DNA from: Clostridium sp. CAG:678
GTDB lineage: Bacteria > Bacillota > Clostridia > Oscillospirales > Acutalibacteraceae
DNA: 64,000 nucleotides
NCBI GenBank assembly: GCA_000431535.1
Contig: HF991811.1
Span: 1 to 64,000 of the forward strand
Reading direction: 5' to 3'
The translations under genes were made by a program, and so were the position numbers. Of this stretch, positions 1-64,000 are shown one piece after another. The stretch's first letter is position 1; each line of letters starts with the position of its first letter. The notes below the pieces were generated by a model. It was not told where the DNA came from. It saw nothing but the letters and a program-made list of their open reading frames with translations, and searched no databases.

Positions 1-27
1 GGTTCAGCCGACTTTATCGACAGTCTG
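1..27. repeat. 27-bp dispersed element, copy 1
   Basis: This 27-base stretch begins GGTTCAGCCGACTTTATCGA and is identical to the reverse complement of 11259-11285. It sits next to a GC-rich hairpin, as the second copy does, and contains an imperfect stem (CAGCCGA / TCGACAG around a CTTTA loop). A diverged relative with a perfect stem lies at 12462-12480. It may be the 3' untranslated region of a plus-strand gene ending before the window. Confidence 0.7.
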
Positions 28-28
28 A

Positions 29-48
29 CGCCCGGGTGGTCCCGGGCG
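29..48. terminator. GC-rich hairpin, possible terminator
   Basis: An 8-bp perfect stem CGCCCGGG / CCCGGGCG closes a TGGT loop. There is no clear T-run on either side, so termination is uncertain. It lies downstream of the minus-strand sugar symporter and beside the dispersed 27-bp element. Confidence 0.45.
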
Positions 49-90
49 GAATGCCTGTGCATTATATCTGTTTTACCAGTAAATGCGGAT

Positions 91-1557
91 TCAGTTTTGA
101 CCGGAACGCCTGTCTGCCAGCGCTTTGGAGATCTCCGCTTTCTTTTTGCCGACGATATTGTATTTAAACATCGGAATCGTGGAAAGCAGGGCGAGAATGC
201 CGGGCATAACCGTATAGGCAAAGAAAACAATATCCTTGGTTTTGGTGCTGAAACCGGAAACCGTGCCGGCAGTGATCTGCGCAACCGTATCCGAATAGCC
301 GGAAAACTGAATGAACACCAGACCGAGCGCCGTGCCGAGCGCAAGGCAGACTTTAATGGTAAGGGTCAGCACAGAATAGGCCGCGCCCTCCATTCTTTTG
401 CCGGTTTCGTATTCATAATAGTCCACACAATCTGCGGTCATGATCATCGGCATAAGCGTTACTGCCGCAAACTGAAGGCCGATCAGGAAAAGCGTGATGT
501 AAAACAAAACGGTAAGCACCATATTATCCGGATGGAGGAACCAGAAATGGCCTACCACAAACGATAGAACAGAAACACCAAAGCCGTAGAAAGACAGCAG
601 AAGATAAACATTTCTCTCCCCCATCTTTTTGATGAGCAGCGGGCAGATCGCCATGCTGATCATGGAGCCGACTGCGGTTACGATGCCCAAAACGGCAACC
701 AGATTCTGCGAACCGAGCAGAACATTTGCCGCCTGCACCTGAATACCCATTGCCATCTGCCTGCCAAAACCGAGAAAATAGGAAAGGATCACCAGCAGGA
801 ACGGCTTGTTGTTTTTCAGAGCGGACAGCATATCCTTAAATGTTGTTTTTTCGCCGGAAACATACGGTACACGTTCCTTATTGAGCATGGGGATCAGCGC
901 AAAAAGCAAGCAGCCGAGCACTGCGGTGAGCACTGCCGTCCAGAAATATTCCGTAGAGATCATGGGTGTATCCGTTTCTCCGGAGGAGACGAACACCTTG
1001 GAGCCGCCGGGGATGATCAGGCATACCACCGGAACGATTACAACGCAGGCGGAAAATCCGATCTGTTTAAAGGTGTTGGAAATGGAAACCACATTGGTGC
1101 GTTCCGTTGGGTTCGGGGTCAGCACGGAAGCGATACCCTGGGACGGCACATCGCCCAAGGTCATGGCAAGGCTCCATATCAGGTAGGTTACAAAGATCCA
1201 TACATAGACCGCGATCTTATTTTCTTTAAAAGGAACGTTTAGGAAGACCACTGCCGTCATAGCCAAGAGCGGCAGAAGCGAATAGAGGATCATGGATTTG
1301 AATTTGCCGCGTTTGCTTTTTGAGCGGTCTATCAGATTGCCAACAACGGGGTCAAAGACTGCCGAAACGATCTTGGCAACCAAAATCAGCACACCCACCA
1401 CCGCGATATCCGCGCCGAGAACGGAGGCGTCAAATTCCGCCTGATAGGAATTAAGAAGGCCAACGATTGCCTGAAACCCGAAAAGGCCAAGCGAATAGGC
1501 AAGCACTTCTTTAAATTTCATATGTTTTTGCGTTGTAACATCGGTATTTACGCTCAT
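91..1557 (-). CDS. GPH-family (MFS) sugar:cation symporter
   Basis: A 488-residue polytopic membrane protein of about 12 hydrophobic segments, the usual size for glycoside-pentoside-hexuronide:cation symporters (YicJ/MelB-like). Supporting features are the N-terminal KFKEVLAYSLGLFGFQ block, the loop motif DRSKSKRGKFK after the second membrane segment (the family's variant of the MFS motif), and DCVDYYEYETGKRMEGAAYS in the second half. It would import a sugar or glycoside with Na+ or H+. An AAGGAGA ribosome site precedes the start. The neighbour is a dehydrogenase rather than a glycosidase, so the substrate cannot be named. The family assignment is firm. Confidence 0.85.
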   Translation of the reverse strand: MSVNTDVTTQKHMKFKEVLAYSLGLFGFQAIVGLLNSYQAEFDASVLGADIAVVGVLILVAKIVSAVFDPVVGNLIDRSKSKRGKFKSMILYSLLPLLAMTAVVFLNVPFKENKIAVYVWIFVTYLIWSLAMTLGDVPSQGIASVLTPNPTERTNVVSISNTFKQIGFSACVVIVPVVCLIIPGGSKVFVSSGETDTPMISTEYFWTAVLTAVLGCLLFALIPMLNKERVPYVSGEKTTFKDMLSALKNNKPFLLVILSYFLGFGRQMAMGIQVQAANVLLGSQNLVAVLGIVTAVGSMISMAICPLLIKKMGERNVYLLLSFYGFGVSVLSFVVGHFWFLHPDNMVLTVLFYITLFLIGLQFAAVTLMPMIMTADCVDYYEYETGKRMEGAAYSVLTLTIKVCLALGTALGLVFIQFSGYSDTVAQITAGTVSGFSTKTKDIVFFAYTVMPGILALLSTIPMFKYNIVGKKKAEISKALADRRSGQN

Positions 1558-1603
1558 AAGATTCTCCTTTTACAATAACATGTTCTGCCAAAAAGACAAA
1601 AGG

Positions 1604-1633
1604 GCGAAATAATGCCGTGCCGCATTATTTCGC
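1604..1633 (-). terminator. Terminator of the SDR gene
   Basis: A perfect 12-bp stem GCGAAATAATGC / GCATTATTTCGC is followed, on the minus strand, by a T-rich tract. It separates the dehydrogenase gene from the symporter gene. Confidence 0.85.
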
Positions 1634-1651
1634 TCCTTTGCAATAAATAAC

Positions 1652-2485
1652 TCAGTCTTTAAACACTTCGCTGAACAGATCGATATCCGCCGCTTTCATC
1701 ACTGCGCTGAAAAGGCGGGATCCGTTTACCGGCAGAAGTTTGCCGAAGATATTCATGGCATGCGCATCCACGCCGTGGATCTGAAGCGCCTGCTTATGCT
1801 CTATGCCAAACATGATCAGTTTAACCATAAGATCACAATCCGTGGAGATCATATTGATCACTTTCTGACCCTTGTCGCCGTCATTCTTCTGATCACGGAA
1901 AATATCCGTTTTTGTAAAGCCGGGGCAAACAAGGCCTACATATACTTTGCCTCTGAACTCTTCCCTGAGGGATTCGGTAAAGCCTTTCAGAGCAGCTTTG
2001 GATGCAGAATACATACTTGTGCCTGCAAGGCTCATGAGCGCAGCGGAGGAATCTATGTTGATGATTCCGGGATCACTGCTCTTCATCAGCATCGGCAAAA
2101 GCGCCTTAATGGAATAAACGCAGGAATAAAAGTTGATATTGATAGCTTTTTCAATCTCATCCATATCATAGCGGTCAAACCGCTTGAACTTCGGCAGGAT
2201 GCCGGCATTGTTCACCAAAACATCCACCTGAATATTCTGTTTCTCCAGCTCTGCGGCAAGATCAACCCAATTCTCGTTTTTTGAAACGTCAAACAGTTTA
2301 TAGGAAAACTGCTCGGCATAACTTGGGCCGAGTTCTTCAATAAACTTCAGCATTTTCGGTTCGCTTCTTGCAATACCGATAACGCGGCAACCGTGCTTTT
2401 TGATCAGTGTTGCGGCTATGCCCGCGCCCATACCGCCGGACGCGCCGGTAACGATACAGGTTTTTCCGTCAAGCCAGTTAGACAT
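1652..2485 (-). CDS. Short-chain dehydrogenase/reductase (SDR)
   Basis: A 277-residue classical SDR with the N-terminal nucleotide-binding glycines TGASGGMGAGIA (about residues 13-24), the NNAG motif near residue 92, and the active-site Tyr-Lys as YSASKAALKGF near residue 160, preceded by the catalytic-Ser region IDSSAALMS. It would catalyse NAD(P)-dependent oxidation or reduction of an unknown alcohol or ketone. The C-terminal 60 residues are longer than in minimal SDRs and may reach the membrane. A GGAGGG ribosome site and its own promoter precede it, and a strong terminator follows, so it is probably monocistronic. Substrate unknown. Confidence 0.85.
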   Translation of the reverse strand: MSNWLDGKTCIVTGASGGMGAGIAATLIKKHGCRVIGIARSEPKMLKFIEELGPSYAEQFSYKLFDVSKNENWVDLAAELEKQNIQVDVLVNNAGILPKFKRFDRYDMDEIEKAININFYSCVYSIKALLPMLMKSSDPGIINIDSSAALMSLAGTSMYSASKAALKGFTESLREEFRGKVYVGLVCPGFTKTDIFRDQKNDGDKGQKVINMISTDCDLMVKLIMFGIEHKQALQIHGVDAHAMNIFGKLLPVNGSRLFSAVMKAADIDLFSEVFKD

Positions 2486-2526
2486 AATTTAGACCCTCCG
2501 TAAAATAAGGAATGATTATGTTTTTT

Positions 2527-2555
2527 ATTATACTAAATTCCGGAAAAATTTACAA
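2527..2555 (-). promoter_or_regulatory. Sigma-70-type promoter of the SDR gene
   Basis: On the minus strand TTGTAA and TATAAT are separated by 17 bp, about 40 bp upstream of the SDR start codon. Confidence 0.6.
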
Positions 2556-2598
2556 GGATAAATAAAAATTTATCAATATATTTTTCACGCAGCAAGGC

Positions 2599-3159
2599 TC
2601 ACATCCGGATATGCTTTGCAAGTTTTGAGCAGATCACAGAGGCGGCGGCAATCTTAACCAGATCCGGAAGAATAAAAGGCACTACGCAAGACATGAGCGC
2701 TGCACCAAGCGTAGCCGGCGACCCGCTGTTTGCAGACCAAACCATAAACCAAGCCGTTCCGAAAGCATAACACACAGCCACGCCGAGGATCATGGAAAAA
2801 ATATATACGCCGATCTTTCTGCCAAACTGTTTTACGGCGCCGCCAACGATCAGAGCGGTAAAAATAAAGCCCACAATATAGCCGCCTGTAATTCCGAACA
2901 ATACGCCCGGCCCTGCGCCGAAATTGGAAAACACGGGCACGCCGATCAGACCCAAAAGAATATATACGATCACAGTGAGCAAACCGTTTTTTAATCCAAG
3001 CAGACCGGCAGCGGCGCACACTGCAAAAGTCTGGAGTGTGATGGGCACGGCAAGCGGGATCTGGATCCACGAACAAACAGCAATAACAGCGGCAAAAATG
3101 CCTATATATACCACATCTGTTGTTTTAAATCTTTTTTTGTTTTCTCTTTTAGAATTCAT
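2599..3159 (-). CDS. bioY: BioY biotin transporter (ECF S component)
   Basis: A 186-residue integral membrane protein with six hydrophobic segments and typical BioY sequence: ICSWIQIPLAVPITLQTFAV near the N-terminus and GPGVLFGITGGYIVGF in the middle. It binds biotin and works with the energy-coupling factor module or alone; no ECF ATPase is in the window. An in-frame ATG lies 7 codons upstream, but the AGAGG ribosome site fits this start. Control is visible: a BirA-type palindrome overlaps the -35 element of a consensus promoter upstream. No biotin synthesis gene is nearby, so the cell may rely on salvage. Confidence 0.92.
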   Translation of the reverse strand: MNSKRENKKRFKTTDVVYIGIFAAVIAVCSWIQIPLAVPITLQTFAVCAAAGLLGLKNGLLTVIVYILLGLIGVPVFSNFGAGPGVLFGITGGYIVGFIFTALIVGGAVKQFGRKIGVYIFSMILGVAVCYAFGTAWFMVWSANSGSPATLGAALMSCVVPFILPDLVKIAAASVICSKLAKHIRM

Positions 3160-3218
3160 AGTATGGAACCTCTTTTGCATATCGATTGATGTGGCTGCGC
3201 CTTCTTTTTACTTTATGG

Positions 3219-3247
3219 ATTATACTGCGAAAGAACATAATTGTCAA
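3219..3247 (-). promoter_or_regulatory. Promoter of bioY
   Basis: Minus-strand TTGACA and TATAAT (plus-strand TGTCAA at 3242-3247 and ATTATA at 3219-3224) with exactly 17 bp between them. The -35 hexamer lies within one half-site of the BirA operator. Confidence 0.8.
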
Positions 3248-3275
3248 CCTAATTTAAGATTTTAGGTTTACAATT
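3239..3275. promoter_or_regulatory. BirA (biotin repressor) operator
   Basis: The inverted repeat TTGTCAACC-N15-GGTTTACAA, flanked by AA and TT, fits the known BirA site pattern of Firmicutes (TTGTNAACC and its complement, about 15 bp apart). It covers the -35 of the bioY promoter, so biotinoyl-AMP-bound BirA would block transcription. Confidence 0.85.
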
Positions 3276-3371
3276 ATAAAATGTTCATATACAAAACATT
3301 GAATAAAAAAGCAAATTATGGTACTATAAATGTAATCGAACCGCACCACGTCTCCGGAGGTAACAGATCAA

Positions 3372-4928
3372 ATGGCAGGAAAAAGGAAAAAATCGATTCC
3401 GCAGAAAACCAGAGATTTTAAGATAAATACAAGGATCATCATCACCTCTGTGCTTGCGATCGTGATACCGATTCTTATTCTTGCCATTGCGGCATGTATC
3501 TTTGTGTTCACTTCAATGGACAGATATGATTTTACTTCCGTAAACACGGAAAGTTACAATGTTGTAAACCAGATCCAGTGGAGCCAAACGGTCAACAACA
3601 TTGCCGCTGTACTTGCCGGAGATGATGAGGAAAGCGAAAAGCTTGAAAAAATAAAAGAAACGGCGGACAGACTGGAAGCATTCGGCTCCATCCTTTACAT
3701 AGAAAGAAATTCCGAGCTGTACTATTCTACAACCGATTCGGATCTTGCGCTGAAAGAAGCAAATGAGATTGCGCCGATCAATAAAAACGTGAACTCCTAT
3801 TATTACGGCGAATCCGGCATTGTTATTGTGAATACGGCAACGGATCACGATTTAAACTACACGATCATCGCGGCAAACAACAACTACAGCGAGCAGGATA
3901 ACGGCGCCGGCTATGCCTCCCAGCACATTTTGGCAAGCCTTACCAATAACGCAACGGTGGTTATGGGCGTCTGTGTTTTTACCTTTGTTGCGGCAATCAT
4001 CGTGATCTCCCTTATAACATCAAAAACAATCATAGGCCCGATTGAAAAAATAACCGAAGGGGCAAACGAAATTGCAAAAGGCAATCTGGATTATGAGATC
4101 GATTACCAATCCGCCAACGAACTGGGGCAGTTGACCCGCAGTTTCAACGATATGCGGCTGCGCGTGAAGGAATCCATAGAAAGCAAAAACAGAGCCGATC
4201 AGCAGCAAAAAGAAATGATTGCCGGCATTGCGCACGATCTTCGCACGCCGCTTACCTCCATAAAAGGATATCTGGAAGGGATCAGGGACGGCGTTGCGGA
4301 CACACCTGAAAAGCAAAAAAGATATCTGGAAACGATCTATGACTCCGCCGTTTCCATGGAAAAAATGCTCAACGACCTGCTTACGCTTTCCAAGCTGGAA
4401 CTCGGGAACATTACGCTGAACCAAGAAAAGGTTAAGATATCCGATTTTACTTCTTTTGCATATGAAATAGGTGAAGAACTGAAAAAAAGCGATTTTGAAT
4501 TTACGATCAAAAACAATACGAAAACGGATCCTGTGCTTTTGATCGATACGGACAGATTTGCCCGCGTGGTGGACAATATTATTTCAAACAGCATAAAATA
4601 CAGGCGCAAAAGCGTTCGCGGCAAAATAGAGTTGATCATTTCCGAATATGACCACTCTGTTATTTTTGAGATCGCGGACAACGGAATGGGTGTAGATAAA
4701 GAGAGCCTAACGCGTATATTTGACACGCTCTACCGGGCGGACAAAGCCAGATCAAACGTCAGCGACGGCAGCGGGCTCGGGCTTGCGGTTTGCAGGCAGA
4801 TCGTGGAACTGCACGGCGGCATGATCTGGGCGCAGACAAACGCAGAGAACGGACTTTCTATCTTTATATCACTGCCAAAAACGGAAGAACCGGAGGAAGA
4901 TAAAAATGAAAAAAATTCTGATCATTGA
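3372..4928 (+). CDS. Two-component sensor histidine kinase
   Basis: A 518-residue membrane sensor. Order of parts: a TM segment at about residues 21-44, an extracytoplasmic sensor region of about 150 residues, a second TM near 195-218, HAMP (GPIEKITEGANEIAKGNLDY), HisKA with phospho-acceptor His288 in GIAHDLRTPLTSIKGY, and HATPase with N-box DNIISNSIKY, G1 DNGMGVD and G2 GSGLGLAV. A GGAGG ribosome site precedes the start. Its 3' end overlaps the response-regulator gene by 23 bp, so the two form one unit. The signal is unknown; the architecture resembles envelope-stress or antibiotic sensors of Firmicutes. Confidence 0.92.
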   Translation: MAGKRKKSIPQKTRDFKINTRIIITSVLAIVIPILILAIAACIFVFTSMDRYDFTSVNTESYNVVNQIQWSQTVNNIAAVLAGDDEESEKLEKIKETADRLEAFGSILYIERNSELYYSTTDSDLALKEANEIAPINKNVNSYYYGESGIVIVNTATDHDLNYTIIAANNNYSEQDNGAGYASQHILASLTNNATVVMGVCVFTFVAAIIVISLITSKTIIGPIEKITEGANEIAKGNLDYEIDYQSANELGQLTRSFNDMRLRVKESIESKNRADQQQKEMIAGIAHDLRTPLTSIKGYLEGIRDGVADTPEKQKRYLETIYDSAVSMEKMLNDLLTLSKLELGNITLNQEKVKISDFTSFAYEIGEELKKSDFEFTIKNNTKTDPVLLIDTDRFARVVDNIISNSIKYRRKSVRGKIELIISEYDHSVIFEIADNGMGVDKESLTRIFDTLYRADKARSNVSDGSGLGLAVCRQIVELHGGMIWAQTNAENGLSIFISLPKTEEPEEDKNEKNSDH

Positions 4929-5598
4929 GGATGACGCCAACATCTGCACGCTGGAAAAGGATTATCTTGAGGCAAACGGATTTGAAGTATCCACCGCGGC
5001 GGACGGGAATAACGGTTTGGAAACCGCTTTAAGCGGAAATTTTGACCTGATTTTGCTGGATATTATGCTGCCCGGCATGGACGGCATGGAAGTATGCAAA
5101 GCCATAAGGAAAAAGAAAGACATACCGATACTGATGGTGAGCGCCAAAAAAGAGGATCTGGATAAGATTACGGGGCTGGGTTACGGCGCGGACGACTACA
5201 TAGTAAAGCCGTTTTCTCCCAAAGAACTTGTGGCGAGGGTGATTGCGCATATCAGCAGATATGAACGGCTGACCGCAAAAAACGAAAACAGCGACGCCAA
5301 AACCATTGAAACAGACGGGCTGAAATTGGACGGCAGAGCACGCCGGGCATTTGTAACCGGAAAGGAACTGACGCTGACCAACAAGGAATTTGACCTGCTC
5401 TATTTTCTTGCCTCCAGCCCGGACACCGTTTACAGCAAAGAAGAACTGTTCAGCAAGATCTGGAATTATGATTCGATCGGCGAGACCTCCACGATCACCG
5501 TGCATGTAAACAGAATCAGAGATAAGATTAAAGAAGTGGATCCCTCCATGGATTTCATCCACACGGTTTGGGGAAAAGGATACAGATTCAATAAATAA
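4906..5598 (+). CDS. OmpR/PhoB-family response regulator
   Basis: A 230-residue regulator: receiver domain (residues 1-115) with acidic pocket IEDDAN, phospho-acceptor Asp52 in LLDIMLPGMDG, the conserved switch Thr/Ser region LMVSAKK and Lys in VKPFSPKEL, followed by a winged-helix DNA-binding domain (TNKEFDLLYFLA, ITVHVNRIRDKI, VWGKGYRF). It is phosphorylated by the kinase encoded immediately upstream, which its start overlaps. No membrane or transport target gene follows directly, so its regulon cannot be read from context. Confidence 0.93.
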   Translation: MKKILIIEDDANICTLEKDYLEANGFEVSTAADGNNGLETALSGNFDLILLDIMLPGMDGMEVCKAIRKKKDIPILMVSAKKEDLDKITGLGYGADDYIVKPFSPKELVARVIAHISRYERLTAKNENSDAKTIETDGLKLDGRARRAFVTGKELTLTNKEFDLLYFLASSPDTVYSKEELFSKIWNYDSIGETSTITVHVNRIRDKIKEVDPSMDFIHTVWGKGYRFNK

Positions 5599-5612
5599 AG
5601 ACAGATTAACAA

Positions 5613-5652
5613 AAAAGGCGCTGGCGTAGTTCAAACTACGGCAACGCCTTTT
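5613..5652. terminator. Bidirectional terminator
   Basis: Nested stems AAAAGGCG / CGCCTTTT and CGTAGT / ACTACG. It serves the two-component operon on the plus strand and overlaps the last codon of the convergent XRE gene. Confidence 0.8.
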
Positions 5653-5857
5653 ATTTTATATATTTTCTGATGTCTGTTCTTTCAAGCAGATAATCAACTG
5701 AGACATTAAAATAATCCGCTATTTTTATTAACATATCATAGCCTGCTTCTCTTTCGCCGTTTTCATATCTGCTAATAGTATTTTGATTCACGCAAAGATC
5801 CATTGCAAGTTTAACTTGCGATATACCCTTTTCTTTTCTCAATTCCTTTAATCTCAT
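5651..5857 (-). CDS. Small XRE-family HTH regulator
   Basis: A 68-residue protein that is almost entirely one Cro/CI-type helix-turn-helix domain (LRKEKGISQVKLAMDLCVNQ, then NTISRYENGEREAG). An AAGGGGA site precedes the start. A 12-bp-arm palindrome upstream, between it and the divergent unknown gene pair, is its probable operator, implying autoregulation and control of the two divergent genes. The segment is more AT-rich than its flanks, consistent with acquired DNA. Confidence 0.85.
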   Translation of the reverse strand: MRLKELRKEKGISQVKLAMDLCVNQNTISRYENGEREAGYDMLIKIADYFNVSVDYLLERTDIRKYIK

Positions 5858-5877
5858 AAAATCCCCTTGACATTAAT

Positions 5878-5916
5878 ATACCAAAATGGTATTATTGTAA
5901 TATCCCATTTTGGTAT
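5878..5916. promoter_or_regulatory. Probable XRE operator
   Basis: A perfect inverted repeat, ATACCAAAATGG at 5878-5889 and CCATTTTGGTAT at 5905-5916, separated by 15 bp. It lies just upstream of the XRE gene and in the divergent intergenic region. Confidence 0.7.
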
Positions 5917-5988
5917 ATTTGAGCGAATTTTATAGGTAAACACTTAAATCTTATAAAAATCATGTGTAGAGAATAAAGGAGAATTAGT

Positions 5989-6417
5989 ATGGGTATATTC
6001 AACAAACTGAAAAACCTTCTTGAACAGGAAAAAGTAACGGAAATAGAGAAAATGGATTTTAAAAGATGCGACAGCTTTGGAGGAAAGTATATCCAAAATT
6101 TTGCCGACAAAAGTTTCCCGCTATGCCCGTTTTGCAAATCAAACCCTGCATGGGAGATACACATTGCAAATATATCTGTAGAATTATTCCCTCTTGAAAA
6201 AGTAAAATCTTTATATCACATGAGATGTCAAAACTGCTCCGCAATTATTCATGTCGAAAACTTACGTAATCCCGGAATAGATATTCCTGAGTTTATTTTA
6301 AATCCAAATCCGAAAAGCTGCGCAAAAAATGTAATAGTTGACTATTGCGGAAATCAAAATAAAGTTGCCGATATAACCGGAAAAGAGCTCACGATAAAAG
6401 AATTAAACGAAATTTGA
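5989..6417 (+). CDS. Unknown protein with zinc-ribbon-like cysteines
   Basis: A 142-residue protein I do not recognise. Two cysteine pairs, CPFC near residue 46 and CQNC near residue 77, with a further Cys-rich tail (SCAKN, DYCGN), suggest a zinc ribbon. The N-terminus MGIFNKLKNLLEQEK is amphipathic. A GGAG ribosome site precedes the start. The next gene begins 9 bp after its stop, so the two are co-transcribed, divergent from the XRE repressor across a palindromic operator. No transmembrane segment. Function unknown. Confidence 0.7.
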   Translation: MGIFNKLKNLLEQEKVTEIEKMDFKRCDSFGGKYIQNFADKSFPLCPFCKSNPAWEIHIANISVELFPLEKVKSLYHMRCQNCSAIIHVENLRNPGIDIPEFILNPNPKSCAKNVIVDYCGNQNKVADITGKELTIKELNEI

Positions 6418-6426
6418 GGTAAATTT

Positions 6427-7041
6427 ATGGACGATAACTTAAACTTAGCAAATGATTTAAACCCAATTGAAGCACACTACATTAACGATGAAGAGAATCC
6501 AACTGAACCCAAACAAGCGGATAAATCATTTATTGAACAAAAAACAAAAAAACTTAAGACAACAAAAGCAGTTATCATTATAATATGTATACTGACTTTA
6601 ATTTTCAGTTGCTACCAAGCATATACTTCGTATAATAATGCTGAATATTACAAAGAACAGGCAGTCTACTTTCAGCAATTAAGAAATAATGCCAGTAAAT
6701 TATTAGGAGAATATGAAGACCTTATTTTTGAGTTAAGCGGAATTTACGGCAGTTATTTATATTCAGAATACAGTTATTATGAAGATTTATATTATGAATA
6801 CAACAATTACTGCACAAAGTTTAATGATTTGAGCGATAAATACACCATCTTTAGCATAGTATATTCAATTGCAGCAGCTTTAAGTATAATAGTTCCGCTT
6901 ATAGTATCAAAAAAAATCAACAAAGAACTTGACGACTTAAATAATTCATGCAACTCGGCAACCAGAAGTATGTATCCTTTAGAATTACCTAATGAACTTG
7001 CAGACAGTAATTCCACGCCACAAGCAGATGAGCAAAAATAG
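6427..7041 (+). CDS. Unknown membrane protein, two TM segments with a coiled coil
   Basis: A 204-residue protein of unknown function. It has a polar N-terminus (about 45 residues), a hydrophobic segment AVIIIICILTLIFSCYQAY near 50-68, a Tyr/Glu-rich stretch of about 70 residues likely to form a helical hairpin outside the membrane (YEDLYYEYNNYC), a second segment near 140-162, and a polar tail. An AGG ribosome site lies before the start and only 9 bp separate it from the preceding zinc-ribbon-like gene. The pair may be a small stress or phage-response cassette, but nothing in sequence proves that. Confidence 0.65.
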   Translation: MDDNLNLANDLNPIEAHYINDEENPTEPKQADKSFIEQKTKKLKTTKAVIIIICILTLIFSCYQAYTSYNNAEYYKEQAVYFQQLRNNASKLLGEYEDLIFELSGIYGSYLYSEYSYYEDLYYEYNNYCTKFNDLSDKYTIFSIVYSIAAALSIIVPLIVSKKINKELDDLNNSCNSATRSMYPLELPNELADSNSTPQADEQK

Positions 7042-7069
7042 AAAGCCAACCAAAATATGCGCAAAAAAG

Positions 7070-7092
7070 CCGCCCGGTGATTTGCCGGGCGG
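7070..7092. terminator. Bidirectional terminator
   Basis: An 8-bp stem CCGCCCGG / CCGGGCGG, flanked by AAAAAA on the left and by a T-rich stretch on the right. It serves the convergent unknown gene and the ABC importer operon. Confidence 0.85.
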
Positions 7093-7104
7093 TCAATTTT
7101 TATC

Positions 7105-7902
7105 TTATTCTGAAAGTATCATTCTGTCATTATCCAGTTCCTCGCCGCTGGTGGTCTTGAATTTTTCAAGCAGATCGGCTGTAGTAAGGTTCTTTTTTTC
7201 CTCGCCGGAAACATCATAAATGATCTTGCCTTCGTTCATCATGATCAGCCGGTTACCGATGGCAATGGCATCTTTCATATTATGGGTGATCATGATTGTG
7301 GTCAGATTGTGCTCTGAAACGATTTTTGTGGTCAGTTCAAGCACCTTATGCGCCGTTTTGGGATCCAGCGCCGCCGTATGCTCATCCAAAAGCAGCACTT
7401 TCGGCTTTTTCAGCGTTGCCATAAGCAGGGTAATTGCTTGGCGCTGACCGCCTGAAAGCAGACCCACTTTGGAGGTAAGGCGCGTTTCCAGCCCCAGATC
7501 CAGCGAACTTAAAATCTCTTTATAATGCTCTTTTTCTTTTTTGGTTACGCCGGGGGCAAGCGTTCTGAATTTGCCGCGGCGAGAGGCAAGCGCAAGGTTC
7601 TCCACGATCTGCATATCAGCGGCAGTACCCGTCATAGGATCCTGAAAGACCCTGCCGAGGTATTTTGCCCTTTTGTGCTCCGGCAGTTTCGTAACGTCCT
7701 TTCCGTCTATCAAAATAGAACCGCTGTCCACCGGATAAACGCCTGCGATCATATTGAGCAGGGTGGATTTACCTGCGCCGTTTCCGCCAATAACGGTTAC
7801 AAAATCGCCTTCATTCAGCACAAGATCAATGCCGTTCAAAGCATGTTTTTCATTAACGGTGCCGGGATTGAATGTTTTATAAACGCCTTTAATCTCAAGC
7901 AT
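7105..7902 (-). CDS. ABC importer ATPase (TrpZ-like family)
   Basis: A 265-residue ATPase with Walker A GGNGAGKSTLL, Q-loop VFQDPMTG, signature LSGGQRQAITLLMA and Walker B LLLDEHTAALD. It powers the permease and lipoprotein encoded upstream. The ATG at 7902 is preferred over an in-frame GTG because GGAGGTG is correctly spaced from it; it overlaps the permease gene by 8 bp. The subunits match the ABC_sub_bind/TrpXYZ-type importers of Firmicutes; the substrate may be an amino acid, possibly aromatic given the DAHP synthase next door, but this is inference. Confidence 0.88.
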   Translation of the reverse strand: MLEIKGVYKTFNPGTVNEKHALNGIDLVLNEGDFVTVIGGNGAGKSTLLNMIAGVYPVDSGSILIDGKDVTKLPEHKRAKYLGRVFQDPMTGTAADMQIVENLALASRRGKFRTLAPGVTKKEKEHYKEILSSLDLGLETRLTSKVGLLSGGQRQAITLLMATLKKPKVLLLDEHTAALDPKTAHKVLELTTKIVSEHNLTTIMITHNMKDAIAIGNRLIMMNEGKIIYDVSGEEKKNLTTADLLEKFKTTSGEELDNDRMILSE

Positions 7903-8803
7903 TTGCGGCACCTCCGTTTCTCTTTACCTTTTTCGCCGCGATCTTGTTTTTCCAGTAAGGAACACCAAGGAAAAGCGCAACCACAAGCGCCGAGAACAGT
8001 TTCAGATCGTTCGCGTTAAGACCGAGACGAAGTACAAATGTGATCACAACATAGTAGATCACGCCGCCAATCACGCACGCAACCAAACGAAGCGCGAAAT
8101 TCTTGAAGAGTTTGCCGAAAATGACTTCGCCGATGATCACGGCGGCAAGACCGATCACGATAGCGCCTCTGCCCATATTTACGTCCGCAAAGCCCTGATA
8201 CTGGGCAAGCAGAGCGCCGGAAAGCGCAACAATGCCGTTTGAGAGCACAAGACCGATGATCTTATTAACATTTGTATTGATGCCGTTTGCGCGCGCCATT
8301 GCCTGATTATTGCCGGTTGCGCGGATGGAATGGCCGAGTTCCGTGCCGAAGAACCAATAAAGAATGGCAATGAAAATAAACACGATCACAAGCCCTACAA
8401 TAATGGACTGCGTGATATTGCGCAGGGAAACGATCAGATCATAATTCATAACATTGATAGACTGATTGGCTTTATTCCCAAGAATCCTCAGATTTATAGA
8501 ATACAGCGCAAGCTGGGTTAGGATTCCGGAAAGGATTGCCGGAATACCAAATACGGTATGGAAAATGCCCGTGGCAAGGCCGGCGATACAGCCCGCAAGA
8601 AACGCGATGATCATGGAAACATAAATATTCATACCGCTTGTGGCGCACATAACCAAAACCGCGCCGCCCGTGCCCATAGAGCCATCTACCGTTAGATCCG
8701 CAACATCAAGGACCCTGAACGTGATGTAAACTCCGATCGCCATCAGGCCCCAGATAATGCCCTGCGCAGCCGCTCCGGGAAGAGCGGATAAAAATGACAT
8801 CAT
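7895..8803 (-). CDS. ABC importer permease (LivH-like)
   Basis: A 302-residue membrane protein of about 8-9 segments with the LivH/RbsC-type permease region: GVYITFRVLDVADLTVDGSM near the N-terminus, a feature of ABC_sub_bind-linked permeases, and GHSIRATGNNQAMARANGIN, the coupling loop. The start at 8803 follows GGAGG; an upstream in-frame start lacks a site. It overlaps the ATPase gene, and a stem-loop separates it from the upstream lipoprotein gene. Confidence 0.88.
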   Translation of the reverse strand: MMSFLSALPGAAAQGIIWGLMAIGVYITFRVLDVADLTVDGSMGTGGAVLVMCATSGMNIYVSMIIAFLAGCIAGLATGIFHTVFGIPAILSGILTQLALYSINLRILGNKANQSINVMNYDLIVSLRNITQSIIVGLVIVFIFIAILYWFFGTELGHSIRATGNNQAMARANGINTNVNKIIGLVLSNGIVALSGALLAQYQGFADVNMGRGAIVIGLAAVIIGEVIFGKLFKNFALRLVACVIGGVIYYVVITFVLRLGLNANDLKLFSALVVALFLGVPYWKNKIAAKKVKRNGGAANA

Positions 8804-8831
8804 AATAAATTTTCCTCCGATACACATAGAT

Positions 8832-8864
8832 AAAAGACGGCGAGCCGAAAACCCGCCGCCTTTT
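8832..8864 (-). terminator. Stem-loop between binding protein and permease
   Basis: AAAAGACGGCG and CGCCGCCTTTT form an 11-bp stem with one mismatch in the gap after the lipoprotein gene. Partial termination or RNA stabilisation here would give more binding protein than permease, as is common for importers. Confidence 0.6.
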
Positions 8865-8903
8865 ATGTTATCAAAATATCATGCTTTAGTCAATAGCAAA
8901 GGT

Positions 8904-9881
8904 TTATTCCGCTGTTTCCTCAATAGCAACGTAATCAGACGGAACGGTGATCCCGAGCGCCTGCGCGCGGGACGGAACATACTTTTTGGTAAGATCCGTT
9001 GCAGTCTCGATCTGCATTGTGGAAGGATCCGCACCGTTTTGCAGAATTTCTACTGCCATTTCGCCGGCTCTTACGCCGATATCATAGTAACTGATAGAAA
9101 GTGTGGCAACGCCGCAGCCTTTGCATATGCCTTCCTCACCTGCAATAACGGGGATGCCTGCCGGACCGGCGATCTGATCTACGGCAGCCGTTGCGGAAGC
9201 AATCGTATTATCTGTAGGGATATAAATAACGTCTACTTCCTGGCAAGCCTGCGTGGTAATACTGGCGATCTCATTTGTATCCGCACAAGTGTAAATATTG
9301 GCGGTAAGACCCATGGATGTGAGGTTTTCTTCCACTACATTTGCCTGATATACGGAATTCGGCTCTGCAGAACAATACAGTATTCCCACAGTCTGCGCAT
9401 CGGGGCAGAGTTCCTGAATCATCGCCGCCTGCTGATCAAGCGGGGCCAGATCTGAAGTGCCGGTTACATTAATACCTGTAACGCCGGTCCAGTCTGCGAT
9501 CTCAAGCGCGGTTGCGTAATCCGTTACGGATGTTGCAACGATCGGTATGCTTGCCGTTGCCTGCATGGACGCCTGAAGCGCAGCCGTGGCGTTTGCCATG
9601 ATCAGATCTACGCCGTCCGCCACGAACTGGTTTGCGATCGTTGCGCACGTTGCGGAATCGCCGCTGGCATTCTGAAGTGTGATCTCCACATTTTCCGCGC
9701 CGAGCGCCTGTGTAACCGCATCCTGAAATCCGCGGGTAGCCTCATCAAGCGCGGCATGCTGCTGCGACTGTATAATTCCGATCTTATACTTTGAATCCTG
9801 CGCGGAGCAGCCTGCGAAAACAGAACCTACCAAAACTGCGGAAAGGCCGAGAGCCAAAACTTTTTTTATGGTTTTGTTCAT
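8904..9881 (-). CDS. ABC importer substrate-binding lipoprotein (ABC_sub_bind family)
   Basis: A 325-residue secreted lipoprotein: signal peptide ending in lipobox VFAGC (Cys about residue 25), then a two-lobed periplasmic-binding-type fold. Family-typical segments include KIGIIQSQQHAALDEATRGF, the TATIANQ region and IYIPTDNTIAS in the second lobe, and GEEGICKGCGVATLSISYYD. It is the first gene of the importer operon. A consensus promoter and a tandem box element (9914-9941) lie upstream. No T-box leader was found, unlike the streptococcal trpXYZ operon, so control appears to be at DNA level. Confidence 0.9.
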   Translation of the reverse strand: MNKTIKKVLALGLSAVLVGSVFAGCSAQDSKYKIGIIQSQQHAALDEATRGFQDAVTQALGAENVEITLQNASGDSATCATIANQFVADGVDLIMANATAALQASMQATASIPIVATSVTDYATALEIADWTGVTGINVTGTSDLAPLDQQAAMIQELCPDAQTVGILYCSAEPNSVYQANVVEENLTSMGLTANIYTCADTNEIASITTQACQEVDVIYIPTDNTIASATAAVDQIAGPAGIPVIAGEEGICKGCGVATLSISYYDIGVRAGEMAVEILQNGADPSTMQIETATDLTKKYVPSRAQALGITVPSDYVAIEETAE

Positions 9882-9913
9882 ATGTATTTCTCCTTAAAAG
9901 TAGTTCACTCTGC

Positions 9914-9941
9914 CGCTTTTAAGCGTTGGCGCTTTTAAGTG
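9914..9941. promoter_or_regulatory. Tandem operator-like boxes, copy A
   Basis: Two 12-bp boxes, CGCTTTTAAGCG at 9914-9925 and CGCTTTTAAGTG at 9930-9941, repeat with a 16-bp period between the promoter and start of the importer operon. The same arrangement with matching consensus (CRCTTWAAAGCR on the coding strand) lies upstream of the aldolase gene at 12318-12345. Confidence 0.6.
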
Positions 9942-9960
9942 ATAAAGTGATTATGAAACA

Positions 9961-9989
9961 ATCATAGCACAAAAAAGAAAGACTGTCAA
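9961..9989 (-). promoter_or_regulatory. Promoter of the ABC importer operon
   Basis: Minus-strand TTGACA (plus-strand TGTCAA 9984-9989) and TATGAT (ATCATA 9961-9966), 17 bp apart. The -35 falls inside the terminator hairpin of the upstream DAHP synthase gene. Confidence 0.75.
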
Positions 9990-10015
9990 ACAAAATCAAT
10001 TGCCCGGCAGTCTTT
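9978..10015 (-). terminator. Terminator of the DAHP synthase gene
   Basis: A perfect 8-bp stem AAAGACTG / CAGTCTTT; on the minus strand it continues into CTTTCTTTTTT. Confidence 0.7.
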
Positions 10016-10064
10016 TTGTGATTCTATACAAAGATTAAGTTTTAATTTTGTGCATAATGAGCGA

Positions 10065-11123
10065 TTATAACTGATCCGCGATGGTATAGATCAGGTCTTT
10101 GGATTTTTCCCAGCCGAGGCACGGATCCGTGATCGATTTGCCGTAAACGCCGCCGTCCACCTTTTGATTGCCGTCCTCTATATAAGATTCAATCATAAAG
10201 CCTTTAACAAACTTTTTGATATCCGCGCTGTGACGCATGGAATGCAGCACCTCGTTTGCTATGCGCACCTGCTCCAGATATTTTTTGCCGCTGTTGGAAT
10301 GGTTCGTATCCACAATAACCGCGGGGTTTTTGAACTGCTCTTTGGCGGCATACATATTATAAAGCGTGATCAGATCTTCATAATGATAATTCGGGTGGGT
10401 TATGCCGTGTTTGTTGACGCCGCCGCGCAGTATGGCATGCGCCAGTTCATTACCTTTTGTTTCCACTTCCCAGCCGCGGTATACAAAAGTGTGGCCGCTC
10501 TGCGCCGCTGTGATGGCATTGAGCATAACCGAATAATCGCCGCTGGTGGCATTTTTCATGCCGCAGGGCACGTCCATCCCGCTTGCCGTTAAGCGGTGAT
10601 CCTGATTTTCCACGCTTCTTGCACCCACGGCAACATAGGAGAGCAGGTCTGAAAGATACCTGTAATTTGCGGGATACAGCATCTCATCCGCCGCGGAAAG
10701 GCCAAGCTGTTCAATTGCTTTGGCATGGATCGAACGAACGGCAAGGATGCCGGCATACATGTCCGGCACACCGTCCGGATCCGGCTGGTGGAGCATACCC
10801 TTGTATCCGGCGCCCGTGGTTCTCGGCTTGCCGGTATAGATACGCGGAATGATGATGATTTTATCTTTTACCTCTTCCTGTACTCTTGCCAGGCGGCTGA
10901 CATAATCGAGAACGCTGTCCTCCTTATCTGCGGAACAGGGACCTATTATAAGCAGGAATTTACTGCTTTCGCCTTTCAGAACTTTGGCGATCTCCGCATC
11001 CCTTTGCGCCTTTACTGCTGCGCCTTTTTCACTTAAGGGGTAAAGCTCTTTTACCTCTTTGGGGATCGGGAGTTTTCTTATAAAACGCATATTCTGCATA
11101 GAATGATCTGCAACAATTTCCAT
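10065..11123 (-). CDS. aroF: 3-deoxy-7-phosphoheptulonate synthase (class I-alpha)
   Basis: A 352-residue DAHP synthase condensing phosphoenolpyruvate and erythrose 4-phosphate in the first shikimate-pathway step. Family marks: IGPCSADKEDSVLDY, the PEP-binding region RIYTGKPRTTGAGYKG, GARSVENQDHR, GMKNATSG, and metal ligands in VDTNHSNSGK. It resembles the E. coli AroF/G/H class. Lone gene with its own promoter and terminator; an ACCGC-N5-GCGGT palindrome sits in the leader. No other aro gene is present here. The isozyme letter is by similarity only; feedback specificity is not readable. Confidence 0.92.
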   Translation of the reverse strand: MEIVADHSMQNMRFIRKLPIPKEVKELYPLSEKGAAVKAQRDAEIAKVLKGESSKFLLIIGPCSADKEDSVLDYVSRLARVQEEVKDKIIIIPRIYTGKPRTTGAGYKGMLHQPDPDGVPDMYAGILAVRSIHAKAIEQLGLSAADEMLYPANYRYLSDLLSYVAVGARSVENQDHRLTASGMDVPCGMKNATSGDYSVMLNAITAAQSGHTFVYRGWEVETKGNELAHAILRGGVNKHGITHPNYHYEDLITLYNMYAAKEQFKNPAVIVDTNHSNSGKKYLEQVRIANEVLHSMRHSADIKKFVKGFMIESYIEDGNQKVDGGVYGKSITDPCLGWEKSKDLIYTIADQL

Positions 11124-11140
11124 TTCATCACCTCATAACG

Positions 11141-11155
11141 ACCGCAATAAGCGGT
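11141..11155. promoter_or_regulatory. Palindrome in the DAHP synthase leader
   Basis: ACCGCAATAAGCGGT, an inverted repeat with 5-bp arms, lies between the promoter and the ribosome site of the DAHP synthase gene. It may be an operator or a small leader hairpin. Confidence 0.35.
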
Positions 11156-11166
11156 TTTCTGCTTCT

Positions 11167-11195
11167 ATTTTAATTCGATATCGGCACATTGTCAA
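11167..11195 (-). promoter_or_regulatory. Promoter of the DAHP synthase gene
   Basis: Minus-strand TTGACA (TGTCAA 11190-11195) and TAAAAT (ATTTTA 11167-11172), separated by 17 bp. Confidence 0.7.
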
Positions 11196-11232
11196 TAAAG
11201 AAATACGGCTGCCGAAACAAAGGGTGCAAAAA

Positions 11233-11256
11233 AGGCGCAGGCATAAGCCCGCGCCT
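11233..11256 (-). terminator. Terminator of the aldolase-like gene
   Basis: Stem AGGCGC / GCGCCT with further GC pairs around an ATAA loop, followed on the minus strand by TTTTTT. The dispersed 27-bp element lies just upstream of it in transcript order. Confidence 0.8.
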
Positions 11257-11258
11257 GA

Positions 11259-11285
11259 CAGACTGTCGATAAAGTCGGCTGAACC
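11259..11285. repeat. 27-bp dispersed element, copy 2 (inverted)
   Basis: Identical over 27 bases to the reverse complement of positions 1-27. It lies in the 3' untranslated region of the aldolase-like gene, immediately before the terminator hairpin. Confidence 0.75.
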
Positions 11286-11312
11286 GCGCCTTAAAAGAAT
11301 CGTCTGCTCTGA

Positions 11313-12290
11313 TCAGAAGTTTTCCAGAAGTGATTTATAGAATTCACAGTAATCCCGGCGGTTTTCAGCCGTGAATGCCATAGCCTCCCTCGGGTGGCGG
11401 TTGAGCTGGCCCGTGAGCATATACTGGATATCATAACCCCAAGTGATTCCGCTTTCCTTAAGCGGCACCATATAGTTTTCCAGAAAAGTCAAAAGGCTGT
11501 ATAAATTGTATTTCGGGTTTTTCAGAAAACCGAGCAGCAGTTCCATGGCGCAGTTGCCCGCACCCCTGCCCATGCCCATGGCAGTAGCATCCAAATAAGA
11601 AACACCGTAAGACATCGTTTCGATCGTATTGGCAAAGGCAAGATTCTGGTTGTTGTGGGCATGAAATCCGATTGCTTTTCCGTATTTCTCTCCCGCCTCT
11701 AAATATTTCTTTGCCAGTTCTTCCGCTGTTTCGGGATAAAGCGAACCGTAGGAATCCACAAGGTAAATAACGTCTACACTGGAATTGCCGAGCATTTCCA
11801 GCGCCTCTGCCACCTGATCCGTATTCGCCTGGCTGACCGCCATAATATTGCATGTGGTTTCATAGCCCAAATTATGGAAATGCTCTACCATTTCCACAGC
11901 CGCGGGAATCTGGTGGATATAGCAGGCAACGCGCACCATATCGATCACCGATTCGCTCTTTGGGATAAAATCCTCTTTAAAATCACATCTGCCGACATCT
12001 GCCATAACGGAGATCTTCATATCCGAAATGTTATCGCCCACGATACTGCGTATATCTTCCTCCGTGCAGAATTTCCATTTTCCGAATTTTTCCGGATCAA
12101 ACATTTTTTTGGACGCGCGGTAACCGAACTCCATATAATCCACACCGCTTTTTATGTTGGTTTTATAAAGCTCCGTTACGAATTCATCCGTAAATTCAAA
12201 ATTATTGCAAAGGCCGCCGTCTCTGATTGTTGCATCCAGCACTTTTATATCATTTCTGACCGTCATCATATTCCCTTTTCTGGGTGCCAT
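11313..12290 (-). CDS. HMGL-like (DRE-TIM) aldolase-domain protein
   Basis: A 325-residue protein of the DRE-TIM metallolyase superfamily, which includes HMG-CoA lyase, homocitrate/isopropylmalate synthase and 4-hydroxy-2-oxovalerate aldolase. The DRDG-type motif appears as LDATIRDGGLCNN near residue 18 and the metal-binding HxHN as IGFHAHNNQNLAFAN near 203; a GMGRGAGN loop follows. It lacks a regulatory or CoA-synthase C-terminal domain. A GGGAGGT site fits the ATG at 12290; MMTV seven codons downstream is an alternative. The shared tandem boxes suggest co-regulation with the importer at 7.1-9.9 kb. Reaction not assignable. Confidence 0.8.
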   Translation of the reverse strand: MAPRKGNMMTVRNDIKVLDATIRDGGLCNNFEFTDEFVTELYKTNIKSGVDYMEFGYRASKKMFDPEKFGKWKFCTEEDIRSIVGDNISDMKISVMADVGRCDFKEDFIPKSESVIDMVRVACYIHQIPAAVEMVEHFHNLGYETTCNIMAVSQANTDQVAEALEMLGNSSVDVIYLVDSYGSLYPETAEELAKKYLEAGEKYGKAIGFHAHNNQNLAFANTIETMSYGVSYLDATAMGMGRGAGNCAMELLLGFLKNPKYNLYSLLTFLENYMVPLKESGITWGYDIQYMLTGQLNRHPREAMAFTAENRRDYCEFYKSLLENF

Positions 12291-12317
12291 AGGTATACCT
12301 CCCGTTCGTTACTTTGT

Positions 12318-12345
12318 TGCTTTAAAGTGTTTATGCTTTAAAGCG
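12318..12345. promoter_or_regulatory. Tandem operator-like boxes, copy B
   Basis: TGCTTTAAAGTG at 12318-12329 and TGCTTTAAAGCG at 12334-12345 repeat with a 16-bp period, just downstream of the aldolase-gene promoter. The arrangement matches copy A at 9914-9941. Confidence 0.6.
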
Positions 12346-12355
12346 GATTAGTGCT

Positions 12356-12384
12356 ATTATAGCAAAGCGGTCTTATTTTGTCAA
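12356..12384 (-). promoter_or_regulatory. Promoter of the aldolase-like gene
   Basis: Minus-strand TTGACA (TGTCAA 12379-12384), 17 bp, TATAAT (ATTATA 12356-12361): a full consensus promoter. Confidence 0.85.
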
Positions 12385-12432
12385 GAAAAAAATCAGGCAA
12401 AACCCACTGCGCACTTTCGCAGCACGCAAAAA

Positions 12433-12456
12433 GCGGACCGGAAAAACCCGGTCCGC
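12433..12456 (-). terminator. Terminator of the serC-serA operon
   Basis: A 9-bp stem GCGGACCGG / CCGGTCCGC, followed on the minus strand by CTTTTTGCG. Confidence 0.85.
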
Positions 12457-12461
12457 CGAGG

Positions 12462-12480
12462 CTGCCGATAAATTCGGCAG
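12462..12480. repeat. Hairpin related to the 27-bp element
   Basis: CTGCCGATAAATTCGGCAG forms a perfect 7-bp stem around TAAAT. It matches the core of the 27-bp element (CTGTCGATAAAGTCGGCTG) with stem changes that keep most pairs, and again sits between a stop codon (serA) and a terminator. Confidence 0.55.
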
Positions 12481-12488
12481 AAATGCAC

Positions 12489-13652
12489 TTATTTGATAAC
12501 TCTTACTCTTGTAACGCCGTCTATCTTTTTAATATCCGCAACGGCGTTTTCGGAAACTTCGGAATCCACATCAATAATGCTGTAAGCAACTTCACCGCGG
12601 TTTTTATCCACAAAGTTTGCTATATTAATGCCGTCCCTGCTGATCGTATCGGTAATCGTTGCAATCATATTCGGCTGATTTTTGTGGATGACTGTGATCC
12701 TTGCCGCGCCGCTCTTTTCCAGAGTTGCAGCGGGAAGATTGACGGAATTTCTGATATTGCCGTTTTCCAGATAATCAATAAGCTCCATAGCGCCCATGGA
12801 CGCGCAGTTCTCCTCGCTTTCAGGCGTGGAGGCGCCAAGGTGCGGAAGCGCGATCACGCCGTCTACACCGATCAGTTCCGCAGACGGAAAATCGGTTACA
12901 TAAGCCGCCATTTTGCCGTCCTCCAGCGCTGCTACGATATCTGCAGAATTCGCAAGATCGCCCCTGGCGAGGTTGACAATGCGAACGGTATCTTTCATCT
13001 TCTCAATATTTGCGGCGCAGATCATCTCTTTTGTATCCGGGGTAAGCGGAACGTGAACCGTAAGATAATCCGCCTGTGGGAAGATCTTGTTGAGGTCCGT
13101 TTCCACGGTTACTTCCCTTTTGAGCGCCTCTGCCGCTTCGTCGGAAAGGAACGGATCGTAGCCGATAACGGTCATGCCGAGATCAACGGCGGCGTTGGCA
13201 ACGAGCCTGCCGATGGCGCCGAGACCGATAACGGCAAGGGTCTTTCCCTTGATCTCAGGGCCCGCGAATGCTGACTTGCCCTTTTCAACGGACTTGCTCA
13301 CATTTTCGTCATCTTTTATGGTCTTGCACCATTCGATTGCCTTGGTGATCTTGCGGCTGGAAAGGAGAAGCGCGCATATCACAAGTTCTTTAACGGCGTT
13401 CGCGTTCGCGCCGGGCGTATTGAAAACGGCAATGCCCTTTTCCGTGCATTTTTCAATGGGAATATTATTTACGCCGGCGCCCGCCCTTGCAATCGCAAGC
13501 AGGGATTCCGGCAGTTCCATATCGTGCATGGCGGCGGAACGCACCATGATCGCGTCCGGGTTCTGCACATCATCGCCGTAAGTGTAGTTTGCCGGGTCAA
13601 ACTTGGAAAGGCCCACGGGAGAGATCTTATTTAAAGTTTTGATCTTAAACAT
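12489..13652 (-). CDS. serA: D-3-phosphoglycerate dehydrogenase
   Basis: A 387-residue NAD-dependent dehydrogenase for the first step of serine synthesis. It has the Rossmann motif VIGLGAIGRLVANAA near residue 145, the active-site Arg region IVNLARGDL, the catalytic His in ALPHLGAST, and a C-terminal ACT domain (ITVIHKNQPNMIATITDTIS onwards) that may sense serine. This is the short form without the intervening ASB domain. Its start abuts the serC stop (ATG at 13652 overlapping the stop codon), so the pair is translationally coupled. Confidence 0.95.
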   Translation of the reverse strand: MFKIKTLNKISPVGLSKFDPANYTYGDDVQNPDAIMVRSAAMHDMELPESLLAIARAGAGVNNIPIEKCTEKGIAVFNTPGANANAVKELVICALLLSSRKITKAIEWCKTIKDDENVSKSVEKGKSAFAGPEIKGKTLAVIGLGAIGRLVANAAVDLGMTVIGYDPFLSDEAAEALKREVTVETDLNKIFPQADYLTVHVPLTPDTKEMICAANIEKMKDTVRIVNLARGDLANSADIVAALEDGKMAAYVTDFPSAELIGVDGVIALPHLGASTPESEENCASMGAMELIDYLENGNIRNSVNLPAATLEKSGAARITVIHKNQPNMIATITDTISRDGINIANFVDKNRGEVAYSIIDVDSEVSENAVADIKKIDGVTRVRVIK

Positions 13653-14737
13653 TATTGATTTTCCTCCTCAAATTTCTGCATAAACGCAACAAGTTTTTCA
13701 ACGCCCTCTATCGGCATTGCATTATAGATAGAAGCGCGCATGCCGCCAACCGTTCTGTGGCCTTTCAGGTTTACGAAACCGGCCTCGGTTGCCTCTTTGA
13801 TAAATTTGGCGTTGCGTTCATCGCTGTCCGTAACGAAAGGCACGTTCATAAGAGAACGATCCTCGGGCACAACGGTGCCGTGGAACATCTTGCTCTGATC
13901 CAGAAAATCATAAAGGATCTTTGCCTTTTTCTCGTTATGCGCTTTCATGCCCTCCAGGCCGCCGAAAGTATCTTTGATCCACTCCAGCACCAGTTTGCAG
14001 ATATAAATAGTCCAGCAGGGCGGCGTGTTATAAAGCGAATCCGCATCTGCCTGCACCTTATAATTCATCATAACAGGGGTGATATCCCTTGCGTTGCCTA
14101 GCAGATCCTCGCGCACGATCACAACCACAAGACCGGCGGGGGCAACATTCTTTTGCGCGCCGAAATAGACCATGCCGAATTTAGAGATATCAAGCGGCTC
14201 TGAAAGCGCGCAGGATGAGATATCGGCAATCAGCACTTTATCTCCAACCGGAGGAAGTTCAGTATATTTGGTGCCGTAGATCGTGTTGTTCATACAGATG
14301 TAAACATAATCCGCGTCTTCCCTGAAATCTTCCGGCTTTGTTTTGGGAATATAACTAAAGGTTTTATCCGCAGAGGAAGCAGCCTCCCGGACATCGCCGT
14401 ATTTCTGCGCCTCCTGATACGCCTTTTTCGCCCACTGACCGGTGATAATATAATCCGCTTTTCCGCTGCCGTTCATAAAATTGAGCGGAATGGCGGAGAA
14501 CTGCGCGGACGCGCCGCCCTGTAAGAAAAGGATCTTGTAATTATCCGGAACCTGATACAGTTCGCGCATCAGTTTTTCCGCGCTTTTGATGATATCGTCA
14601 AATACCTTGGAGCGGTGGCTCATTTCCATAACGGACTGGCCGCTGCCGTGATAATCCAGGATCTCGGCGCCTGCCTGCTCCAAAACGGATACGGGCAGCG
14701 TGGAGGGACCCGCACTGAAATTATAAACTCTTGACAT
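13652..14737 (-). CDS. serC: Phosphoserine aminotransferase
   Basis: A 361-residue class V PLP aminotransferase converting 3-phosphohydroxypyruvate to phosphoserine. It starts with the family signature VYNFSAGPSTLP, has GGASAQFSAIP for cofactor binding, and the PLP lysine in YFGAQKNVAPAG. First gene of the serC-serA unit, driven by a near-consensus promoter at 14783-14810. A serB phosphatase is not in the window. Confidence 0.95.
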   Translation of the reverse strand: MSRVYNFSAGPSTLPVSVLEQAGAEILDYHGSGQSVMEMSHRSKVFDDIIKSAEKLMRELYQVPDNYKILFLQGGASAQFSAIPLNFMNGSGKADYIITGQWAKKAYQEAQKYGDVREAASSADKTFSYIPKTKPEDFREDADYVYICMNNTIYGTKYTELPPVGDKVLIADISSCALSEPLDISKFGMVYFGAQKNVAPAGLVVVIVREDLLGNARDITPVMMNYKVQADADSLYNTPPCWTIYICKLVLEWIKDTFGGLEGMKAHNEKKAKILYDFLDQSKMFHGTVVPEDRSLMNVPFVTDSDERNAKFIKEATEAGFVNLKGHRTVGGMRASIYNAMPIEGVEKLVAFMQKFEEENQ

Positions 14738-14782
14738 AAAAATTGCCTCCCTTTCTGTTTGTAAAAAATAACCGTGCTTTCT

Positions 14783-14810
14783 ATTATAAAGATGTTTATT
14801 TTTTTGTCAA
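14783..14810 (-). promoter_or_regulatory. Promoter of serC-serA
   Basis: Minus-strand TTGACA (TGTCAA 14805-14810) and TATAAT (ATTATA 14783-14788), 16 bp apart, about 45 bp upstream of serC. Confidence 0.75.
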
Positions 14811-14952
14811 TGATTTTCTGCAAACTTTGTTGAAAATCTATGTTTTTTGTTAATTATTTAACAATATTATGCACTTTAATCGTGTATTCAAAATATAGTT
14901 TCCGCATTTTAAAGATTAGATAAAAAAAACGGCATACTTTTCTTTACACAAT

Positions 14953-14990
14953 AAAAAAGCCGTACGGAATCTTTTAGACTGCCGTACGAC
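14953..14990 (-). terminator. Terminator of the 280-residue hypothetical gene
   Basis: Stem CGTACGG / CCGTACG with a 14-base loop, followed on the minus strand by TTTTTT. Confidence 0.75.
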
Positions 14991-15027
14991 TTTATAGGAT
15001 CATTATATGTTTTGAGTTTGGTCTGCG

Positions 15028-15870
15028 TTACTTCGGCTGCTGGGTCAGCGCGTTTTGCAGCATATTGCTCTTCTTCTTTTTAGGTTTATATGCCGGCGGA
15101 TGAGCCAATTTTCTTGTAAATCTGTTTTTCTTTGCCGTAATCTTGTTGATCTCGTGCACGGGAGCGGACAAATAATCGGTCATATATCTATCTGCCACTT
15201 CCATCATGGCGGGATCGTTTTTCATCTCTCCGAGGATCGTAACGCCGATGATATCCTGCACTTCGTTGGTGCCGTCCTCATAGACCTCATTGAGCATTTT
15301 AAAAAGCTTTTTGCGCTCCGCCTCATTGCCGTTTTTGATCACGTCCAGCACACGCGGCGTACCGGTCTCCTTAAAAAACGTTTCGGGCAGGAACTCGCTG
15401 TAATCTGCAATATTCTGCTTTACCGCCTCTTTCAGATCCGGGAAAAGCACGCCAAAACGGTTTGCAAGAGAATCCACATCATAACTGATTACGCCGTTTT
15501 TTGCCTTGGAACGTGAAACCGCTTTGGGCATTTTGATCTTATCCAGATCCACTTTTTTTCTGGAGGCAAAAAGAGAATGGATCTCATCAGACACCTCATT
15601 TGCAAACGAACGGCATTCCTTTTCATCCGCGGCATCCAATTCAAAAAGGGATTTGGATATGGTTTCATACGCTGTGTCCGCGCCCTTATCCTCATACGAG
15701 CACTCCAGGCTCATAATGTTTGTTTTTACGTCATATACAACACGGAAAAGGCCTTTGTCGCTTTTATAGCCGAGTTCGCCTTCAGTGGTCTTCATCTTTT
15801 TAAATTCAAGATCCTTAAGATTTTCGCCAAGGGTCTTATCCATTAATCTGTATGCTTCTGTAAGTTCCAT
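15028..15870 (-). CDS. Hypothetical cytosolic protein
   Basis: A 280-residue soluble, charged protein I do not recognise. The first 85 residues look like an alpha/beta domain (KTTEGELGYKSDKGLFRVVY). The central part is helical, and the C-terminus is very basic (KKNRFTRKLAHPPAYKPKKK), which could contact nucleic acid or the membrane. No signal peptide or membrane segment. An AGGAG site, its own promoter and its own terminator indicate a monocistronic gene. Function unknown. Confidence 0.7.
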   Translation of the reverse strand: MELTEAYRLMDKTLGENLKDLEFKKMKTTEGELGYKSDKGLFRVVYDVKTNIMSLECSYEDKGADTAYETISKSLFELDAADEKECRSFANEVSDEIHSLFASRKKVDLDKIKMPKAVSRSKAKNGVISYDVDSLANRFGVLFPDLKEAVKQNIADYSEFLPETFFKETGTPRVLDVIKNGNEAERKKLFKMLNEVYEDGTNEVQDIIGVTILGEMKNDPAMMEVADRYMTDYLSAPVHEINKITAKKNRFTRKLAHPPAYKPKKKKSNMLQNALTQQPK

Positions 15871-16069
15871 TTAAACAGCTCCTGTAAAACAGTGATCTCC
15901 CGTTTCGGGGTCTACATTTCTGTATTATAGCATCTGAAAAGGATTTTGTCATTAAAAATTTTTAAATTTATACGAAACAGTATTTTAACACGGCTGTATT
16001 TTGCTTTTTTATGTTGAATTTCGCTATTTTATATGATAAAATATTACGTATTATTTTAGAGGCGGTTTG

Positions 16070-16492
16070 ATGGAAAAGATTTTGATTGAAATCAAAGGCA
16101 CCCAGCGCTACGGAAAAGACACCGATGTTACGGAGCTGACAACATTCGGGACGATTCGGGATGACGGCGTTGCCTATATTATAAGATATAAAGAAGAACT
16201 GGAAGAGCCGGAAGAAAGCGTTACGGTCACCGTTAGGGTAAACAAGGATGAAAGCGCGGTGGAGATGACAAGATCGGGCAGATCGCATGCCAGCCTGCTC
16301 ATAGAACGATCCAAGCGCCACCTTTGCAATTACGGCACAGAATTCGGCAATATGCTGATGGGTGTATACGGGCGCGATATTGAGGCGGATATAGAAAACG
16401 GCCGGTTTGATTTTGAATACGATATTGATTTTAACGGCGCGGTTGCCTCGCAAAACAAAGTGCGGCTCAGTTTTTACAAAACAGCCCAGTAA
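16070..16492 (+). CDS. DUF1934 (YwiB-like) beta-barrel protein
   Basis: A 140-residue protein of the DUF1934 family, a small calycin-like beta-barrel. Beta-rich segments run throughout, with the ERSKRHLCNYGTEFGNM block typical of the family. An in-frame TTG lies directly before the chosen ATG, but GAGGCGG is spaced for the ATG. The gene sits 35 bp upstream of argS, as ywiB does in Bacillus, which supports the call. Function unknown; the synteny suggests a translation-linked role. Confidence 0.85.
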   Translation: MEKILIEIKGTQRYGKDTDVTELTTFGTIRDDGVAYIIRYKEELEEPEESVTVTVRVNKDESAVEMTRSGRSHASLLIERSKRHLCNYGTEFGNMLMGVYGRDIEADIENGRFDFEYDIDFNGAVASQNKVRLSFYKTAQ

Positions 16493-16527
16493 GTAATATA
16501 TAAAATTTATTTTCGGAGACGGTAAAC

Positions 16528-18216
16528 ATGTCCATAATAGTGAAAGAAACACAAAAAGAACTGCGAACAAAAATCATAGACGCCCTTGGCAGAGCCGTTG
16601 CGGACGGCGAACTGCCGGCAGAGCCGATACCGGATTTCAACATAGAAAAACCGGCAAACAGCAAAAACGGCGATTTTTCCGCCAACGTGGCGCTTGCCGG
16701 CGCAAAAGCGTTTAAATGCGCGCCCAGAAAAATTGCGGAAAGCATAGCGGCGCATTTGGATCTGACGGACACCCTGTTTGAAAGATGCGAGATCGCCGGG
16801 CCGGGATTTCTGAACTTTTACCTTTCGCAGCGCTACTACGGCGAGATCGTGAAAGACGTTATGGCAAAGGGCGGCGACTACGGCAAATCGGACTATGGCA
16901 GCGAAAAAAAAGTGCTGGTTGAATTTGTTTCCGCCAACCCTACCGGACCGATGCACATTGGAAACGCAAGGGGCGGCGCCATTGGCGACTGCCTTGCCGC
17001 TGTGCTGGAATGGGCAGGCTATGATGTGCGCCGTGAGTTTTATGTAAACGACGCCGGCAATCAGATTGAAAAGTTTGCCACTTCACTTGAAGTGCGCTAT
17101 CTTCAGCTTTACAAGGACGGGATCGAACTGCCGGAGGACGCATATAAGGGCGCGGACATAACCGAACACGCCAAAAATTTTGCTGCCGAATACGGCGACA
17201 GGTATGTTGACGCAGATTCAAAAGAAAGGCGCGACGCGCTTGTGGCGTATGCCCTGCCGAAAAACATTGAGGGGCTCCAAAACGACCTGCTGGAATACCG
17301 CATAAAATATGACAACTGGTTTAAGGAGAGCACCCTGCACGCAGACGGCTCTGTGGATAAGATCATAAACAAATTCAAGGAACTGGGCGTAACCTATGAG
17401 CAGGACGGCGCACTGTGGTTTAAGGCAAGCAAATTCGGCAATGAAAAAGACATTGTGCTGGTTCGCGCAAACGGCATACCCACATATATTGTGCCGGATA
17501 TTGCCTACCACTACAACAAACTTGTGACGCGCGGCTTTGACAAGGCGGTTGACGTGCTCGGCGCGGACCACCACGGCTATGTGCCGAGAATGAAAGCGGC
17601 GCTGACTGCGCTGGGGCTGGACGCGGACAGGCTGGACTGCGTGATCATGCAGATGGTAAGGCTGGTCAGAGACGGCGAAACGATTAAACTTTCAAAGCGT
17701 TCCGGCAAAGCGATCACGCTGAACACCCTGTTGGAAGAGATCCCGATCGACGCGGCAAGATTCTTCTTTAACCTGAGAGAACCGAATTCTCATTTTGATT
17801 TTGATCTGGATCTTGCGGCGCAGAAAACGAATCAGAACCCTGTTTACTATGTGCAGTACGCCCACGCGCGCATCTGTTCGATTTTGAAAAAAGCGCAGGC
17901 GGACGGCATTACCATGCGCACGCCTGCGGATGAAGAACTGGCGCTTTTGAATTCGGAGGAAGAAAAAGAACTGATCCGCCATCTCTCCGCCCTTACGGAC
18001 GAGGTGATCGCCGCTGCAAAGGCGTATGACCCGGCAAAGATTACCCATTTTGTGATTGAACTTGCCACACTTTTCCATAAATTCTACAACGCGCACCGCG
18101 TGATCGCGGAGGATGAAGGTCTGATGCAGGCAAGGTTGTATCTTTGCCTTGCCGTAAAAGAAACCATTAAAAACATTCTGGGAATGCTCAAGATCTCCGC
18201 ACCCGAAACAATGTAA
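16528..18216 (+). CDS. argS: Arginyl-tRNA synthetase
   Basis: A 562-residue class I aminoacyl-tRNA synthetase. It has the N-terminal Add-1 domain, the HIGH-type signature as NPTGPMHIGNARGGAIGD near residues 136-153, the KMSKS-equivalent KLSKRSGKAITL near 390, and a helical anticodon-binding domain with the DALR-type C-terminus. Full length for the family. It follows the DUF1934 gene and precedes a radical SAM gene by 12 bp, so all three are probably co-transcribed. Confidence 0.96.
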   Translation: MSIIVKETQKELRTKIIDALGRAVADGELPAEPIPDFNIEKPANSKNGDFSANVALAGAKAFKCAPRKIAESIAAHLDLTDTLFERCEIAGPGFLNFYLSQRYYGEIVKDVMAKGGDYGKSDYGSEKKVLVEFVSANPTGPMHIGNARGGAIGDCLAAVLEWAGYDVRREFYVNDAGNQIEKFATSLEVRYLQLYKDGIELPEDAYKGADITEHAKNFAAEYGDRYVDADSKERRDALVAYALPKNIEGLQNDLLEYRIKYDNWFKESTLHADGSVDKIINKFKELGVTYEQDGALWFKASKFGNEKDIVLVRANGIPTYIVPDIAYHYNKLVTRGFDKAVDVLGADHHGYVPRMKAALTALGLDADRLDCVIMQMVRLVRDGETIKLSKRSGKAITLNTLLEEIPIDAARFFFNLREPNSHFDFDLDLAAQKTNQNPVYYVQYAHARICSILKKAQADGITMRTPADEELALLNSEEEKELIRHLSALTDEVIAAAKAYDPAKITHFVIELATLFHKFYNAHRVIAEDEGLMQARLYLCLAVKETIKNILGMLKISAPETM

Positions 18217-18228
18217 GGAGCTGCAAAT

Positions 18229-19650
18229 ATGCCATCTATGAAAAGCAAAACGCTTCACGCAATAGGAAACGGGCTTTTTAGATACATTTACAAGGATCCG
18301 AAACGCAATATGCTGCGGCTGGTAAAGGTGGGCAAAGCGTTTGCGGGAAAAATGTATCCCGAAAGCACTTTTACCAAACCGATCGAGATCATATCAGACG
18401 AAAACAACGTTTGGCACCGTTTTCTGTTTCGCGGCATGAAAGAAGTCAACGCTGATTTTCTGAGAAAAGCAGTCTTGACCTTCGGCATAGATCTGGGACT
18501 GATCGGCACATCCACCTTAAGAAAAAAGCGGGATGAACTGGGATGCAATATACCTTGGGTGGTTCTGCTGGATCCAACATCCGCCTGCAACATGAAATGC
18601 AAGGGCTGCTGGGCGGCGGAATACGGGTATAAATCCAACCTTACTCTGGATGAAATGCGAAAGATCATTCGTGAGAGCAAGGCGCTTGGCACGCATTTCT
18701 TTATGTTCACGGGCGGCGAACCGCTGATCCGCAAAAAAGATCTGATCACGCTTGCCAAGGAGAACCCGGACTGCATTTTTCTTGCTTTCACAAACGCCAC
18801 GCTGATCGACGACGCTTTTTGCGAGCAGCTGATTGAATGCGGCAATTTCGGTCTGGCGCTTTCTATTGAAGGCACAGAGGAAACGAACGACGGCAGAAGA
18901 GGCGGAGGCGCCTATCAAACAACGATGAACGCCATGAAGATGCTGAAAGCGCACGGCTGCCTTTTTGGAACTTCCGTCTGCTACACAAGCAAAAACTATG
19001 AGGCGGTAACCAGCGACGAATTTTATGACCAAATGATTGAGGCGGGCGCACGATACATGTGGTTTTTCCACTACATGCCGGTGGGCGACAACGCAGACAC
19101 AAGCCTGCTGCTGACGCCCGAACAAAGGGAGCATGTTTACCGCGCCATCCGGGCAAAACGGGATTCCAAAACGGGAAAGCCCATTTTCACTGTTGACTTT
19201 CAGAATGACGCTGAATTTGTAGGCGGCTGCATCGCGGGCGGCAGGAATTATTTTCACGTAAACTCCGAGGGCGATGTGGAACCCTGTGTTTTCATTCATT
19301 ATTCCGATTCGAATATCCGGGAGAAATCTATCATGGAATGCCTCAACTCTCCCCTTTTCAAAGAGTATTACAAGGGCCAGCCGTTTAACAAAAACATGCT
19401 GCGCCCCTGCCCTATGCTTGAAAATCCGCAGGCACTGCGCAAAATGGTGCAGCGCAGCGGCGCGAAGTCCACGAATCTCATCAAAGCCGAAAGCGCGGAT
19501 GAACTTTGCTCTAAATGCGACGACTACGCAAAACACTGGGCGCCGAAGGCCAAAGAGATCTGGGAGGAGAAAGCGCGTTTCAAACCGTTTACCCAGTATT
19601 ACAGAGACACGCCGGAAGGCAAAAAAAATTACCGCCCGGAAGACTATTAA
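18229..19650 (+). CDS. Radical SAM protein with SPASM-like C-terminus
   Basis: A 473-residue radical SAM enzyme. The [4Fe-4S] cysteines are Cys120, Cys124 and Cys127 in CNMKCKGCW; GGEPLIRKKD is the SAM-contacting motif. The C-terminal part carries further cysteines (GGCIAGG, PCVFIHY, RPCPMLENP, CSKCDDY) that could bind auxiliary clusters as in SPASM domains. A unique N-terminal extension of about 100 residues precedes the core. AAGGAG fits the start. It is 12 bp after argS. No precursor peptide is visible beside it, so a RiPP role is unproven; a distant orphan PqqD lies at 22.9 kb. Confidence 0.85.
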   Translation: MPSMKSKTLHAIGNGLFRYIYKDPKRNMLRLVKVGKAFAGKMYPESTFTKPIEIISDENNVWHRFLFRGMKEVNADFLRKAVLTFGIDLGLIGTSTLRKKRDELGCNIPWVVLLDPTSACNMKCKGCWAAEYGYKSNLTLDEMRKIIRESKALGTHFFMFTGGEPLIRKKDLITLAKENPDCIFLAFTNATLIDDAFCEQLIECGNFGLALSIEGTEETNDGRRGGGAYQTTMNAMKMLKAHGCLFGTSVCYTSKNYEAVTSDEFYDQMIEAGARYMWFFHYMPVGDNADTSLLLTPEQREHVYRAIRAKRDSKTGKPIFTVDFQNDAEFVGGCIAGGRNYFHVNSEGDVEPCVFIHYSDSNIREKSIMECLNSPLFKEYYKGQPFNKNMLRPCPMLENPQALRKMVQRSGAKSTNLIKAESADELCSKCDDYAKHWAPKAKEIWEEKARFKPFTQYYRDTPEGKKNYRPEDY

Positions 19651-19690
19651 TGTTTCCAAGCGATAAAATGTATACATTACGCTTTAAGAG

Positions 19691-19716
19691 CCGCTGTGCA
19701 GTAAAGAGCACAGCGG
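19691..19716. terminator. Bidirectional terminator
   Basis: A perfect 9-bp stem CCGCTGTGC / GCACAGCGG with a T-run on the plus strand, between the convergent radical SAM and metallohydrolase genes. Confidence 0.85.
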
Positions 19717-19725
19717 TTTTCTTTT

Positions 19726-20682
19726 TTATTCGCAATAGACGGGGCTGGTAACGGCAAGGATCTTGTTTTCGCCGTTGACCGTTCCCCAAAGTTCTGCACG
19801 ATACCAATGCCCGCGCTCGATCTTTAAGCGCTCGTGGCGTGTATCGCACCTGGTTTCCAGTACTGTCTTTCCGCCGTTTGTAACGATCCGGATCGTCTTG
19901 TATTCCAGGATTTCCTTTCCGGCATTCTTTTCTCTGGAATGCAGATCCGTAAAGAAACTGAACGTAACATTCCCCTTGGGAATCGTTGAGCCGAGACCGT
20001 ATGTTTTGCCAAGGCGGTGCACACGAAATATAAATTTCGCGCCCGTTGAGGCAACCGTTTTGCCAAGGCGGATCGCTTTTAACGCGCCCTGCGGCGTGGC
20101 AAGTCCGCCGTCAAAATGGAGATAGGTGCAGCCGTAATGTTTCTCCGGCGGGGTGGGTCTGTGCCAGTCCTTGCCGTATACTGCGGCAATATGGTACCCC
20201 TGATCCAGCAGAGAGGTATACATGGCAAGCGCCCGGTCATTCTCCGTATTTTCCGGGCTGAAATCCTCGTGCCAGACTTCCATATAATCCACATTGCGGA
20301 AATCGCGCACATGAAATTCCCATCTGCCGCCGGTGCATATCGGCGAACCCGCCTGAAACGGATGCGCTATGCCCACAACGCCGCCCGCCGCCCGAACAGC
20401 TTTCATCTTTTCATCTATATTATCCGGCACGGCGTCGCGCCAGTCCACAAAATCACGCGCACCAAGCACCAGCATATGGCCGAAATAGGTGGTCCATTCA
20501 ATGCCGCGCACAACGGGGATGAGATTCGGATCCGTCTCGTCAAAACCGCTGTAGGTATTATGATCCGTTAAGGCGATCAGAGAAAGATGATCCTCCACCG
20601 CCGCCTGCTGAAGGGAAAGCGGAGTAAAGCCGCCGTCCGAATGGATGGTATGGCAGTGCAGTTCGCAGGGAAGATAACTCAT
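19726..20682 (-). CDS. CehA/McbA-type PHP-fold metallohydrolase
   Basis: A 318-residue PHP-superfamily enzyme. Metal-binding motifs are CELHCHTIHSDGGF at the N-terminus and IALTDHNTYSG near residue 40, then GIAHPFQAG near 105 and YGKDWHRP near 165. The C-terminal third is beta-rich. These enzymes hydrolyse phosphoesters, nucleosides or carbamates using two or three metals. Its ATG overlaps the stop of the upstream 148-residue gene (ATGA), so the two proteins are coupled and may form a complex. Substrate unknown. Confidence 0.85.
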   Translation of the reverse strand: MSYLPCELHCHTIHSDGGFTPLSLQQAAVEDHLSLIALTDHNTYSGFDETDPNLIPVVRGIEWTTYFGHMLVLGARDFVDWRDAVPDNIDEKMKAVRAAGGVVGIAHPFQAGSPICTGGRWEFHVRDFRNVDYMEVWHEDFSPENTENDRALAMYTSLLDQGYHIAAVYGKDWHRPTPPEKHYGCTYLHFDGGLATPQGALKAIRLGKTVASTGAKFIFRVHRLGKTYGLGSTIPKGNVTFSFFTDLHSREKNAGKEILEYKTIRIVTNGGKTVLETRCDTRHERLKIERGHWYRAELWGTVNGENKILAVTSPVYCE

Positions 20683-21125
20683 TGTACTGTACCTCCGCTT
20701 ATTTTAAGATTGTATGCAGCATCACATACGCAGCAGTGCACGTTCAGCACCACGCGCCATGTTCCGCTGCTGACTGCGCCTTTTGTAAAGCCGGGCGAAG
20801 TTTCTGCCCCGCCGATCACGATATGCTGCTCATTTGGCTGCCGGTGCGCCGCGCCCCTGTAACCGAGCGGGTCATCCACCGAAACGGTTATAAGATTTTT
20901 GACCGGCAGAAAATCACGCGGATCTTTTCCGTGATCCGTGCCGAGATATTGTTCAAGCGCTGACGAAATCAATCTGACAGCAGCGCTCTCATCATCAAGC
21001 GTTTTAGGCGAATAGGAAAAATCCATGTTCAAAGCGGAAACGCCGTCCGGCACATCAAAATTGAACGCAATATTTGTTTTATCCATATCGGGCGTTATAA
21101 CGCCCTTTTTTTCCAATAGGATCAT
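20679..21125 (-). CDS. Small partner of the CehA-like enzyme, unknown
   Basis: A 148-residue protein I cannot assign. A longer open frame extends upstream, but GGGAGG is spaced for the ATG at 21125 and the upstream part lies antisense to the PI-PLC-like gene. It appears beta-sandwich-like, with cysteines near the C-terminus (NVHCCVCDAAYNL). No signal peptide. It overlaps the metallohydrolase by 4 bp. I infer that it acts as a separate accessory domain of that enzyme. Confidence 0.7.
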   Translation of the reverse strand: MILLEKKGVITPDMDKTNIAFNFDVPDGVSALNMDFSYSPKTLDDESAAVRLISSALEQYLGTDHGKDPRDFLPVKNLITVSVDDPLGYRGAAHRQPNEQHIVIGGAETSPGFTKGAVSSGTWRVVLNVHCCVCDAAYNLKISGGTVQ

Positions 21126-21317
21126 ACTGCCGCGCCTCCCGAGCACAACCCAAAGTTTATATATATTCATTATACTAAATCTTATTTCTTTTTTCAACGA
21201 TTGATGAAACGGGCAAAAAATGTTATAATAGCCAAGCAGGCAAAAGGGCGCCTGCCGCAAAACGGCTTTAAAGGAACTTGCCTGCGCATACAACGCCGTA
21301 TTGAAAAGAGGGATTTT

Positions 21318-22202
21318 ATGAAACTGAAAAACTGGATGGCGGATATAGACGGACAACGGGATCTGCTGTCTCTTTCCATTCCCGGCACGCATGACTGTGT
21401 AACCAAATACGTGCAGTTTGCGCACATATGCAAAACACAGGATCTGACGATCTATGCGCAGCTGATGCTTGGGATCAGAGCGCTGGATATCCGGGTGGAG
21501 AGCAATGGCAACCGGCTGAAAATGGTGCACGGCGTTGCGAAAGTATTTACCACGCCCAACAAGTTTGGCAAACAGATGGATCTGGATTACGTGCTGAACG
21601 CCTGCTATGACTTTCTGCGTGAGAATCCGAGCGAAACGATCCTTTTTCAGTTTAAGAATGACAGCGGCAAAGAAAATGAAAAGTGCTTTGACAACTTGTT
21701 TTTCCAGTACATAGCCAAAGCGCCAAACATGTGGTTTTGTGAAAACCGGGTGCCGAAGCTTGATGAAACACGCGGAAAAATTTATTTGATCCGCCGCTGT
21801 AAAATGACGGACAGGGCTGAATTCACAGCTGAAAACACCGGGCTGGATTTTTCCCGCTGGATAGAGCAGGACACGATCTCTCCCGATCCGCTGACATTGA
21901 GCACCGGCGGTACATATCCCGCTCAATTTGTTGTGCAGGACCGGTATAAATACAAGCCCGAGCCACGCTGGAACGAGTGCATAAAGCCGTTTCTTGACAA
22001 GGCAAAGCCATTTGACGGAACTTATATTATAGATTATCTTTCCACAGCGGGCGGAGCAAAAGGCCCGCGCAAAAACGCGGAATATATCAACCCGCAGTTT
22101 ATGAAATACCCGCTTGACCCCGCCAAATACTACGGCGCCATTTATATGGATTTCCCAACGCAGGAACTCGTGATGAAGATTATAAACACAAATATAAAAT
22201 AA
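21318..22202 (+). CDS. PI-PLC-fold phosphodiesterase
   Basis: A 294-residue protein with the PI-PLC X-domain pattern: LSIPGTHDC near residue 20 carrying the first catalytic His, IRALDIRVE near 57, and MVHGVAK near 70 with the second His, then ETILFQFKND. It would cleave a phosphodiester by acid-base catalysis, as bacterial phosphatidylinositol phospholipases do. No signal peptide is seen at the AGAGGG-supported ATG, so it appears cytosolic, unlike most secreted PI-PLCs. It is divergent from the CehA-like operon, and the two may share a substrate pathway. Confidence 0.82.
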   Translation: MKLKNWMADIDGQRDLLSLSIPGTHDCVTKYVQFAHICKTQDLTIYAQLMLGIRALDIRVESNGNRLKMVHGVAKVFTTPNKFGKQMDLDYVLNACYDFLRENPSETILFQFKNDSGKENEKCFDNLFFQYIAKAPNMWFCENRVPKLDETRGKIYLIRRCKMTDRAEFTAENTGLDFSRWIEQDTISPDPLTLSTGGTYPAQFVVQDRYKYKPEPRWNECIKPFLDKAKPFDGTYIIDYLSTAGGAKGPRKNAEYINPQFMKYPLDPAKYYGAIYMDFPTQELVMKIINTNIK

Positions 22203-22208
22203 ACGCGC

Positions 22209-22255
22209 AAATCCGAGGTGCATATCGCTGGATTTCGATATGTGACCTCGGATTT
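22209..22255 (+). terminator. Terminator of the PI-PLC-like gene
   Basis: An 11-bp perfect stem AAATCCGAGGT / ACCTCGGATTT with a long loop, directly after the stop. Confidence 0.75.
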
Positions 22256-22528
22256 ATTGTTTTACTTGGTTATATTCGGGATCTAAGTCAAGGTTGATAA
22301 CAGATTCGCCTTTCATTTTCTACATTCACCTCATTTATTGAACACAGATCCCGAATCAATTTTGAACAGCCTGCAATCCGACCATTTGGAAAAATTGCGG
22401 CAGATAAAATTAAGTGCTTCATTTAAACGGACAAGGGAACGCGAGCAGATTTTTTTACTGCTTGTTGTTTTATAGTTAACTTTAAAACTTATCTGATTCT
22501 CATTCATAAAATCGCCTTATAGAATCAT
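22256..22528. other. Gene-free stretch, possible remnant
   Basis: No supported gene. An inverted repeat ATTCGGGATCT / AGATCCCGAAT lies in the left part. A 46-codon frame from a TTG at 22338 has a plausible charged helix (HLEKLRQIKLSASFKR) but no ribosome site, and may be a decayed gene end. Confidence 0.4.
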
Positions 22529-22596
22529 TACAAGTATGAATTGTAACAACATTGTACAAGTTTTACTTGTAATTGTAAATACAATTCGTGCTTGTA
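22529..22596. promoter_or_regulatory. Three phased operators of the XRE regulator
   Basis: Three 17-bp dyads, TACAAGTATGAATTGTA (22529), TACAAGTTTTACTTGTA (22555) and TACAATTCGTGCTTGTA (22580), start 26 and 25 bp apart and end 27 bp before the XRE start. They fit the consensus TACAAK-N5-MTTGTA. Confidence 0.7.
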
Positions 22597-22623
22597 TGAT
22601 AAAATTATTTTGAAGTGTAGCCA

Positions 22624-22836
22624 TTGTATCAAAGAATAAAAGATCTAAGAGAAGACCGAAATCTAACGCAAAAAGATATAGCGGAAATTTTGAATATGAC
22701 ACAGCAAAACTATTCAAACATAGAAAACGGCACGACCGAAATAACAGCAGACAGATTAATACGTCTTTCCGTTTTTTATAACGTATCCATAGATTACATT
22801 CTTGGATTGACAAACAAAAAAGAAGTTAATAAATAA
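22624..22836 (+). CDS. Small XRE-family HTH repressor
   Basis: A 70-residue Cro/CI-type protein: one HTH domain (DRNLTQKDIAEILNMTQQNY, then IENGTTEITADRLI) plus the tail NVSIDYILGLTNK. The start is TTG because no ATG is available before the HTH; its ribosome site is weak (GAAGTG). Three phased dyads directly upstream suggest strong autorepression. It is a lone gene, and the convergent PqqD gene ends 90 bp away. Confidence 0.8.
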   Translation: MYQRIKDLREDRNLTQKDIAEILNMTQQNYSNIENGTTEITADRLIRLSVFYNVSIDYILGLTNKKEVNK

Positions 22837-22864
22837 TATCAATCACAAATAACGAAACTTAAAA

Positions 22865-22901
22865 TAATGCCCTGCAAACCTTAGATGCTTGCAGGGCATT
22901 A
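22865..22901. terminator. Bidirectional terminator
   Basis: A 13-bp perfect stem TAATGCCCTGCAA / TTGCAGGGCATTA between the convergent XRE and PqqD genes. Confidence 0.8.
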
Positions 22902-22925
22902 CACATTGTAAATATAATTTTTATA

Positions 22926-23198
22926 TTACTCCTCCAGCAGATCGTTTTCGCGGAGCATAGTGATAAATTTATCCACGTCTGCGGCGGCTTTTTCCGGCGT
23001 TACCTCATAAACATCAAGCACCTTTTTTACCACTTCATCCGCAGTTGTTTCCTGCAAAAGGCAATCCCAGAAAAACGCGCCGGATTCGTTCAAAGTGATC
23101 ATGCCGTTAAATTCAGACGCTGTTTTGCCTACCGGCACAACGATCTCCGAGCCGGCAATATTTCTTTTTACAAAACCGTTTTTTATTTTCATTTTCAT
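22926..23198 (-). CDS. PqqD-family protein (RiPP-recognition-type fold), orphan
   Basis: A 90-residue PqqD-like protein: a three-stranded sheet (FVKRNIAGSEIVVPVG), MITLNESGAFFWDCL, then the helical bundle ADEVVKKVLDVYEV and AAADVDKFITMLRENDLLEE. PqqD proteins bind leader peptides and hand them to modifying enzymes. No precursor or radical SAM gene is adjacent; the nearest radical SAM gene ends at 19650 on the other strand. An AAGGA site serves the first or third codon (both Met). It may act in trans or belong to a reduced system. Confidence 0.85.
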   Translation of the reverse strand: MKMKIKNGFVKRNIAGSEIVVPVGKTASEFNGMITLNESGAFFWDCLLQETTADEVVKKVLDVYEVTPEKAAADVDKFITMLRENDLLEE

Positions 23199-23303
23199 CT
23201 TTCCTTTTTATGTTGATTTCGATTATAGTATACCAATTTGCACAAAACCTTGCAAGCGATACGGAAAAAATAAGGAAATATAACAAATTTTATATTCTTT
23301 TAC

Positions 23304-23332
23304 TTGCAGATAAGCACAAGATTGGTTATAAT
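23304..23332 (+). promoter_or_regulatory. Promoter of the NifU-like/GGGtGRT operon
   Basis: TTGCAG (23304-23309), 17 bp, TATAAT (23327-23332), about 50 bp before the first start codon. Confidence 0.75.
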
Positions 23333-23383
23333 AACTATTGATAATTTTAGTAATTATTAAATTTAAGCGAGGGAGTAGATACT

Positions 23384-24076
23384 ATGGTTTATTCGCAAGA
23401 AGTAGAACAGATGTGCACCGTAAAAAAAGGTCCGCATCACGGCCCTGCTCCGATCCCGGAAGAGGGTAAATGGGTTAAATCCTACGAAATCAAAGACATA
23501 AGCGGCTTTTCACACGGCATTGGCTGGTGCGCGCCGCAGCAGGGCGCCTGCAAACTGAGCCTGAACGTTAAAAACGGCATTGTTGAAGAAGCGCTTGTTG
23601 AGACGATCGGCTGCTCCGGCATGACGCATTCTGCAGCTATGGCGGCGGAGATTCTGCCGGGCAAAACGCTGCTGGAATGCCTGAATACAGACCTGGTTTG
23701 CGACGCGATCAACGTTGCGATGAGAGAACTCTTTAAGCAGCTTGCTTACGGACGTTCCCAGAGTGCGTTCTCTGAGGGTGGTCTTGTAATCGGCGCTGCG
23801 CTTGAGGATCTTGGTAAAGGTCTCAGAAGCCAGGTGGGCACCATGTTCTCCACAAAGGCAAAAGGCGTTCGCTATATGGAAATGGCGGAAGGCTATGTAA
23901 CACGCATGGCACTGGACGAAGAGGGCGAAGTGATCGGCTACGAATTCGTAAAGCTCGGCAAGATGCTTGAGGATATCCGCCACGGCAAATCCCCGAACGA
24001 GGCATATGAGGCAAACAAGGGCACATACGGCAGATTTGACAATGCTGCGAAATATATTGACCCGCGCGAAGAATAA
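23384..24076 (+). CDS. NifU-like Fe-S scaffold-type protein
   Basis: A 230-residue protein with an IscU/NifU-like core: GWCAPQQGACKLSLNVKNGI, the cysteine motif TIGCSGMTHSAAMAAEIL, and LNTDLVCDAINVAMRELF, giving three conserved cysteines at the expected spacing for a cluster scaffold. Extensions at both ends make it longer than IscU. The downstream GGGtGRT gene begins 21 bp after it, as in many anaerobes, so the two act together. Fe-S assembly is inferred from fold; the real client is unknown. Confidence 0.82.
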   Translation: MVYSQEVEQMCTVKKGPHHGPAPIPEEGKWVKSYEIKDISGFSHGIGWCAPQQGACKLSLNVKNGIVEEALVETIGCSGMTHSAAMAAEILPGKTLLECLNTDLVCDAINVAMRELFKQLAYGRSQSAFSEGGLVIGAALEDLGKGLRSQVGTMFSTKAKGVRYMEMAEGYVTRMALDEEGEVIGYEFVKLGKMLEDIRHGKSPNEAYEANKGTYGRFDNAAKYIDPREE

Positions 24077-24097
24077 TTAAGACAGGAGGAACGTACA

Positions 24098-25105
24098 ATG
24101 GCGAATGATGTAAAATTCGAAGGCAAAGAGAGAAGAATGGCCAAAATTGAAAAATGTCTTGCTGAATACGGTCTTTCAAGTCTTGAGGAAGCAAGGGATT
24201 TGTGCCTTTCAAAAGGAATAAATGTTGACGCGATCGTAAAAGGCGTTCAGCCGATCGCGTTTGAAAACGCAAGCTGGGCTTACACGCTCGGCGCGGCAGT
24301 TGCAATCAAGAGCGGCGTGAAATCCGCATCTGAGGCAGCGGAAAAGATCGGTATCGGTCTTCAGGCATTCTGCATCCCCGGTTCCGTTGCAGAGCAGAGA
24401 AATGTTGGTCTCGGCCACGGCAATCTGGGCGCGCGTCTGCTTTCAGAAGAGACAAAGTGCTTTGCATTTCTTGCAGGCCATGAGAGTTTTGCCGCTGCTG
24501 AAGGCGCAATCGGCATTGCGCGCACGGCAAACAAAGTGCGCAAAGAGCCGCTCAGAGTTATCCTGAACGGTCTTGGCAAAGACGCTGCTTATATTATTTC
24601 AAGAATCAACGGCTTTACCTATGTAAAGACCGATTATGATTTCTACACCAGCGAACTGAAGATCGTTGAAACAAGAGCATTCTCAGACGGCGAAAGAGCC
24701 GCTGTTAAGTGCTACGGCGCAAACGACGTTCTGGAAGGCGTTGCGATCATGAAACACGAAGGCGTAGACGTTTCCATCACCGGCAACTCCACGAACCCGA
24801 CTCGTTTCCAGCACCTGGTTGCAGGCACTTACAAGAAATGGGCGATCGAAAACGGCAAGAAATATTTCTCCGTTGCATCCGGCGGCGGCACAGGCCGTAC
24901 ACTCCATCCCGATAACATGGCTGCCGGCCCGGCTTCCTATGGTCTTACAGACTCTATGGGCCGTATGCACGGCGACGCGCAGTTCGCAGGTTCTTCTTCC
25001 GTTCCGGCTCACGTTGAGATGATGGGTCTGATCGGTATGGGCAACAACCCGATGGTTGGCGCAACCGTTGCAACCGCAGTTGCAGTGGAAGAGGCTATGA
25101 AATAA
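24098..25105 (+). CDS. GGGtGRT protein
   Basis: A 335-residue protein carrying the diagnostic motif VASGGGTGRTLHPDNMAAGP near residue 265, and a C-terminal MGLIGMGNNPMVGATVATAV block. Other marks are GSVAEQRNVGLGHGNLGARL near 90 and cysteines in KCLAEYG and KCFAFLAGHES. The family is named for its motif and its function is not established; its genes normally follow the NifU-like gene, as here. An AGGAGG ribosome site supports high expression. No signal peptide; cytosolic. Confidence 0.9.
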   Translation: MANDVKFEGKERRMAKIEKCLAEYGLSSLEEARDLCLSKGINVDAIVKGVQPIAFENASWAYTLGAAVAIKSGVKSASEAAEKIGIGLQAFCIPGSVAEQRNVGLGHGNLGARLLSEETKCFAFLAGHESFAAAEGAIGIARTANKVRKEPLRVILNGLGKDAAYIISRINGFTYVKTDYDFYTSELKIVETRAFSDGERAAVKCYGANDVLEGVAIMKHEGVDVSITGNSTNPTRFQHLVAGTYKKWAIENGKKYFSVASGGGTGRTLHPDNMAAGPASYGLTDSMGRMHGDAQFAGSSSVPAHVEMMGLIGMGNNPMVGATVATAVAVEEAMK

Positions 25106-25129
25106 TAGCGTTTGAGCAAACTAAAAATT

Positions 25130-25153
25130 AACGCCCGGATAACTCCGGGCGTT
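25130..25153 (+). terminator. Bidirectional terminator after GGGtGRT
   Basis: Stem AACGCCCGG / CCGGGCGTT (including flanking A/T pairs), followed by TTTCTTTT on the plus strand. Confidence 0.85.
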
Positions 25154-25162
25154 TTCTTTTGC

Positions 25163-26605
25163 TTATTTTCTAGAATTTAAGATATTGCCATAATCAATCT
25201 CAAGGCGGTTCTCCCCTTCTTTTCCGGCATAGTGAACCATGCCTTTGCCGGGGATATAAATTAGATTCGCGTTATCCGAATATTTGCCGCAGGATGCATC
25301 CTGACGCCATACAAGAGTAAACCGGTGTTCTTTTACATCCGTATGCATCTCCTGAATATCACCGAACACGGCGGCAGGATACGGACGGTTAAAAACGGAA
25401 AGGAGCTTTTTATCATCAAACTTCATGCCCCAATAAATACTGCTCCACCCATACTTTTCAAAGACATGCATAATATGATCTATATGGGCAAGGCTGTTTT
25501 TGCCGCTTTGGGCGCCTCCCCATTCCCCCATGATTACGGGAACCTGCATTTTAAGCTGATTTTCACGGATCCGTTTCAGAATAAAATCCAGCCTGTGATT
25601 GCTGCAATATCTGTCATAAAGCGGCGAATCCACAAACAGATCATACGCATGCGGCGAATAAACGGAATTATCAGGCGTATCAATTGCAAACGGTATACCG
25701 AGGTTGGAATAATAACTGTGTTCAAAAACATTGAATCCTCTGCCTGCCGCGCCGCTGATCTTTTTGAAAAACGGCTCATAATAATTTTTGGAAAAGTCCG
25801 CTATGAGTTTCTCATTTCCGTCCACAAGCCGGGAAAAATGCTCCTCGTCATCCAGCGTGCGCATCAGTCTTTCAAATCCGGAATAAGATCTGATGACGGA
25901 AAGCAGTTTCAAAGCTGCAAGCAGCATGCCTGATTTTTCCCTGCCAAACGCAAAGCAGGAATGAAAATCAATATTTTTTCCGGCGGTTTCGGCAACGCCG
26001 TTTAGGATACGAATAAAGATCTCTCTGCCGCCGCTTTGCAAAAACGGCTCGTTAAAAAAGTCGCAGCCGATAATATTGGAACAATCAGAAAAGGTATCGG
26101 AAAGGAATTTCCAGCAGCGGATAAAATCATCCTGCATGCCGTTTTTGTTCTCCCAAAAATCAGAAAAGGCGCGCTGCACGCCGTTCATATAAAAATAGCC
26201 CTCCGCCCACACGGCGATCTGCTTTTTGCTTTTTATGGCAGGATCCACTGCCCAGTCGGGCGCGCCGTCGCCGTGAAAATAATGCGAAAACAGATCCTGA
26301 TGCATATCCGGCATCACATAGATCCCCTCTTTTTCACAGCGCTTTACAAAGGTATGCAAAATCTTCGCCAGATCGGTGCTGTAAACGCCCCGGTTCTCCT
26401 CCAGCGCTGCCCAAGTGATGCCAAGGCGCACGATATTCACGCCGTTTTGTTTCAGATTTTTGATCACTTTCTTTTTTAAAAGATTCTTTCTTGCCTCAGA
26501 TAAGCTTGCTTTTTTCAGTTTCAGGCAAATATTGACCCCGCGGAAAATACGCTGCCTGCCGTGCGCATCGCGTATAACAAGGCCATCGCAATAGAAATTA
26601 TCCAT
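25163..26605 (-). CDS. GH5 glycoside hydrolase, endoglycoceramidase-like
   Basis: A 480-residue GH5 clan-A enzyme. The acid/base Glu is in CDFFNEPFLQ near residue 192 and the nucleophile Glu in PVIMGEWGGAQ near 373; VRLGITWAALEE, YVMPDMHQDLFSHY and VYSPHAYDL are further GH5/endoglycosylceramidase-type segments. A beta-rich C-terminal domain follows. No signal peptide or membrane anchor is present at the AGAGGGA-supported start, so it acts inside the cell, perhaps on imported glycosides. The exact substrate is not determinable. Confidence 0.85.
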   Translation of the reverse strand: MDNFYCDGLVIRDAHGRQRIFRGVNICLKLKKASLSEARKNLLKKKVIKNLKQNGVNIVRLGITWAALEENRGVYSTDLAKILHTFVKRCEKEGIYVMPDMHQDLFSHYFHGDGAPDWAVDPAIKSKKQIAVWAEGYFYMNGVQRAFSDFWENKNGMQDDFIRCWKFLSDTFSDCSNIIGCDFFNEPFLQSGGREIFIRILNGVAETAGKNIDFHSCFAFGREKSGMLLAALKLLSVIRSYSGFERLMRTLDDEEHFSRLVDGNEKLIADFSKNYYEPFFKKISGAAGRGFNVFEHSYYSNLGIPFAIDTPDNSVYSPHAYDLFVDSPLYDRYCSNHRLDFILKRIRENQLKMQVPVIMGEWGGAQSGKNSLAHIDHIMHVFEKYGWSSIYWGMKFDDKKLLSVFNRPYPAAVFGDIQEMHTDVKEHRFTLVWRQDASCGKYSDNANLIYIPGKGMVHYAGKEGENRLEIDYGNILNSRK

Positions 26606-26704
26606 AGATCCCTCTCCGGCGGCCAGCCGCCAATCCTAAAATAAATACCAATTTATATTATATTGCAGAAATCGTTTTTTTGCAAGGCGCTTATCAACAA
26701 TAAA

Positions 26705-26730
26705 AAGATCCCTGCATAAGCAGGGATCTT
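26705..26730 (-). terminator. Terminator of thiT
   Basis: A perfect 11-bp stem AAGATCCCTGC / GCAGGGATCTT around ATAA, with a T-rich tail on the minus strand. Confidence 0.85.
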
Positions 26731-26748
26731 CGGATTTACGCCTTGAAA

Positions 26749-27351
26749 TCAGGCATTTGCTTTTTTTCTTTTTCTGATAAGCGTGGGGCTGTTGAAATCC
26801 AGCACAAGGGACAGCACGACTACGCCGACCACGGTGATAATAGCCTCAAACAGCATATAATAACCGTTGTAGCCGAAGCTGTAAGCCCAAACGGACTTCC
26901 AGCCATCCGCATATTCGCCCCAGATCGTAACGCCGGAGATAAAGTGGCATATAAATCTGAAAAGCGATGCGAAAGCGCCGCCCAGCGCAAGCGCAAGCGT
27001 CTGATTTTTAACAGCCTTTTTGAAGAGCGCGCCGCCGATACCGAGACATGCAAAAGCCACAACATAATCCGCAAAGATCAAAATAATGTAAGCGCCGATA
27101 CCCTTAACATACGCGAAATTGCCGAGGCCCTGAAGCAGCATTTGCAGAATGCCGTGGATCACGCCCGTACCTGCGCCCCACTTGAATCCGTAACGGTAAC
27201 CTATAATCACGATGGGCACCTGGCTGAAAGCGGTGATGGAGCCGCCCATGGGCGCAGTAAAGATCGTAACATAGGAAAGCAGTGTGGCAAGCGCGATCAT
27301 GATCGCCGTTTCGGTAAGTTTCTGTGTTTCGCTGATTTTTGTATTTGCCAT
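26749..27351 (-). CDS. thiT: Thiamine ECF transporter S component
   Basis: A 200-residue membrane protein of six segments matching ThiT/YuaJ: APMGGSITAFSQVPIVIIGY near residue 33, then GIHGILQMLLQG and the SGVTIWGEYA loop containing Trp/Glu residues that contact thiamine in the family. It captures thiamine and docks with a shared ECF energising module encoded elsewhere. A TPP riboswitch with its own terminator precedes it, which confirms the vitamin. Confidence 0.93.
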   Translation of the reverse strand: MANTKISETQKLTETAIMIALATLLSYVTIFTAPMGGSITAFSQVPIVIIGYRYGFKWGAGTGVIHGILQMLLQGLGNFAYVKGIGAYIILIFADYVVAFACLGIGGALFKKAVKNQTLALALGGAFASLFRFICHFISGVTIWGEYADGWKSVWAYSFGYNGYYMLFEAIITVVGVVVLSLVLDFNSPTLIRKRKKANA

Positions 27352-27414
27352 ATTCCAAACTCCTTTCCGAAGCGCGTTTGCACCGCTTCAAAATCTCAAC
27401 AAGCCAAAAGAAAA

Positions 27415-27438
27415 GCCCCGTTCCAAACAGAACGGGGC
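27415..27438 (-). terminator. Riboswitch expression-platform terminator
   Basis: Stem GCCCCGTTC / GAACGGGGC with T-rich sequence following on the minus strand, between the TPP aptamer and thiT. It would form when TPP is bound. Confidence 0.85.
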
Positions 27439-27445
27439 GCAATTG

Positions 27446-27525
27446 TGTTGCCTTACGCAGTCTCCGCCGTTCGTACTAACGAACGGGTCGAAGGGTATGA
27501 TCTCAGCCTTTCGGCACCCCTGACT
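27446..27525 (-). promoter_or_regulatory. TPP riboswitch (THI element)
   Basis: On the minus strand the conserved aptamer segments occur in order: CAGGGGTGCC, GGCTGAGATCATACCC, a P2-P4 region with a TTCGTTAGTACGAA stem, and GCGTAAGGCAA. This is the standard thiamine-pyrophosphate aptamer. It controls thiT by termination at 27415-27438. Confidence 0.93.
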
Positions 27526-27540
27526 TATTAAGTTATACCT

Positions 27541-27569
27541 ATTATAATGCCGGCGGCATAATTTGTCAA
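27541..27569 (-). promoter_or_regulatory. Promoter of the thiT leader
   Basis: Minus-strand TTGACA (TGTCAA 27564-27569), 17 bp, TATAAT (ATTATA 27541-27546): a perfect consensus just upstream of the riboswitch. Confidence 0.85.
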
Positions 27570-27767
27570 TAAAAATCTGAACACGGAAAAAGAAGCAGCA
27601 AAGCAGAAACAGGATTATACGATCTGTACTTGCGCATTGTAACTTTTTTGCGCAAAAAAAGGCACATCTAAACCAAAATCACCCGATTTAAAGCCAAAAA
27701 ACAGCAACCCGCATGAAAAAAAGCAAAATCTACATATCGTTTATTTTTTTGATTTTTTCAAAAATAA
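27570..27767. other. Intergenic stretch with a perfect 16-bp palindrome
   Basis: No gene. TTTTTTGCGCAAAAAA at 27644-27659 is a perfect palindrome, and the rest is A/T-rich, upstream of the nrdD control region. Its role is unknown. Confidence 0.5.
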
Positions 27768-27783
27768 ACACAAGATATTGTGA
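27768..27783. promoter_or_regulatory. NrdR box upstream of nrdD
   Basis: ACACAAGATATTGTGA fits the NrdR-box pattern (acaCwAtATaTwgtgt). A weaker partner may overlap the promoter spacer near 27808-27825. NrdR represses ribonucleotide reductase genes in response to nucleotides. Confidence 0.65.
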
Positions 27784-27800
27784 TTTTTTTCTAATTTGTA

Positions 27801-27829
27801 TTGACAACCACACTGTATTTTGGTATGAT
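27801..27829 (+). promoter_or_regulatory. Promoter of nrdD
   Basis: TTGACA (27801-27806) and TATGAT (27824-27829) separated by 17 bp. Confidence 0.8.
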
Positions 27830-27908
27830 GTATAAGCAACGTACATTTGATGTAATCATTTTGTAACCAATTGAATTGTATTGTAACTTTTATCGGAGGT
27901 GAAATGTA

Positions 27909-30083
27909 ATGAAGATCATAAAAAGAAACGGCTCTGAGGCGGAATTTGACCTCACCAAGATCATCGCCGCGGTCACAAAGGCAAACGCGGCCTGCGAAAA
28001 AGAAGAACTTACCCCCTCTCAGATCAGGGATATTGCCGAATTTGTTGAGTTTAAGATCACCAAGGCGGCGCGTGCCCTTTCCGTTGAAGAGATTCAGGAC
28101 ATTGTTGAAAACCAGATCATGGCGCAGGGCGCATTTGAAGTTGCCAAGCGGTATGTTAAGTACCGTTACAACCGTTCGCTCATCAGAAAATCAAACACGA
28201 CGGACGAGCAGATCCTGACGCTGATTGAATGCAACAATGAAGAAGTTAAGCAGGAAAACTCAAACAAGAATCCCACTGTAAACAGCGTACAGCGCGATTA
28301 CATGGCGGGTGAAGTTTCCAAAGACCTGACCAAGAGAATCCTTTTGCCGCAGGATATTGTGGAGGCGCATGAAAACGGGCTGATTCATTTCCATGACGCC
28401 GATTACTTTGCGCAGCATATGCACAACTGTGATCTTGTAAATCTGGAAGATATGCTTCAAAACGGCACCGTTATCAGCGGCACGATGATTGAAAAGCCCC
28501 ACACGTTTTCCACAGCGTGCAATATAGCCACACAGATCATTGCGCAGATTGCTTCCAGCCAGTACGGCGGTCAGAGTATCAGCCTTGCGCACCTTGCGCC
28601 GTTTGTTGATCTCAGCAGGCAGAAATTCAGAAAAGACGTAAGAGCAGAATTGGAAGAGGCAGGCATTGACCCAACGGATGAAGAGATCAACAAGATCACG
28701 GAAATGCGCGTTAAGAGCGAGATCAAACGCGGTGTGCAGACCATCCAGTATCAGGTAATTACGCTGATGACCACAAACGGCCAGGCGCCTTTTGTTACCG
28801 TATTTATGTATCTGGACGAAGTTCCCGAAGGGCAGACGAGAGATGACCTGAAACTGATCATAGAGGAAGTGCTGCGCCAGAGGATCCAGGGCGTTAAGAA
28901 TGAGAGCGGTGTTTGGATCACACCGGCATTCCCGAAACTGATCTATGTGCTGGACGAAGACAATATAACCCCGGATTCCAAATACTGGGATGTTACGGTG
29001 CTTGCCGCGAAGTGCACGGCAAAAAGAATGGTGCCGGACTATATTTCCGCAAAGAAGATGCGCGAACTTAAGATTGATAAAAACGGCAACGGAAACGTTT
29101 ACACCTGCATGGGATGCCGTTCTTTCCTGACGCCGTATGTTGATCCCAAGACCAACAAGCCAAAATATTACGGCAGATTCAATCAGGGTGTTGTAACGCT
29201 GAATCTGGTAGACATCGCCTGCTCCTCCGGCGGAGATATGACGAAATTCTGGAAAATATTTGATGAAAGACTTGATCTTTGTTACCGCGCACTGATGTGC
29301 CGCCACAACAGACTGCTTGGCACGCCGAGCGATGTGGCGCCGATTCTTTGGCAATACGGCGCGCTGGCAAGGCTTAAGAAGGGCGAAAAGATAGACAAGC
29401 TGCTCTTCGGCGGCTATTCCACGATCTCTCTTGGCTATGCAGGCCTTTATGAATGTGTTAAATATATGACCGGCAAGAGCCATACGGATCCCGCCGCAAA
29501 GGATTTTGCAATATCCGTTATGCAGAAGCTGAATGACGCGTGCAAGGAGTGGAAAGCCAAGGAAAACATTGATTTTTCCGTTTACGGCACACCGCTTGAA
29601 TCCACAACCTACAAATTTGCAAAATGCCTGCAGAAACGTTTTGGAAAGATTCCCGGCGTTACGGACAAGAATTATATCACAAACAGCTATCATGTTCATG
29701 TTTCCGAACAGATCGACGCGTTCACGAAACTGAAATTTGAGGCGGAGTTCCAAAACCTTTCACCGGGCGGAGCAATCAGCTATGTTGAGGTGCCAAGCAT
29801 GCAGGATAACATTCCGGCTGTGCTTTCCGTTATGCAGTATATTTATGATCATATTATGTATGCGGAACTCAACACAAAGAGTGATTATTGCCAGATATGC
29901 GGCTACGACGGCGAGATCAAGATCGTTGAGGAAAACGGCAAACTGGTTTGGCGCTGCCCCAACTGCGGCAATGAGGACCAGAGCAAAATGAATGTTGCCC
30001 GCCGCACCTGCGGATATATCGGCACACAATTTTGGAATCAGGGCAGAACACAGGAGATCAGGGACAGAGTGCTTCACCTGTAA
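27909..30083 (+). CDS. nrdD: Anaerobic ribonucleoside-triphosphate reductase
   Basis: A 724-residue class III ribonucleotide reductase making dNTPs without oxygen. It begins with an ATP-cone allosteric domain (IIKRNGSEAEFDLTKI). Catalytic-core segments include HFHDADYFAQHMHNCDL, and near the C-terminus is a four-Cys zinc site (CQICGYDG and CPNCG) and the glycyl-radical loop RRTCGYIGTQFW with Gly702. GGAGGTGA precedes the start. An NrdR-type box and consensus promoter lie upstream. The activase gene nrdG follows across a hairpin. Confidence 0.97.
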   Translation: MKIIKRNGSEAEFDLTKIIAAVTKANAACEKEELTPSQIRDIAEFVEFKITKAARALSVEEIQDIVENQIMAQGAFEVAKRYVKYRYNRSLIRKSNTTDEQILTLIECNNEEVKQENSNKNPTVNSVQRDYMAGEVSKDLTKRILLPQDIVEAHENGLIHFHDADYFAQHMHNCDLVNLEDMLQNGTVISGTMIEKPHTFSTACNIATQIIAQIASSQYGGQSISLAHLAPFVDLSRQKFRKDVRAELEEAGIDPTDEEINKITEMRVKSEIKRGVQTIQYQVITLMTTNGQAPFVTVFMYLDEVPEGQTRDDLKLIIEEVLRQRIQGVKNESGVWITPAFPKLIYVLDEDNITPDSKYWDVTVLAAKCTAKRMVPDYISAKKMRELKIDKNGNGNVYTCMGCRSFLTPYVDPKTNKPKYYGRFNQGVVTLNLVDIACSSGGDMTKFWKIFDERLDLCYRALMCRHNRLLGTPSDVAPILWQYGALARLKKGEKIDKLLFGGYSTISLGYAGLYECVKYMTGKSHTDPAAKDFAISVMQKLNDACKEWKAKENIDFSVYGTPLESTTYKFAKCLQKRFGKIPGVTDKNYITNSYHVHVSEQIDAFTKLKFEAEFQNLSPGGAISYVEVPSMQDNIPAVLSVMQYIYDHIMYAELNTKSDYCQICGYDGEIKIVEENGKLVWRCPNCGNEDQSKMNVARRTCGYIGTQFWNQGRTQEIRDRVLHL

Positions 30084-30098
30084 TCAATTAAAAGGAGC

Positions 30099-30136
30099 GG
30101 GAGCGCGGCGAATCATCGTGCGCTCCCTTTTGTTTT
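30099..30136 (+). terminator. Hairpin between nrdD and nrdG
   Basis: An 8-bp stem GGGAGCGC / GCGCTCCC (loop 13 bases) followed by TTTTGTTTT. It looks like an intrinsic terminator yet ends only 3 bp before the nrdG start. It may reduce nrdG mRNA, and it also lies between an AAGGAG sequence (30092-30097) and the ATG. Confidence 0.75.
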
Positions 30137-30139
30137 AGG

Positions 30140-30664
30140 ATGAATATTGCAGAGATAAAAACGAACGATATTGCAAACGGCGAGGGTGTGCGCACCTCTG
30201 TTTTCGTTTCCGGCTGCCGCCACCACTGCCCGGATTGCTTTAATGAGATTGCCTGGGCGTTTGACTACGGAAAAGAATGGAATCAAGAAACGGAAGAATA
30301 TATTTTATCCTCCTGCGCACCGCCGTGGATCGCCGGACTTTCCCTTTTGGGCGGCGAGCCGTTTGAACCTGAGAATCAGGACGGCATGCTGGAACTTTTA
30401 AAGGCGTTTAAACAGCGGTTTCCGATGAAAAATGTTTGGTGTTACAGCGGATTTACGCTTGAGCAGATCACGGGAAAAGAAAAGAGCCGCGCCGCCACGG
30501 ATAAAGCGCGCGAGATGCTGTACTACATTGATATTCTGGTGGACGGCAAATTTGAAAAAGAACGGAAAAATATATCCCTGAAATTCCGCGGATCCGAAAA
30601 CCAGAGGGTGATCGATCTGAAAAAAACACTGGAAAACGGAAAAATTATACTTTATCTTGAATAA
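30140..30664 (+). CDS. nrdG: Anaerobic RNR activating enzyme (radical SAM)
   Basis: A 174-residue radical SAM activase that installs the glycyl radical on NrdD. Cluster cysteines Cys26, Cys30 and Cys33 are in SGCRHHCPDCF, with LLGGEPFEPEN as the GGE motif. The N-terminus MNIAEIKTNDIANGEGVR is typical, and no other in-frame start exists because TAA at 30089 closes the frame. The only nearby Shine-Dalgarno is on the far side of the 30099-30127 hairpin, an unusual arrangement. Confidence 0.95.
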   Translation: MNIAEIKTNDIANGEGVRTSVFVSGCRHHCPDCFNEIAWAFDYGKEWNQETEEYILSSCAPPWIAGLSLLGGEPFEPENQDGMLELLKAFKQRFPMKNVWCYSGFTLEQITGKEKSRAATDKAREMLYYIDILVDGKFEKERKNISLKFRGSENQRVIDLKKTLENGKIILYLE

Positions 30665-30672
30665 ACCGAACA

Positions 30673-30704
30673 AAAGCGGCAAAGCCATATTGGTTTGCCG
30701 CTTT
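30673..30704 (+). terminator. Terminator of nrdG
   Basis: A perfect 11-bp stem AAAGCGGCAAA / TTTGCCGCTTT followed by TTGTTT. Confidence 0.85.
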
Positions 30705-30801
30705 TTGTTTAATTTCAAGATCACGCCTTGCAGGTGAATGATTGCGTTCTGCTTCCCCGCCGGCTGCCTCCAATTTAAGAACACGGATCGGCGCTGTTTT
30801 G

Positions 30802-31653
30802 TTACATAATATTTGTTTCCATACGGATCGTTCCGTTTTCAAACACGGCTTTCAGCCCATTGAGATCAGCGGAAGTATAGGTCTTTGCGCCGCTGTATTT
30901 TTTGATCCGCGCCGCCACGCTTTTATGCACACGGTTTGCAAAATTCAGAATGACTGCAATATTCGGATCCAGCGTTTTGAGCCAGAAAGCAGAAGAGGAA
31001 AATTCGTAACCATGGTGCCCGACCTTCAGCAGATCGATCTTGCCGACTGCTTTTGCGATTTTCTTTTCGCCGCCGCACTTCCAGTTCATATCTCCGGCAA
31101 GGAGCGCGCGGCAGCCGCCGCACTCCACCAGCGTAACCACGGAATTTTCATTTTCTCCCGTTTTGCGGAATCTGTGAACAGACGCACCGTTAAAAAATGT
31201 GATCTTCATATCCCCCATATGAAAGGATTCGCCGTCAAACGCCGTACAGATCGGCACATTTTTGCGGATCAGGGCATCGTGCATCTGCATATAGACCTCT
31301 TTATTATCCCACTGCGTGCGTTCAAACAAATTGATGCCGCTTTCGTCATACGGCTTTAAAAACGCTTTTTGAACAACAACCTTATCCGCATCAATCACGG
31401 TGTCAAAACCGCCGATATGATCCGAATGGGCATGCGTGCCGAGCACAAAATCAAGCGTAACCATGCCATCCGGCCCCATACAGTTTTTATACAGGTAATC
31501 CACAACTTCTTTTTCATAACCCGGGTATTTCAGCGCCGGCTTGTTTGGCGGATAATCCGTATCCTCGCCGGCATCCACCATAGCAAAACGGCTGCCGCTC
31601 TGAAGGATGATACAATCCGAAGAGCCAGTATTCAAAAAGTGAATGCAATTCAT
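30802..31653 (-). CDS. MBL-fold metallohydrolase (ComEC C-terminal-like)
   Basis: A 283-residue metallo-beta-lactamase-fold protein: the metal motif GTHAHSDHIGGF near residue 67, a GDM motif in ALLAGDMNWKCGG, and a later VGHHGYEFSS. It resembles free-standing versions of the ComEC C-terminal domain, which may be nucleases. Its ATG at 31653 overlaps the HAD gene's TGA, so I use this rather than an upstream start lying in the HAD reading region. No signal peptide. Last gene of a five-gene operon. Confidence 0.82.
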   Translation of the reverse strand: MNCIHFLNTGSSDCIILQSGSRFAMVDAGEDTDYPPNKPALKYPGYEKEVVDYLYKNCMGPDGMVTLDFVLGTHAHSDHIGGFDTVIDADKVVVQKAFLKPYDESGINLFERTQWDNKEVYMQMHDALIRKNVPICTAFDGESFHMGDMKITFFNGASVHRFRKTGENENSVVTLVECGGCRALLAGDMNWKCGGEKKIAKAVGKIDLLKVGHHGYEFSSSAFWLKTLDPNIAVILNFANRVHKSVAARIKKYSGAKTYTSADLNGLKAVFENGTIRMETNIM

Positions 31654-32480
31654 ACAACAACGTTCTTTCTTATCAGATTTTCCATACAGCACATGATATT
31701 TTCATCGTTAGAACATATAACGCCGTCACTGATTTCCTTTAGTTCCGCGCAGGCGTTTGAAACGGCAAGGCGGTGCTTTGCCGCGCGGAAAAGGGAAAGA
31801 TCGTTTTTACTGTCCCCGATCACAAGAACGCCATTCAGATCTATACCGGCAATCTTACACAGCGTCAGGAGACCGGTGCCTTTATTGATCCCGCCGTTCA
31901 TGATCTCCAGATTGTTGCGCATGGAAGTGGTGATCTCCAGGTGTGGAAAGCGGGCGCGTATTCTTCTTTTGCACTCTTCCCTTTCCGCCATATCCCGAAA
32001 GAAAACATCAAACATCTCCAGTTTCAGATCCGGATGGGAAAGAATCGAATCCGGGTCTTTCACCGCCTTGCGGCTTCTGCGCATTTCGGGCAGAAACGCC
32101 GGATCGATTCTGTAATACGCAAAACCGTTTTCATCAAACTGCTTAGCATCCACAAGCGGGATGCCGTTTACGTAAAGTTCAATAAAAGTCTGCGCGGTAT
32201 TTAAAATGCGGTAGACGCCGCGCGCGGTATCCGGCGCAATATAGTTTGAAAAAACAACACCGCTGCCCCGTTTATAAATTGCCGCGCCGTTTGAATAAAT
32301 GATATAGTCTATATATTCGCACTCCAGCAGTTCTTCCGGAATCTCAAAAAAGGTTCTGCCCGTGGCGATCACGGTATGCACGCCGTTTTCATAAAGCCTT
32401 TTGATAGAATCCAGATTTTCCCTGCTTATTTTTGTGCTGCTGGAAAGCAGGGTGCCGTCCAGATCAGTTGCAATGATCAT
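31650..32480 (-). CDS. Cof-type HAD phosphatase
   Basis: A 276-residue HAD-superfamily, Cof-subfamily protein: motif I IIATDLDGTLLSS at the N-terminus (nucleophile Asp), TVIATGRTF as motif II, and VLVIGDSKNDLSLFRAAKH as motif IV. A type IIB cap is inserted between motifs. It probably dephosphorylates a sugar phosphate or similar metabolite. It overlaps the upstream GtrA gene by 17 bp and the downstream MBL gene by 4 bp. Confidence 0.9.
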   Translation of the reverse strand: MIIATDLDGTLLSSSTKISRENLDSIKRLYENGVHTVIATGRTFFEIPEELLECEYIDYIIYSNGAAIYKRGSGVVFSNYIAPDTARGVYRILNTAQTFIELYVNGIPLVDAKQFDENGFAYYRIDPAFLPEMRRSRKAVKDPDSILSHPDLKLEMFDVFFRDMAEREECKRRIRARFPHLEITTSMRNNLEIMNGGINKGTGLLTLCKIAGIDLNGVLVIGDSKNDLSLFRAAKHRLAVSNACAELKEISDGVICSNDENIMCCMENLIRKNVVV

Positions 32481-33000
32481 TTGTTTTTCTCCTGAAAGTT
32501 CCCCGCTTTATCTGAATTATATACCTTTCCAGCGGATAAGTCCAGAGCGTGGGGATATTGATGATAATAAATTTTGAAACGATCTCCGTAAACGGATTTG
32601 AAATGGCATAGCGGGTCATAAACGTGCCCGCAATGCCGCCGAACCACGAACTGAACAAGATATTAAACACCGCCAGCAGCAAATACAGAAAGGAACTGTA
32701 CGCCGGATTCACATCTGAATGAAACGTGATCTTTCGGTTCATCAGATAAGCGGCAACATAGCCTGCAGTGGTGGAAATGAGATAGGCATACAGATATCCC
32801 TGATAGCGTATGCCAAGGAAGGAAAGCAATTCGCTGTCCGGCAACGGGCTGGAATTGAGCGGCGCAAAAACCAGATACAAGAGCAGTAGATATACGCCGA
32901 TATCCAGCGCCGATGTAACGATAACCGTAAAATTAAATTTTATAAATTTCCACAGTTCGCGGTGCTTTGCCGCGAAAGATCTAAGCCGCCTGAACCGCAT
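32464..33000 (-). CDS. GtrA-family membrane protein (paralogue 2)
   Basis: A 178-residue four-segment membrane protein of the GtrA family, which is thought to flip or move polyprenol-linked sugars for cell-surface glycosylation. KFIKFNFTVIVTSALDIGVY begins the first TM; AAYLMNRKITFHS is the family signature. It is a close paralogue of the preceding gene, sharing LGIRYQGYLYAYLISTTAGY, and overlaps it by 20 bp. No glycosyltransferase is in the operon. Confidence 0.88.
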   Translation of the reverse strand: MRFRRLRSFAAKHRELWKFIKFNFTVIVTSALDIGVYLLLLYLVFAPLNSSPLPDSELLSFLGIRYQGYLYAYLISTTAGYVAAYLMNRKITFHSDVNPAYSSFLYLLLAVFNILFSSWFGGIAGTFMTRYAISNPFTEIVSKFIIINIPTLWTYPLERYIIQIKRGTFRRKTNDHCN

Positions 33001-33505
33001 AGTTAGGCTTTTTCTTTCTGTGGATCACAAAGCGGTTAAGCGGATAAGTCCAGATCGTGGGAACCGTCATAACAACGATTTTGGTAAGCATTTCAACAAA
33101 CACATTATTATAGCCGCTGTTTGTAACCAGTGTGCCGAGGAATGCACCAAACCAAGTGTTGAAAGCAATGGTGCAAACCACCATCACAGCATACAGGATC
33201 GTGGAAAGGACGGGATTGGCATCCGCCTGGAATGTGATTTTTCGGTTCATAATATATGCCGCCGCATAACCGATCGTTGCGGAAATGGCATAAGAATAAA
33301 GATAGCCCTGGTATTCGATACCAAGGAAAGATAAGATAGGATTATCGGTAACCGGCACTGCATTGAGAGACCGGAACACCACATACTGCAAAAACATAAA
33401 CACAGCCAGTTCCAGCACGGAAGTGCTGACGCCGGTAAACGTGAATTTTATAAATTTCCATATTTCCGCGTGTTTATCCGTAAACTGTTTTAATTTCTGT
33501 TTCAT
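32981..33505 (-). CDS. GtrA-family membrane protein (paralogue 1)
   Basis: A 174-residue GtrA-family protein with four membrane segments: KFIKFTFTGVSTSVLELAVF, then the signature AAYIMNRKITFQADANPVLS. Sequence is collinear with the next gene over its whole length, including the C-terminal TVPTIWTYPLNRFVIHRKK, so the two arose by tandem duplication. They could form a heteromeric carrier. It overlaps the small upstream membrane gene by 4 bp. Confidence 0.88.
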   Translation of the reverse strand: MKQKLKQFTDKHAEIWKFIKFTFTGVSTSVLELAVFMFLQYVVFRSLNAVPVTDNPILSFLGIEYQGYLYSYAISATIGYAAAYIMNRKITFQADANPVLSTILYAVMVVCTIAFNTWFGAFLGTLVTNSGYNNVFVEMLTKIVVMTVPTIWTYPLNRFVIHRKKKPNYAVQAA

Positions 33506-33702
33506 GCCGTTCTGCCCTTTCCCGCGCTGACTGCGAATAGGATTTTAGACACGATTGCCGCCGTGCCGGTAAACATAAGAACAGCGCCGGAAAGATTCCA
33601 GATCAGATCTTCCGGAAAATTGTGCACAAAAAGCACAGCGCCGCCTGCAATGCTAAGCAAAGAAAGCAGGATGCAGAATATATTGCTTACTATCTTTTTC
33701 AT
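33502..33702 (-). CDS. Small two-TM membrane protein, unknown
   Basis: A 66-residue protein with two hydrophobic segments (NIFCILLSLLSIAGGAVLF and SGAVLMFTGTAAIVSKILF). Upstream in-frame ATGs exist, but AAGGAG is best spaced for 33702. The stop overlaps the GtrA start, making it the first gene of the GtrA/HAD/MBL operon. No family recognised. Confidence 0.65.
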   Translation of the reverse strand: MKKIVSNIFCILLSLLSIAGGAVLFVHNFPEDLIWNLSGAVLMFTGTAAIVSKILFAVSAGKGRTA

Positions 33703-33862
33703 AAATTTCATCTCCTTACAGATTACGCATATATTGTGCAATACCGATTTAAAGAAAAGATTTATAAAACGTCAAAACTAAGCAATATTTTTCGGTGGAT
33801 GTCAAATTCTTGTTTGCTTTGTAAAATCAGTGTAAAGCGAACTTGCAGAGGGTGCATGCAAA

Positions 33863-33893
33863 AAGCCGCTTAAGCACAACGCTTAAACGGCTT
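33863..33893 (-). terminator. Terminator of the transketolase operon
   Basis: Stem AAGCCGCTTAAGC / GCTTAAACGGCTT (13 bp with one mismatch), followed on the minus strand by TTTTTGC. Confidence 0.8.
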
Positions 33894-33910
33894 ACATGAA
33901 CTGCAATCTA

Positions 33911-34852
33911 TTATTTTACAAATTCTTTGGTTACTTTCACGATATTTTCAGCCGAAAGACCAAACTGCTTTAGCAGATCCTTTGCAGGGCCGCTGTGGCC
34001 AAATTCATCGTTGATGCCTATTCTTTTAACAGGAACCGGGCATTCCGTGCTCAGCGCGGCGCAAACAGCCTCTCCGAGACCGCCTATAATATTATGCTCC
34101 TCAACGGTGATCACCTTGCCGGTTTTCCTTGCGGATGCAACAACCAGCTGCGCATCCAGCGGCTTGATCGTTGCCATGTTAATAATCTCGGCATCAATGC
34201 CCGCTGCCTGAAGTTCTTTTCCTGCCTCAATTGCCTCTGCCACCATAAGACCATTCGCAATGATCGTAACATCAGAGCCTTCTTTTACAAGTTCGCCCTT
34301 GCCGATCTCAAACTGATACTCCTCGCTGTGAAAAACAGGAACCGCAAGTCTGCCGAATCTTAAATAAACGGGGCCGTTATGCGCATACGCTGCCTTTACA
34401 GCCTGCTTTGCCTCCACATCATCTGCCGGGCAGATCACAACCATGCCGGGGATAGAACGCATAAGGGCAAAATCCTCGCAGCACTGGTGGGATGCGCCAT
34501 CCTCACCCACGGAGATGCCCGCATGTGTAGCGCCGATCTTTACATTCAGATGCGGATAGCCAATGGAATTGCGGATCTGCTCAAACGCTCTGCCGGCAGC
34601 AAACATGGCAAAACTGGAGGCAAACGGAACAAAACCCATGGTGCTGAGCCCTGCGGCAACACACATCATATTGGATTCCGCAATACCGCAGTTGATATGG
34701 CGATCCGGAAACGCTTTTTTGAATATAGCGGTTTTTGTTGCGGCGGAAAGATCCGCATCAAGCACAACAAGATTATCCGCACCGTTTTCGGCAAGCTCCT
34801 TTAAAGCGTTGCCGTAACTTTCACGAGTAGCAATACATTTTACATCTGCCAT
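33911..34852 (-). CDS. Transketolase, C-terminal subunit
   Basis: A 313-residue pyrimidine-binding plus C-terminal half of transketolase, as in the split enzymes of many anaerobes. It contains the catalytic Glu region DRHINCGIAESNM, MCVAAGLSTMGFVPF and GEDGASHQCCEDFALMRSIPG, then the C-terminal VITVEEHNIIGGLGEAV. It starts 2 bp after the N-terminal subunit gene. Together they transfer two-carbon ketol units in the pentose phosphate pathway, supplying erythrose 4-phosphate to DAHP synthase. Confidence 0.93.
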   Translation of the reverse strand: MADVKCIATRESYGNALKELAENGADNLVVLDADLSAATKTAIFKKAFPDRHINCGIAESNMMCVAAGLSTMGFVPFASSFAMFAAGRAFEQIRNSIGYPHLNVKIGATHAGISVGEDGASHQCCEDFALMRSIPGMVVICPADDVEAKQAVKAAYAHNGPVYLRFGRLAVPVFHSEEYQFEIGKGELVKEGSDVTIIANGLMVAEAIEAGKELQAAGIDAEIINMATIKPLDAQLVVASARKTGKVITVEEHNIIGGLGEAVCAALSTECPVPVKRIGINDEFGHSGPAKDLLKQFGLSAENIVKVTKEFVK

Positions 34853-34854
34853 GG

Positions 34855-35697
34855 TTACGCCTCCAGTTGTGCAAGTTTTTCATCAAGTTCTTTAACGGCA
34901 ATCTCATATTCCTGCTGGTTCGGCGCTTTGCCGTGCCAGTCGACCGCATTTTCCATATAGGAAACGCCAAGGCCTTTTACAGTTTTCATCACAATTGCAA
35001 AAGGCTTTGTGCTGTTTTCAAAAGCGTTAAACGCTTTTTCCAGATCATCAAAATCATTGCCGTTGATCACAACACAGTCAAATCCGAAAGCGCGCACCTT
35101 TTCATCGATCGGTTCAGCGCTCATCACATCCTCGCAGGCGCCGTCAATCTGCAAGCCGTTCACGTCAATGATCACACACAGATTATCCAGGCCGTACTGC
35201 GCGGCAAACATCATGGCCTCCCAGACCTGACCCTCTTCTATCTCCCCGTCGCCCAGAAGCGTATAGACTTTCATATCCTTTTGCCCAAGCATTTTTGCGC
35301 CCTTTGCCATTCCGCACGCGGCACTGATACCCTGGCCGAGCGAACCCGTGCTCATATCGATGCCGGGAACCGTATTCATATTCGGGTGCCCCTGCAGATA
35401 GGAATCTATATGGCGCAGGGTTTTCAGATCTTCTACCGGAAAGAATCCCTTATATGCCAAGGCGCTGTAAAGCGCGGGAGCGGCATGGCCTTTGGAGAGG
35501 ACAAACCTGTCCCTATTCGGATCCTTCGGGTTTTTCACATCATACTTCATCTGCCTGCCGTAAAGATAGGCAATCACATCTGCGGCAGAAAGGCTTCCGC
35601 CCGGATGGCCGGCCTTTGCATTATACGTACTTTCGATAATGCCGAGCCTGATCTCTGCGGCATAGATCTCCAGTTCTCTTTTCTCCTGACTGTTCAT
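34855..35697 (-). CDS. Transketolase, N-terminal subunit
   Basis: A 280-residue thiamine-pyrophosphate-binding half of transketolase: KAGHPGGSLSAADVIAYLY near residue 24, DRFVLSKGHAAPALYSALAY, and the TPP motif LLGDGEIEEGQVWEA near 145, ending in VDVNG-type helices. AAGGAGC precedes the start. The TPP requirement fits the thiamine uptake gene elsewhere in the window. Confidence 0.93.
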   Translation of the reverse strand: MNSQEKRELEIYAAEIRLGIIESTYNAKAGHPGGSLSAADVIAYLYGRQMKYDVKNPKDPNRDRFVLSKGHAAPALYSALAYKGFFPVEDLKTLRHIDSYLQGHPNMNTVPGIDMSTGSLGQGISAACGMAKGAKMLGQKDMKVYTLLGDGEIEEGQVWEAMMFAAQYGLDNLCVIIDVNGLQIDGACEDVMSAEPIDEKVRAFGFDCVVINGNDFDDLEKAFNAFENSTKPFAIVMKTVKGLGVSYMENAVDWHGKAPNQQEYEIAVKELDEKLAQLEA

Positions 35698-35714
35698 GGC
35701 TTGCTCCTTTAGTA

Positions 35715-36989
35715 TTATTTAACCTGCTCATAAAAGCAGTTTACAACAACTTCCATAACCGAATCCTCATCCAGATGATATTCGGCAAACACATCTTCCG
35801 TTGCGGAATCAGACGCCTGCATCTCGCCCTCCAGCGTATACTGGGTAAAGCCCGAAACGCCGTGAGAAAGCGCAACGGACGCGAGATAGGTTACTTCATT
35901 GAGTGAAATATTGGTTTGACTGTACGCAGCCGCTGTATTATAAAGATCGGAAATCACCGAAAAATCGCTGGTTACGGCTTTTCTGAGCTGCTCAACATAC
36001 GCTTTGATATACTGCGTCTGGCGCTCGGTTCTGTTTAACGATGCGTCTATGGAATCCATATTTCTCTGGCGGACATATGTTTCCGCAAAATCGCCCTGAA
36101 TCGTTACCGTATCGCCCTTATAAACGCCCTCTGCCGGAAAATCATACAACGATGTTACCGTTACACCGCCCACTGCGTCATTCAGGGGCGCAATTCCGCT
36201 GAGATCGAGCGCAAAATACTTTTCAACCGGCACATTGCCTAAGATACGGCTGATCGCGGTTGTAACATTTTCGCAGGAAGACGTACCGCCGTCTCCGTAA
36301 GCATACGCAAGGCAGAGCTGCATATTTTCCGTTCTTACAAATTCGCCGCCAACGGTATAGAGATCAATATCCACCATGGAATCACGCGGGATCGTGATTA
36401 CGCTGATTTCGCCCGTATTCGTGTCTATAACCCCAACAATATCCGTATCTGCCTGACCGGAATTGCCGATCACCGTATCCGCATCCGGAGTGATGCTTTC
36501 ACGGTCTACGCCGATAAACGCAAAAGCAACTTTATTTCGGTCATACACATATGTATGACCGTTATAGATGATCGTTTCTTCATATTTCGGATTCGCCGGC
36601 TCCACAACCAGCGAATCATGGCCGGTCTCCCGCAAATAGAGATACGTGCCGCCGATAATGGCAACCGCCGCAAAGAGCAAAGCAAGAATCACAATCAGTA
36701 TTCTTACGATCAGAGGTAATTTATGTTTTCTTCTGTGTCTGCGCCTGCCGTGCCGGTGATGATGGTGGTGGTGATGGTGGTGGTGATGGTGGCGATGACT
36801 GTGGGAACTGCTCCCAGAAGAATGATGATGGCGGTGCACTTCCTGTGTAAAGAGATCACCGCTTTCCTGCTCTTCCCGGCTGAAAGCCATATTTGAGTCA
36901 TTGCTTTTCAAATCAGCATCGCCGGTCTTTTCCGCAAAAAGGAAATTTGCATCGGCAGAATCTAAATTCGGATCAATTGGTCTTTTCAT
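35715..36989 (-). CDS. LytR-CpsA-Psr (LCP) protein with a polyhistidine stretch
   Basis: A 424-residue membrane-anchored LCP enzyme that would transfer glycopolymers to peptidoglycan. The cytoplasmic N-terminus (about 95 residues) contains a run of 12 histidines (residues 67-78) inside a His/Arg/Ser-rich segment; one TM follows (LIVRILIVILALLFAAVAII). The LCP domain shows VAFAFIGVDRE, DTDIVGVIDTNTGEISVITI, PRDSMVDI and YVRQRNMDSIDASLNRTERQ. It overlaps the sortase gene by 17 bp, linking wall-polymer and wall-protein attachment. Confidence 0.88.
   Translation of the reverse strand: MKRPIDPNLDSADANFLFAEKTGDADLKSNDSNMAFSREEQESGDLFTQEVHRHHHSSGSSSHSHRHHHHHHHHHHHHRHGRRRHRRKHKLPLIVRILIVILALLFAAVAIIGGTYLYLRETGHDSLVVEPANPKYEETIIYNGHTYVYDRNKVAFAFIGVDRESITPDADTVIGNSGQADTDIVGVIDTNTGEISVITIPRDSMVDIDLYTVGGEFVRTENMQLCLAYAYGDGGTSSCENVTTAISRILGNVPVEKYFALDLSGIAPLNDAVGGVTVTSLYDFPAEGVYKGDTVTIQGDFAETYVRQRNMDSIDASLNRTERQTQYIKAYVEQLRKAVTSDFSVISDLYNTAAAYSQTNISLNEVTYLASVALSHGVSGFTQYTLEGEMQASDSATEDVFAEYHLDEDSVMEVVVNCFYEQVK
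36756..36791 (-). repeat. Histidine-codon run in the LCP gene
   Basis: Twelve consecutive His codons (CAC/CAT mix) encode residues 67-78. The codons vary, so the run seems selected at protein level rather than a simple slippage tract. Confidence 0.85.
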
Positions 36990-37797
36990 CTTTTACTAAC
37001 ACTCCGCAAACAAGATATCTGTTGCTCTTTTGATTGGTAATACAGGTGGAGAGCACAACAATTTTGCTGTTTTCATCCATGGGAACATCCAGATCCGTTC
37101 TTACGTTTTTAAGCGCGGAACTTGGATTTTTAACGGTTTCCTGAAAATTGGCAAGATCCTGAGGAACCGCGAAATTAAAAGAATTCATAATATGCCTGTC
37201 GTCATACTTAAAAGCGGAAACAACCTGATAAGTAAGTTTCCTCTGCGGCATATAGATATAAAAATATTCGTGTGAATCAAAAAAGGCTTCATCCTCAAAC
37301 TGATGCAGCGAGGTAAACATCGTTTCCCTATAGCCGTTGTGGCCGTAGATAACCGTTACCGGATCGGAAAAATCCTTGCTGTTCATACCTTGGGTATAAA
37401 TCGCGCCGCTTGCAAGCCATGATTTGTCATAAGCACTGTGACGCAGATAAAAATCATCATCGTTTTTGCTTTGCACAATGGGGTAATCCACATCGGTATC
37501 CTCAATCTTGATCCAAGCGTAAATCTCATCATTACCCTGTTGAAGCGCTGCAAAATCAACCGGATTATCGGCAAGAGGCCCGGTTTGGGAAACCGTTGTA
37601 TCCGGCGTTGTAACCAGATCCGCCTCACGCTGCGCCATAGAGGAATTATAAAGATAGATCCCTATATGAACACAGGCACACACAAAAACAACGATGGCAA
37701 GTATTAACAGAATAATGCGCTTTTTATTTTTCTTTTTATCCTGATTTTCTGTTTTCGTTTCAATAGGTTCTTTGTTTTCCCTGTTCTTTTCATTCAT
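36973..37797 (-). CDS. Class B-type sortase
   Basis: A 274-residue membrane-anchored cysteine transpeptidase: a basic N-terminus, one TM (RIILLILAIVVFVCACVHIG), then the sortase barrel. Catalytic His153 in VTVIYGHNGY and Cys252 in VVLSTCITN, with an Arg following in KSNRYLVCG. The length and YGHN/STC contexts fit class B. A GTG three codons upstream is an alternative start. The next gene downstream encodes a protein with an SPDTG sorting signal, its likely substrate. Confidence 0.9.
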   Translation of the reverse strand: MNEKNRENKEPIETKTENQDKKKNKKRIILLILAIVVFVCACVHIGIYLYNSSMAQREADLVTTPDTTVSQTGPLADNPVDFAALQQGNDEIYAWIKIEDTDVDYPIVQSKNDDDFYLRHSAYDKSWLASGAIYTQGMNSKDFSDPVTVIYGHNGYRETMFTSLHQFEDEAFFDSHEYFYIYMPQRKLTYQVVSAFKYDDRHIMNSFNFAVPQDLANFQETVKNPSSALKNVRTDLDVPMDENSKIVVLSTCITNQKSNRYLVCGVLVKDEKTN

Positions 37798-37862
37798 GAA
37801 AAACACCGCAATCTAAAATTAATAACCAAAAATACAGTTTATGACAAGAGAGGTGCACATTA

Positions 37863-37894
37863 AAAAAACCTGCTCACAGCGGAACAGGTTTTTT
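37863..37894 (-). terminator. Hairpin upstream of the sortase gene
   Basis: AAAAAACCTG and CAGGTTTTTT form a 10-bp stem. It is transcribed downstream of the sortase-substrate gene on the minus strand and ends its message. Confidence 0.8.
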
Positions 37895-37911
37895 ATAGAG
37901 TTCAATTGAAA

Positions 37912-38466
37912 TTATTCAGCATCCTTCTTTTTGGAAAGAGCAAGAATAGCAGCACCTGCACCTGCTGCGCAAACCGCTGCCGCCGCTACGGAAACGCCGG
38001 TATCCGGTGAAGTTGCAGAATCGTCTTTATTCACGGTTGTAGTCTCGCCGGAAGTTGTGCCCTCTGTTTCTGCAAGCGCATTTACGGTATAGCCGTCCGG
38101 AGATTCAAAAGCGCTCCAATCAAGGATTTCTATCGTAAGAGTATTGCCATCCTGGCTAACCACTCTGCACACATCGCTTACATCGCTGAGCGCAACTGCG
38201 TTGCCGTTTTTATCAATCAGGTTCCAGCCGGAAAGTTTTGCAGTGCCTGAATAAGTAAATACAAGCTGATTGGAGCCTGCGCTTACCTGTGCACCGCTAA
38301 CCTGCGTTGTGGGCTGACCGTTTAACAAAGGATCATTTGCCGAATGAACGATAGCAACGCCCTGCGGGCTGTAAACATGAATGGCGGCTGACGCAGGAAC
38401 TGCAAAAGCGGCACATACAGATACCGCGGCAATTACGGAGATCAGAACCGAAAGAATCTTTTTCAT
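37912..38466 (-). CDS. Sortase-anchored surface protein with SPDTG signal
   Basis: A 184-residue secreted protein: signal peptide MKKILSVLISVIAAVSV to about residue 27 (PASAA), a beta-rich domain of about 100 residues, a Thr/Ser/Glu linker (TTSGETTTVNKDD), then the sorting signal SPDTG at residues 153-157, a hydrophobic stretch and the KKK tail. SPxTG is a known class B sortase motif in Clostridia (as in C. difficile SrtB). GAGGTG fits this start rather than an upstream ATG. Binding partner unknown. Confidence 0.88.
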   Translation of the reverse strand: MKKILSVLISVIAAVSVCAAFAVPASAAIHVYSPQGVAIVHSANDPLLNGQPTTQVSGAQVSAGSNQLVFTYSGTAKLSGWNLIDKNGNAVALSDVSDVCRVVSQDGNTLTIEILDWSAFESPDGYTVNALAETEGTTSGETTTVNKDDSATSPDTGVSVAAAAVCAAGAGAAILALSKKKDAE

Positions 38467-38522
38467 AATAAACACCTCGTTAAATAGCATAATATAATCC
38501 ACCGCTAATATAATACGATTGA

Positions 38523-38551
38523 ATTATACCATTTAAGTTTAATTTTGTAAA
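38523..38551 (-). promoter_or_regulatory. Promoter of the sortase-substrate gene
   Basis: Minus-strand TTTACA (TGTAAA 38546-38551), 17 bp, TATAAT (ATTATA 38523-38528). Confidence 0.7.
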
Positions 38552-38591
38552 GACTTTTGCAGAAAAATATTTTACAAATTTATGACAATCA

Positions 38592-40442
38592 TCAGGTAAG
38601 CTGAGATTTTCCGGTGCAGAGCTCATAATATCTGCCGTGATTTTTCAAAAGATCCTCATGATCGCCGCGCTCAATGATTTTGCCGTGCTCCAGAACCATA
38701 ATGGCATTTGAATTTCTGACCGTTGAAAGGCGGTGCGCAATAACAAATACCGTCCTTCCCGCCATCAGGCGATCCATGCCGTGCTCTATATGAAGTTCCG
38801 TTCGCGTATCAACGGAGGAGGTTGCCTCGTCAAGAATCAGAACGACCGGTTTTGCGACTGCCGCTCTTGCGATTGCAAGGAGCTGGCGCTGCCCCTGGGA
38901 AAGATTATCTCCGTCGCCGGAGATCACGGTGTCATACCCTTGCGGCAGTCTGCGGATAAAGGAGTGCGCGGACGCGAGTTTGGCAGCTGCAATACATTCC
39001 TCGTCCGTTGCCTCCAGCCTGCCGTAACGAATATTATCCATCACCGTGCCGGTAAACAGATGGGTATCCTGAAGAACGATAGAAAGCGTTTTTCTGAGAT
39101 CGTCTTTTTTGATTCGTTTGATATCAATGCCGTCATAAGTGATAGAGCCGTCCTGAATATCATAAAAGCGGTTGATCAGATTGGTGATCGTTGTTTTTCC
39201 CGCACCCGTGGAACCAACAAACGCGATCTTCTGCCCGCTTTTCGCGTAAAGCGAAATTTCTTTAAGCACAGGTTTTTCCGGCACGTAGGAAAAGTTGACG
39301 TCTTTAAACACCACATTGCCCTCAACGGGAACAAGGTTTCCGCCGTCGTTCCAAAAGAGTTTTCTTTCTCCGTTTTCATACTTCTCTTCAAGCGTGACCG
39401 TTCCCTCATCTACTTCGGGCTCCATATCCATAACCTCAAAAACACGCTCCGCGCCCGCAAGCGCCGAAAAGATCGTGTTCATCTGGTTGGCGATTTGGTT
39501 GATCGGCTGCGTAAACTGCTTGGAATAACTCAAAAAAGTAAAATACGCGCCGATATCTATACCGGAAGTGAGCGCCAGCAGGCCGCCGGCAAGCGCAATC
39601 GTGGCGTAGCTTGCGTTATTGATACCCGTTGAACTGGGGCCCATAATGCCGGCAAAAAAGTTGGCGTTCGTTGCCGCTTTTCTGAACTTTTCGTTGCACG
39701 CGCAGAACTCTTCGTTAATCTTCTCTTCATGATTGAAAACTTTAACAACTTTAAGGCCCTCAACGGATTCTTCTATATTTCCGTTCATGATACCGAGCTC
39801 TTTTTGCTGCGCTCTGAAATATTTTCTGGACTGCTTGCCGATCTTGGTAACGGCAATAACCATGATTACAAGAAAGATCAGCGCTATGCCGAACAGCAGC
39901 GGACTTAAAAAGATCATCATAACGATGATGCCCACAAATGTAAACGCAGAAGAAACAAGCTGCACCATAGACTGTTCCAGCATCATCTGCACATTATCCA
40001 CATCGTTTGTAAAGCGGCTCATGATCTCACCGTGCGTTTTGCTGTCAAAATACCTGAGCGGAAGTGACTGCATATGATTGAACAGTTCTTTTCTGATCAG
40101 GTTTGTTGTTTTATACGCGATCGTGACCATAACACGGCTCTGAATATATGAAAACAGAGCGGTTCCGCAGTAAAGCGCGCCTACGATCACAAGATTTTTA
40201 ACGAGCTCTTTAATACCCTGCGTCATGAAATTGCCTGCAAGCACAGACTCCTCTATTCCATTCAGGATCGGGCGAAGCCAATAGGAGGCGCCGATCTGGC
40301 AAACCGTGCTTAAGATGAGCGAAAGAAACACAACGATTAGAAAGATCTTGCTTTTGCCCATATATTTCAGAATTCTGCCGAATGTTTTCTTGGCGTTTTT
40401 GGGTTTTGCGTAGCCGTGTTTATTGTCCATAGGCCCCGGCAT
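38592..40442 (-). CDS. ABC exporter half-transporter (canonical-site subunit)
   Basis: A 616-residue fused membrane/ATPase protein. The six-helix membrane domain spans about residues 30-330; the ATPase has Walker A GSTGAGKTTI, signature LSQGQRQLLAIARA and Walker B with intact Glu, VLILDEATSSVD. Its start overlaps the stop of the upstream partner (TAATG). Paired with the next gene it forms a heterodimeric exporter of the BmrCD/LmrCD type; likely substrates are lipids, drugs or peptides. Confidence 0.9.
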   Translation of the reverse strand: MPGPMDNKHGYAKPKNAKKTFGRILKYMGKSKIFLIVVFLSLILSTVCQIGASYWLRPILNGIEESVLAGNFMTQGIKELVKNLVIVGALYCGTALFSYIQSRVMVTIAYKTTNLIRKELFNHMQSLPLRYFDSKTHGEIMSRFTNDVDNVQMMLEQSMVQLVSSAFTFVGIIVMMIFLSPLLFGIALIFLVIMVIAVTKIGKQSRKYFRAQQKELGIMNGNIEESVEGLKVVKVFNHEEKINEEFCACNEKFRKAATNANFFAGIMGPSSTGINNASYATIALAGGLLALTSGIDIGAYFTFLSYSKQFTQPINQIANQMNTIFSALAGAERVFEVMDMEPEVDEGTVTLEEKYENGERKLFWNDGGNLVPVEGNVVFKDVNFSYVPEKPVLKEISLYAKSGQKIAFVGSTGAGKTTITNLINRFYDIQDGSITYDGIDIKRIKKDDLRKTLSIVLQDTHLFTGTVMDNIRYGRLEATDEECIAAAKLASAHSFIRRLPQGYDTVISGDGDNLSQGQRQLLAIARAAVAKPVVLILDEATSSVDTRTELHIEHGMDRLMAGRTVFVIAHRLSTVRNSNAIMVLEHGKIIERGDHEDLLKNHGRYYELCTGKSQLT

Positions 40443-42193
40443 TATTCGCTCACCCCTTTCTGTTGTGTCTGGTAAATTTCCTGATAGATCTCATTCGTTT
40501 TCAGCAGATTATCGTGGGTGTCCATGCCTTTGATCTCGCCGTCATCCAAAACAATGATCTGATCCGCATCCTTAACGGATGAAACACGCTGCGCGATGAT
40601 AAAAACAGTAGTATCTTTCAGTTCGTTATAAAAGCTGTCTCTGATCTTCGCCTCTGTAGCTGTATCCACGGCGGAAGTAGAATCATCCAGGATCAGTATC
40701 TTGGGGTGTTTGATCATGGCGCGCGCGATGCAAAGGCGCTGTTTTTGGCCACCTGAAAGGTTCAGACCGCCCTGAGAAAGATCCGTATCATAGCCGTGCG
40801 GCTGGCGCAGCACAAAATCGTGCGCCTGGGCATATCTGCACGCCTCTTCTATCTCCTCATCCGTTGCGTCTGCCTTGCCCCAGCGGATATTATCCTTGAT
40901 CGTGCCGCTAAAAAGCACATTTTTCTGCAGCACAACGCCGATCATATCCCGCAGCGCTTTGATATCATAATCGCGGACATCCACGCCGTCAACAAGCACC
41001 TGACCGCAGGTGACGTCATAAAGGCGCGGAATCAAATTGACAAGGCTGGATTTTCCGCAGCCGGTGCCGCCCACAACACCGATCACCTGCCCTGCCTCGG
41101 CAGTAAAGGTAATATCGTGCAGGATATCATCTCCCGCATCGGAAGAATCATATTTGAAATTCACGTGACGAAACTCCACTTTACCTTTTGCGTGCGCGGC
41201 ATCCGGGATGTAATCCTTTTCGCCGTTTGTGATATCCACCTTGGTATTCAGAACTTCCACAACTCGGTCGCCGCACGCCTTGCCCCTTGCCAGCTGAAGG
41301 AGCATCATGGAAATCATCATCAGATTCATCAAAACCTGAATGATATAAGAGGCAAAAACAGAAATCTGGCTTACATCCATAACGCCGTTGCTGGCGTCTA
41401 CGCCGCCCCTGTAATACACAAAGACCACAACCGCGTTTAACACGAGCATCATCAGGGGCATAACGGTAACCACAAGGCCGGACGCCCTTGCGCCCTGCGC
41501 TGCAAGGTCATCGGAAACGGCTTTAAATTTTTCCTTTTCATGATCCTCACGCACAAACGCCTTAACAACCCGCATGCCGATCAGGTTTTCCTGAACAACC
41601 CGGTTTACGTTGTCTATCTTTTTCTGCATTTTCTGGAACATCGGGAATCCGAACTTCAAAACGCAGACCACTACAATGATCAGCACGGGCAGAATAAAGA
41701 GCAGCAGCGTGCTCATCTTTGGATTGATGGAAACCGCAAACGCCGCCGACACAACCAATAGCGCCGGTCCCCGAACCAGAATACGCAGCGCCATCATGAC
41801 CACCATTTGCAGCATGGTAATATCATTTGTGAGCCTGGTGGTTAAAGACGCCGTTGAAAAGGTATCTATATTTTTAAAAGAAAACGTGCTTATTTTTTTA
41901 TAGACGTCATTCCTGAGCCGGAACGCAAAATCCTGGCTGCAAACAGAAGACGCTTTCATGGTAGCAAGGCCGCCTGCAAGGCCCACCAGAGCAAGCAGAA
42001 ACATGCCTATACCATACAGTATAACCTCTTTTCGGACTGCTTCCGGAGACGAAGTAGTGCTTACCATATTGTAAATATGGCTGGCAATGGACGGAAGCGA
42101 CAGTTCGCAGATCGCTTCTATGATCATGCCAAGGGCGCTTATGGCCGCAAGGTGCCAAAGCCCTTTCATATAGGATGCCAGTTTTTTCAGCAT
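40442..42193 (-). CDS. ABC exporter half-transporter (degenerate-site subunit)
   Basis: A 583-residue exporter half: six TM helices, then an ATPase with Walker A GGTGCGKSSL, signature LSGGQKQRLCIARA and Walker B ILILDDSTSAVD. The catalytic Glu after Walker B is Asp, a change typical of the weaker site in heterodimeric exporters; its own canonical LSGGQ would complete the partner's active site. GGAGG precedes the start. First gene of the pair. Confidence 0.9.
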   Translation of the reverse strand: MLKKLASYMKGLWHLAAISALGMIIEAICELSLPSIASHIYNMVSTTSSPEAVRKEVILYGIGMFLLALVGLAGGLATMKASSVCSQDFAFRLRNDVYKKISTFSFKNIDTFSTASLTTRLTNDITMLQMVVMMALRILVRGPALLVVSAAFAVSINPKMSTLLLFILPVLIIVVVCVLKFGFPMFQKMQKKIDNVNRVVQENLIGMRVVKAFVREDHEKEKFKAVSDDLAAQGARASGLVVTVMPLMMLVLNAVVVFVYYRGGVDASNGVMDVSQISVFASYIIQVLMNLMMISMMLLQLARGKACGDRVVEVLNTKVDITNGEKDYIPDAAHAKGKVEFRHVNFKYDSSDAGDDILHDITFTAEAGQVIGVVGGTGCGKSSLVNLIPRLYDVTCGQVLVDGVDVRDYDIKALRDMIGVVLQKNVLFSGTIKDNIRWGKADATDEEIEEACRYAQAHDFVLRQPHGYDTDLSQGGLNLSGGQKQRLCIARAMIKHPKILILDDSTSAVDTATEAKIRDSFYNELKDTTVFIIAQRVSSVKDADQIIVLDDGEIKGMDTHDNLLKTNEIYQEIYQTQQKGVSE

Positions 42194-42319
42194 ATATATT
42201 CCTCCGAAACAATATTCCCGTGATCTGCATCATTACAGACCGCTGCGCGAAAAATCAGTAAGATGTATTCTACCATTATAAAAAATTAAAATCAAGATGC
42301 TATCTGTTAAATTTTGCGG

Positions 42320-42348
42320 TTGTAAAAAAACGAGCTTTATGATAAAAT
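42320..42348 (+). promoter_or_regulatory. Promoter upstream of rsmA
   Basis: TTGTAA (42320-42325), 17 bp, TAAAAT (42343-42348). It leaves a leader of about 80 bases before the rsmA start. Confidence 0.55.
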
Positions 42349-42384
42349 ATGCCGTGATCCCGGAAAGCAGGATCAGGCAGTATG

Positions 42385-42412
42385 AACCTTTTATGCATAT
42401 GCACAAAAGGTT
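42385..42412. promoter_or_regulatory. 28-bp near-perfect palindrome in the rsmA leader
   Basis: AACCTTTT ... AAAAGGTT flank a central TGCATATGCA with a single mismatched pair, giving a 28-bp dyad. A TGATCC / GGATCA stem precedes it. It could be an RNA hairpin or a protein operator. Confidence 0.5.
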
Positions 42413-42436
42413 TACTATTCCGTATCGGGGGCATTT

Positions 42437-43285
42437 ATGGATCTTTGCAACTACAGAGAAATAAAAGACCTGCTTATGAGGCATGGTTTCACGTTTTCAA
42501 AATCACTTGGGCAGAATTTCATCATAAATAAAAGCATATGCCCCGCCATGGCGCAAAGCCTTGGAGCAGATGAGACAACCGGTGTGCTGGAGATCGGCCC
42601 CGGCATCGGCGTGCTGACGAAAGAACTGTGCGCGGTTGCCGGAAAAGTGATCAGCATTGAACTGGACGAGCGCCTGTTTCCGATACTGCATGAAACGCTT
42701 GCAGATTGCGCAAATCTGGAAATCGTAAAAGGCGACGCACTGAAAACAGATCTGAACGCGCTTGTGCAGGAAAAATTTCGTGATATGAAAGAGATCAAAG
42801 TATGCGCAAATCTGCCGTATTATATTACCTCGCCCATCATCATGAAACTGATCGAAAGCAGGCTGCCGGTAAGAGAGATTGTAGTTATGGTGCAAAAAGA
42901 GGCTGCGGACAGACTCTGTGCAGAGATCGGATCCCGTGAAAGCGGTGCGCTTACCGTTGCGGCGCAGTATTATGCCGAAACGGAAAAACTTTTTGAAGTA
43001 AGCCGCGGCAGCTTTATGCCGCAGCCGAAAGTAGACAGCGCAGTGATCCGGCTATCCGTCAGAACAAGACCCGCCGTGCAACCGGAAAATGAAGAGCGTT
43101 TTTTCCGAATCATCAGAGCGGCATTTTCCCAACGGCGAAAAACGGCACTAAACAGCCTTTCGTCCGCCCTGAATCTGCCAAAGGATCAGGTGCGCGCGGC
43201 ACTTTCCGAGATCGGGAGAAACGAAAAAGACCGGGCGGAAAATTTCACGATGCAGGAATTCGCACAACTCTCCGCTATCCTATAA
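42437..43285 (+). CDS. rsmA: 16S rRNA dimethyladenosine transferase
   Basis: A 282-residue KsgA/RsmA enzyme that dimethylates two adenines near the 3' end of 16S rRNA. SAM-binding LEIGPGIGVLTKEL near residue 50, the catalytic NLPYYITSPI motif near 135, and FSQRRKTALNSL in the C-terminal domain. Full length. A leader with a large palindrome precedes it. The gene is alone here, without the rnmV neighbour seen in Bacillus. Confidence 0.95.
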   Translation: MDLCNYREIKDLLMRHGFTFSKSLGQNFIINKSICPAMAQSLGADETTGVLEIGPGIGVLTKELCAVAGKVISIELDERLFPILHETLADCANLEIVKGDALKTDLNALVQEKFRDMKEIKVCANLPYYITSPIIMKLIESRLPVREIVVMVQKEAADRLCAEIGSRESGALTVAAQYYAETEKLFEVSRGSFMPQPKVDSAVIRLSVRTRPAVQPENEERFFRIIRAAFSQRRKTALNSLSSALNLPKDQVRAALSEIGRNEKDRAENFTMQEFAQLSAIL

Positions 43286-43405
43286 ACAGTAAAACACAGA
43301 AAGCAAGATCTTTTTGTATATTTTGTTAATTTTTTCCGATAATATTGCATGGCATGATCCTATGTATTAATATAGTATTCGATAGACAAGAACTGAGAGG
43401 ACAAT

Positions 43406-43984
43406 ATGGAAAACAACAAGATACAACTGAATCTTTCCGCGCTTCCGGGCGAATATGCGCGGCTGTTTATTAAGGACCCGCTTTTTATGTTTTTATGCCC
43501 TGTTAAGGCAAACCGGGCGGATTTTATTATAAAATACTTTCAATATTATCTTGAAAAATGGGATTCGCGCGGCGAACTGATAAAAACGAGCAGTAAAAAC
43601 ATTGCCGCCACACTTACAGATCCCAACGCATTTCCATACAAATTTCCCGGCAAGCACGGATTTTCATTAAAAATGAACAAATACTCCCACAACATTTTAA
43701 ATCATATGGAAGTGGTGCAAAACATTATTGACATCGTTGTGCCGGAACAATTGAGCAAGCGCCTTCTTACGATCTATTCCGCGCCTGAAGTGCCCGAAAG
43801 CGAGATAGAACGAATCATTCAGGAAAGTAAAAAGAAAGCCAAAGAAGAAAATTTTGTGCTGGTATACGAAACCTTTTCCAAAAGATTTATTGAAACCTTT
43901 GAAAAGGCAGGCTTTGAAACCGGTTATTCCCGGCAATTCTTAAACACGCAGTTCTTTCAAACGGTTATGACTTATAATATTTAA
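43406..43984 (+). CDS. Hypothetical protein, weakly acetyltransferase-like
   Basis: A 192-residue soluble protein with a GAGAGGA ribosome site. The first 50 residues (YARLFIKDPLFMFLCP, ADFIIKYFQYYLEK) recall the N-terminal region of some GNAT acetyltransferases, but the acetyl-CoA-binding Q/RxxGxG/A motif is absent. The centre is helical and polar. I cannot assign a function. It is monocistronic and ends at a strong bidirectional hairpin. Confidence 0.6.
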   Translation: MENNKIQLNLSALPGEYARLFIKDPLFMFLCPVKANRADFIIKYFQYYLEKWDSRGELIKTSSKNIAATLTDPNAFPYKFPGKHGFSLKMNKYSHNILNHMEVVQNIIDIVVPEQLSKRLLTIYSAPEVPESEIERIIQESKKKAKEENFVLVYETFSKRFIETFEKAGFETGYSRQFLNTQFFQTVMTYNI

Positions 43985-44029
43985 AAAAGCATAACAAAGC
44001 CATACAGAATAAAACAAGAATGATATAAA

Positions 44030-44062
44030 AACACCGCTTAAGTGCAGCACTTAAGCGGTGTT
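44030..44062. terminator. Bidirectional terminator
   Basis: Arms of 16 bp, AACACCGCTTAAGTGC and GCACTTAAGCGGTGTT, are nearly continuous around a single base, with TTTT on the plus strand and A-rich sequence on the left. It separates two convergent genes. Confidence 0.85.
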
Positions 44063-44090
44063 TTATTACTTCTATCTGATTTTCAAAACT

Positions 44091-45965
44091 TTAAACAGTA
44101 ACATCCGCAGCCGAAACGAACACGCCGTCTGCCTCACTTCCAACGGTAACCGTTACCGTATCACCCGTCTGAACGAGCAGAACATCCATACAGTCTGCAA
44201 CACTGATATAATAATAGGTGCCGTTGATCTGCAGGTAATAATATGTGTTTCCGTTATTTACGGAAGTCAGAATGGAGGTTACCTCTCCGGTTACCTGGGA
44301 GCCGTCCGCTGCCGGCGCGGAGGGCGCCGCTGTGTTACCGTTTTCGGCAGGCGTTTCCTGTGCCGTGCCGCCGGCATCTTCGTCCGTCTCGTCCACAAGA
44401 TATTCATCTACATTGATATCTGTGCCGATAATGTTTTTATCTTTCAGCGCCTGAATATAGTTTTCAACCGCGGCGTTAAGCGCTTTGGCATCACTCTTCA
44501 TCTCATCCACGATGCCTGTGCCGACGATGGTTTTATCCGCCAGGTTAACAAGTGCATAGCCCTTGACCGTGTTACTGGAGCCGTAAAGGCTCATAAAGTA
44601 AGTCGGCTGGCCCTCAATATCCAGAAGAATCGGGAATGTGGCGGCATACTGGTAGTTCTGCACCGCGTCTTCCGCGGACTGCTGGGCAGCGGTCTCGATC
44701 GCGCCGCCGTTTTCATAATATCTGGTTTCCTTGGTGCGCTGGTTGCTGAGGATAAAGCCGAAATTTGACGCATCGGATTCAGAAGACGTTACGCCGGTAT
44801 AGATCCACACATCATCATCCATAGCGATATAGCCGTTGCCCTGCGACGCCTGGCTCACATCATTCTGGAAAATGATGGAGTTCCAGAAACCGTTTTGGAA
44901 TTTGCCGTAATAATCATACTGCTGAACCAGCAGGTTTGCGGAATATACCACATCGATCCACTGAAGGGATTCATCCGAACGCACTTGCTCAATATCATAA
45001 TACACGCTTTCGCCGCTGAGCGCATCCGTTATAATGGCGCCATTTACATCCGTTCCGCCGAAAAGGCCGATGGTTTTATCCAGCACCGGGGTGATCCAAT
45101 AAGGATGCCCGTCGTCACTGATCTCAAAATTCGGGGTATCCAAAAGCTCGGTGGGATACTGGAAACGAATGTGGCGGATCAGTTTTTCATTAAACAATTC
45201 CGTGGGGCTGTACTGGATGCAGGAACCAAACTGCTCCACGCAGTTCACAACCGTAACCTTTTGCGAGATCAGGTCAATAATCATATAAGCGGGAACGCCC
45301 TCTTTGGTATTATTGAACCATTTGAACACATCGGCGTACTCCAGATATGCCACACGAACCGGGCGGTTATTATAATTGATCATCGTAGTGGTGTTTGAAA
45401 CCACATACTGGCTCTTATATTCGGAAAGAGAACCAAGCTGCTGGTCCGCAAGCGTCAGCGCCCGGGATTCATCCACACGGGGAACGCTGTCCACACTGAG
45501 TTTTTCAAAATCCGTTGAAAATTCACTGGTTGTAACCGGCAGCAGTTTGTTATAAGAGGACGCTCTGAAAATCGTTGCACCGCAGAGCCAGCCAACCGCC
45601 ATGACCACAACAAGCACAGCTGCAATAATCACCGGCACCTTTGATTTTTTCTTAATATATTCGCGGCGCTCTATCTTTTTGTTTGCCTTGCAGGCAAGCG
45701 CAAAAAACACCATAAACAGCACGATGAGAACCATGATGAATATATACATATTTACATCTTTAAAATTCAGCGCCGGCAACATCATATAATAAACGATTCC
45801 GCCCGCAATGATCGTTAATACAGCGGAAATAAGCAGCCTGAGCCACACTTTTTCCGGTTTAACCACAACATCCACTTCCTCTTTTTTGGGCCATTTGAAT
45901 TTGGATTTGAAATCATTGATCACTTCATCCGCATCATAATCCATATTGGGGATCTGTTCGCTCAT
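44091..45965 (-). CDS. Large membrane-anchored protein, unknown
   Basis: A 624-residue protein: a cytoplasmic N-terminus of about 40 residues, three TM segments (near 43-65, 72-92 and 108-130), then a large extracytoplasmic region. That region has beta-rich repeats reminiscent of PepSY-like folding (ALTLADQQLGSLSEYKSQYV), followed by an Ala/Pro/Glu linker near 540 and a small C-terminal beta domain (NTYYYLQINGTYYYISVADC). No family assigned. Its position near other envelope genes suggests a surface role. Confidence 0.65.
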   Translation of the reverse strand: MSEQIPNMDYDADEVINDFKSKFKWPKKEEVDVVVKPEKVWLRLLISAVLTIIAGGIVYYMMLPALNFKDVNMYIFIMVLIVLFMVFFALACKANKKIERREYIKKKSKVPVIIAAVLVVVMAVGWLCGATIFRASSYNKLLPVTTSEFSTDFEKLSVDSVPRVDESRALTLADQQLGSLSEYKSQYVVSNTTTMINYNNRPVRVAYLEYADVFKWFNNTKEGVPAYMIIDLISQKVTVVNCVEQFGSCIQYSPTELFNEKLIRHIRFQYPTELLDTPNFEISDDGHPYWITPVLDKTIGLFGGTDVNGAIITDALSGESVYYDIEQVRSDESLQWIDVVYSANLLVQQYDYYGKFQNGFWNSIIFQNDVSQASQGNGYIAMDDDVWIYTGVTSSESDASNFGFILSNQRTKETRYYENGGAIETAAQQSAEDAVQNYQYAATFPILLDIEGQPTYFMSLYGSSNTVKGYALVNLADKTIVGTGIVDEMKSDAKALNAAVENYIQALKDKNIIGTDINVDEYLVDETDEDAGGTAQETPAENGNTAAPSAPAADGSQVTGEVTSILTSVNNGNTYYYLQINGTYYYISVADCMDVLLVQTGDTVTVTVGSEADGVFVSAADVTV

Positions 45966-46146
45966 AATTTATTCTCCTGTTCCTTATATATGCCCGGCAT
46001 TCCCGCGGCATTGAGATAATCATAACATAATACTTCATATTATTCAATAAGAATATATTGAATTTTCTTTTAACAAAATCGAGATATTGTAAGTGTTTCC
46101 CAAAATGCCGGGGCGGCAGTCCTGCTGAATGCCGGCATAAAAACGA

Positions 46147-46164
46147 GCCGCCCTAACGGGCGGC
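46147..46164 (-). terminator. Terminator of the 323-residue lipoprotein gene
   Basis: Stem GCCGCCC / GGGCGGC around TAAC, followed on the minus strand by TCGTTTTTA. Confidence 0.75.
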
Positions 46165-46201
46165 CCTGGGTTTCATTCAAATTAAATTATGCTTTATATG
46201 C

Positions 46202-47173
46202 TTACGCTCTTGTGATTCCTTTTGCTTCCATAAGATACTCATCTGATGCAGGATAATGCATATCATAAGAAATATCGATAGAAGCGCTCTTGTCTTTGAT
46301 AACAAGCACGTTTGCGTGATTTACGGAAACCTGAACGGCCATATGATAATCAGCCTCTACAACCGTATTGGTTGCCGTATCTATTTTAATGGTTCCGGTA
46401 CCGCCGGAGTAATTAACAAGGCAGTTTTCAGCAGTTGTGCCGCTTGCCCAAGAAAGCTGAGAAATAGAATCTACCGTAGCGCCGATATCGCCGAGAACTT
46501 CAAAGAATCTGCCCTGGGAATCCTCGCCGCGCATGGACATGGAGCCTTCTTTCGGCTGGATGGTGATGGTAATTGTACCGTCTCCGTTATCTACTACGTT
46601 ACAAGCCTGGCAGTCTTCCGGTGTGAAATAGGACTGTCTGAAATCAAACTGACCCGGATTGGAAGCGTCACCGTTTGAATTATCAAGCAGCGGATCTCTG
46701 TTGTTGCACGGAGGAAGACCGTAAGTGCTCTTTGAGAACAATCCGCCTACAATGGTGGGAACAAGATTGTTGATTACGGAGTTTTCCTGACCTTCGATCA
46801 GAACTTTACCGATCTGAAGATCTTCTTCACCAAGAAGCGCATAGTAAGAAACCGCATTGCCGTCTGCATCGGTATAATTTGCAGTCTGAGATTTCGTGTT
46901 GTTATATGCCTGAACATAATAGTTTACAACAGAAGCCTCATCAGCAAACTCAATACCGCCGTATGTACCTGCAACAAACGGTTCGATTGTGGTTGCAGCG
47001 CCGGCATCTTCGCCTTCGCCCTCATCGGTCTGGTTCCAAGTGCCGTCCTGAACCTCTTTGATTGCCTGTATCGTTCCGTTTGTTACGTAATTTAATTTCG
47101 CACAACCTGCAAGCGAAAGCACGAAAGCAGCAACGAGAACAACACAGAGAATTGCTTTAATTGTTTTTTTCAT
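46202..47173 (-). CDS. Lipoprotein, unknown
   Basis: A 323-residue lipoprotein: signal peptide with lipobox SLAGC (Cys near residue 24), a polar Asp/Glu linker (EGEGEDAGAA), then a folded domain whose second half is strongly beta (GTITITIQPKEGSMSM, GTIKIDTATNTVVEADYH). Two cysteines (TPEDCQAC) may form a disulphide outside the cell. AAAGGGG precedes the start. Monocistronic. Function unknown. Confidence 0.7.
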   Translation of the reverse strand: MKKTIKAILCVVLVAAFVLSLAGCAKLNYVTNGTIQAIKEVQDGTWNQTDEGEGEDAGAATTIEPFVAGTYGGIEFADEASVVNYYVQAYNNTKSQTANYTDADGNAVSYYALLGEEDLQIGKVLIEGQENSVINNLVPTIVGGLFSKSTYGLPPCNNRDPLLDNSNGDASNPGQFDFRQSYFTPEDCQACNVVDNGDGTITITIQPKEGSMSMRGEDSQGRFFEVLGDIGATVDSISQLSWASGTTAENCLVNYSGGTGTIKIDTATNTVVEADYHMAVQVSVNHANVLVIKDKSASIDISYDMHYPASDEYLMEAKGITRA

Positions 47174-47380
47174 TACTTTGGTACCCCTTTCAGTACGAAC
47201 TAAGCATAATCAATTTGCTACTACTCTAATTTATTATAAAATCGACAAAAAGTCAATACCAAAAAACGGAATTAGCAAAAATTATTATCATTTCTTTTAC
47301 AGAATAAGCAGTTGTTATTTTGTTTTTTCTGTGTTATACTTGCTTTGTTAAACTGAAATCTATAGAAAGGTATGTAAAAT

Positions 47381-48094
47381 ATGAGATGCAAAAACTGCGG
47401 CTTTGATAATCAGGAAGGCAGATACATATGCGAAAACTGCGGATCCCCTTTGTTTGACGACAATGATCAGATCGTGCCGGAAGAGGATGATCCGGATAAC
47501 CAGCCCGCGCACAAACTGGATGAGCCTGATGAATCCGATGCCTATGAGGAAGACAGCGCAGAAGACGAAAAAGCAAAAAACAAAAAAAGCATTATCATTA
47601 TCATCGTGCTGGCAGTGATCCTGGTTGCCATGATCGTGGGCATCATCGTTGCCGCCGTGGTAAATAACGATGATGAAACTACAACCAATCCCTCTGTTAC
47701 CGTTACTTCCGATCTGAGCGAGACGGAAACGGAAAAAACAACAAGAAACCGGACAACGGAAAGAACAACGGAATCTACAACGGAGTCAACAACCGAGCGC
47801 ACCACAACAACCACAACGGTTGCGCGTTATACCATTTCCGTTGATATTGACGGCAACGGTTCCGTTTCAGGAGACGGAACTTTTGAATCCGGAAAAAGGA
47901 TAACGCTGACCGCCACGCCGGACACCGGATATCAGTTTACCGGATGGTATGATAATGACACGGGCGCGCAGGTTGCGTCCGCAACAAGATACACAATCCG
48001 CGTGGATTCAAACCGAAATCTGACTGCCCGTTTTGCCCCGCTGCCGGAACAGAACGAACCTACCGGAGGTACTGAGCCAAATGAGCAGGGGTGA
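47381..48094 (+). CDS. Zinc-ribbon, single-TM protein with InlB-type B-repeat
   Basis: A 237-residue membrane protein: N-terminal zinc ribbon with two CxxC pairs (MRCKNCGFDNQ, ICENCGSP), an acidic region, one TM (SIIIIIVLAVILVAMIVGII, near 67-90), a Thr/Arg-rich linker (TTERTTESTTESTTERTTTT), and an extracellular beta-grasp-like repeat (GNGSVSGDGTFESGKRITL, GYQFTGWYDND) of the InlB B-repeat type. The ribbon faces the cytosol. It overlaps the next gene by 14 bp. Confidence 0.78.
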   Translation: MRCKNCGFDNQEGRYICENCGSPLFDDNDQIVPEEDDPDNQPAHKLDEPDESDAYEEDSAEDEKAKNKKSIIIIIVLAVILVAMIVGIIVAAVVNNDDETTTNPSVTVTSDLSETETEKTTRNRTTERTTESTTESTTERTTTTTTVARYTISVDIDGNGSVSGDGTFESGKRITLTATPDTGYQFTGWYDNDTGAQVASATRYTIRVDSNRNLTARFAPLPEQNEPTGGTEPNEQG

Positions 48095-48536
48095 TAAAGC
48101 AAAAGAATACTTCTGCACAGGCAGAGGATGTTCACAGTCCGTTGCGCTTGCGTTTTGCGATAAAATGGGGCTTGATCCCGCGCTGGTTGAGAGGCAGACG
48201 ATCGGTTTCGGCGCCGGAATGGGCAGGCTCCGGGAAGTCTGCGGCACCGTATCCGGAATGACCTATGTGCTTTCCACGCTGTATGGCGATGAAGGCAAAG
48301 CCAGCGTATACGCCATGGTGCAGGAAGTGGCAAATGAATTCAAAAAGCAAAACGGATCCATCGTATGCCGGGAACTTTTGGGCATTGCAAGCGGCAAAGT
48401 CTCCCCTCCCGTTCCCGACACGCGCACACCGGAATATTACAAGAAACGCCCCTGCCCCGAGCTTTGCAAAATTGCAGGAGATATACTGGAAACATTCATA
48501 GAAAAGAAAGAAAGCGAAGCAAAAAGCAAAACTTAA
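48081..48536 (+). CDS. C_GCAxxG_C_C-family protein
   Basis: A 151-residue protein of the C_GCAxxG_C_C family, likely redox-active or cluster/metal binding. Cysteines occur in GRGCSQSVALAFCDKMG, EVCGTVSGMTYVLS, IVCRELLG and RPCPELCKIAGD; the central motif is CGTVSG instead of the usual CGA-type. GGAGGT fits the ATG at 48081. A short overlap with the upstream gene suggests translational coupling. Biochemical role unknown. Confidence 0.85.
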   Translation: MSRGDKAKEYFCTGRGCSQSVALAFCDKMGLDPALVERQTIGFGAGMGRLREVCGTVSGMTYVLSTLYGDEGKASVYAMVQEVANEFKKQNGSIVCRELLGIASGKVSPPVPDTRTPEYYKKRPCPELCKIAGDILETFIEKKESEAKSKT

Positions 48537-48632
48537 CCTGTTTTAAGCAAAAAACTCTTGCATTTTTATTTGCAATGTGGTATATTATTTGAGCGTTAAA
48601 TATACATAGGTATGTTTATGTGTGTTTCGCAT

Positions 48633-48709
48633 GCGCCGGTAGCTCAGCTGGATAGAGTGTCTGGCTACGAACCAGAAGGTCGGGGGTTCGAATCCCTTCC
48701 GGCGTACCA
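48633..48709 (+). tRNA. tRNA-Arg (anticodon ACG)
   Basis: A complete cloverleaf with acceptor GCGCCGG paired to CCGGCGT, D-arm AGCTCAGCTGGATAGAG, anticodon stem-loop CTGGCTACGAACCAG, T-arm GGGGGTTCGAATCCC and encoded CCA. ACG decodes CGN arginine codons after inosine modification. The 3' end faces an integrase gene, marking the insertion site of a mobile element. Confidence 0.95.
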
Positions 48710-48712
48710 AAT

Positions 48713-48758
48713 AAAAAATCCTTGAAACCGTTGGTATCACTTGGTTTCAGGGATTTTT
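48713..48758. terminator. Hairpin after tRNA-Arg
   Basis: Arms AAAAATCC(T)TGAAACC and GGTTTCA(G)GGATTTTT form a long stem. It ends the tRNA transcript and also lies downstream of the convergent integrase gene. Confidence 0.75.
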
Positions 48759-48846
48759 CTTTTGCCCACTTGTATATATTCTCAATGTGGGGTTTGACCA
48801 CTTATTGACCACTTATTTCGCATTATATAATCTTTTGAATCGTCAT

Positions 48847-50034
48847 TTAACAACCCATTACATTGCTGTAACTTGCTGAAAATGCCGTTTCCATTTTATC
48901 AGCAGCACCTGTTTTTAATTTCTTGGTAGCATGAACATAAGTATTCATAGTAAAACCGCAATCCGTGTGCCCAAGCATCGCAGATACCGTTTTAATATCA
49001 ACACCTTCTTCAAGTGCAATAGTAGCGCACGTGTGTCTTAAATCGTGGAACCGCACATTAGGAAGATTTGCTCTTTTCAACATTCTTTTAAGTTGCCTCA
49101 GCACAGCATTTTTATCTCTGTAAGTACCGGTTGCCGGAGACGGAAACATAAGTTTTGTCCCTCTCGCCTGCTGCTTTTTTAATTTTTCGAGAGCTTTAAC
49201 GCAACCTTTACTTATTGCTATTGTGCGAATAGATTGTCTTGTTTTCGGTGTTTCTACTTTCTGAACACCGTTTATCCGTTGAACTTGCTTATCGACTGTG
49301 ATCGTTTGATTATTTGAATCTAAATCAGTCCACTCAAGAGCCAATATCTCTCCGAGTCTCAAACCTGTTGTTAATTCAAGATAATAAAATTCAAAGCAAC
49401 CGCTGTTATACGCTTCTTCAAGCAAACGGTTGCTTTCTTCTTTTGTAAGAGTTCTCATACCCCTTTCTCTGCCCTTTGGCAGATTCAGTTTATCTGTCGG
49501 ATTTTTCACTATGATTTCTTCCTCAACCGCTTTTTGAAGAGATGCATGAAAAACGATTTTTATGGATTTAACTGTTCGTGAACTTAGCCCTTCATCCAAA
49601 TCGCTTTCCCGTTTCTTATGCACTCTGCCGTGCTCGTATACATCCATAATATACTGCTGACAAACAAGTTTTGTGAGATCCTTTAGCCTAAAATCACCGA
49701 GGAAAGGATTTATATAATTTTTAATAACATTTGCATAGCCATTCACTGTTTTTTCTTTCAAATAGCCTTTGCAATAATTGTTGATCCAAATCTCATTCCA
49801 CTCTTCAACAGTAGGATTGCTGCAATTGCCGTATCTGCACACCTTGTTTTGTTCGATTGTTTCTTTTTCTGCAATTAACTGATCTAATTTCTTTTGGCAC
49901 TCTATTTTCTTGGTGCTCATTACAGACTTGTACTTTGTTTTGCCGTTTTCGTCTTTACCTATTACGATACGGCCTTCCCATCTACCGTCTGCTCTTTTAC
50001 GAAGAGTTCCGCTTCCTTTGGCTCTTTTGGCCAT
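48847..50034 (-). CDS. Tyrosine-recombinase integrase of a mobile element
   Basis: A 395-residue Tn916/phage-type integrase: N-terminal arm-binding domain (GSGTLRKRADGRWEGRIVIG), a SAM-like core-binding domain, and the catalytic domain with Arg in LTTGLRLGEILALEW, the HxxR box in VRFHDLRHTCATIALEEG, a second His in MLGHTDCGF, and Tyr in NTYVHATKK. All catalytic residues are present, so it should be active. It ends about 140 bp from the tRNA-Arg 3' end, the probable attachment site. Confidence 0.93.
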   Translation of the reverse strand: MAKRAKGSGTLRKRADGRWEGRIVIGKDENGKTKYKSVMSTKKIECQKKLDQLIAEKETIEQNKVCRYGNCSNPTVEEWNEIWINNYCKGYLKEKTVNGYANVIKNYINPFLGDFRLKDLTKLVCQQYIMDVYEHGRVHKKRESDLDEGLSSRTVKSIKIVFHASLQKAVEEEIIVKNPTDKLNLPKGRERGMRTLTKEESNRLLEEAYNSGCFEFYYLELTTGLRLGEILALEWTDLDSNNQTITVDKQVQRINGVQKVETPKTRQSIRTIAISKGCVKALEKLKKQQARGTKLMFPSPATGTYRDKNAVLRQLKRMLKRANLPNVRFHDLRHTCATIALEEGVDIKTVSAMLGHTDCGFTMNTYVHATKKLKTGAADKMETAFSASYSNVMGC

Positions 50035-50104
50035 ATGATCATCTCCTTATCAACACGAACGATACCATACAAGTTTCTGAAAGTCCAGATAAAAATGTAA
50101 ACGG

Positions 50105-50314
50105 TTAATATCGTGAACAACCTTTGGCACTTGCCTTGATCCATGCCTGAAATTCATCACGGGGAACCACTTTTCGTCTTCCCAAAATAACAACAGGGAA
50201 ATTTTTATCCGAGTTAGCAATATCATATATTCGCGAAACGGACAAGCCTACGGTTTCCGCAACATCTCTGATGGACAGAAACATTGGCATATCTTTGTAT
50301 TCTTTATATTTCAT
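50105..50314 (-). CDS. Excisionase-like HTH protein
   Basis: A 69-residue MerR/AlpA-type winged-helix protein: MFLSIRDVAETVGLSVSRIY (HTH), then VVILGRRKVVPRDEFQAW. Short proteins of this kind upstream of an integrase act as excisionases that direct recombination towards element excision. GAGGATT precedes the start, 70 bp upstream of the integrase gene, same strand. Confidence 0.85.
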   Translation of the reverse strand: MKYKEYKDMPMFLSIRDVAETVGLSVSRIYDIANSDKNFPVVILGRRKVVPRDEFQAWIKASAKGCSRY

Positions 50315-50382
50315 ACTATTAATCCTCTTTTTTAAATTAAAGGAGATACAGATATGAATTATAATTTTGCATAATTTATATA

Positions 50383-50502
50383 TTAAATCATTATATAATC
50401 ATATCTGCATCTCAATTGGTTGTTTTGCGTGTAAGTCATATTTGCCCACGGCGCCCCTGACTGGCGGGCATACAGTAAACTAAGACCGGTTAGTCTTATC
50501 AT
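50383..50502 (-). CDS. Possible 39-residue small protein
   Basis: A short frame beginning MIRLTGLSLLYARQSGAPWA with GGTGAG 7-8 bp before the ATG. It begins 8 bp after the stop of the 34-residue frame below. I do not recognise it; it may instead be part of a structured RNA. Low confidence. Confidence 0.25.
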   Translation of the reverse strand: MIRLTGLSLLYARQSGAPWANMTYTQNNQLRCRYDYIMI

Positions 50503-50509
50503 TGGAATC

Positions 50510-50614
50510 TCACCACCCCGAGGTTCTCTCCGGGCTGCCCTCTTTGGTTGCGACGGTTTTATCACGCTCGACTTTTGACTGGACAGAAGTATCATTATCC
50601 CCGCTATCTGTCAT
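50510..50614 (-). CDS. Possible 34-residue small protein
   Basis: A very polar frame (DSGDNDTSVQSKVERDKTVA ... ending ERTSGW) in a GC-rich segment of otherwise AT-rich DNA. AGGTG lies 4 bp before the ATG, at the end of a 7-bp hairpin CTGCCGG / CCGGCAG (50622-50640) that could occlude it. I do not recognise it. Confidence 0.25.
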   Translation of the reverse strand: MTDSGDNDTSVQSKVERDKTVATKEGSPERTSGW

Positions 50615-50825
50615 CGCACACCTGCCGGAACCGCCGGCAGTTTAAAGCCAACAAACAAAGAGCCCACAAAAGCCATTGTTGTACTTAGTCTGCTTGTCCC
50701 TGTTCGTCAGAAACAATAACGGGAAAGTATTTACTGTAAGGATATTCAATTTTCAATGTTCATCGGGTCAAAAAAAATTAACCCCTTCACCTATAGCCAG
50801 AAAATCAGCAAAAAATGAGGATTTT
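50615..50825. other. Gene-free stretch left of the sigma-like gene
   Basis: Apart from the CTGCCGG / CCGGCAG hairpin at 50622-50640, I see no gene or clear regulatory site here. Confidence 0.5.
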
Positions 50826-51224
50826 TCAGAAAAGTTTTTTCAATTTTCTTTTAGCCGTTTGCAAACGATGTGAAATTGCTGACGGTTTTACTCCTTCTTT
50901 CGCCGCATATTCACTGACTGAAACGCCGTCAAAGTAGATAGCTTTTATCAATGCTTTCTGCTTGGATTTAAGCTTATTGATGGCAATATGCAAACGCTCT
51001 TCATTTGTTAGATCACTTTCACCGTTTATAATTTTTTCTATTGACGGATCTGTCACCTCCAGCCATGAACTATACGCATTATCAGCATCCAAAGAAATTT
51101 TCCGTCTAAGTTCCGAACGATCATTGCTCTGCTCGGTTTTATCAAATTCATTTAATATACCGGCCCATTTTTTATTTATTTCTATAGTGTTTTCTTCATC
51201 TGAAAACGCATATGTATATTTCAT
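50826..51224 (-). CDS. Sigma-70 region 4-like regulator
   Basis: A 132-residue protein whose C-terminal half resembles sigma-factor region 4: LHIAINKLKSKQKALIKAIY, then an HTH FDGVSVSEYAAKEGVKPSAI and SHRLQTAKRKLKKLF. The N-terminal part is not a normal region 2, so it is probably an element-borne regulator rather than a full sigma factor. The ORF runs 26 codons further upstream, but CGGAGGTC is spaced for this ATG. Confidence 0.72.
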   Translation of the reverse strand: MKYTYAFSDEENTIEINKKWAGILNEFDKTEQSNDRSELRRKISLDADNAYSSWLEVTDPSIEKIINGESDLTNEERLHIAINKLKSKQKALIKAIYFDGVSVSEYAAKEGVKPSAISHRLQTAKRKLKKLF

Positions 51225-51345
51225 ATTTTGACCTCCGATTTGGTTATTCATATTTATAATCAAATCGAAGATCAGGGATACTTGGCTATATAGCATAGCC
51301 ATATTATTTTAAAAAGCAATTTTATATTTATCTACAAAAAAAGAA

Positions 51346-51374
51346 GCCTGACTTTTCGCCAAGCTTCTTTTTTT
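51346..51374 (-). terminator. Terminator of agrD-agrB
   Basis: Stem AAAAAAAGAAGC / GCTTCTTTTTTT directly after the agrB stop; T-run in both directions. Confidence 0.8.
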
Positions 51375-51380
51375 ACAAAC

Positions 51381-51980
51381 TTATTTACTTTTCATTTTCT
51401 TAATATTTGTTATTTGTTTTATTTTGCCTGCAATGATGAGAATCGATTCGAGGATCAGACTCATACAACATGGAGCAAATAACACATTAAATCTAAAGAA
51501 ATAAGAAATAACAATGGTTCCAGTTATCACGAAAAGTATTACCCATGATATCTTGCGAAAATACTTAAATTCCTTTTCTGACAGCGGCTTTTCAGGGGTA
51601 TCCAACGGGCAAAATACTGCTATTGATATCGCTACAACGATTGCTAAACAGAGCAATACTGTATCAAAGCCATACAAATCAGACAGTCTAATAATGACTA
51701 AGCACGCAAATATAGAAAGAGTTGACATGATTTCACATCTTGCTTCCGTTTTTGCGTGATATCCGCCGGCATACCTCCTAATGAACTGGAATGCAATATA
51801 GAAAACAATGCTTTCAATAACGCAATTTAATACTAATCCAAAAACAACAGTTAATAATATAAACATTAACTGAGACAGAAGCATAAATATACCATAGATA
51901 TATAAATCTCTATCTTCTTGCTTGACAATATTAGAAGAAATTAATTTCTCCGTTATGCGCGTTGACAAATTATTTATCAT
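51381..51980 (-). CDS. agrB: AgrB-like peptide-processing membrane protease
   Basis: A 199-residue six-segment membrane protein of the AgrB family, which cuts and cyclises the AgrD precursor. Catalytic residues His75 and Cys82 lie in RRYAGGYHAKTEARCEIM, with the same 7-residue spacing as in the staphylococcal enzyme. Later hydrophobic segments follow the family pattern. Its start lies inside the end of agrD (11-bp overlap), implying translational coupling; the order is agrD then agrB. Confidence 0.9.
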   Translation of the reverse strand: MINNLSTRITEKLISSNIVKQEDRDLYIYGIFMLLSQLMFILLTVVFGLVLNCVIESIVFYIAFQFIRRYAGGYHAKTEARCEIMSTLSIFACLVIIRLSDLYGFDTVLLCLAIVVAISIAVFCPLDTPEKPLSEKEFKYFRKISWVILFVITGTIVISYFFRFNVLFAPCCMSLILESILIIAGKIKQITNIKKMKSK

Positions 51981-52119
51981 TTTCTATTTTGCTGAACTTT
52001 TTAAGTTCGGCAGGCGCTTTGGGTTGAAAAATCGAACCACAAGTTGTACTGTTTGCATTTCCTCTTAATGAAAAATGTACCATCTTTTCAAGGATAGAAA
52101 CTGCTCTTTTTTTATTCAT
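51970..52119 (-). CDS. agrD: AgrD-like autoinducer peptide precursor
   Basis: A 49-residue precursor with the AgrD plan: amphipathic N-terminal leader (ILEKMVHFSLRGNANS), central NSTTCGSIF with Cys27 for thiolactone formation, and a conserved acidic/proline tail QPKAPAELKKF matching the PKxPxEL motif of staphylococcal AgrD. The likely mature ring is Cys27-Phe31 (CGSIF), with one to four exocyclic residues. GGAG lies 8 bp upstream. Too short for many gene callers. Confidence 0.88.
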   Translation of the reverse strand: MNKKRAVSILEKMVHFSLRGNANSTTCGSIFQPKAPAELKKFSKIENDK

Positions 52120-52250
52120 AATTAATACTCCTTCACTTTATTTCTAGTGCATTTTTAAAATAGCAAATATTTTTATAAAATTCAAGTAATCTGCAAAAAC
52201 ACTTTTATACAATGAACAAAAAATGCATAATCAAACAAATTAGTTTACAC

Positions 52251-52267
52251 TATCACATTTTGTGATA
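52251..52267. promoter_or_regulatory. Palindromic operator candidate in the agr intergenic region
   Basis: TATCACATTTTGTGATA is a perfect 7-bp-arm inverted repeat. It overlaps a TTTACA-like -35 (52244-52249) and TAAATA-like -10 of the XRE gene, so it is a candidate site for that repressor. Confidence 0.6.
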
Positions 52268-52273
52268 AATATC

Positions 52274-52303
52274 TACTTATATGTTATATTATATACTTAT
52301 ATG
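52274..52303. promoter_or_regulatory. 20-bp-period direct repeats in the agr intergenic region
   Basis: TACTTATATG occurs at 52274-52283 and 52294-52303, two helical turns apart, between the agrD and XRE starts. LytTR regulators such as AgrA bind paired direct repeats with about this spacing, but the sequence does not match the staphylococcal site closely. Confidence 0.45.
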
Positions 52304-52352
52304 TGCGTTTATTTCTTAATTACCAAATGATAAAATTTTATTGGTGATAATT

Positions 52353-52673
52353 ATGGACATAAACTATAGAAATATCGGATTTAGAGTAGGTCAAAGGCGA
52401 CGAGAACTTAAATTGACACAAAAAGAAGTAGCTGAAACTATTGGTGTTACCGATAAATATGTATCTAATATAGAAACAGGCAAAAGAAAGATTAATTTAG
52501 ACTTAATTGCTGAATTTTGTGATATTTATAATGTTACTCCTGATTATTTTTTGCTTGGAAATATTCGAAAAGATATAGATTCAAATATTATTGATAATAT
52601 AAAACTATGTTCTGAAGATGATAAAAAACTTATTTATGCTATGTCTGCATTTTGTGCTCAAAGAAACAAATAA
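52353..52673 (+). CDS. XRE-family regulator of the agr locus
   Basis: A 106-residue protein: N-terminal Cro/CI HTH (RRELKLTQKEVAETIGVTDK, then VSNIETGKRKINLDLI) and a C-terminal helical part of about 40 residues that may dimerise or bind a ligand. The ATG at 52353 follows GGTGAT. It lies between agrD-agrB (divergent) and agrA-agrC, with a terminator separating it from agrA. A palindrome over its promoter suggests autoregulation. Confidence 0.85.
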   Translation: MDINYRNIGFRVGQRRRELKLTQKEVAETIGVTDKYVSNIETGKRKINLDLIAEFCDIYNVTPDYFLLGNIRKDIDSNIIDNIKLCSEDDKKLIYAMSAFCAQRNK

Positions 52674-52693
52674 TATATTTGACAAATGAAATG

Positions 52694-52734
52694 AAAATGC
52701 TGTAAACTCTATTTGAAGAGTTACAGCATTTTTT
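52694..52734 (+). terminator. Terminator between XRE gene and agrA
   Basis: AAAATGCTGTAA / TTACAGCATTTT stem (with a further ACTC / GAGT part) and TTTT, ending just before the agrA ribosome site. agrA-agrC may depend on readthrough or an internal promoter. Confidence 0.8.
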
Positions 52735-52749
52735 GTTGGAGATGATTAT

Positions 52750-53448
52750 TTGGTTATTGCAATATGTGATGATGAGCAGGAATTTATAAATGACATCAGA
52801 AAACATCTTAAACAATATTCATCAGAGCACGGATTAACATTTGAAATATATGAATTCTGTTCCGGTGCAGATATTTTATCAAGCAAAATTGTGTTCGACA
52901 TTGCATTTTTGGATATTGAAATGAAAGATATAAACGGAATTGAGGTAGGAAGAAAACTACAAAATGAGAATCCCGATTTAGTTCTGATTTATGTAACTGC
53001 GTATAATCAATATCTTGATGAAGCTCTTGACCTTGGTATTACCAGATTTTTTGATAAACCAATAGACAGTCAGCGGTTTTACGAAGGAATGGACAGAGCC
53101 GTTTCCAAAGTGGATAATACCGAAATTAAATTTTATTTAAAAGATGATAATAAAGGCGTTGTAACTGTTCGCTGCAAAGATATAATTTTTGTAGAGATCC
53201 AGGGCAGAAAAACCGAAATACATACAAAGGAGCATGATTATCTTTCAAAAGACGGAATCAAGGTTTGGAAAGCGAGATTAAATAAATCTTATTTTGAAAT
53301 TCCACATAACAGTTATATAATTAATACAAATTTCATTACTTATTTTTGCAAAGAATACGTGATTCTCGACAATAAATACACCATCCCTATTGCTTATTCC
53401 AAAAGAGCGGAATTTAAACGGAAATTCATGAAACTTATGGGTGACTGA
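52750..53448 (+). CDS. agrA: AgrA-like LytTR response regulator
   Basis: A 232-residue regulator: receiver with acidic ICDDEQ, phospho-acceptor Asp55 in AFLDIEMKDINGIEVG, and DKPIDSQRF, followed by a LytTR DNA-binding domain (FVEIQGRKTEIHTKEHDYLS, PHNSYIINTNFI). The start is TTG with GGAG 9 bp upstream. It is phosphorylated by the AgrC-like kinase encoded 2 bp downstream. The gene order agrA-agrC is the reverse of the staphylococcal order. Confidence 0.9.
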   Translation: MVIAICDDEQEFINDIRKHLKQYSSEHGLTFEIYEFCSGADILSSKIVFDIAFLDIEMKDINGIEVGRKLQNENPDLVLIYVTAYNQYLDEALDLGITRFFDKPIDSQRFYEGMDRAVSKVDNTEIKFYLKDDNKGVVTVRCKDIIFVEIQGRKTEIHTKEHDYLSKDGIKVWKARLNKSYFEIPHNSYIINTNFITYFCKEYVILDNKYTIPIAYSKRAEFKRKFMKLMGD

Positions 53449-53450
53449 CT

Positions 53451-54761
53451 ATGATATCAAATTTATTTTTCCTGTTCATATATATTGTTGAAGCGTTCAT
53501 TGCTTTTATGTATTTTTCTGATAATTATGAGAAAAAGCTTAAACCGTGGATTTCAATACTGATATGCTGTGCCTTATATTTTTTTGCTTTTATAATCAAT
53601 ATTATGGGCAGCAATAATGTTTTAATTAATTTATTCGTGTTTTTGGTTATTAATATCATTTATGCAATGTTGAGCGTGAACATTACATTTTTAAGCGCAC
53701 TTTTTCACTCTTCGATACTTCTTGCTTTAATGTTTTTAACTGAAGCAATTGTTCAGGCAATTTCCTCATTTATCCTCAATATTCCATTAGACGCTTATAG
53801 GGATAGTTTATCAGCATTGATCATAATCGGAATTATAAGCAAAGTGCTTTATCTGATGGTAAGCAAACTGATATCAATATTGTTTTCTTATAAAAATAAT
53901 AATGTTTCCAAAGAGGTTAAGAAAAATTTTGCCTTATTTTTGTATCCGATCATCATCACTGTCATGCTTGCGCTTTTTCTATATACATCAACAATTTATC
54001 AGTTTTCGGAAAAATTGCACATAATCTTTGCCGTAATAAGTATGGTTTCACTTGTATTTTGCTGTTTAATATTTATTATCAACCAAAGAATCCAAAAGCA
54101 AGAAGCAGAACTTGTTACTTTGCAGGCAGAGAACCAAAAAAATGAAATAAATAAAACCTTTTATGAATTGTTGGAAAAGAAAAATGACGACCAGCGCATA
54201 TTGGTTCACGATATCAAGCATCATTTTGCTGTGATCAATTCCATGCAGAATATTAATGATGTAAAGCAGTATCTTTCAAAGATAGAACCTGAATTTGATG
54301 AATTTAATTACATAGGCAAAAGCAAGAATAAAATGCTTGATCTTATTTTAAGTAAATATTCACATATCTGCGAAAATAATGATATAAATTTTACGGTTGA
54401 TATAAGAAGTTCAAATTTGAGTTTTATAGCGGGCAATGACTTAACCTCTATGCTTTCTAATCTACTTGATAATGCTGTTGAAGCAGCAAAAGATTCAGAT
54501 GGTGCCTTTATAAGATTTACAACAAGAAAAGAAAAAAATTTCGTTATTTTAAGTGTAGTAAATAGTACATCTGCTGCTCCTAAATCGCAGGGTGAAAAAT
54601 TGATTACCACAAAAAAAGATAAAGCAATTCACGGATACGGATTAAAAAGTATAGAAAAATCCGCTAAAAAGTACGCCGGTATCTGTGATTGGAATTATAA
54701 TGAAAGCGATAAAACTTTTCACTTTAACATCATATTTAACAACATCAACATTTCGGGTTGA
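53451..54761 (+). CDS. agrC: AgrC-like GHKL sensor kinase
   Basis: A 436-residue kinase: about six to seven hydrophobic segments in residues 1-205, a coiled-coil-like linker (QKQEAELVTLQAENQKNEIN), the phospho-acceptor His253 in LVHDIKHHFAVINSM, and a GHKL ATPase with N-box MLSNLLDNAVEAAKD and C-terminal HGYGLKSIEKSAKKYAG. This is the AgrC plan for sensing a cyclic peptide. It closes the sensing half of the locus and ends at a terminator. Confidence 0.9.
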   Translation: MISNLFFLFIYIVEAFIAFMYFSDNYEKKLKPWISILICCALYFFAFIINIMGSNNVLINLFVFLVINIIYAMLSVNITFLSALFHSSILLALMFLTEAIVQAISSFILNIPLDAYRDSLSALIIIGIISKVLYLMVSKLISILFSYKNNNVSKEVKKNFALFLYPIIITVMLALFLYTSTIYQFSEKLHIIFAVISMVSLVFCCLIFIINQRIQKQEAELVTLQAENQKNEINKTFYELLEKKNDDQRILVHDIKHHFAVINSMQNINDVKQYLSKIEPEFDEFNYIGKSKNKMLDLILSKYSHICENNDINFTVDIRSSNLSFIAGNDLTSMLSNLLDNAVEAAKDSDGAFIRFTTRKEKNFVILSVVNSTSAAPKSQGEKLITTKKDKAIHGYGLKSIEKSAKKYAGICDWNYNESDKTFHFNIIFNNINISG

Positions 54762-54783
54762 TTTCAATCAAATATAGTTTATG

Positions 54784-54818
54784 ACATCACTTCTTTTCAT
54801 GGAAGTGATGTTTTTTTG
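54784..54818 (+). terminator. Terminator of agrA-agrC
   Basis: A perfect 10-bp stem ACATCACTTC / GAAGTGATGT followed by TTTTTTT. Confidence 0.85.
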
Positions 54819-54846
54819 TATCAAAATGATAGTATTTTTGCATTTT

Positions 54847-54875
54847 TTAACAATTTCCGTTTTCCATATGATAAT
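54847..54875 (+). promoter_or_regulatory. Promoter of the small lipoprotein gene
   Basis: TTAACA (54847-54852), 17 bp, GATAAT (54870-54875), just after the agrC terminator. It starts the cargo region. Confidence 0.6.
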
Positions 54876-54917
54876 TTATAAATATCTAGTGCAAAAAAGA
54901 TTTAAGAAAGGATGATT

Positions 54918-55406
54918 ATGAAAAAGGCTACAATTTTGTTTTTATGTATTTTGTTATTAGTGTGTAGCGCATGCTCTAAAACGAACACTGATATCGAAAA
55001 TACAACGGATGTCGATACAGATTCGACATCTGCAGCAGTTGATACTTCGGAAAGCAAAACACCGGATACCGATATATCCGGAATATATTTCAACATCTTC
55101 GGAAGCGAATATGAAGTTTCTGTTGATAATGAAACGCTTGAAATACTGAAATCTGCTGAAACGGCTACCGAACCGCTTGCAACATCTTTGTCTTTAGATG
55201 AAATAGGCACTGTTTCAATTACATATAAAGATGAGGACGCCAAGCAGGAATTCGGAAAAGTATTTTTAAACGGTTCCGATATATATATTCAAAGTAATGA
55301 AAATGAATATGGAGCCGTTGTAAAATTTTACTCTTTTAATCAAGGATTTGATTCGGATAAAGGACCTCAAAGTGTATTCGAATCAATATATGGAAATATT
55401 AATTAA
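54918..55406 (+). CDS. Small lipoprotein, unknown
   Basis: A 162-residue lipoprotein: signal peptide KATILFLCILLLVCSAC with lipobox VCSAC, a Thr/Asp/Ser-rich linker (TTDVDTDSTSAAVDTSESKT), then a compact domain of about 105 residues (IYFNIFGSEYEVSVDNETLE ... FYSFNQGFDSDKG). The second ATG of an ATGATTATG start is chosen for spacing to AAAGG. The next gene begins 18 bp after the stop, suggesting co-transcription. No family recognised. Confidence 0.75.
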   Translation: MKKATILFLCILLLVCSACSKTNTDIENTTDVDTDSTSAAVDTSESKTPDTDISGIYFNIFGSEYEVSVDNETLEILKSAETATEPLATSLSLDEIGTVSITYKDEDAKQEFGKVFLNGSDIYIQSNENEYGAVVKFYSFNQGFDSDKGPQSVFESIYGNIN

Positions 55407-55424
55407 AATTGAGGAGATGTGTAT

Positions 55425-58400
55425 ATGATAAAAAACGGTAAGAAATTTATCTCCGCTCTTCTTGCTGTTGTTTTGATAACAACAGTGTTCCCGATAAGCA
55501 CATACGCTGCTGAAACGGAAGATTCAGATGATATTCAGGTTTCAGAAGTTGAAGAATCGCGCGATCTGTATTCTAAAACTTATGAAACATCTCAAGGTAC
55601 TAATGTTGTTATTTCAACAGCCGTACCTATGCACTATGAAGAAGACGGGGAACTTAAGGATATAGACAACACTCTTGTGGAATCGGATGCAGACAATTCC
55701 GTTTTAACCAATACAGCAAATGCATATAATGTTGAGTTGCCTGAAAAATATACAGACGATTCCGAGATTAAACTTAATTATGAAGACAACACCATCAGTT
55801 TCAAACTGCTCAATGATGTAAACTCAAGCAACGGCACCGTAATCAGCAATGATGAAACTGATGTTGATAAAACTGATGCGGAAAGTGTGGCATACGCAGA
55901 AAGTAATATAAATTCTTTGACTTCAGGCATCACTTATGCTGATGTTTTGCCTGACACAGATGTTGAATATAATGTTCAGCCGAATTCACTTAAGGAGAAC
56001 ATTATTCTCAGCGATGTGCCTGATGAAGATTATGCCATTCAGTATGAACTTGATACGGCCGATATGTCCGCTGTTTTGAATGATGACAATTCCATTTCGG
56101 TTGTTGATGATAACAGCAATAAAGTATTCATTATAGCAGCGCCTTATATGGTGGACGCTAACGATAATGTCAGTGAAAGTATAAATGTGTCTTTTGAGGA
56201 AAGTGAAAACGGATATATCCTTACCTATTCTCCGGATTACACATGGCTTACAGATGAGGATACGACTTATCCTGTAAATATTGACCCGACAGTCACGATC
56301 GTAAGCAATAAGGCAAATCAGAATATTGAGGATACATTTGTTACGACTACTACCAAAACAAAGAATAAATCTACAATGACAACTGTAGCGGTTCAGAATT
56401 CATCATCACAAAGTTGGGGATATTATAACATTAAGACTCTCCCCGAACTTCCTGATAACGCTAAGATAACGAATTGCACACTTAATCTGTTTACTACAAC
56501 GGATGTATACGACCCATACAGTCTGGCAATGTATGCACTTCCCGAAGATGCGCAGGTTAATGACGATTATATCTCAAAAGTTAATTGGAATAACAAGATC
56601 GAGCCAACAGATGTGGCTATTGATCTTCAGATAACACCTGAAAATCCAAATCAGATTTACTTTGATATAACCAACTTGGCAAATAAGTGGTATCAAAATA
56701 ATGACCTTAACAGGATCCTTGTTCTTAAAGCTCTTGACGGAACTCTTAAGACAACGATTGCTTCCAGTGAGTATACTATTTATGCAAACAGGACACCGTA
56801 TCTTTCATTGGAATACAATACAGTTGGTGGGCTTGATTCAAACTCTCAGTTTCACATTCAGAATGCCGGCATAGCAGGAACCGCTTATGTAAATGATTAT
56901 ACCGGTAACCTCGTTATAGAGAGAACTGATTTCAGTTCCAACGGTTCTATGGGTGATCTTACATTCTATATGGGCAAAGGAGTAAACACTCCTGAAGGCA
57001 GTTGGCTTGGTGATAATGTTTCCGTTAATTATTATAAAACATTGATGGTTGACAGTGTCAATGACGATTCAGAATATGTACTGACTTATGGTGACGGCAC
57101 TAAAGAGTATATTTCTGATGGCGAAAAATATACTATAGATCATTCTGAAGAAACTTTAATAAATATTTCATACACTCAAGATAGCAGTGTTGTTAATGAG
57201 TCTTATTCATCGGCAGTGATTTCGGAAAACAGCGAAAAAAATATTGAAGATCGCATCTTTGCTCTTGTAGAGAAAAGTACAACAAAAAATGCAAAAGCAA
57301 ATCCTGATGCAAATTCTTCAACTGTTACAGTTACATATGCTGACGATAAAATCACACAAATAGCAGATGAAGTTGGATATACAGAATTTGGTTATGCCGA
57401 TGGTATTATTAATAGTTTGGCAAGTTTTCCTGATTTTGACGATGAAAGTGTAAATAAGCAAGATTGTGAAGGTGTCGGACAGTTAACTTCATACTATACG
57501 GATAATGGCGTTAGTTTATCGATAGATTTAAATGAAGATGATACAGGTTATCCAATACAAAATATAACTTATGACTATGCAAATTCTGGTAATATCACTA
57601 AAATAACTAACCAAACAGATTTATCATATGAATACACTTACAATGACAATGATCAAGTTATTAAAGTTCAGGAATATTCGACTGACAGCACTGCCGGTGA
57701 GTATCTAACATTCAGTTACGGAGCAAATACTACCACTATTTCTGACGGAACAAATACATACACTGAATATTTTGACCTAAGCGGAAAACTTATGTCTGTT
57801 ATTGATCAGGACGGAAACGCAGTATTTGCCCAGTATAACGGTGACCTTATTTCAAAAGTATCTGCCACAAGAAACAGCGCAAGAAATATTGCTGATTTTT
57901 ACGGATTTGAAAGCAATAAAGACAGTTTCTTCAATACGGAAAACGGTTATGTTGGCATTTCATCGGATGCTAAGTTCAACGGAAACTCATCCGTTAAACT
58001 TACAACTCCGGCGCAAGTCAACGCTGTTTATACGAATAAGATAAACGGGCTTGAAAAGAATTCCACATACACAGTTTCAATGTGGCTTAACCAGCCGGCA
58101 TCCGCTAACGCATCGCTGACTCTTACAAACGGAGACTCAAGTGGAATATTTACAACTGCAAATGCGCAGAATGCGGAAGGTTGGCAGCAAGTGTATTGCA
58201 CTATTGATACTGAGGACAGTACATATATAAATGTGTCAGTATCTGTTGATAACAGCACTTCATCAGCAGAAACCGCAATATATATCGATAATATGTATGT
58301 TCAGCAGTCACCCTATCTAACTAATGTTAATCTTCTTAGCAACAGTGATTTTGCTGACTTATTAAATGGCTGGTCAACAAATGCAAATAGTTCCGTTGTT

Positions 58401-61400
58401 TCTGAAGACGCTGTTATTTCAACCGCGGATAATAACAGATTGAAAATTACTGGCGATTTTTCAGCGGAAAATTCTATTTCTCAGACAGTATCTATCACTG
58501 CCTCGGAAGGAACTAAGTATACATACGGCGGCTGGATAAAGGCAGTGAACGCTATACCTGAAAAAGACGGCACAAACAGAAAACTCGGATTTTCCGTATA
58601 TGCTGTTTCCGCTGACGGCAGCAGTCAAGAACTGCTTTCCGAAAATACCTATTCAACATATTATTCAGATTGGCAGTATCTTGAAGACGAGATTACTCTG
58701 CCCGCTGACTTCGGTCACGCAGGAGATACATATTCGGCTCTGAAATTTGTAATTAATTACGATTATCAGATGGGATATGCGCTATTTGACGGCGTTTCAC
58801 TTGCAAAAGATGAATTGTTTACTTCCGAATTTGAATACGATGAAGACGGTAATATGATTGCGATAACCACAGGCGAAACTACAGTGTCGGTTAAAGATTC
58901 AAATGAAGATACAGACCATTCTTTGGCAGAAACTACATACACATATGATGATTACGGCAATATTACCGGTATAACAGAAACAGCTACAGTAGATGATGTA
59001 GCAAGAGATATTGTTTCCAAGTTCGAATACGGCAACAGCGGATCTCTTCTCACCAAAGAACTGACGCCTCTTGGACGCTGGACAACATATGAGTATGACT
59101 ATTTTGCCAATGTAGCAAGAGTAACTGATGCTAACGGTAACACAGTCGACTACGAGTATGACAACTTTAACAATCTCTCTGGCATCATTAGTGAATTCGA
59201 GAATAAATACATTCAATTCAATGACAGAGAGTCTCAGTCACCTGAAGTATATACTATGAAGGTCCAGTATACATATTCCGGCGACAGGTTGGATAAAATT
59301 GAAACCGGCAATATTGAGGATGATGAGTTCGTTCCGTTCAATACTTATGCCTTTGAATATGATAATTGGGGTAATTTGGAAAACATATATATTAATGACA
59401 TGGATGACCCGTATGTTCATTATATATATGATGGAACTGATTATCGTAGAATTAATTCCATCGAATATATTAACGGTCAGGAAATCAATTATGTATATGA
59501 TGATGAAGGCAACATTATATATAAATATGATACTAACAATGCAGACGGTGACACGCTTTCATACAGTTACTACTATTATGACAACGGCACTTGTTACGGC
59601 AAAAAAAATAACATAGCCGGCACAATTGAGTCATATCAGGATGGTTTAACTTCCGTAAAGGATATGGACGGAAATGTTATCCATGTTTACGGCTATGATG
59701 AAGATGGAAATTTACTTGAGCAGATAGGAAATAATTTTGTAAAGATCAGCAAAACCTCTGACGATAGTACATCACAACTTTCATCTACTGTCAACAACAG
59801 TGAAACTGTAATATCAACAGAATATGATGATTTCGGAAGAGTTATTTCGGAAAAGATTCAGGCTGAAGGCACATCGTCATATATTCTCCGGGAATATACA
59901 TATTATGAAAATGAAGAAGAAATGGACGAAGCGATATCCAGTATTAGTAATATTATTACCGGAAATGAATTAGAGGAAATAGACACAGATGTAGACTCTA
60001 CAGATCTTGTAAGGTACTTAACATACTACTCAGTAGATGAAAACGGGAATAAGGAAGTCATCGAAGAATACAGATATCTTTATTATGCCAATGGGAAAAC
60101 TTTGTCATATACGGTATCCCCAGTTTCCGGTGGAGACATATTTGATGTTGAATCCATAGTTTTAAATGCTTGTAATGAAGCCGGAATGGCAATGGGCGGT
60201 ACTGGTACTTTATTTGAATATGATAAATATGGCAATATAATAAAAGTTTACGAAAATTCCGATGAACTTACACCGTATATCGACCTTTCATATGATTCTG
60301 AATCGAATACTGCTTTAAAAAATCTCCTTACCGGTTTTACATTAAGAAATATAAATAACGAGGATTTTGATTTTAATATTTCTTATGATGAATTTGGTAA
60401 TATAAGTAAAGTAGAAACAGAAGATCTTACTAGTGAAATGGCGAACGGGGTTGGAACAATTCGTTTCTCTGGCGTTGATTTGAACTGGTCCAGAGGTTCT
60501 ACTTTAACGAATATTACCGGCAATATAGATATTTCATTAACGGATTTACCATTAGTCTCATATCCAATTTCAGTTGATCTGTTCGACTATAAATATGATG
60601 ATAATAATCTCAGAACAAATAAAACCATCAATTTGTCTTTGGACAGTATACCAACTTCAATTCTTTCCGCGTTAGGAATATCCGAAGAAGAGGCAACTCT
60701 TGCAAAAGCGGATATTGATTATATTTGGAGAGACGGACTGCTTGCCGGCATTAATGTTGACTGCAATGGAACTCTGTTTGATGAAGGAAATGTTACTCAC
60801 GGTAATGGCGGCGGCAAATATAGTATTGTTATTCTCTATGATGAAAATAACAATGCCTATGGTCTGGTCGTAAATAAAACGGAAGACGCAGACGGAAACG
60901 CCGTTAATGAAACGAACACTTTCTATTACATGAAAGATGCAGATAATGTTATAACAGCCATAATTGATGAAAATGGCAAAGAACTTGTTTCATATGGATA
61001 TGACAACAATGGTGCCGTTATGTCTTTGAATAATGCTGATGGATACAGATATCTTATGCTTTTAAATCCTCTTGCATACAAAGATTCGGTATATGATATT
61101 GAGAGTGGCCTGTATTATCTTGAATCCAGGTATTATGAGCCTTATCTCGGCAGATTTATAAGCCCGAATTCGGTATTGGATACTGGTTCTGATTCTGTTA
61201 TGTGCACGAATTTGTATTCATATTGTGAGAATGATCCTGTAAATAATGTTGATCCTTCTACAGGCACCAATACAGTCAATAGTAACATCATTACTAATAA
61301 TGCCGCTGATATAGTTCTTCCATTTAAGCAAGTCGATTCCGATTTGTCAAAATTTTGGAATACGGAAAATATGCTGCCACAACAGAAATACGGAACATAC

Positions 61401-61409
61401 CTTTGGTAA
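55425..61409 (+). CDS. Giant secreted DNRLRE/YD-repeat (RHS-like) protein
   Basis: A 1994-residue secreted protein. Order: signal peptide (FISALLAVVLITTVFPISTY), a region of about 250 residues, a DNRLRE domain near residues 280-465, two jelly-roll carbohydrate-binding-like regions near 822-960 and 968-1132, many YD repeats (for example TTYTYDDYGNITG, FEYDNWGN), and an RHS core near 1890-1915 (GLYYLESRYYEPYLGRFISP). Only about 50 residues follow NDPVNNVDPSTG and no toxin domain is recognisable; no immunity gene follows. The start follows GAGGAG; an in-frame GTG two codons earlier is less likely. It may be an adhesin or a toxin-delivery shell that has lost its cargo. Confidence 0.88.
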   Translation: MIKNGKKFISALLAVVLITTVFPISTYAAETEDSDDIQVSEVEESRDLYSKTYETSQGTNVVISTAVPMHYEEDGELKDIDNTLVESDADNSVLTNTANAYNVELPEKYTDDSEIKLNYEDNTISFKLLNDVNSSNGTVISNDETDVDKTDAESVAYAESNINSLTSGITYADVLPDTDVEYNVQPNSLKENIILSDVPDEDYAIQYELDTADMSAVLNDDNSISVVDDNSNKVFIIAAPYMVDANDNVSESINVSFEESENGYILTYSPDYTWLTDEDTTYPVNIDPTVTIVSNKANQNIEDTFVTTTTKTKNKSTMTTVAVQNSSSQSWGYYNIKTLPELPDNAKITNCTLNLFTTTDVYDPYSLAMYALPEDAQVNDDYISKVNWNNKIEPTDVAIDLQITPENPNQIYFDITNLANKWYQNNDLNRILVLKALDGTLKTTIASSEYTIYANRTPYLSLEYNTVGGLDSNSQFHIQNAGIAGTAYVNDYTGNLVIERTDFSSNGSMGDLTFYMGKGVNTPEGSWLGDNVSVNYYKTLMVDSVNDDSEYVLTYGDGTKEYISDGEKYTIDHSEETLINISYTQDSSVVNESYSSAVISENSEKNIEDRIFALVEKSTTKNAKANPDANSSTVTVTYADDKITQIADEVGYTEFGYADGIINSLASFPDFDDESVNKQDCEGVGQLTSYYTDNGVSLSIDLNEDDTGYPIQNITYDYANSGNITKITNQTDLSYEYTYNDNDQVIKVQEYSTDSTAGEYLTFSYGANTTTISDGTNTYTEYFDLSGKLMSVIDQDGNAVFAQYNGDLISKVSATRNSARNIADFYGFESNKDSFFNTENGYVGISSDAKFNGNSSVKLTTPAQVNAVYTNKINGLEKNSTYTVSMWLNQPASANASLTLTNGDSSGIFTTANAQNAEGWQQVYCTIDTEDSTYINVSVSVDNSTSSAETAIYIDNMYVQQSPYLTNVNLLSNSDFADLLNGWSTNANSSVVSEDAVISTADNNRLKITGDFSAENSISQTVSITASEGTKYTYGGWIKAVNAIPEKDGTNRKLGFSVYAVSADGSSQELLSENTYSTYYSDWQYLEDEITLPADFGHAGDTYSALKFVINYDYQMGYALFDGVSLAKDELFTSEFEYDEDGNMIAITTGETTVSVKDSNEDTDHSLAETTYTYDDYGNITGITETATVDDVARDIVSKFEYGNSGSLLTKELTPLGRWTTYEYDYFANVARVTDANGNTVDYEYDNFNNLSGIISEFENKYIQFNDRESQSPEVYTMKVQYTYSGDRLDKIETGNIEDDEFVPFNTYAFEYDNWGNLENIYINDMDDPYVHYIYDGTDYRRINSIEYINGQEINYVYDDEGNIIYKYDTNNADGDTLSYSYYYYDNGTCYGKKNNIAGTIESYQDGLTSVKDMDGNVIHVYGYDEDGNLLEQIGNNFVKISKTSDDSTSQLSSTVNNSETVISTEYDDFGRVISEKIQAEGTSSYILREYTYYENEEEMDEAISSISNIITGNELEEIDTDVDSTDLVRYLTYYSVDENGNKEVIEEYRYLYYANGKTLSYTVSPVSGGDIFDVESIVLNACNEAGMAMGGTGTLFEYDKYGNIIKVYENSDELTPYIDLSYDSESNTALKNLLTGFTLRNINNEDFDFNISYDEFGNISKVETEDLTSEMANGVGTIRFSGVDLNWSRGSTLTNITGNIDISLTDLPLVSYPISVDLFDYKYDDNNLRTNKTINLSLDSIPTSILSALGISEEEATLAKADIDYIWRDGLLAGINVDCNGTLFDEGNVTHGNGGGKYSIVILYDENNNAYGLVVNKTEDADGNAVNETNTFYYMKDADNVITAIIDENGKELVSYGYDNNGAVMSLNNADGYRYLMLLNPLAYKDSVYDIESGLYYLESRYYEPYLGRFISPNSVLDTGSDSVMCTNLYSYCENDPVNNVDPSTGTNTVNSNIITNNAADIVLPFKQVDSDLSKFWNTENMLPQQKYGTYLW

Positions 61410-61462
61410 CTGTTAAAAAACGATTTTATAATTAAAAACTGATTTTGAAAGGAGTGTTGTTT

Positions 61463-64000
61463 GTGAAAAAAGTCATTTCACTAATATTGTCCATATGCGT
61501 GGTAATAGCGGGCCTGCCGATAACGGTATACGCCGCAAGCAGCACTCCTGAGATCTCGCTTGACGAGTTTTCGGCGCAACTGAACGCTTTAACAGAAGAA
61601 TATGACAGCGAATATATACCTGAGATCACAATAGAGGACGGCAGTGCGTTCTGCCATGTCGGCGGCGAGGCAGTGCCGCTCTCTGTTGAGGACGAAGAGA
61701 CCGCTACTGTTACAGAAGATGATTTTGAAATACCCGTTGACGGCTTAGCGGAATACGAAATTATACCCGAAGAAGAACAGAGCATATCAACTTTTTCCGC
61801 TAATGATCTATCCTCAGATACACTCAATAAGGAATCAGCCGAAGACCTCGGCTTTGAAGTGGATATTGATGATGATACCGTAACGCTTTCCCAGCCCTAC
61901 CAAACGCAAAGACTTATCGTTAAATCAAAGTACGATATTGACCCGCTTGATTCCGTTGCCATAGTTGAGGGATATGACGATCTGCACATCGTTCAGTTTG
62001 ACAGCGAGGAAAGTGCAAAGGCGGCGCAGGAATATTACGAAAAACAAAACCGCATAGAATATGCGGAACCCGACCTTGTAGTTTCCGCCGCAGAATATGA
62101 CGAGGTGGAAACAACTGCCGCGGATGAAAATATGGGTATCAACTACGGCAACCACCTTTCCTGGGGCAGTGAGGCAATTGGCGTTGATGATTACATCGAC
62201 TATCTGCCGTCTGTTGATCAACTGCCTGAGATCGTTGTTGGAATCATTGATACGGGAATAGATTACGACCACGAGTTCCTGAAAGACAGAGTCATTCGCT
62301 CTAACTACAATATCAGTTCTTCAGGCAATGAAAACGATGAAAATGATGACAAAGGCCACGGTTCTCATGTTGCCGGCATAGTTGTAGATAATACTACCTC
62401 AAATGTTAAAGTTAAAGGATATAAGGTTCTTAACAGTGAAGGTGTTGGAATCATAAGTAATGCAGCAATTGCAGTTGAATACGCGGTTGCTGATGGCGTA
62501 AATGTTATCAATATGAGTTTAAGCGGCAAAGGTACGAGTCGAGCAATGGAAAGTGCTGTTGAGTTAGCCGTAGATGAAGGAATATCTGTTTGTGTTGCCG
62601 CCGGCAATAAGGGTAAGCCTGCTGAAGACTATTGCCCTGCCGGAATTGAGAGTTGCATAACCGTTATGGCATTAGGAAAATCCGGTGATAATTATACTTT
62701 GCCTTACTGGACCAACTGGGGCAGCCTTGTAGATCTGGCGGCACCGGGTGTTTCCATATATAGCACATATATGGATAATGGATATGAAACTTTAAGCGGA
62801 ACATCAATGGCCTGTCCGTTTGTTGCTGCAGCAGCCGCAATGCTTCTTTCACGAGATCCTAACTTAAATAGTGAAGAAGTTTGTACCACATTAGAAGATA
62901 ATGCAATCGTTCTAAAAGACAAATATGATACTTATCAATTTCTTTATATTGGCACAATAACAGAATACAACCAGGATAGAACGACTCCGCCTGAATTCAC
63001 GGTAGAAAGCGGCAGATATTCAGACAGTGTAACGATAGAGATCGTGTGCAGCGATCCAAACGCCGAAATATATTATACACTTGACGGTTCAAGGGCATCA
63101 AAAGTAACAGGTATTCTTTATACAGGGCCTATCGTTATAGACAAGGTAACAAGAGTACACGCCTGTGCTTATTCCGGCGATAAACTGAAGAGTCTGCAGG
63201 TGGTTGCGGACTATTATATAACCGTAACCGACCCGGAGGAAAACTTTATTATAGACACAAACGGTATCATAACGGACTACAACGGTAACAATAACTACCT
63301 CACTATTCCCGACACTATAGGTGGAATTGCCGTGACGGGAATAGGAAGAAATGTATTCTACGCTTCCGATATAGCAATGGTAAAATTTCCAGATACATTA
63401 ACCTATATAGGACCATGGGCGTTTTATAACTGTCAATCACTTACTGCCGTTTACTGTGAAAACATGAAAGTTGTTGATGACTGGGCATTCAGATTATGCG
63501 TTAATCTTGATACAGTGGATATCTCTCAGGTGGAAGAACTTGGTGAATATGGATTTGGTAACTGCAGTAGTCTGCCCTCGGTATATAATGACAAATTAAA
63601 GAGAATCGAAAAAGGTGGATTTGCCAATTTGACATTTACAATTGGAATTGACCTGCCGAATGTTACATATGTAGGTAATATGGGACTTACCGGTCTTCAT
63701 AATGCAGAATATATTAATCTGCCAAAAGTTGAAGAATTGAGCACAAGTGCTCTTTCTCATGCGTTTGTGGTTGAGGAACTTTATTTCCCCGAACTTACCA
63801 CAATGACAGGACACTTACATTTTGCTCAGACGCATAAATTAAAAAATTTTTATGCGCCTAAACTAACCATACTAACGGAAAAGGCTTTTTCGGATTCCTA
63901 TATTGAATACCTTGACTTGCCGAGTGTTGAATATATTGAAACCGAAGCATTTTTCAATTGCAGAACAAAAGTGATTAAGTTAGAAAGTGTATCTGAAGTC
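61463..64000 (+). CDS. Secreted subtilase with BspA-like LRR region (3' end off window)
   Basis: An open frame of at least 846 codons with no stop before the window end. GTG start with AAAGGAG 8 bp upstream. Signal peptide (VKKVISLILSICVVIAGLPI), a propeptide-like region with an I9-type stretch, then an S8 catalytic domain: Asp263 in GIIDTGIDYDHEF, His299 in KGHGSHVAGIV, Asn in CVAAGNKG, Ser448 in LSGTSMACPF. A chitobiase/beta-hexosaminidase-type C-terminal repeat follows (AEIYYTLDG), then BspA-like LRR_5 repeats (AFYNCQSLTAVYCENMK, LGEYGFGNCSSL) to the edge. It would be a surface or secreted protease. Confidence 0.9.
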   Translation, partial: MKKVISLILSICVVIAGLPITVYAASSTPEISLDEFSAQLNALTEEYDSEYIPEITIEDGSAFCHVGGEAVPLSVEDEETATVTEDDFEIPVDGLAEYEIIPEEEQSISTFSANDLSSDTLNKESAEDLGFEVDIDDDTVTLSQPYQTQRLIVKSKYDIDPLDSVAIVEGYDDLHIVQFDSEESAKAAQEYYEKQNRIEYAEPDLVVSAAEYDEVETTAADENMGINYGNHLSWGSEAIGVDDYIDYLPSVDQLPEIVVGIIDTGIDYDHEFLKDRVIRSNYNISSSGNENDENDDKGHGSHVAGIVVDNTTSNVKVKGYKVLNSEGVGIISNAAIAVEYAVADGVNVINMSLSGKGTSRAMESAVELAVDEGISVCVAAGNKGKPAEDYCPAGIESCITVMALGKSGDNYTLPYWTNWGSLVDLAAPGVSIYSTYMDNGYETLSGTSMACPFVAAAAAMLLSRDPNLNSEEVCTTLEDNAIVLKDKYDTYQFLYIGTITEYNQDRTTPPEFTVESGRYSDSVTIEIVCSDPNAEIYYTLDGSRASKVTGILYTGPIVIDKVTRVHACAYSGDKLKSLQVVADYYITVTDPEENFIIDTNGIITDYNGNNNYLTIPDTIGGIAVTGIGRNVFYASDIAMVKFPDTLTYIGPWAFYNCQSLTAVYCENMKVVDDWAFRLCVNLDTVDISQVEELGEYGFGNCSSLPSVYNDKLKRIEKGGFANLTFTIGIDLPNVTYVGNMGLTGLHNAEYINLPKVEELSTSALSHAFVVEELYFPELTTMTGHLHFAQTHKLKNFYAPKLTILTEKAFSDSYIEYLDLPSVEYIETEAFFNCRTKVIKLESVSEV

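Follow-up and report, generated by a model that had tools for sequence, protein, structure and literature searches.

In the current work, a complete agr-type cell-to-cell signalling cassette, to which a DNA-binding regulator of the XRE family has been added, is described within the window, i.e., the 64,000-nucleotide stretch of DNA analyzed here. The cassette appears to be carried by a mobile conjugative element of a gut Clostridia bacterium, and it probably turns on a giant secreted protein encoded beside agrC. In our preferred reading, to which we assign a probability of roughly 0.65, an element-borne, divergent agr system drives agrD and an RHS cargo through AgrA, the XRE protein setting the threshold of the sensing arm. 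This reading rests on the genes and their order, their conservation, the ICE context in a relative, the linkage to RHS genes and the repeats considered as a set; the peptide, the binding of AgrA, the action of XRE and the completeness of the window's own element are parts that we infer.

As had been predicted, agrD and agrB run leftward while the XRE gene, agrA and agrC run rightward (Table 1), every gene being intact as judged from gene calls and profile matches (the XRE profile scan was run from the alternative start TTG at 52341). Residues H75 and C82 of the window AgrB are among those invariant in 19 aligned AgrB proteins, and comparison of AgrD cores predicts CGSIF as the ring residues, followed by QPKAP. 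The arms diverge in the window, and the agr genes are thus not arranged in a single agrBDCA-type operon, which was not used as a criterion against agr membership because the layout also varies in other clostridia. Rfam matches across positions 46000-64000 were restricted to a tRNA and a pemK RNA.

Table 1 Features of the agr locus and its surroundings (positions refer to the window)
Feature	Position	Strand	Evidence and remarks
tRNA-Arg(ACG), integration site	48633..48709	+	ARAGORN; 48-bp att core 48664-48711
Tyrosine integrase of the element	48847..50034	-	PF00589, E=9e-27
Excisionase-like HTH protein	50105..50314	-	HTH_17, phrog_66; homologues near agr in L078, L089, L122
Sigma-70 region-4-like protein	50826..51302	-	PF08281, E=2.5e-7; phrog_11138
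Terminator hairpin 3' of agrB	51340..51370	-	-17.9 kcal/mol, z=-6.5
agrB, pheromone-processing membrane peptidase	51381..51980	-	PF04647, E=6e-39
agrD, pheromone precursor	51970..52119	-	TIGR04223, E=1.2e-5, above its cut-off; adjoins agrB
Putative LytTR-type direct repeat for AgrA, 5' of agrD	52194..52224	-	Motif of two blocks derived from 20 loci; spacing peaks at 21
17-bp palindrome TATCACATTTTGTGATA, weak XRE operator candidate	52251..52267	.	Shuffle p=0.07
XRE-family HTH regulator	52353..52673	+	PF01381 (HTH_3), E=2e-14
Candidate agrAC promoter TTGACA-N18-TAAACT	52679..52708	+	Window p=0.005; begins 6 nt past XRE stop
Terminator-like hairpin between XRE and agrA	52693..52733	+	-19.3 kcal/mol, z about -4.7 to -5.3; overlaps -10 of candidate agrAC promoter; T run after
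agrA, LytTR response regulator	52750..53448	+	PF00072 (REC) and PF04397 (LytTR)
agrC, GHKL sensor kinase (GHKL ATPase)	53451..54761	+	PF14501, E=1e-20
Terminator-like hairpin 3' of agrC	54783..54812	+	
Candidate AgrA box GTTTTTTTG-N13-GTATTTTTG before cargo	54810..54840	+	Leave-window-out p=0.001; overlaps T run of agrC hairpin
Small lipoprotein-like cargo gene	54912..55406	+	Gene call; no Pfam family
Giant RHS/YD-repeat protein, 1996 aa	55419..61409	+	PF05593, E=1e-17; TIGR03696, E=1e-16; leader-like N-terminus (by eye)
Subtilase with BspA-type leucine-rich repeats	61445..64000	+	PF00082, E=8e-43; continues past window end

The gene order had been described as reversed, which holds with respect to staphylococci only: Staphylococcus aureus agrBDCA has the four protein families in common with the window and differs in order, divergence and XRE. 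Both the A-C and the D-B order are already known from Clostridioides difficile agr2 (agrACDB), where, in the sections consulted of PMC3754575, AgrA lies upstream of AgrC and AgrD upstream of AgrB, and AgrA is likewise of the LytTR type. The same sections report a single agr2 transcript, as inferred by the authors, whereas the window holds two divergent arms with XRE between them, an integrative element and RHS cargo; what is unusual here is the divergent split, the XRE gene and the element setting. An agr locus on a mobile element is also found in phage phiCDHM1, whose agr3 (agrC, agrB, agrD) differs in that no response regulator was found, no XRE is among the three named genes, and the carrier is a phage instead of a conjugative element (according to the portion consulted of PMC3901668). 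In Ruminococcus phage NatCom_29429 and in Monoglobus pectinilyticus, agrA-agrC diverge from the agrB arm as in the window, though with no XRE match and with an agrD-like ORF located after agrB. Exactly the window layout (agrC-agrA-XRE // agrD-agrB) is present on MT835851.1 (L210), a 'Bacteriophage sp.' contig from human faeces whose record is unannotated and marked unverified; its AgrB is 28% identical to that of the window and its AgrD core contains Thr. Among the matches listed for open-licence PubMed Central, titles and abstract beginnings described neither an XRE regulator nor RHS cargo at an agr locus, and no agr words were returned when PMC3482391 was searched by term.

The original prediction had proposed linkage of XRE to agr in related genomes and conservation of AgrB and AgrC in homologous loci as points to be checked, and both were found. 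A divergent XRE gene separates the arms at 21 of 29 agrB places, which were fetched from a set of 98 related genomes after three weak rows among the 32 AgrB matches had been passed over; in a wider, partly overlapping collection of loci the figure is 28 of 80, and agrC lies ahead of agrA in three of these 28 (L154, L163 and L172). Before counting, L074 was dropped because it nearly duplicates L012. In 14 of the 80 the arms diverge with no XRE match between them; three of these loci (L132, L134 and L149) possess one beyond agrC. AgrB relatives were retrieved from 11 phage and 18 plasmid records, of which five (four from phages, one from a plasmid) were examined: L210 shares the window layout, L212 and L214 are divergent without XRE, and L211 and L213 are co-directional. 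A pattern search of viral contigs gave 53 matches, none of which was confirmed. The predicted pheromones are very diverse, with 31 different five-residue AgrD cores in the 33 loci from which cores were extracted and compared, and a single genome (G047) carries four XRE-linked agr copies with four cores.

Integrase, excisionase and tRNA att site are all present in the window, where tRNA-Arg(ACG) adjoins the integrase gene, as it does in L078 and L122; close integrase homologues (636-689 bits) occur near agr in L078, L089 and L122. In a tRNA scan of 11 loci, tRNA-Arg was found beside the integrase among agr loci only in L078 and L122, and L077, L089, L093 and L096 had none. In the related genome G098, the agr cassette is located inside a 56-kb stretch which is bounded by exact att repeats and which encodes conjugation functions (VirD4-type, MobL relaxase, VirB4-like and TrbL); a third exact copy of the att core at 144486, with a second integrase in between, is interpreted as marking where another small island ends. 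The contig that carries the window stops at 64412, and another contig of the same genome, C20, carries a 28-bp piece of the att core at its very start. Of the 46 ORFs of C20, 17 have counterparts in the G098 element, with order and orientation preserved throughout, while the first 8.4 kb of C20 have no match there; the window's own element may be complete, with C20 as its putative right half and right att end. The exact 48-bp core copies on contigs C14 (beside an integrase remnant) and C32 (within a tRNA-fragment repeat) were rejected as ends of this element, since visual inspection suggested that they mark where other islands end. The relative G029 was likewise set aside for the right att junction, the flank mapping to C36 and C20 without a clear order, and G098 was preferred because both ends are on one of its contigs. 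A search for att repeats by exact 15-mers gave a single 15-bp match each in L215 and L216/L217, and none in L218.

Elsewhere, agr systems control large regulons. For C. difficile, RNA-seq illustrates this (PMC3754575, in part). The locus might similarly regulate mainly host chromosomal genes, as in staphylococci, its location on an element being incidental, which we regard as highly improbable: AgrB is present in only 19 of the 98 related genomes, which makes it improbable that a core regulon of the host hinges on it, and in G098 it lies between att repeats.

Concerning the XRE protein, it had been proposed that it could gate both peptide production and sensing, that its gene lies behind its own palindromic operator candidate, and that a terminator separates its gene from agrA. 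The hairpin at the latter place is real, with z=-5.3 and a run of T residues behind it, and so is the one 3' of agrB. A palindrome is also present, but it barely beats dinucleotide shuffles and is not a general feature of such loci (Fisher p=0.32 over 19 loci, L092 being left out; p=0.015 each in L075 and L090), and it is retained as a weak candidate only. A promoter-like box for agrA lies 3' of the XRE stop, as supported by a test over 20 related loci (Fisher p=3e-12 for all together; p<=0.05 in 12 of them). In Mantel tests on 32 loci that possess all four genes and differ in AgrB, XRE sequences varied together with those of AgrA (r=0.61) and AgrC (r=0.63), as opposed to only r=0.14 with AgrB (partial -0.24 given AgrA). 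With this low AgrB co-variation, a promoter-like box of agrA's own and a weak operator candidate, gating of both arms is unsupported; the view of XRE as a master switch of both arms would be corrected, the data linking it to the sensing arm, where it most likely represses its own promoter region and sets the threshold.

ICEBs1, with RapI-PhrI and ImmR, is an ICE that combines peptide signalling with an XRE regulator, its peptide and receptor families being different from those of agr. By analogy, the XRE protein of the window could be a maintenance repressor of the element, like ImmR, with agr gating excision and transfer by carrier density instead of cargo. The likeness assessed was XRE similarity only, the ICEBs1 Xre regulator in PDB (7t8i) being the third best match (E=3e-6), and agrD-agrB are indeed directed toward, and co-directional with, xis and int. 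However, a strong hairpin terminator 3' of agrB precedes these two genes, the repeat scan of the window listed no site of at least 10.5 before xis or int (weak evidence, since the agrD site also fails that threshold), and XRE is also found in agr loci whose neighbours differ and which lack RHS. We consider control of transfer unlikely and favour control of cargo by AgrA.

LytTR-type direct repeats with a period of 21-22 are found upstream of agrD and of the cargo genes as a set. For agrD, the motif likelihood was 66 versus 30.5 +- 4.3 in 20 shuffles, for a motif that is T-rich and loci that are related, and a single-spacing peak occurred at 21 (72; next 54.6). For the cargo, 13 of 26 loci were picked by eye because the gene following agrC looked secreted (3 others lacked a co-directional gene at that position and 10 were omitted), and these regions gave a separate peak at 21-22 (54.0 and 57.6; next 44.8). 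The joint motif reached 107 versus 33 +- 3.7 when shuffled, while the agrD-only matrix attained p<=0.02 in only 5 of the 13 cargo regions (Fisher p=1.3e-4). Within the window, the cargo-side box outscores all other sites in 48601-62000, and a single site of equal score (12.8) lies in the 48.6 kb left of that range; the agrD repeat alone gave a leave-one-out p=0.11 and a score of 7.7, too low for listing in the window scan. Of the four top-scoring repeat sites within the G098 element, only one is the RHS site.

Rhs cores are situated within 12 kb (a radius of our choice) of 10 of the 29 agrB places, against 0.63 expected, one of the ten (G045) being below the family cut-off. The lipoprotein-like gene of the window has one homologue among annotated loci, at the same place in L094, and subtilase homologues follow RHS in L089, L100 and L101. 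A Pfam search (E<=0.05) of the C-terminal 250 aa of ten RHS proteins, taken from nine loci, found no toxin domain: three matched RHS repeats, one of them above cut-off, two gave sub-cut-off matches to unrelated families and six gave nothing; the protein is for that reason classed as RHS/YD only. It is conceivable, though doubtful, that agr and RHS are mere co-residents of a variable cargo region, with RHS outside AgrA control and XRE a dispensable passenger. Shared residence on an island would by itself raise agr-RHS linkage, and such a view fits both the 14 of 80 loci whose divergent arms lack an intervening XRE and the several agr-XRE loci with different neighbours. Against it stand the fixed side on which RHS sits, after agrC and co-directional with no more than one or two small genes in between, the same kind of repeats upstream of agrD and cargo as a set, and the co-variation of XRE with AgrA and AgrC.

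In the preferred reading, AgrB would cut AgrD and export a small cyclic peptide, while the sensing arm would consist of XRE followed by AgrA and AgrC, the latter two expressed from their own promoter and insulated by the hairpin from XRE transcription. At a high density of element-carrying cells, the peptide would activate AgrC, leading to phosphorylated AgrA, which would bind the direct repeats before agrD, generating positive feedback, and those before the cargo, switching on the lipoprotein-like gene and the giant RHS/YD protein; repression by XRE of its own promoter region would set the threshold for this response. The original prediction had the parts and their order right, while the integrative element, the RHS cargo and the AgrA-type repeats had gone unseen.

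More tentatively, one may envisage a family of conjugative elements of gut Clostridia, nearly each with a private pheromone (some closed through Thr instead of Cys, as in L086, L093, L096 and L135), a threshold set by XRE and a giant RHS protein turned on by the same AgrA, so that an element would count its carriers and arm them together in an element-borne form of kin recognition. If the preferred reading is true, mobile elements of gut Clostridia would own quorum sensing systems with very diverse pheromones that control large secreted proteins. This would provide many new cyclic peptides, perhaps including lactones with a ring closed via Ser or Thr, and a testable handle on communication and competition among uncultured gut Clostridia.

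The five agr-XRE genes of the original prediction are all present as described and every one is intact, as judged from gene calls and profile matches (see table). His75 and Cys82 of the window AgrB, which we take to be the catalytic pair as in S. aureus AgrB, are invariant across 19 aligned AgrBs, and the proteins encoded place the locus within the agr family.

Features of the agr-XRE region of the window
Feature	Position	Strand	Remark
tRNA-Arg(ACG)	48633-48709		adjoins integrase
pemK RNA motif	50499-50598	-	RF02913 (Rfam), 74 bits; between excisionase-like and sigma-like genes
agrB	51381-51980	-	PF04647, 6e-39
agrD	51970-52119	-	TIGR04223 match above family cut-off
XRE	52353-52673	+	HTH_3
agrA	52750-53448	+	REC plus LytTR
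agrC	53451-54761	+	GHKL ATPase domain
Candidate cargo site	54810-54840		direct repeat
RHS/YD gene	55419-61409	+	1996 aa
Subtilase gene	61445-64000		BspA-type leucine-rich repeats

The A-then-C and D-then-B gene order, which had been contrasted with that of staphylococci, already occurs in C. difficile R20291 (agrA, agrC, agrD, agrB), where it is described as the reverse of that of S. aureus (PMC3754575); relative to that locus, the divergent split and the XRE gene are the novelties of the window. Divergent agr arms are also found in a Ruminococcus phage and in Monoglobus pectinilyticus, but without an XRE gene between them. At three of the 14 such loci counted below (L132, L134 and L149), whose AgrD cores carry Ser, the XRE hit lies past agrC and not between the arms, and a human faecal contig filed as ‘Bacteriophage sp.’ (L210, MT835851.1) has the window’s layout (agrC-agrA-XRE // agrD-agrB) with Thr in the AgrD core. 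The window’s locus is a variant, novel in its layout, XRE gene and setting.

An AgrB search of the window’s genome and 97 others returned 32 rows, 29 of which were fetched, including the window and a second copy from the same genome. A divergent XRE gene lies between the arms at 21 of these 29 places (20 classified plus L100, counted although a contig end cuts its AgrB), the remainder being co-directional (six), divergent without XRE (one) or unclassified (one). A named collection of 80 loci, which overlaps the former set, comprises 28 divergent loci with XRE (agrC preceding agrA in L154, L163 and L172), 14 divergent loci without an XRE hit between the arms (including R. bromii L129, L139 and L165), 31 co-directional and seven other or truncated loci. 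The linkage of XRE to agr in related genomes, on which the original prediction hinged in part, is upheld. The place of the gene is constant despite diverse sequences (25-58% identity to the window’s XRE, 20 aligned). In pairwise identity across 32 loci, XRE correlates with AgrA (0.61) and AgrC (0.63) but barely with AgrB (0.14, Mantel p=0.048), which supports assignment of XRE to the sensing arm and leaves the proposal that it gates both peptide production and sensing unsupported. Physical linkage combined with recombination between the arms could yield the same correlations; consequently, these tie XRE to the sensing arm and do not thereby prove regulation.

The terminator-like hairpin predicted to separate XRE from agrA in the window was borne out by folding, and the stretch that follows XRE folds with z<=-2 in 17 of 20 loci. 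In the second agr copy of the window’s genome (L012), the 3′ arm of the hairpin covers GGAGGGG ahead of agrA and lacks the terminal T run that makes the window’s hairpin terminator-like; both hairpin forms would block AgrA production from XRE messages. A promoter-like box (TTGACA-N18-TAAACT), whose -10 is overlapped by the hairpin, is located 3′ of the XRE stop in the window (p=0.005), with similar boxes there in many relatives (p<=0.05 in 12/20 loci, including L090, whose best box sits further downstream; Fisher p=3e-12, the loci being related to one another), suggesting that agrA-agrC is transcribed from a separate promoter. Upstream of XRE the palindrome is present, and is weak as the operator candidate it had been proposed to be.

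Beyond agrC, the window encodes a lipoprotein-like protein, an RHS/YD protein and a BspA-repeat subtilase, the last of which also follows the RHS gene in L089, L100 and L101. Of the 98 genomes, 33 contain Rhs cores. Given their coverage, 0.63 of the 29 agrB places would be expected to have such a core inside a 12-kb radius; the observed number is 10 (Poisson p=1e-9), including one (G045, L078) whose core scores below the family cut-off. Nine of these places are divergent XRE loci with the RHS gene or a large ORF on the agrC side and co-directional; in the tenth (L099) agr is itself co-directional. Since a search of ten C-termini found no known toxin domain, the RHS protein is not termed a toxin.

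Candidate AgrA boxes were sought ahead of agrD in 20 loci by expectation-maximisation, with a pair of equal 9-mers at a period of 20-23 as the model, which gave a likelihood of 66 versus 30.5 +- 4.3 in 20 shuffles; among single periods from 11 to 40, 21 was best (72; next 54.6). Direct repeats of this kind are typical of LytTR regulators. A separate search of 13 cargo regions (agrC to a secreted-looking next gene, picked by eye from 26 loci) peaked at 21-22 (54.0 and 57.6; next 44.8), and the matrix derived from agrD alone reached p<=0.02 in 5 of the 13 (Fisher p=1.3e-4). The joint motif, approximately GCATTTTTG twice, attained 107 versus 33 +- 3.7. The window cargo site is the top candidate within 48601-62000 (leave-one-out p=0.001), with one equal-scoring site in the 48.6 kb leftward; the agrD candidate site of the window is not significant alone (p=0.11). 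Of four sites listed for the element of G098, a relative, one is the RHS site and three are unexplained.

As in the window, tRNA-Arg(ACG) lies beside integrases in L078 and L122 (689 and 636 bits, respectively); the L089 integrase (671 bits) has no adjoining tRNA. L122 belongs to G098, where the tRNA end recurs as an exact copy at 84476 and 140631 of one contig. The 56 kb bounded by these copies contain int, agr-XRE and RHS, followed by a coupling protein, a MobL relaxase, a VirB4-like ATPase and TrbL. The window’s contig ends at 64412, and another contig of its genome, C20, starts within the att core, has an RHS fragment at its far end, and matches G098-element proteins with 17 of 46 ORFs in wholly preserved order; its first 8.4 kb, beside the att piece, are without match in that element. 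Joined, the putative element parts on the two contigs would give 15.7 + 40.4 kb, about the G098 element size. Neighbours differ at other agr-XRE loci. The L012 module (7192-10561 of C10, core CFILN), laid out as in the window, has transporter-sized, ABC-transporter and radical-SAM-like genes nearby, recognized by eye, and also adjoins PrgI and VirB4-like genes. Further exact att core copies occur on C14 (L014, 4757-5321) and C32 (L013, 10549-11040) of the same genome, one adjoining an integrase remnant, and G029 and G032 carry other integrases at this tRNA end, which looks like an integration hotspot.

The ring, by analogy with known AgrD peptides, would consist of five core residues, for which 33 loci present 31 distinct sequences, beginning with Cys (24), Ser (5) or Thr (4). 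AgrD of L165 (Ruminococcus bromii ATCC 27255) has Gly for Cys and its AgrB match ends at residue 79, perhaps indicating a decayed copy; that of strain 5AMG (L139) retains Cys. In L086, L093, L096 and L135, Thr occupies the usual ring-closing Cys position, and Thr-closed lactone pheromones, if made, would be unusual.
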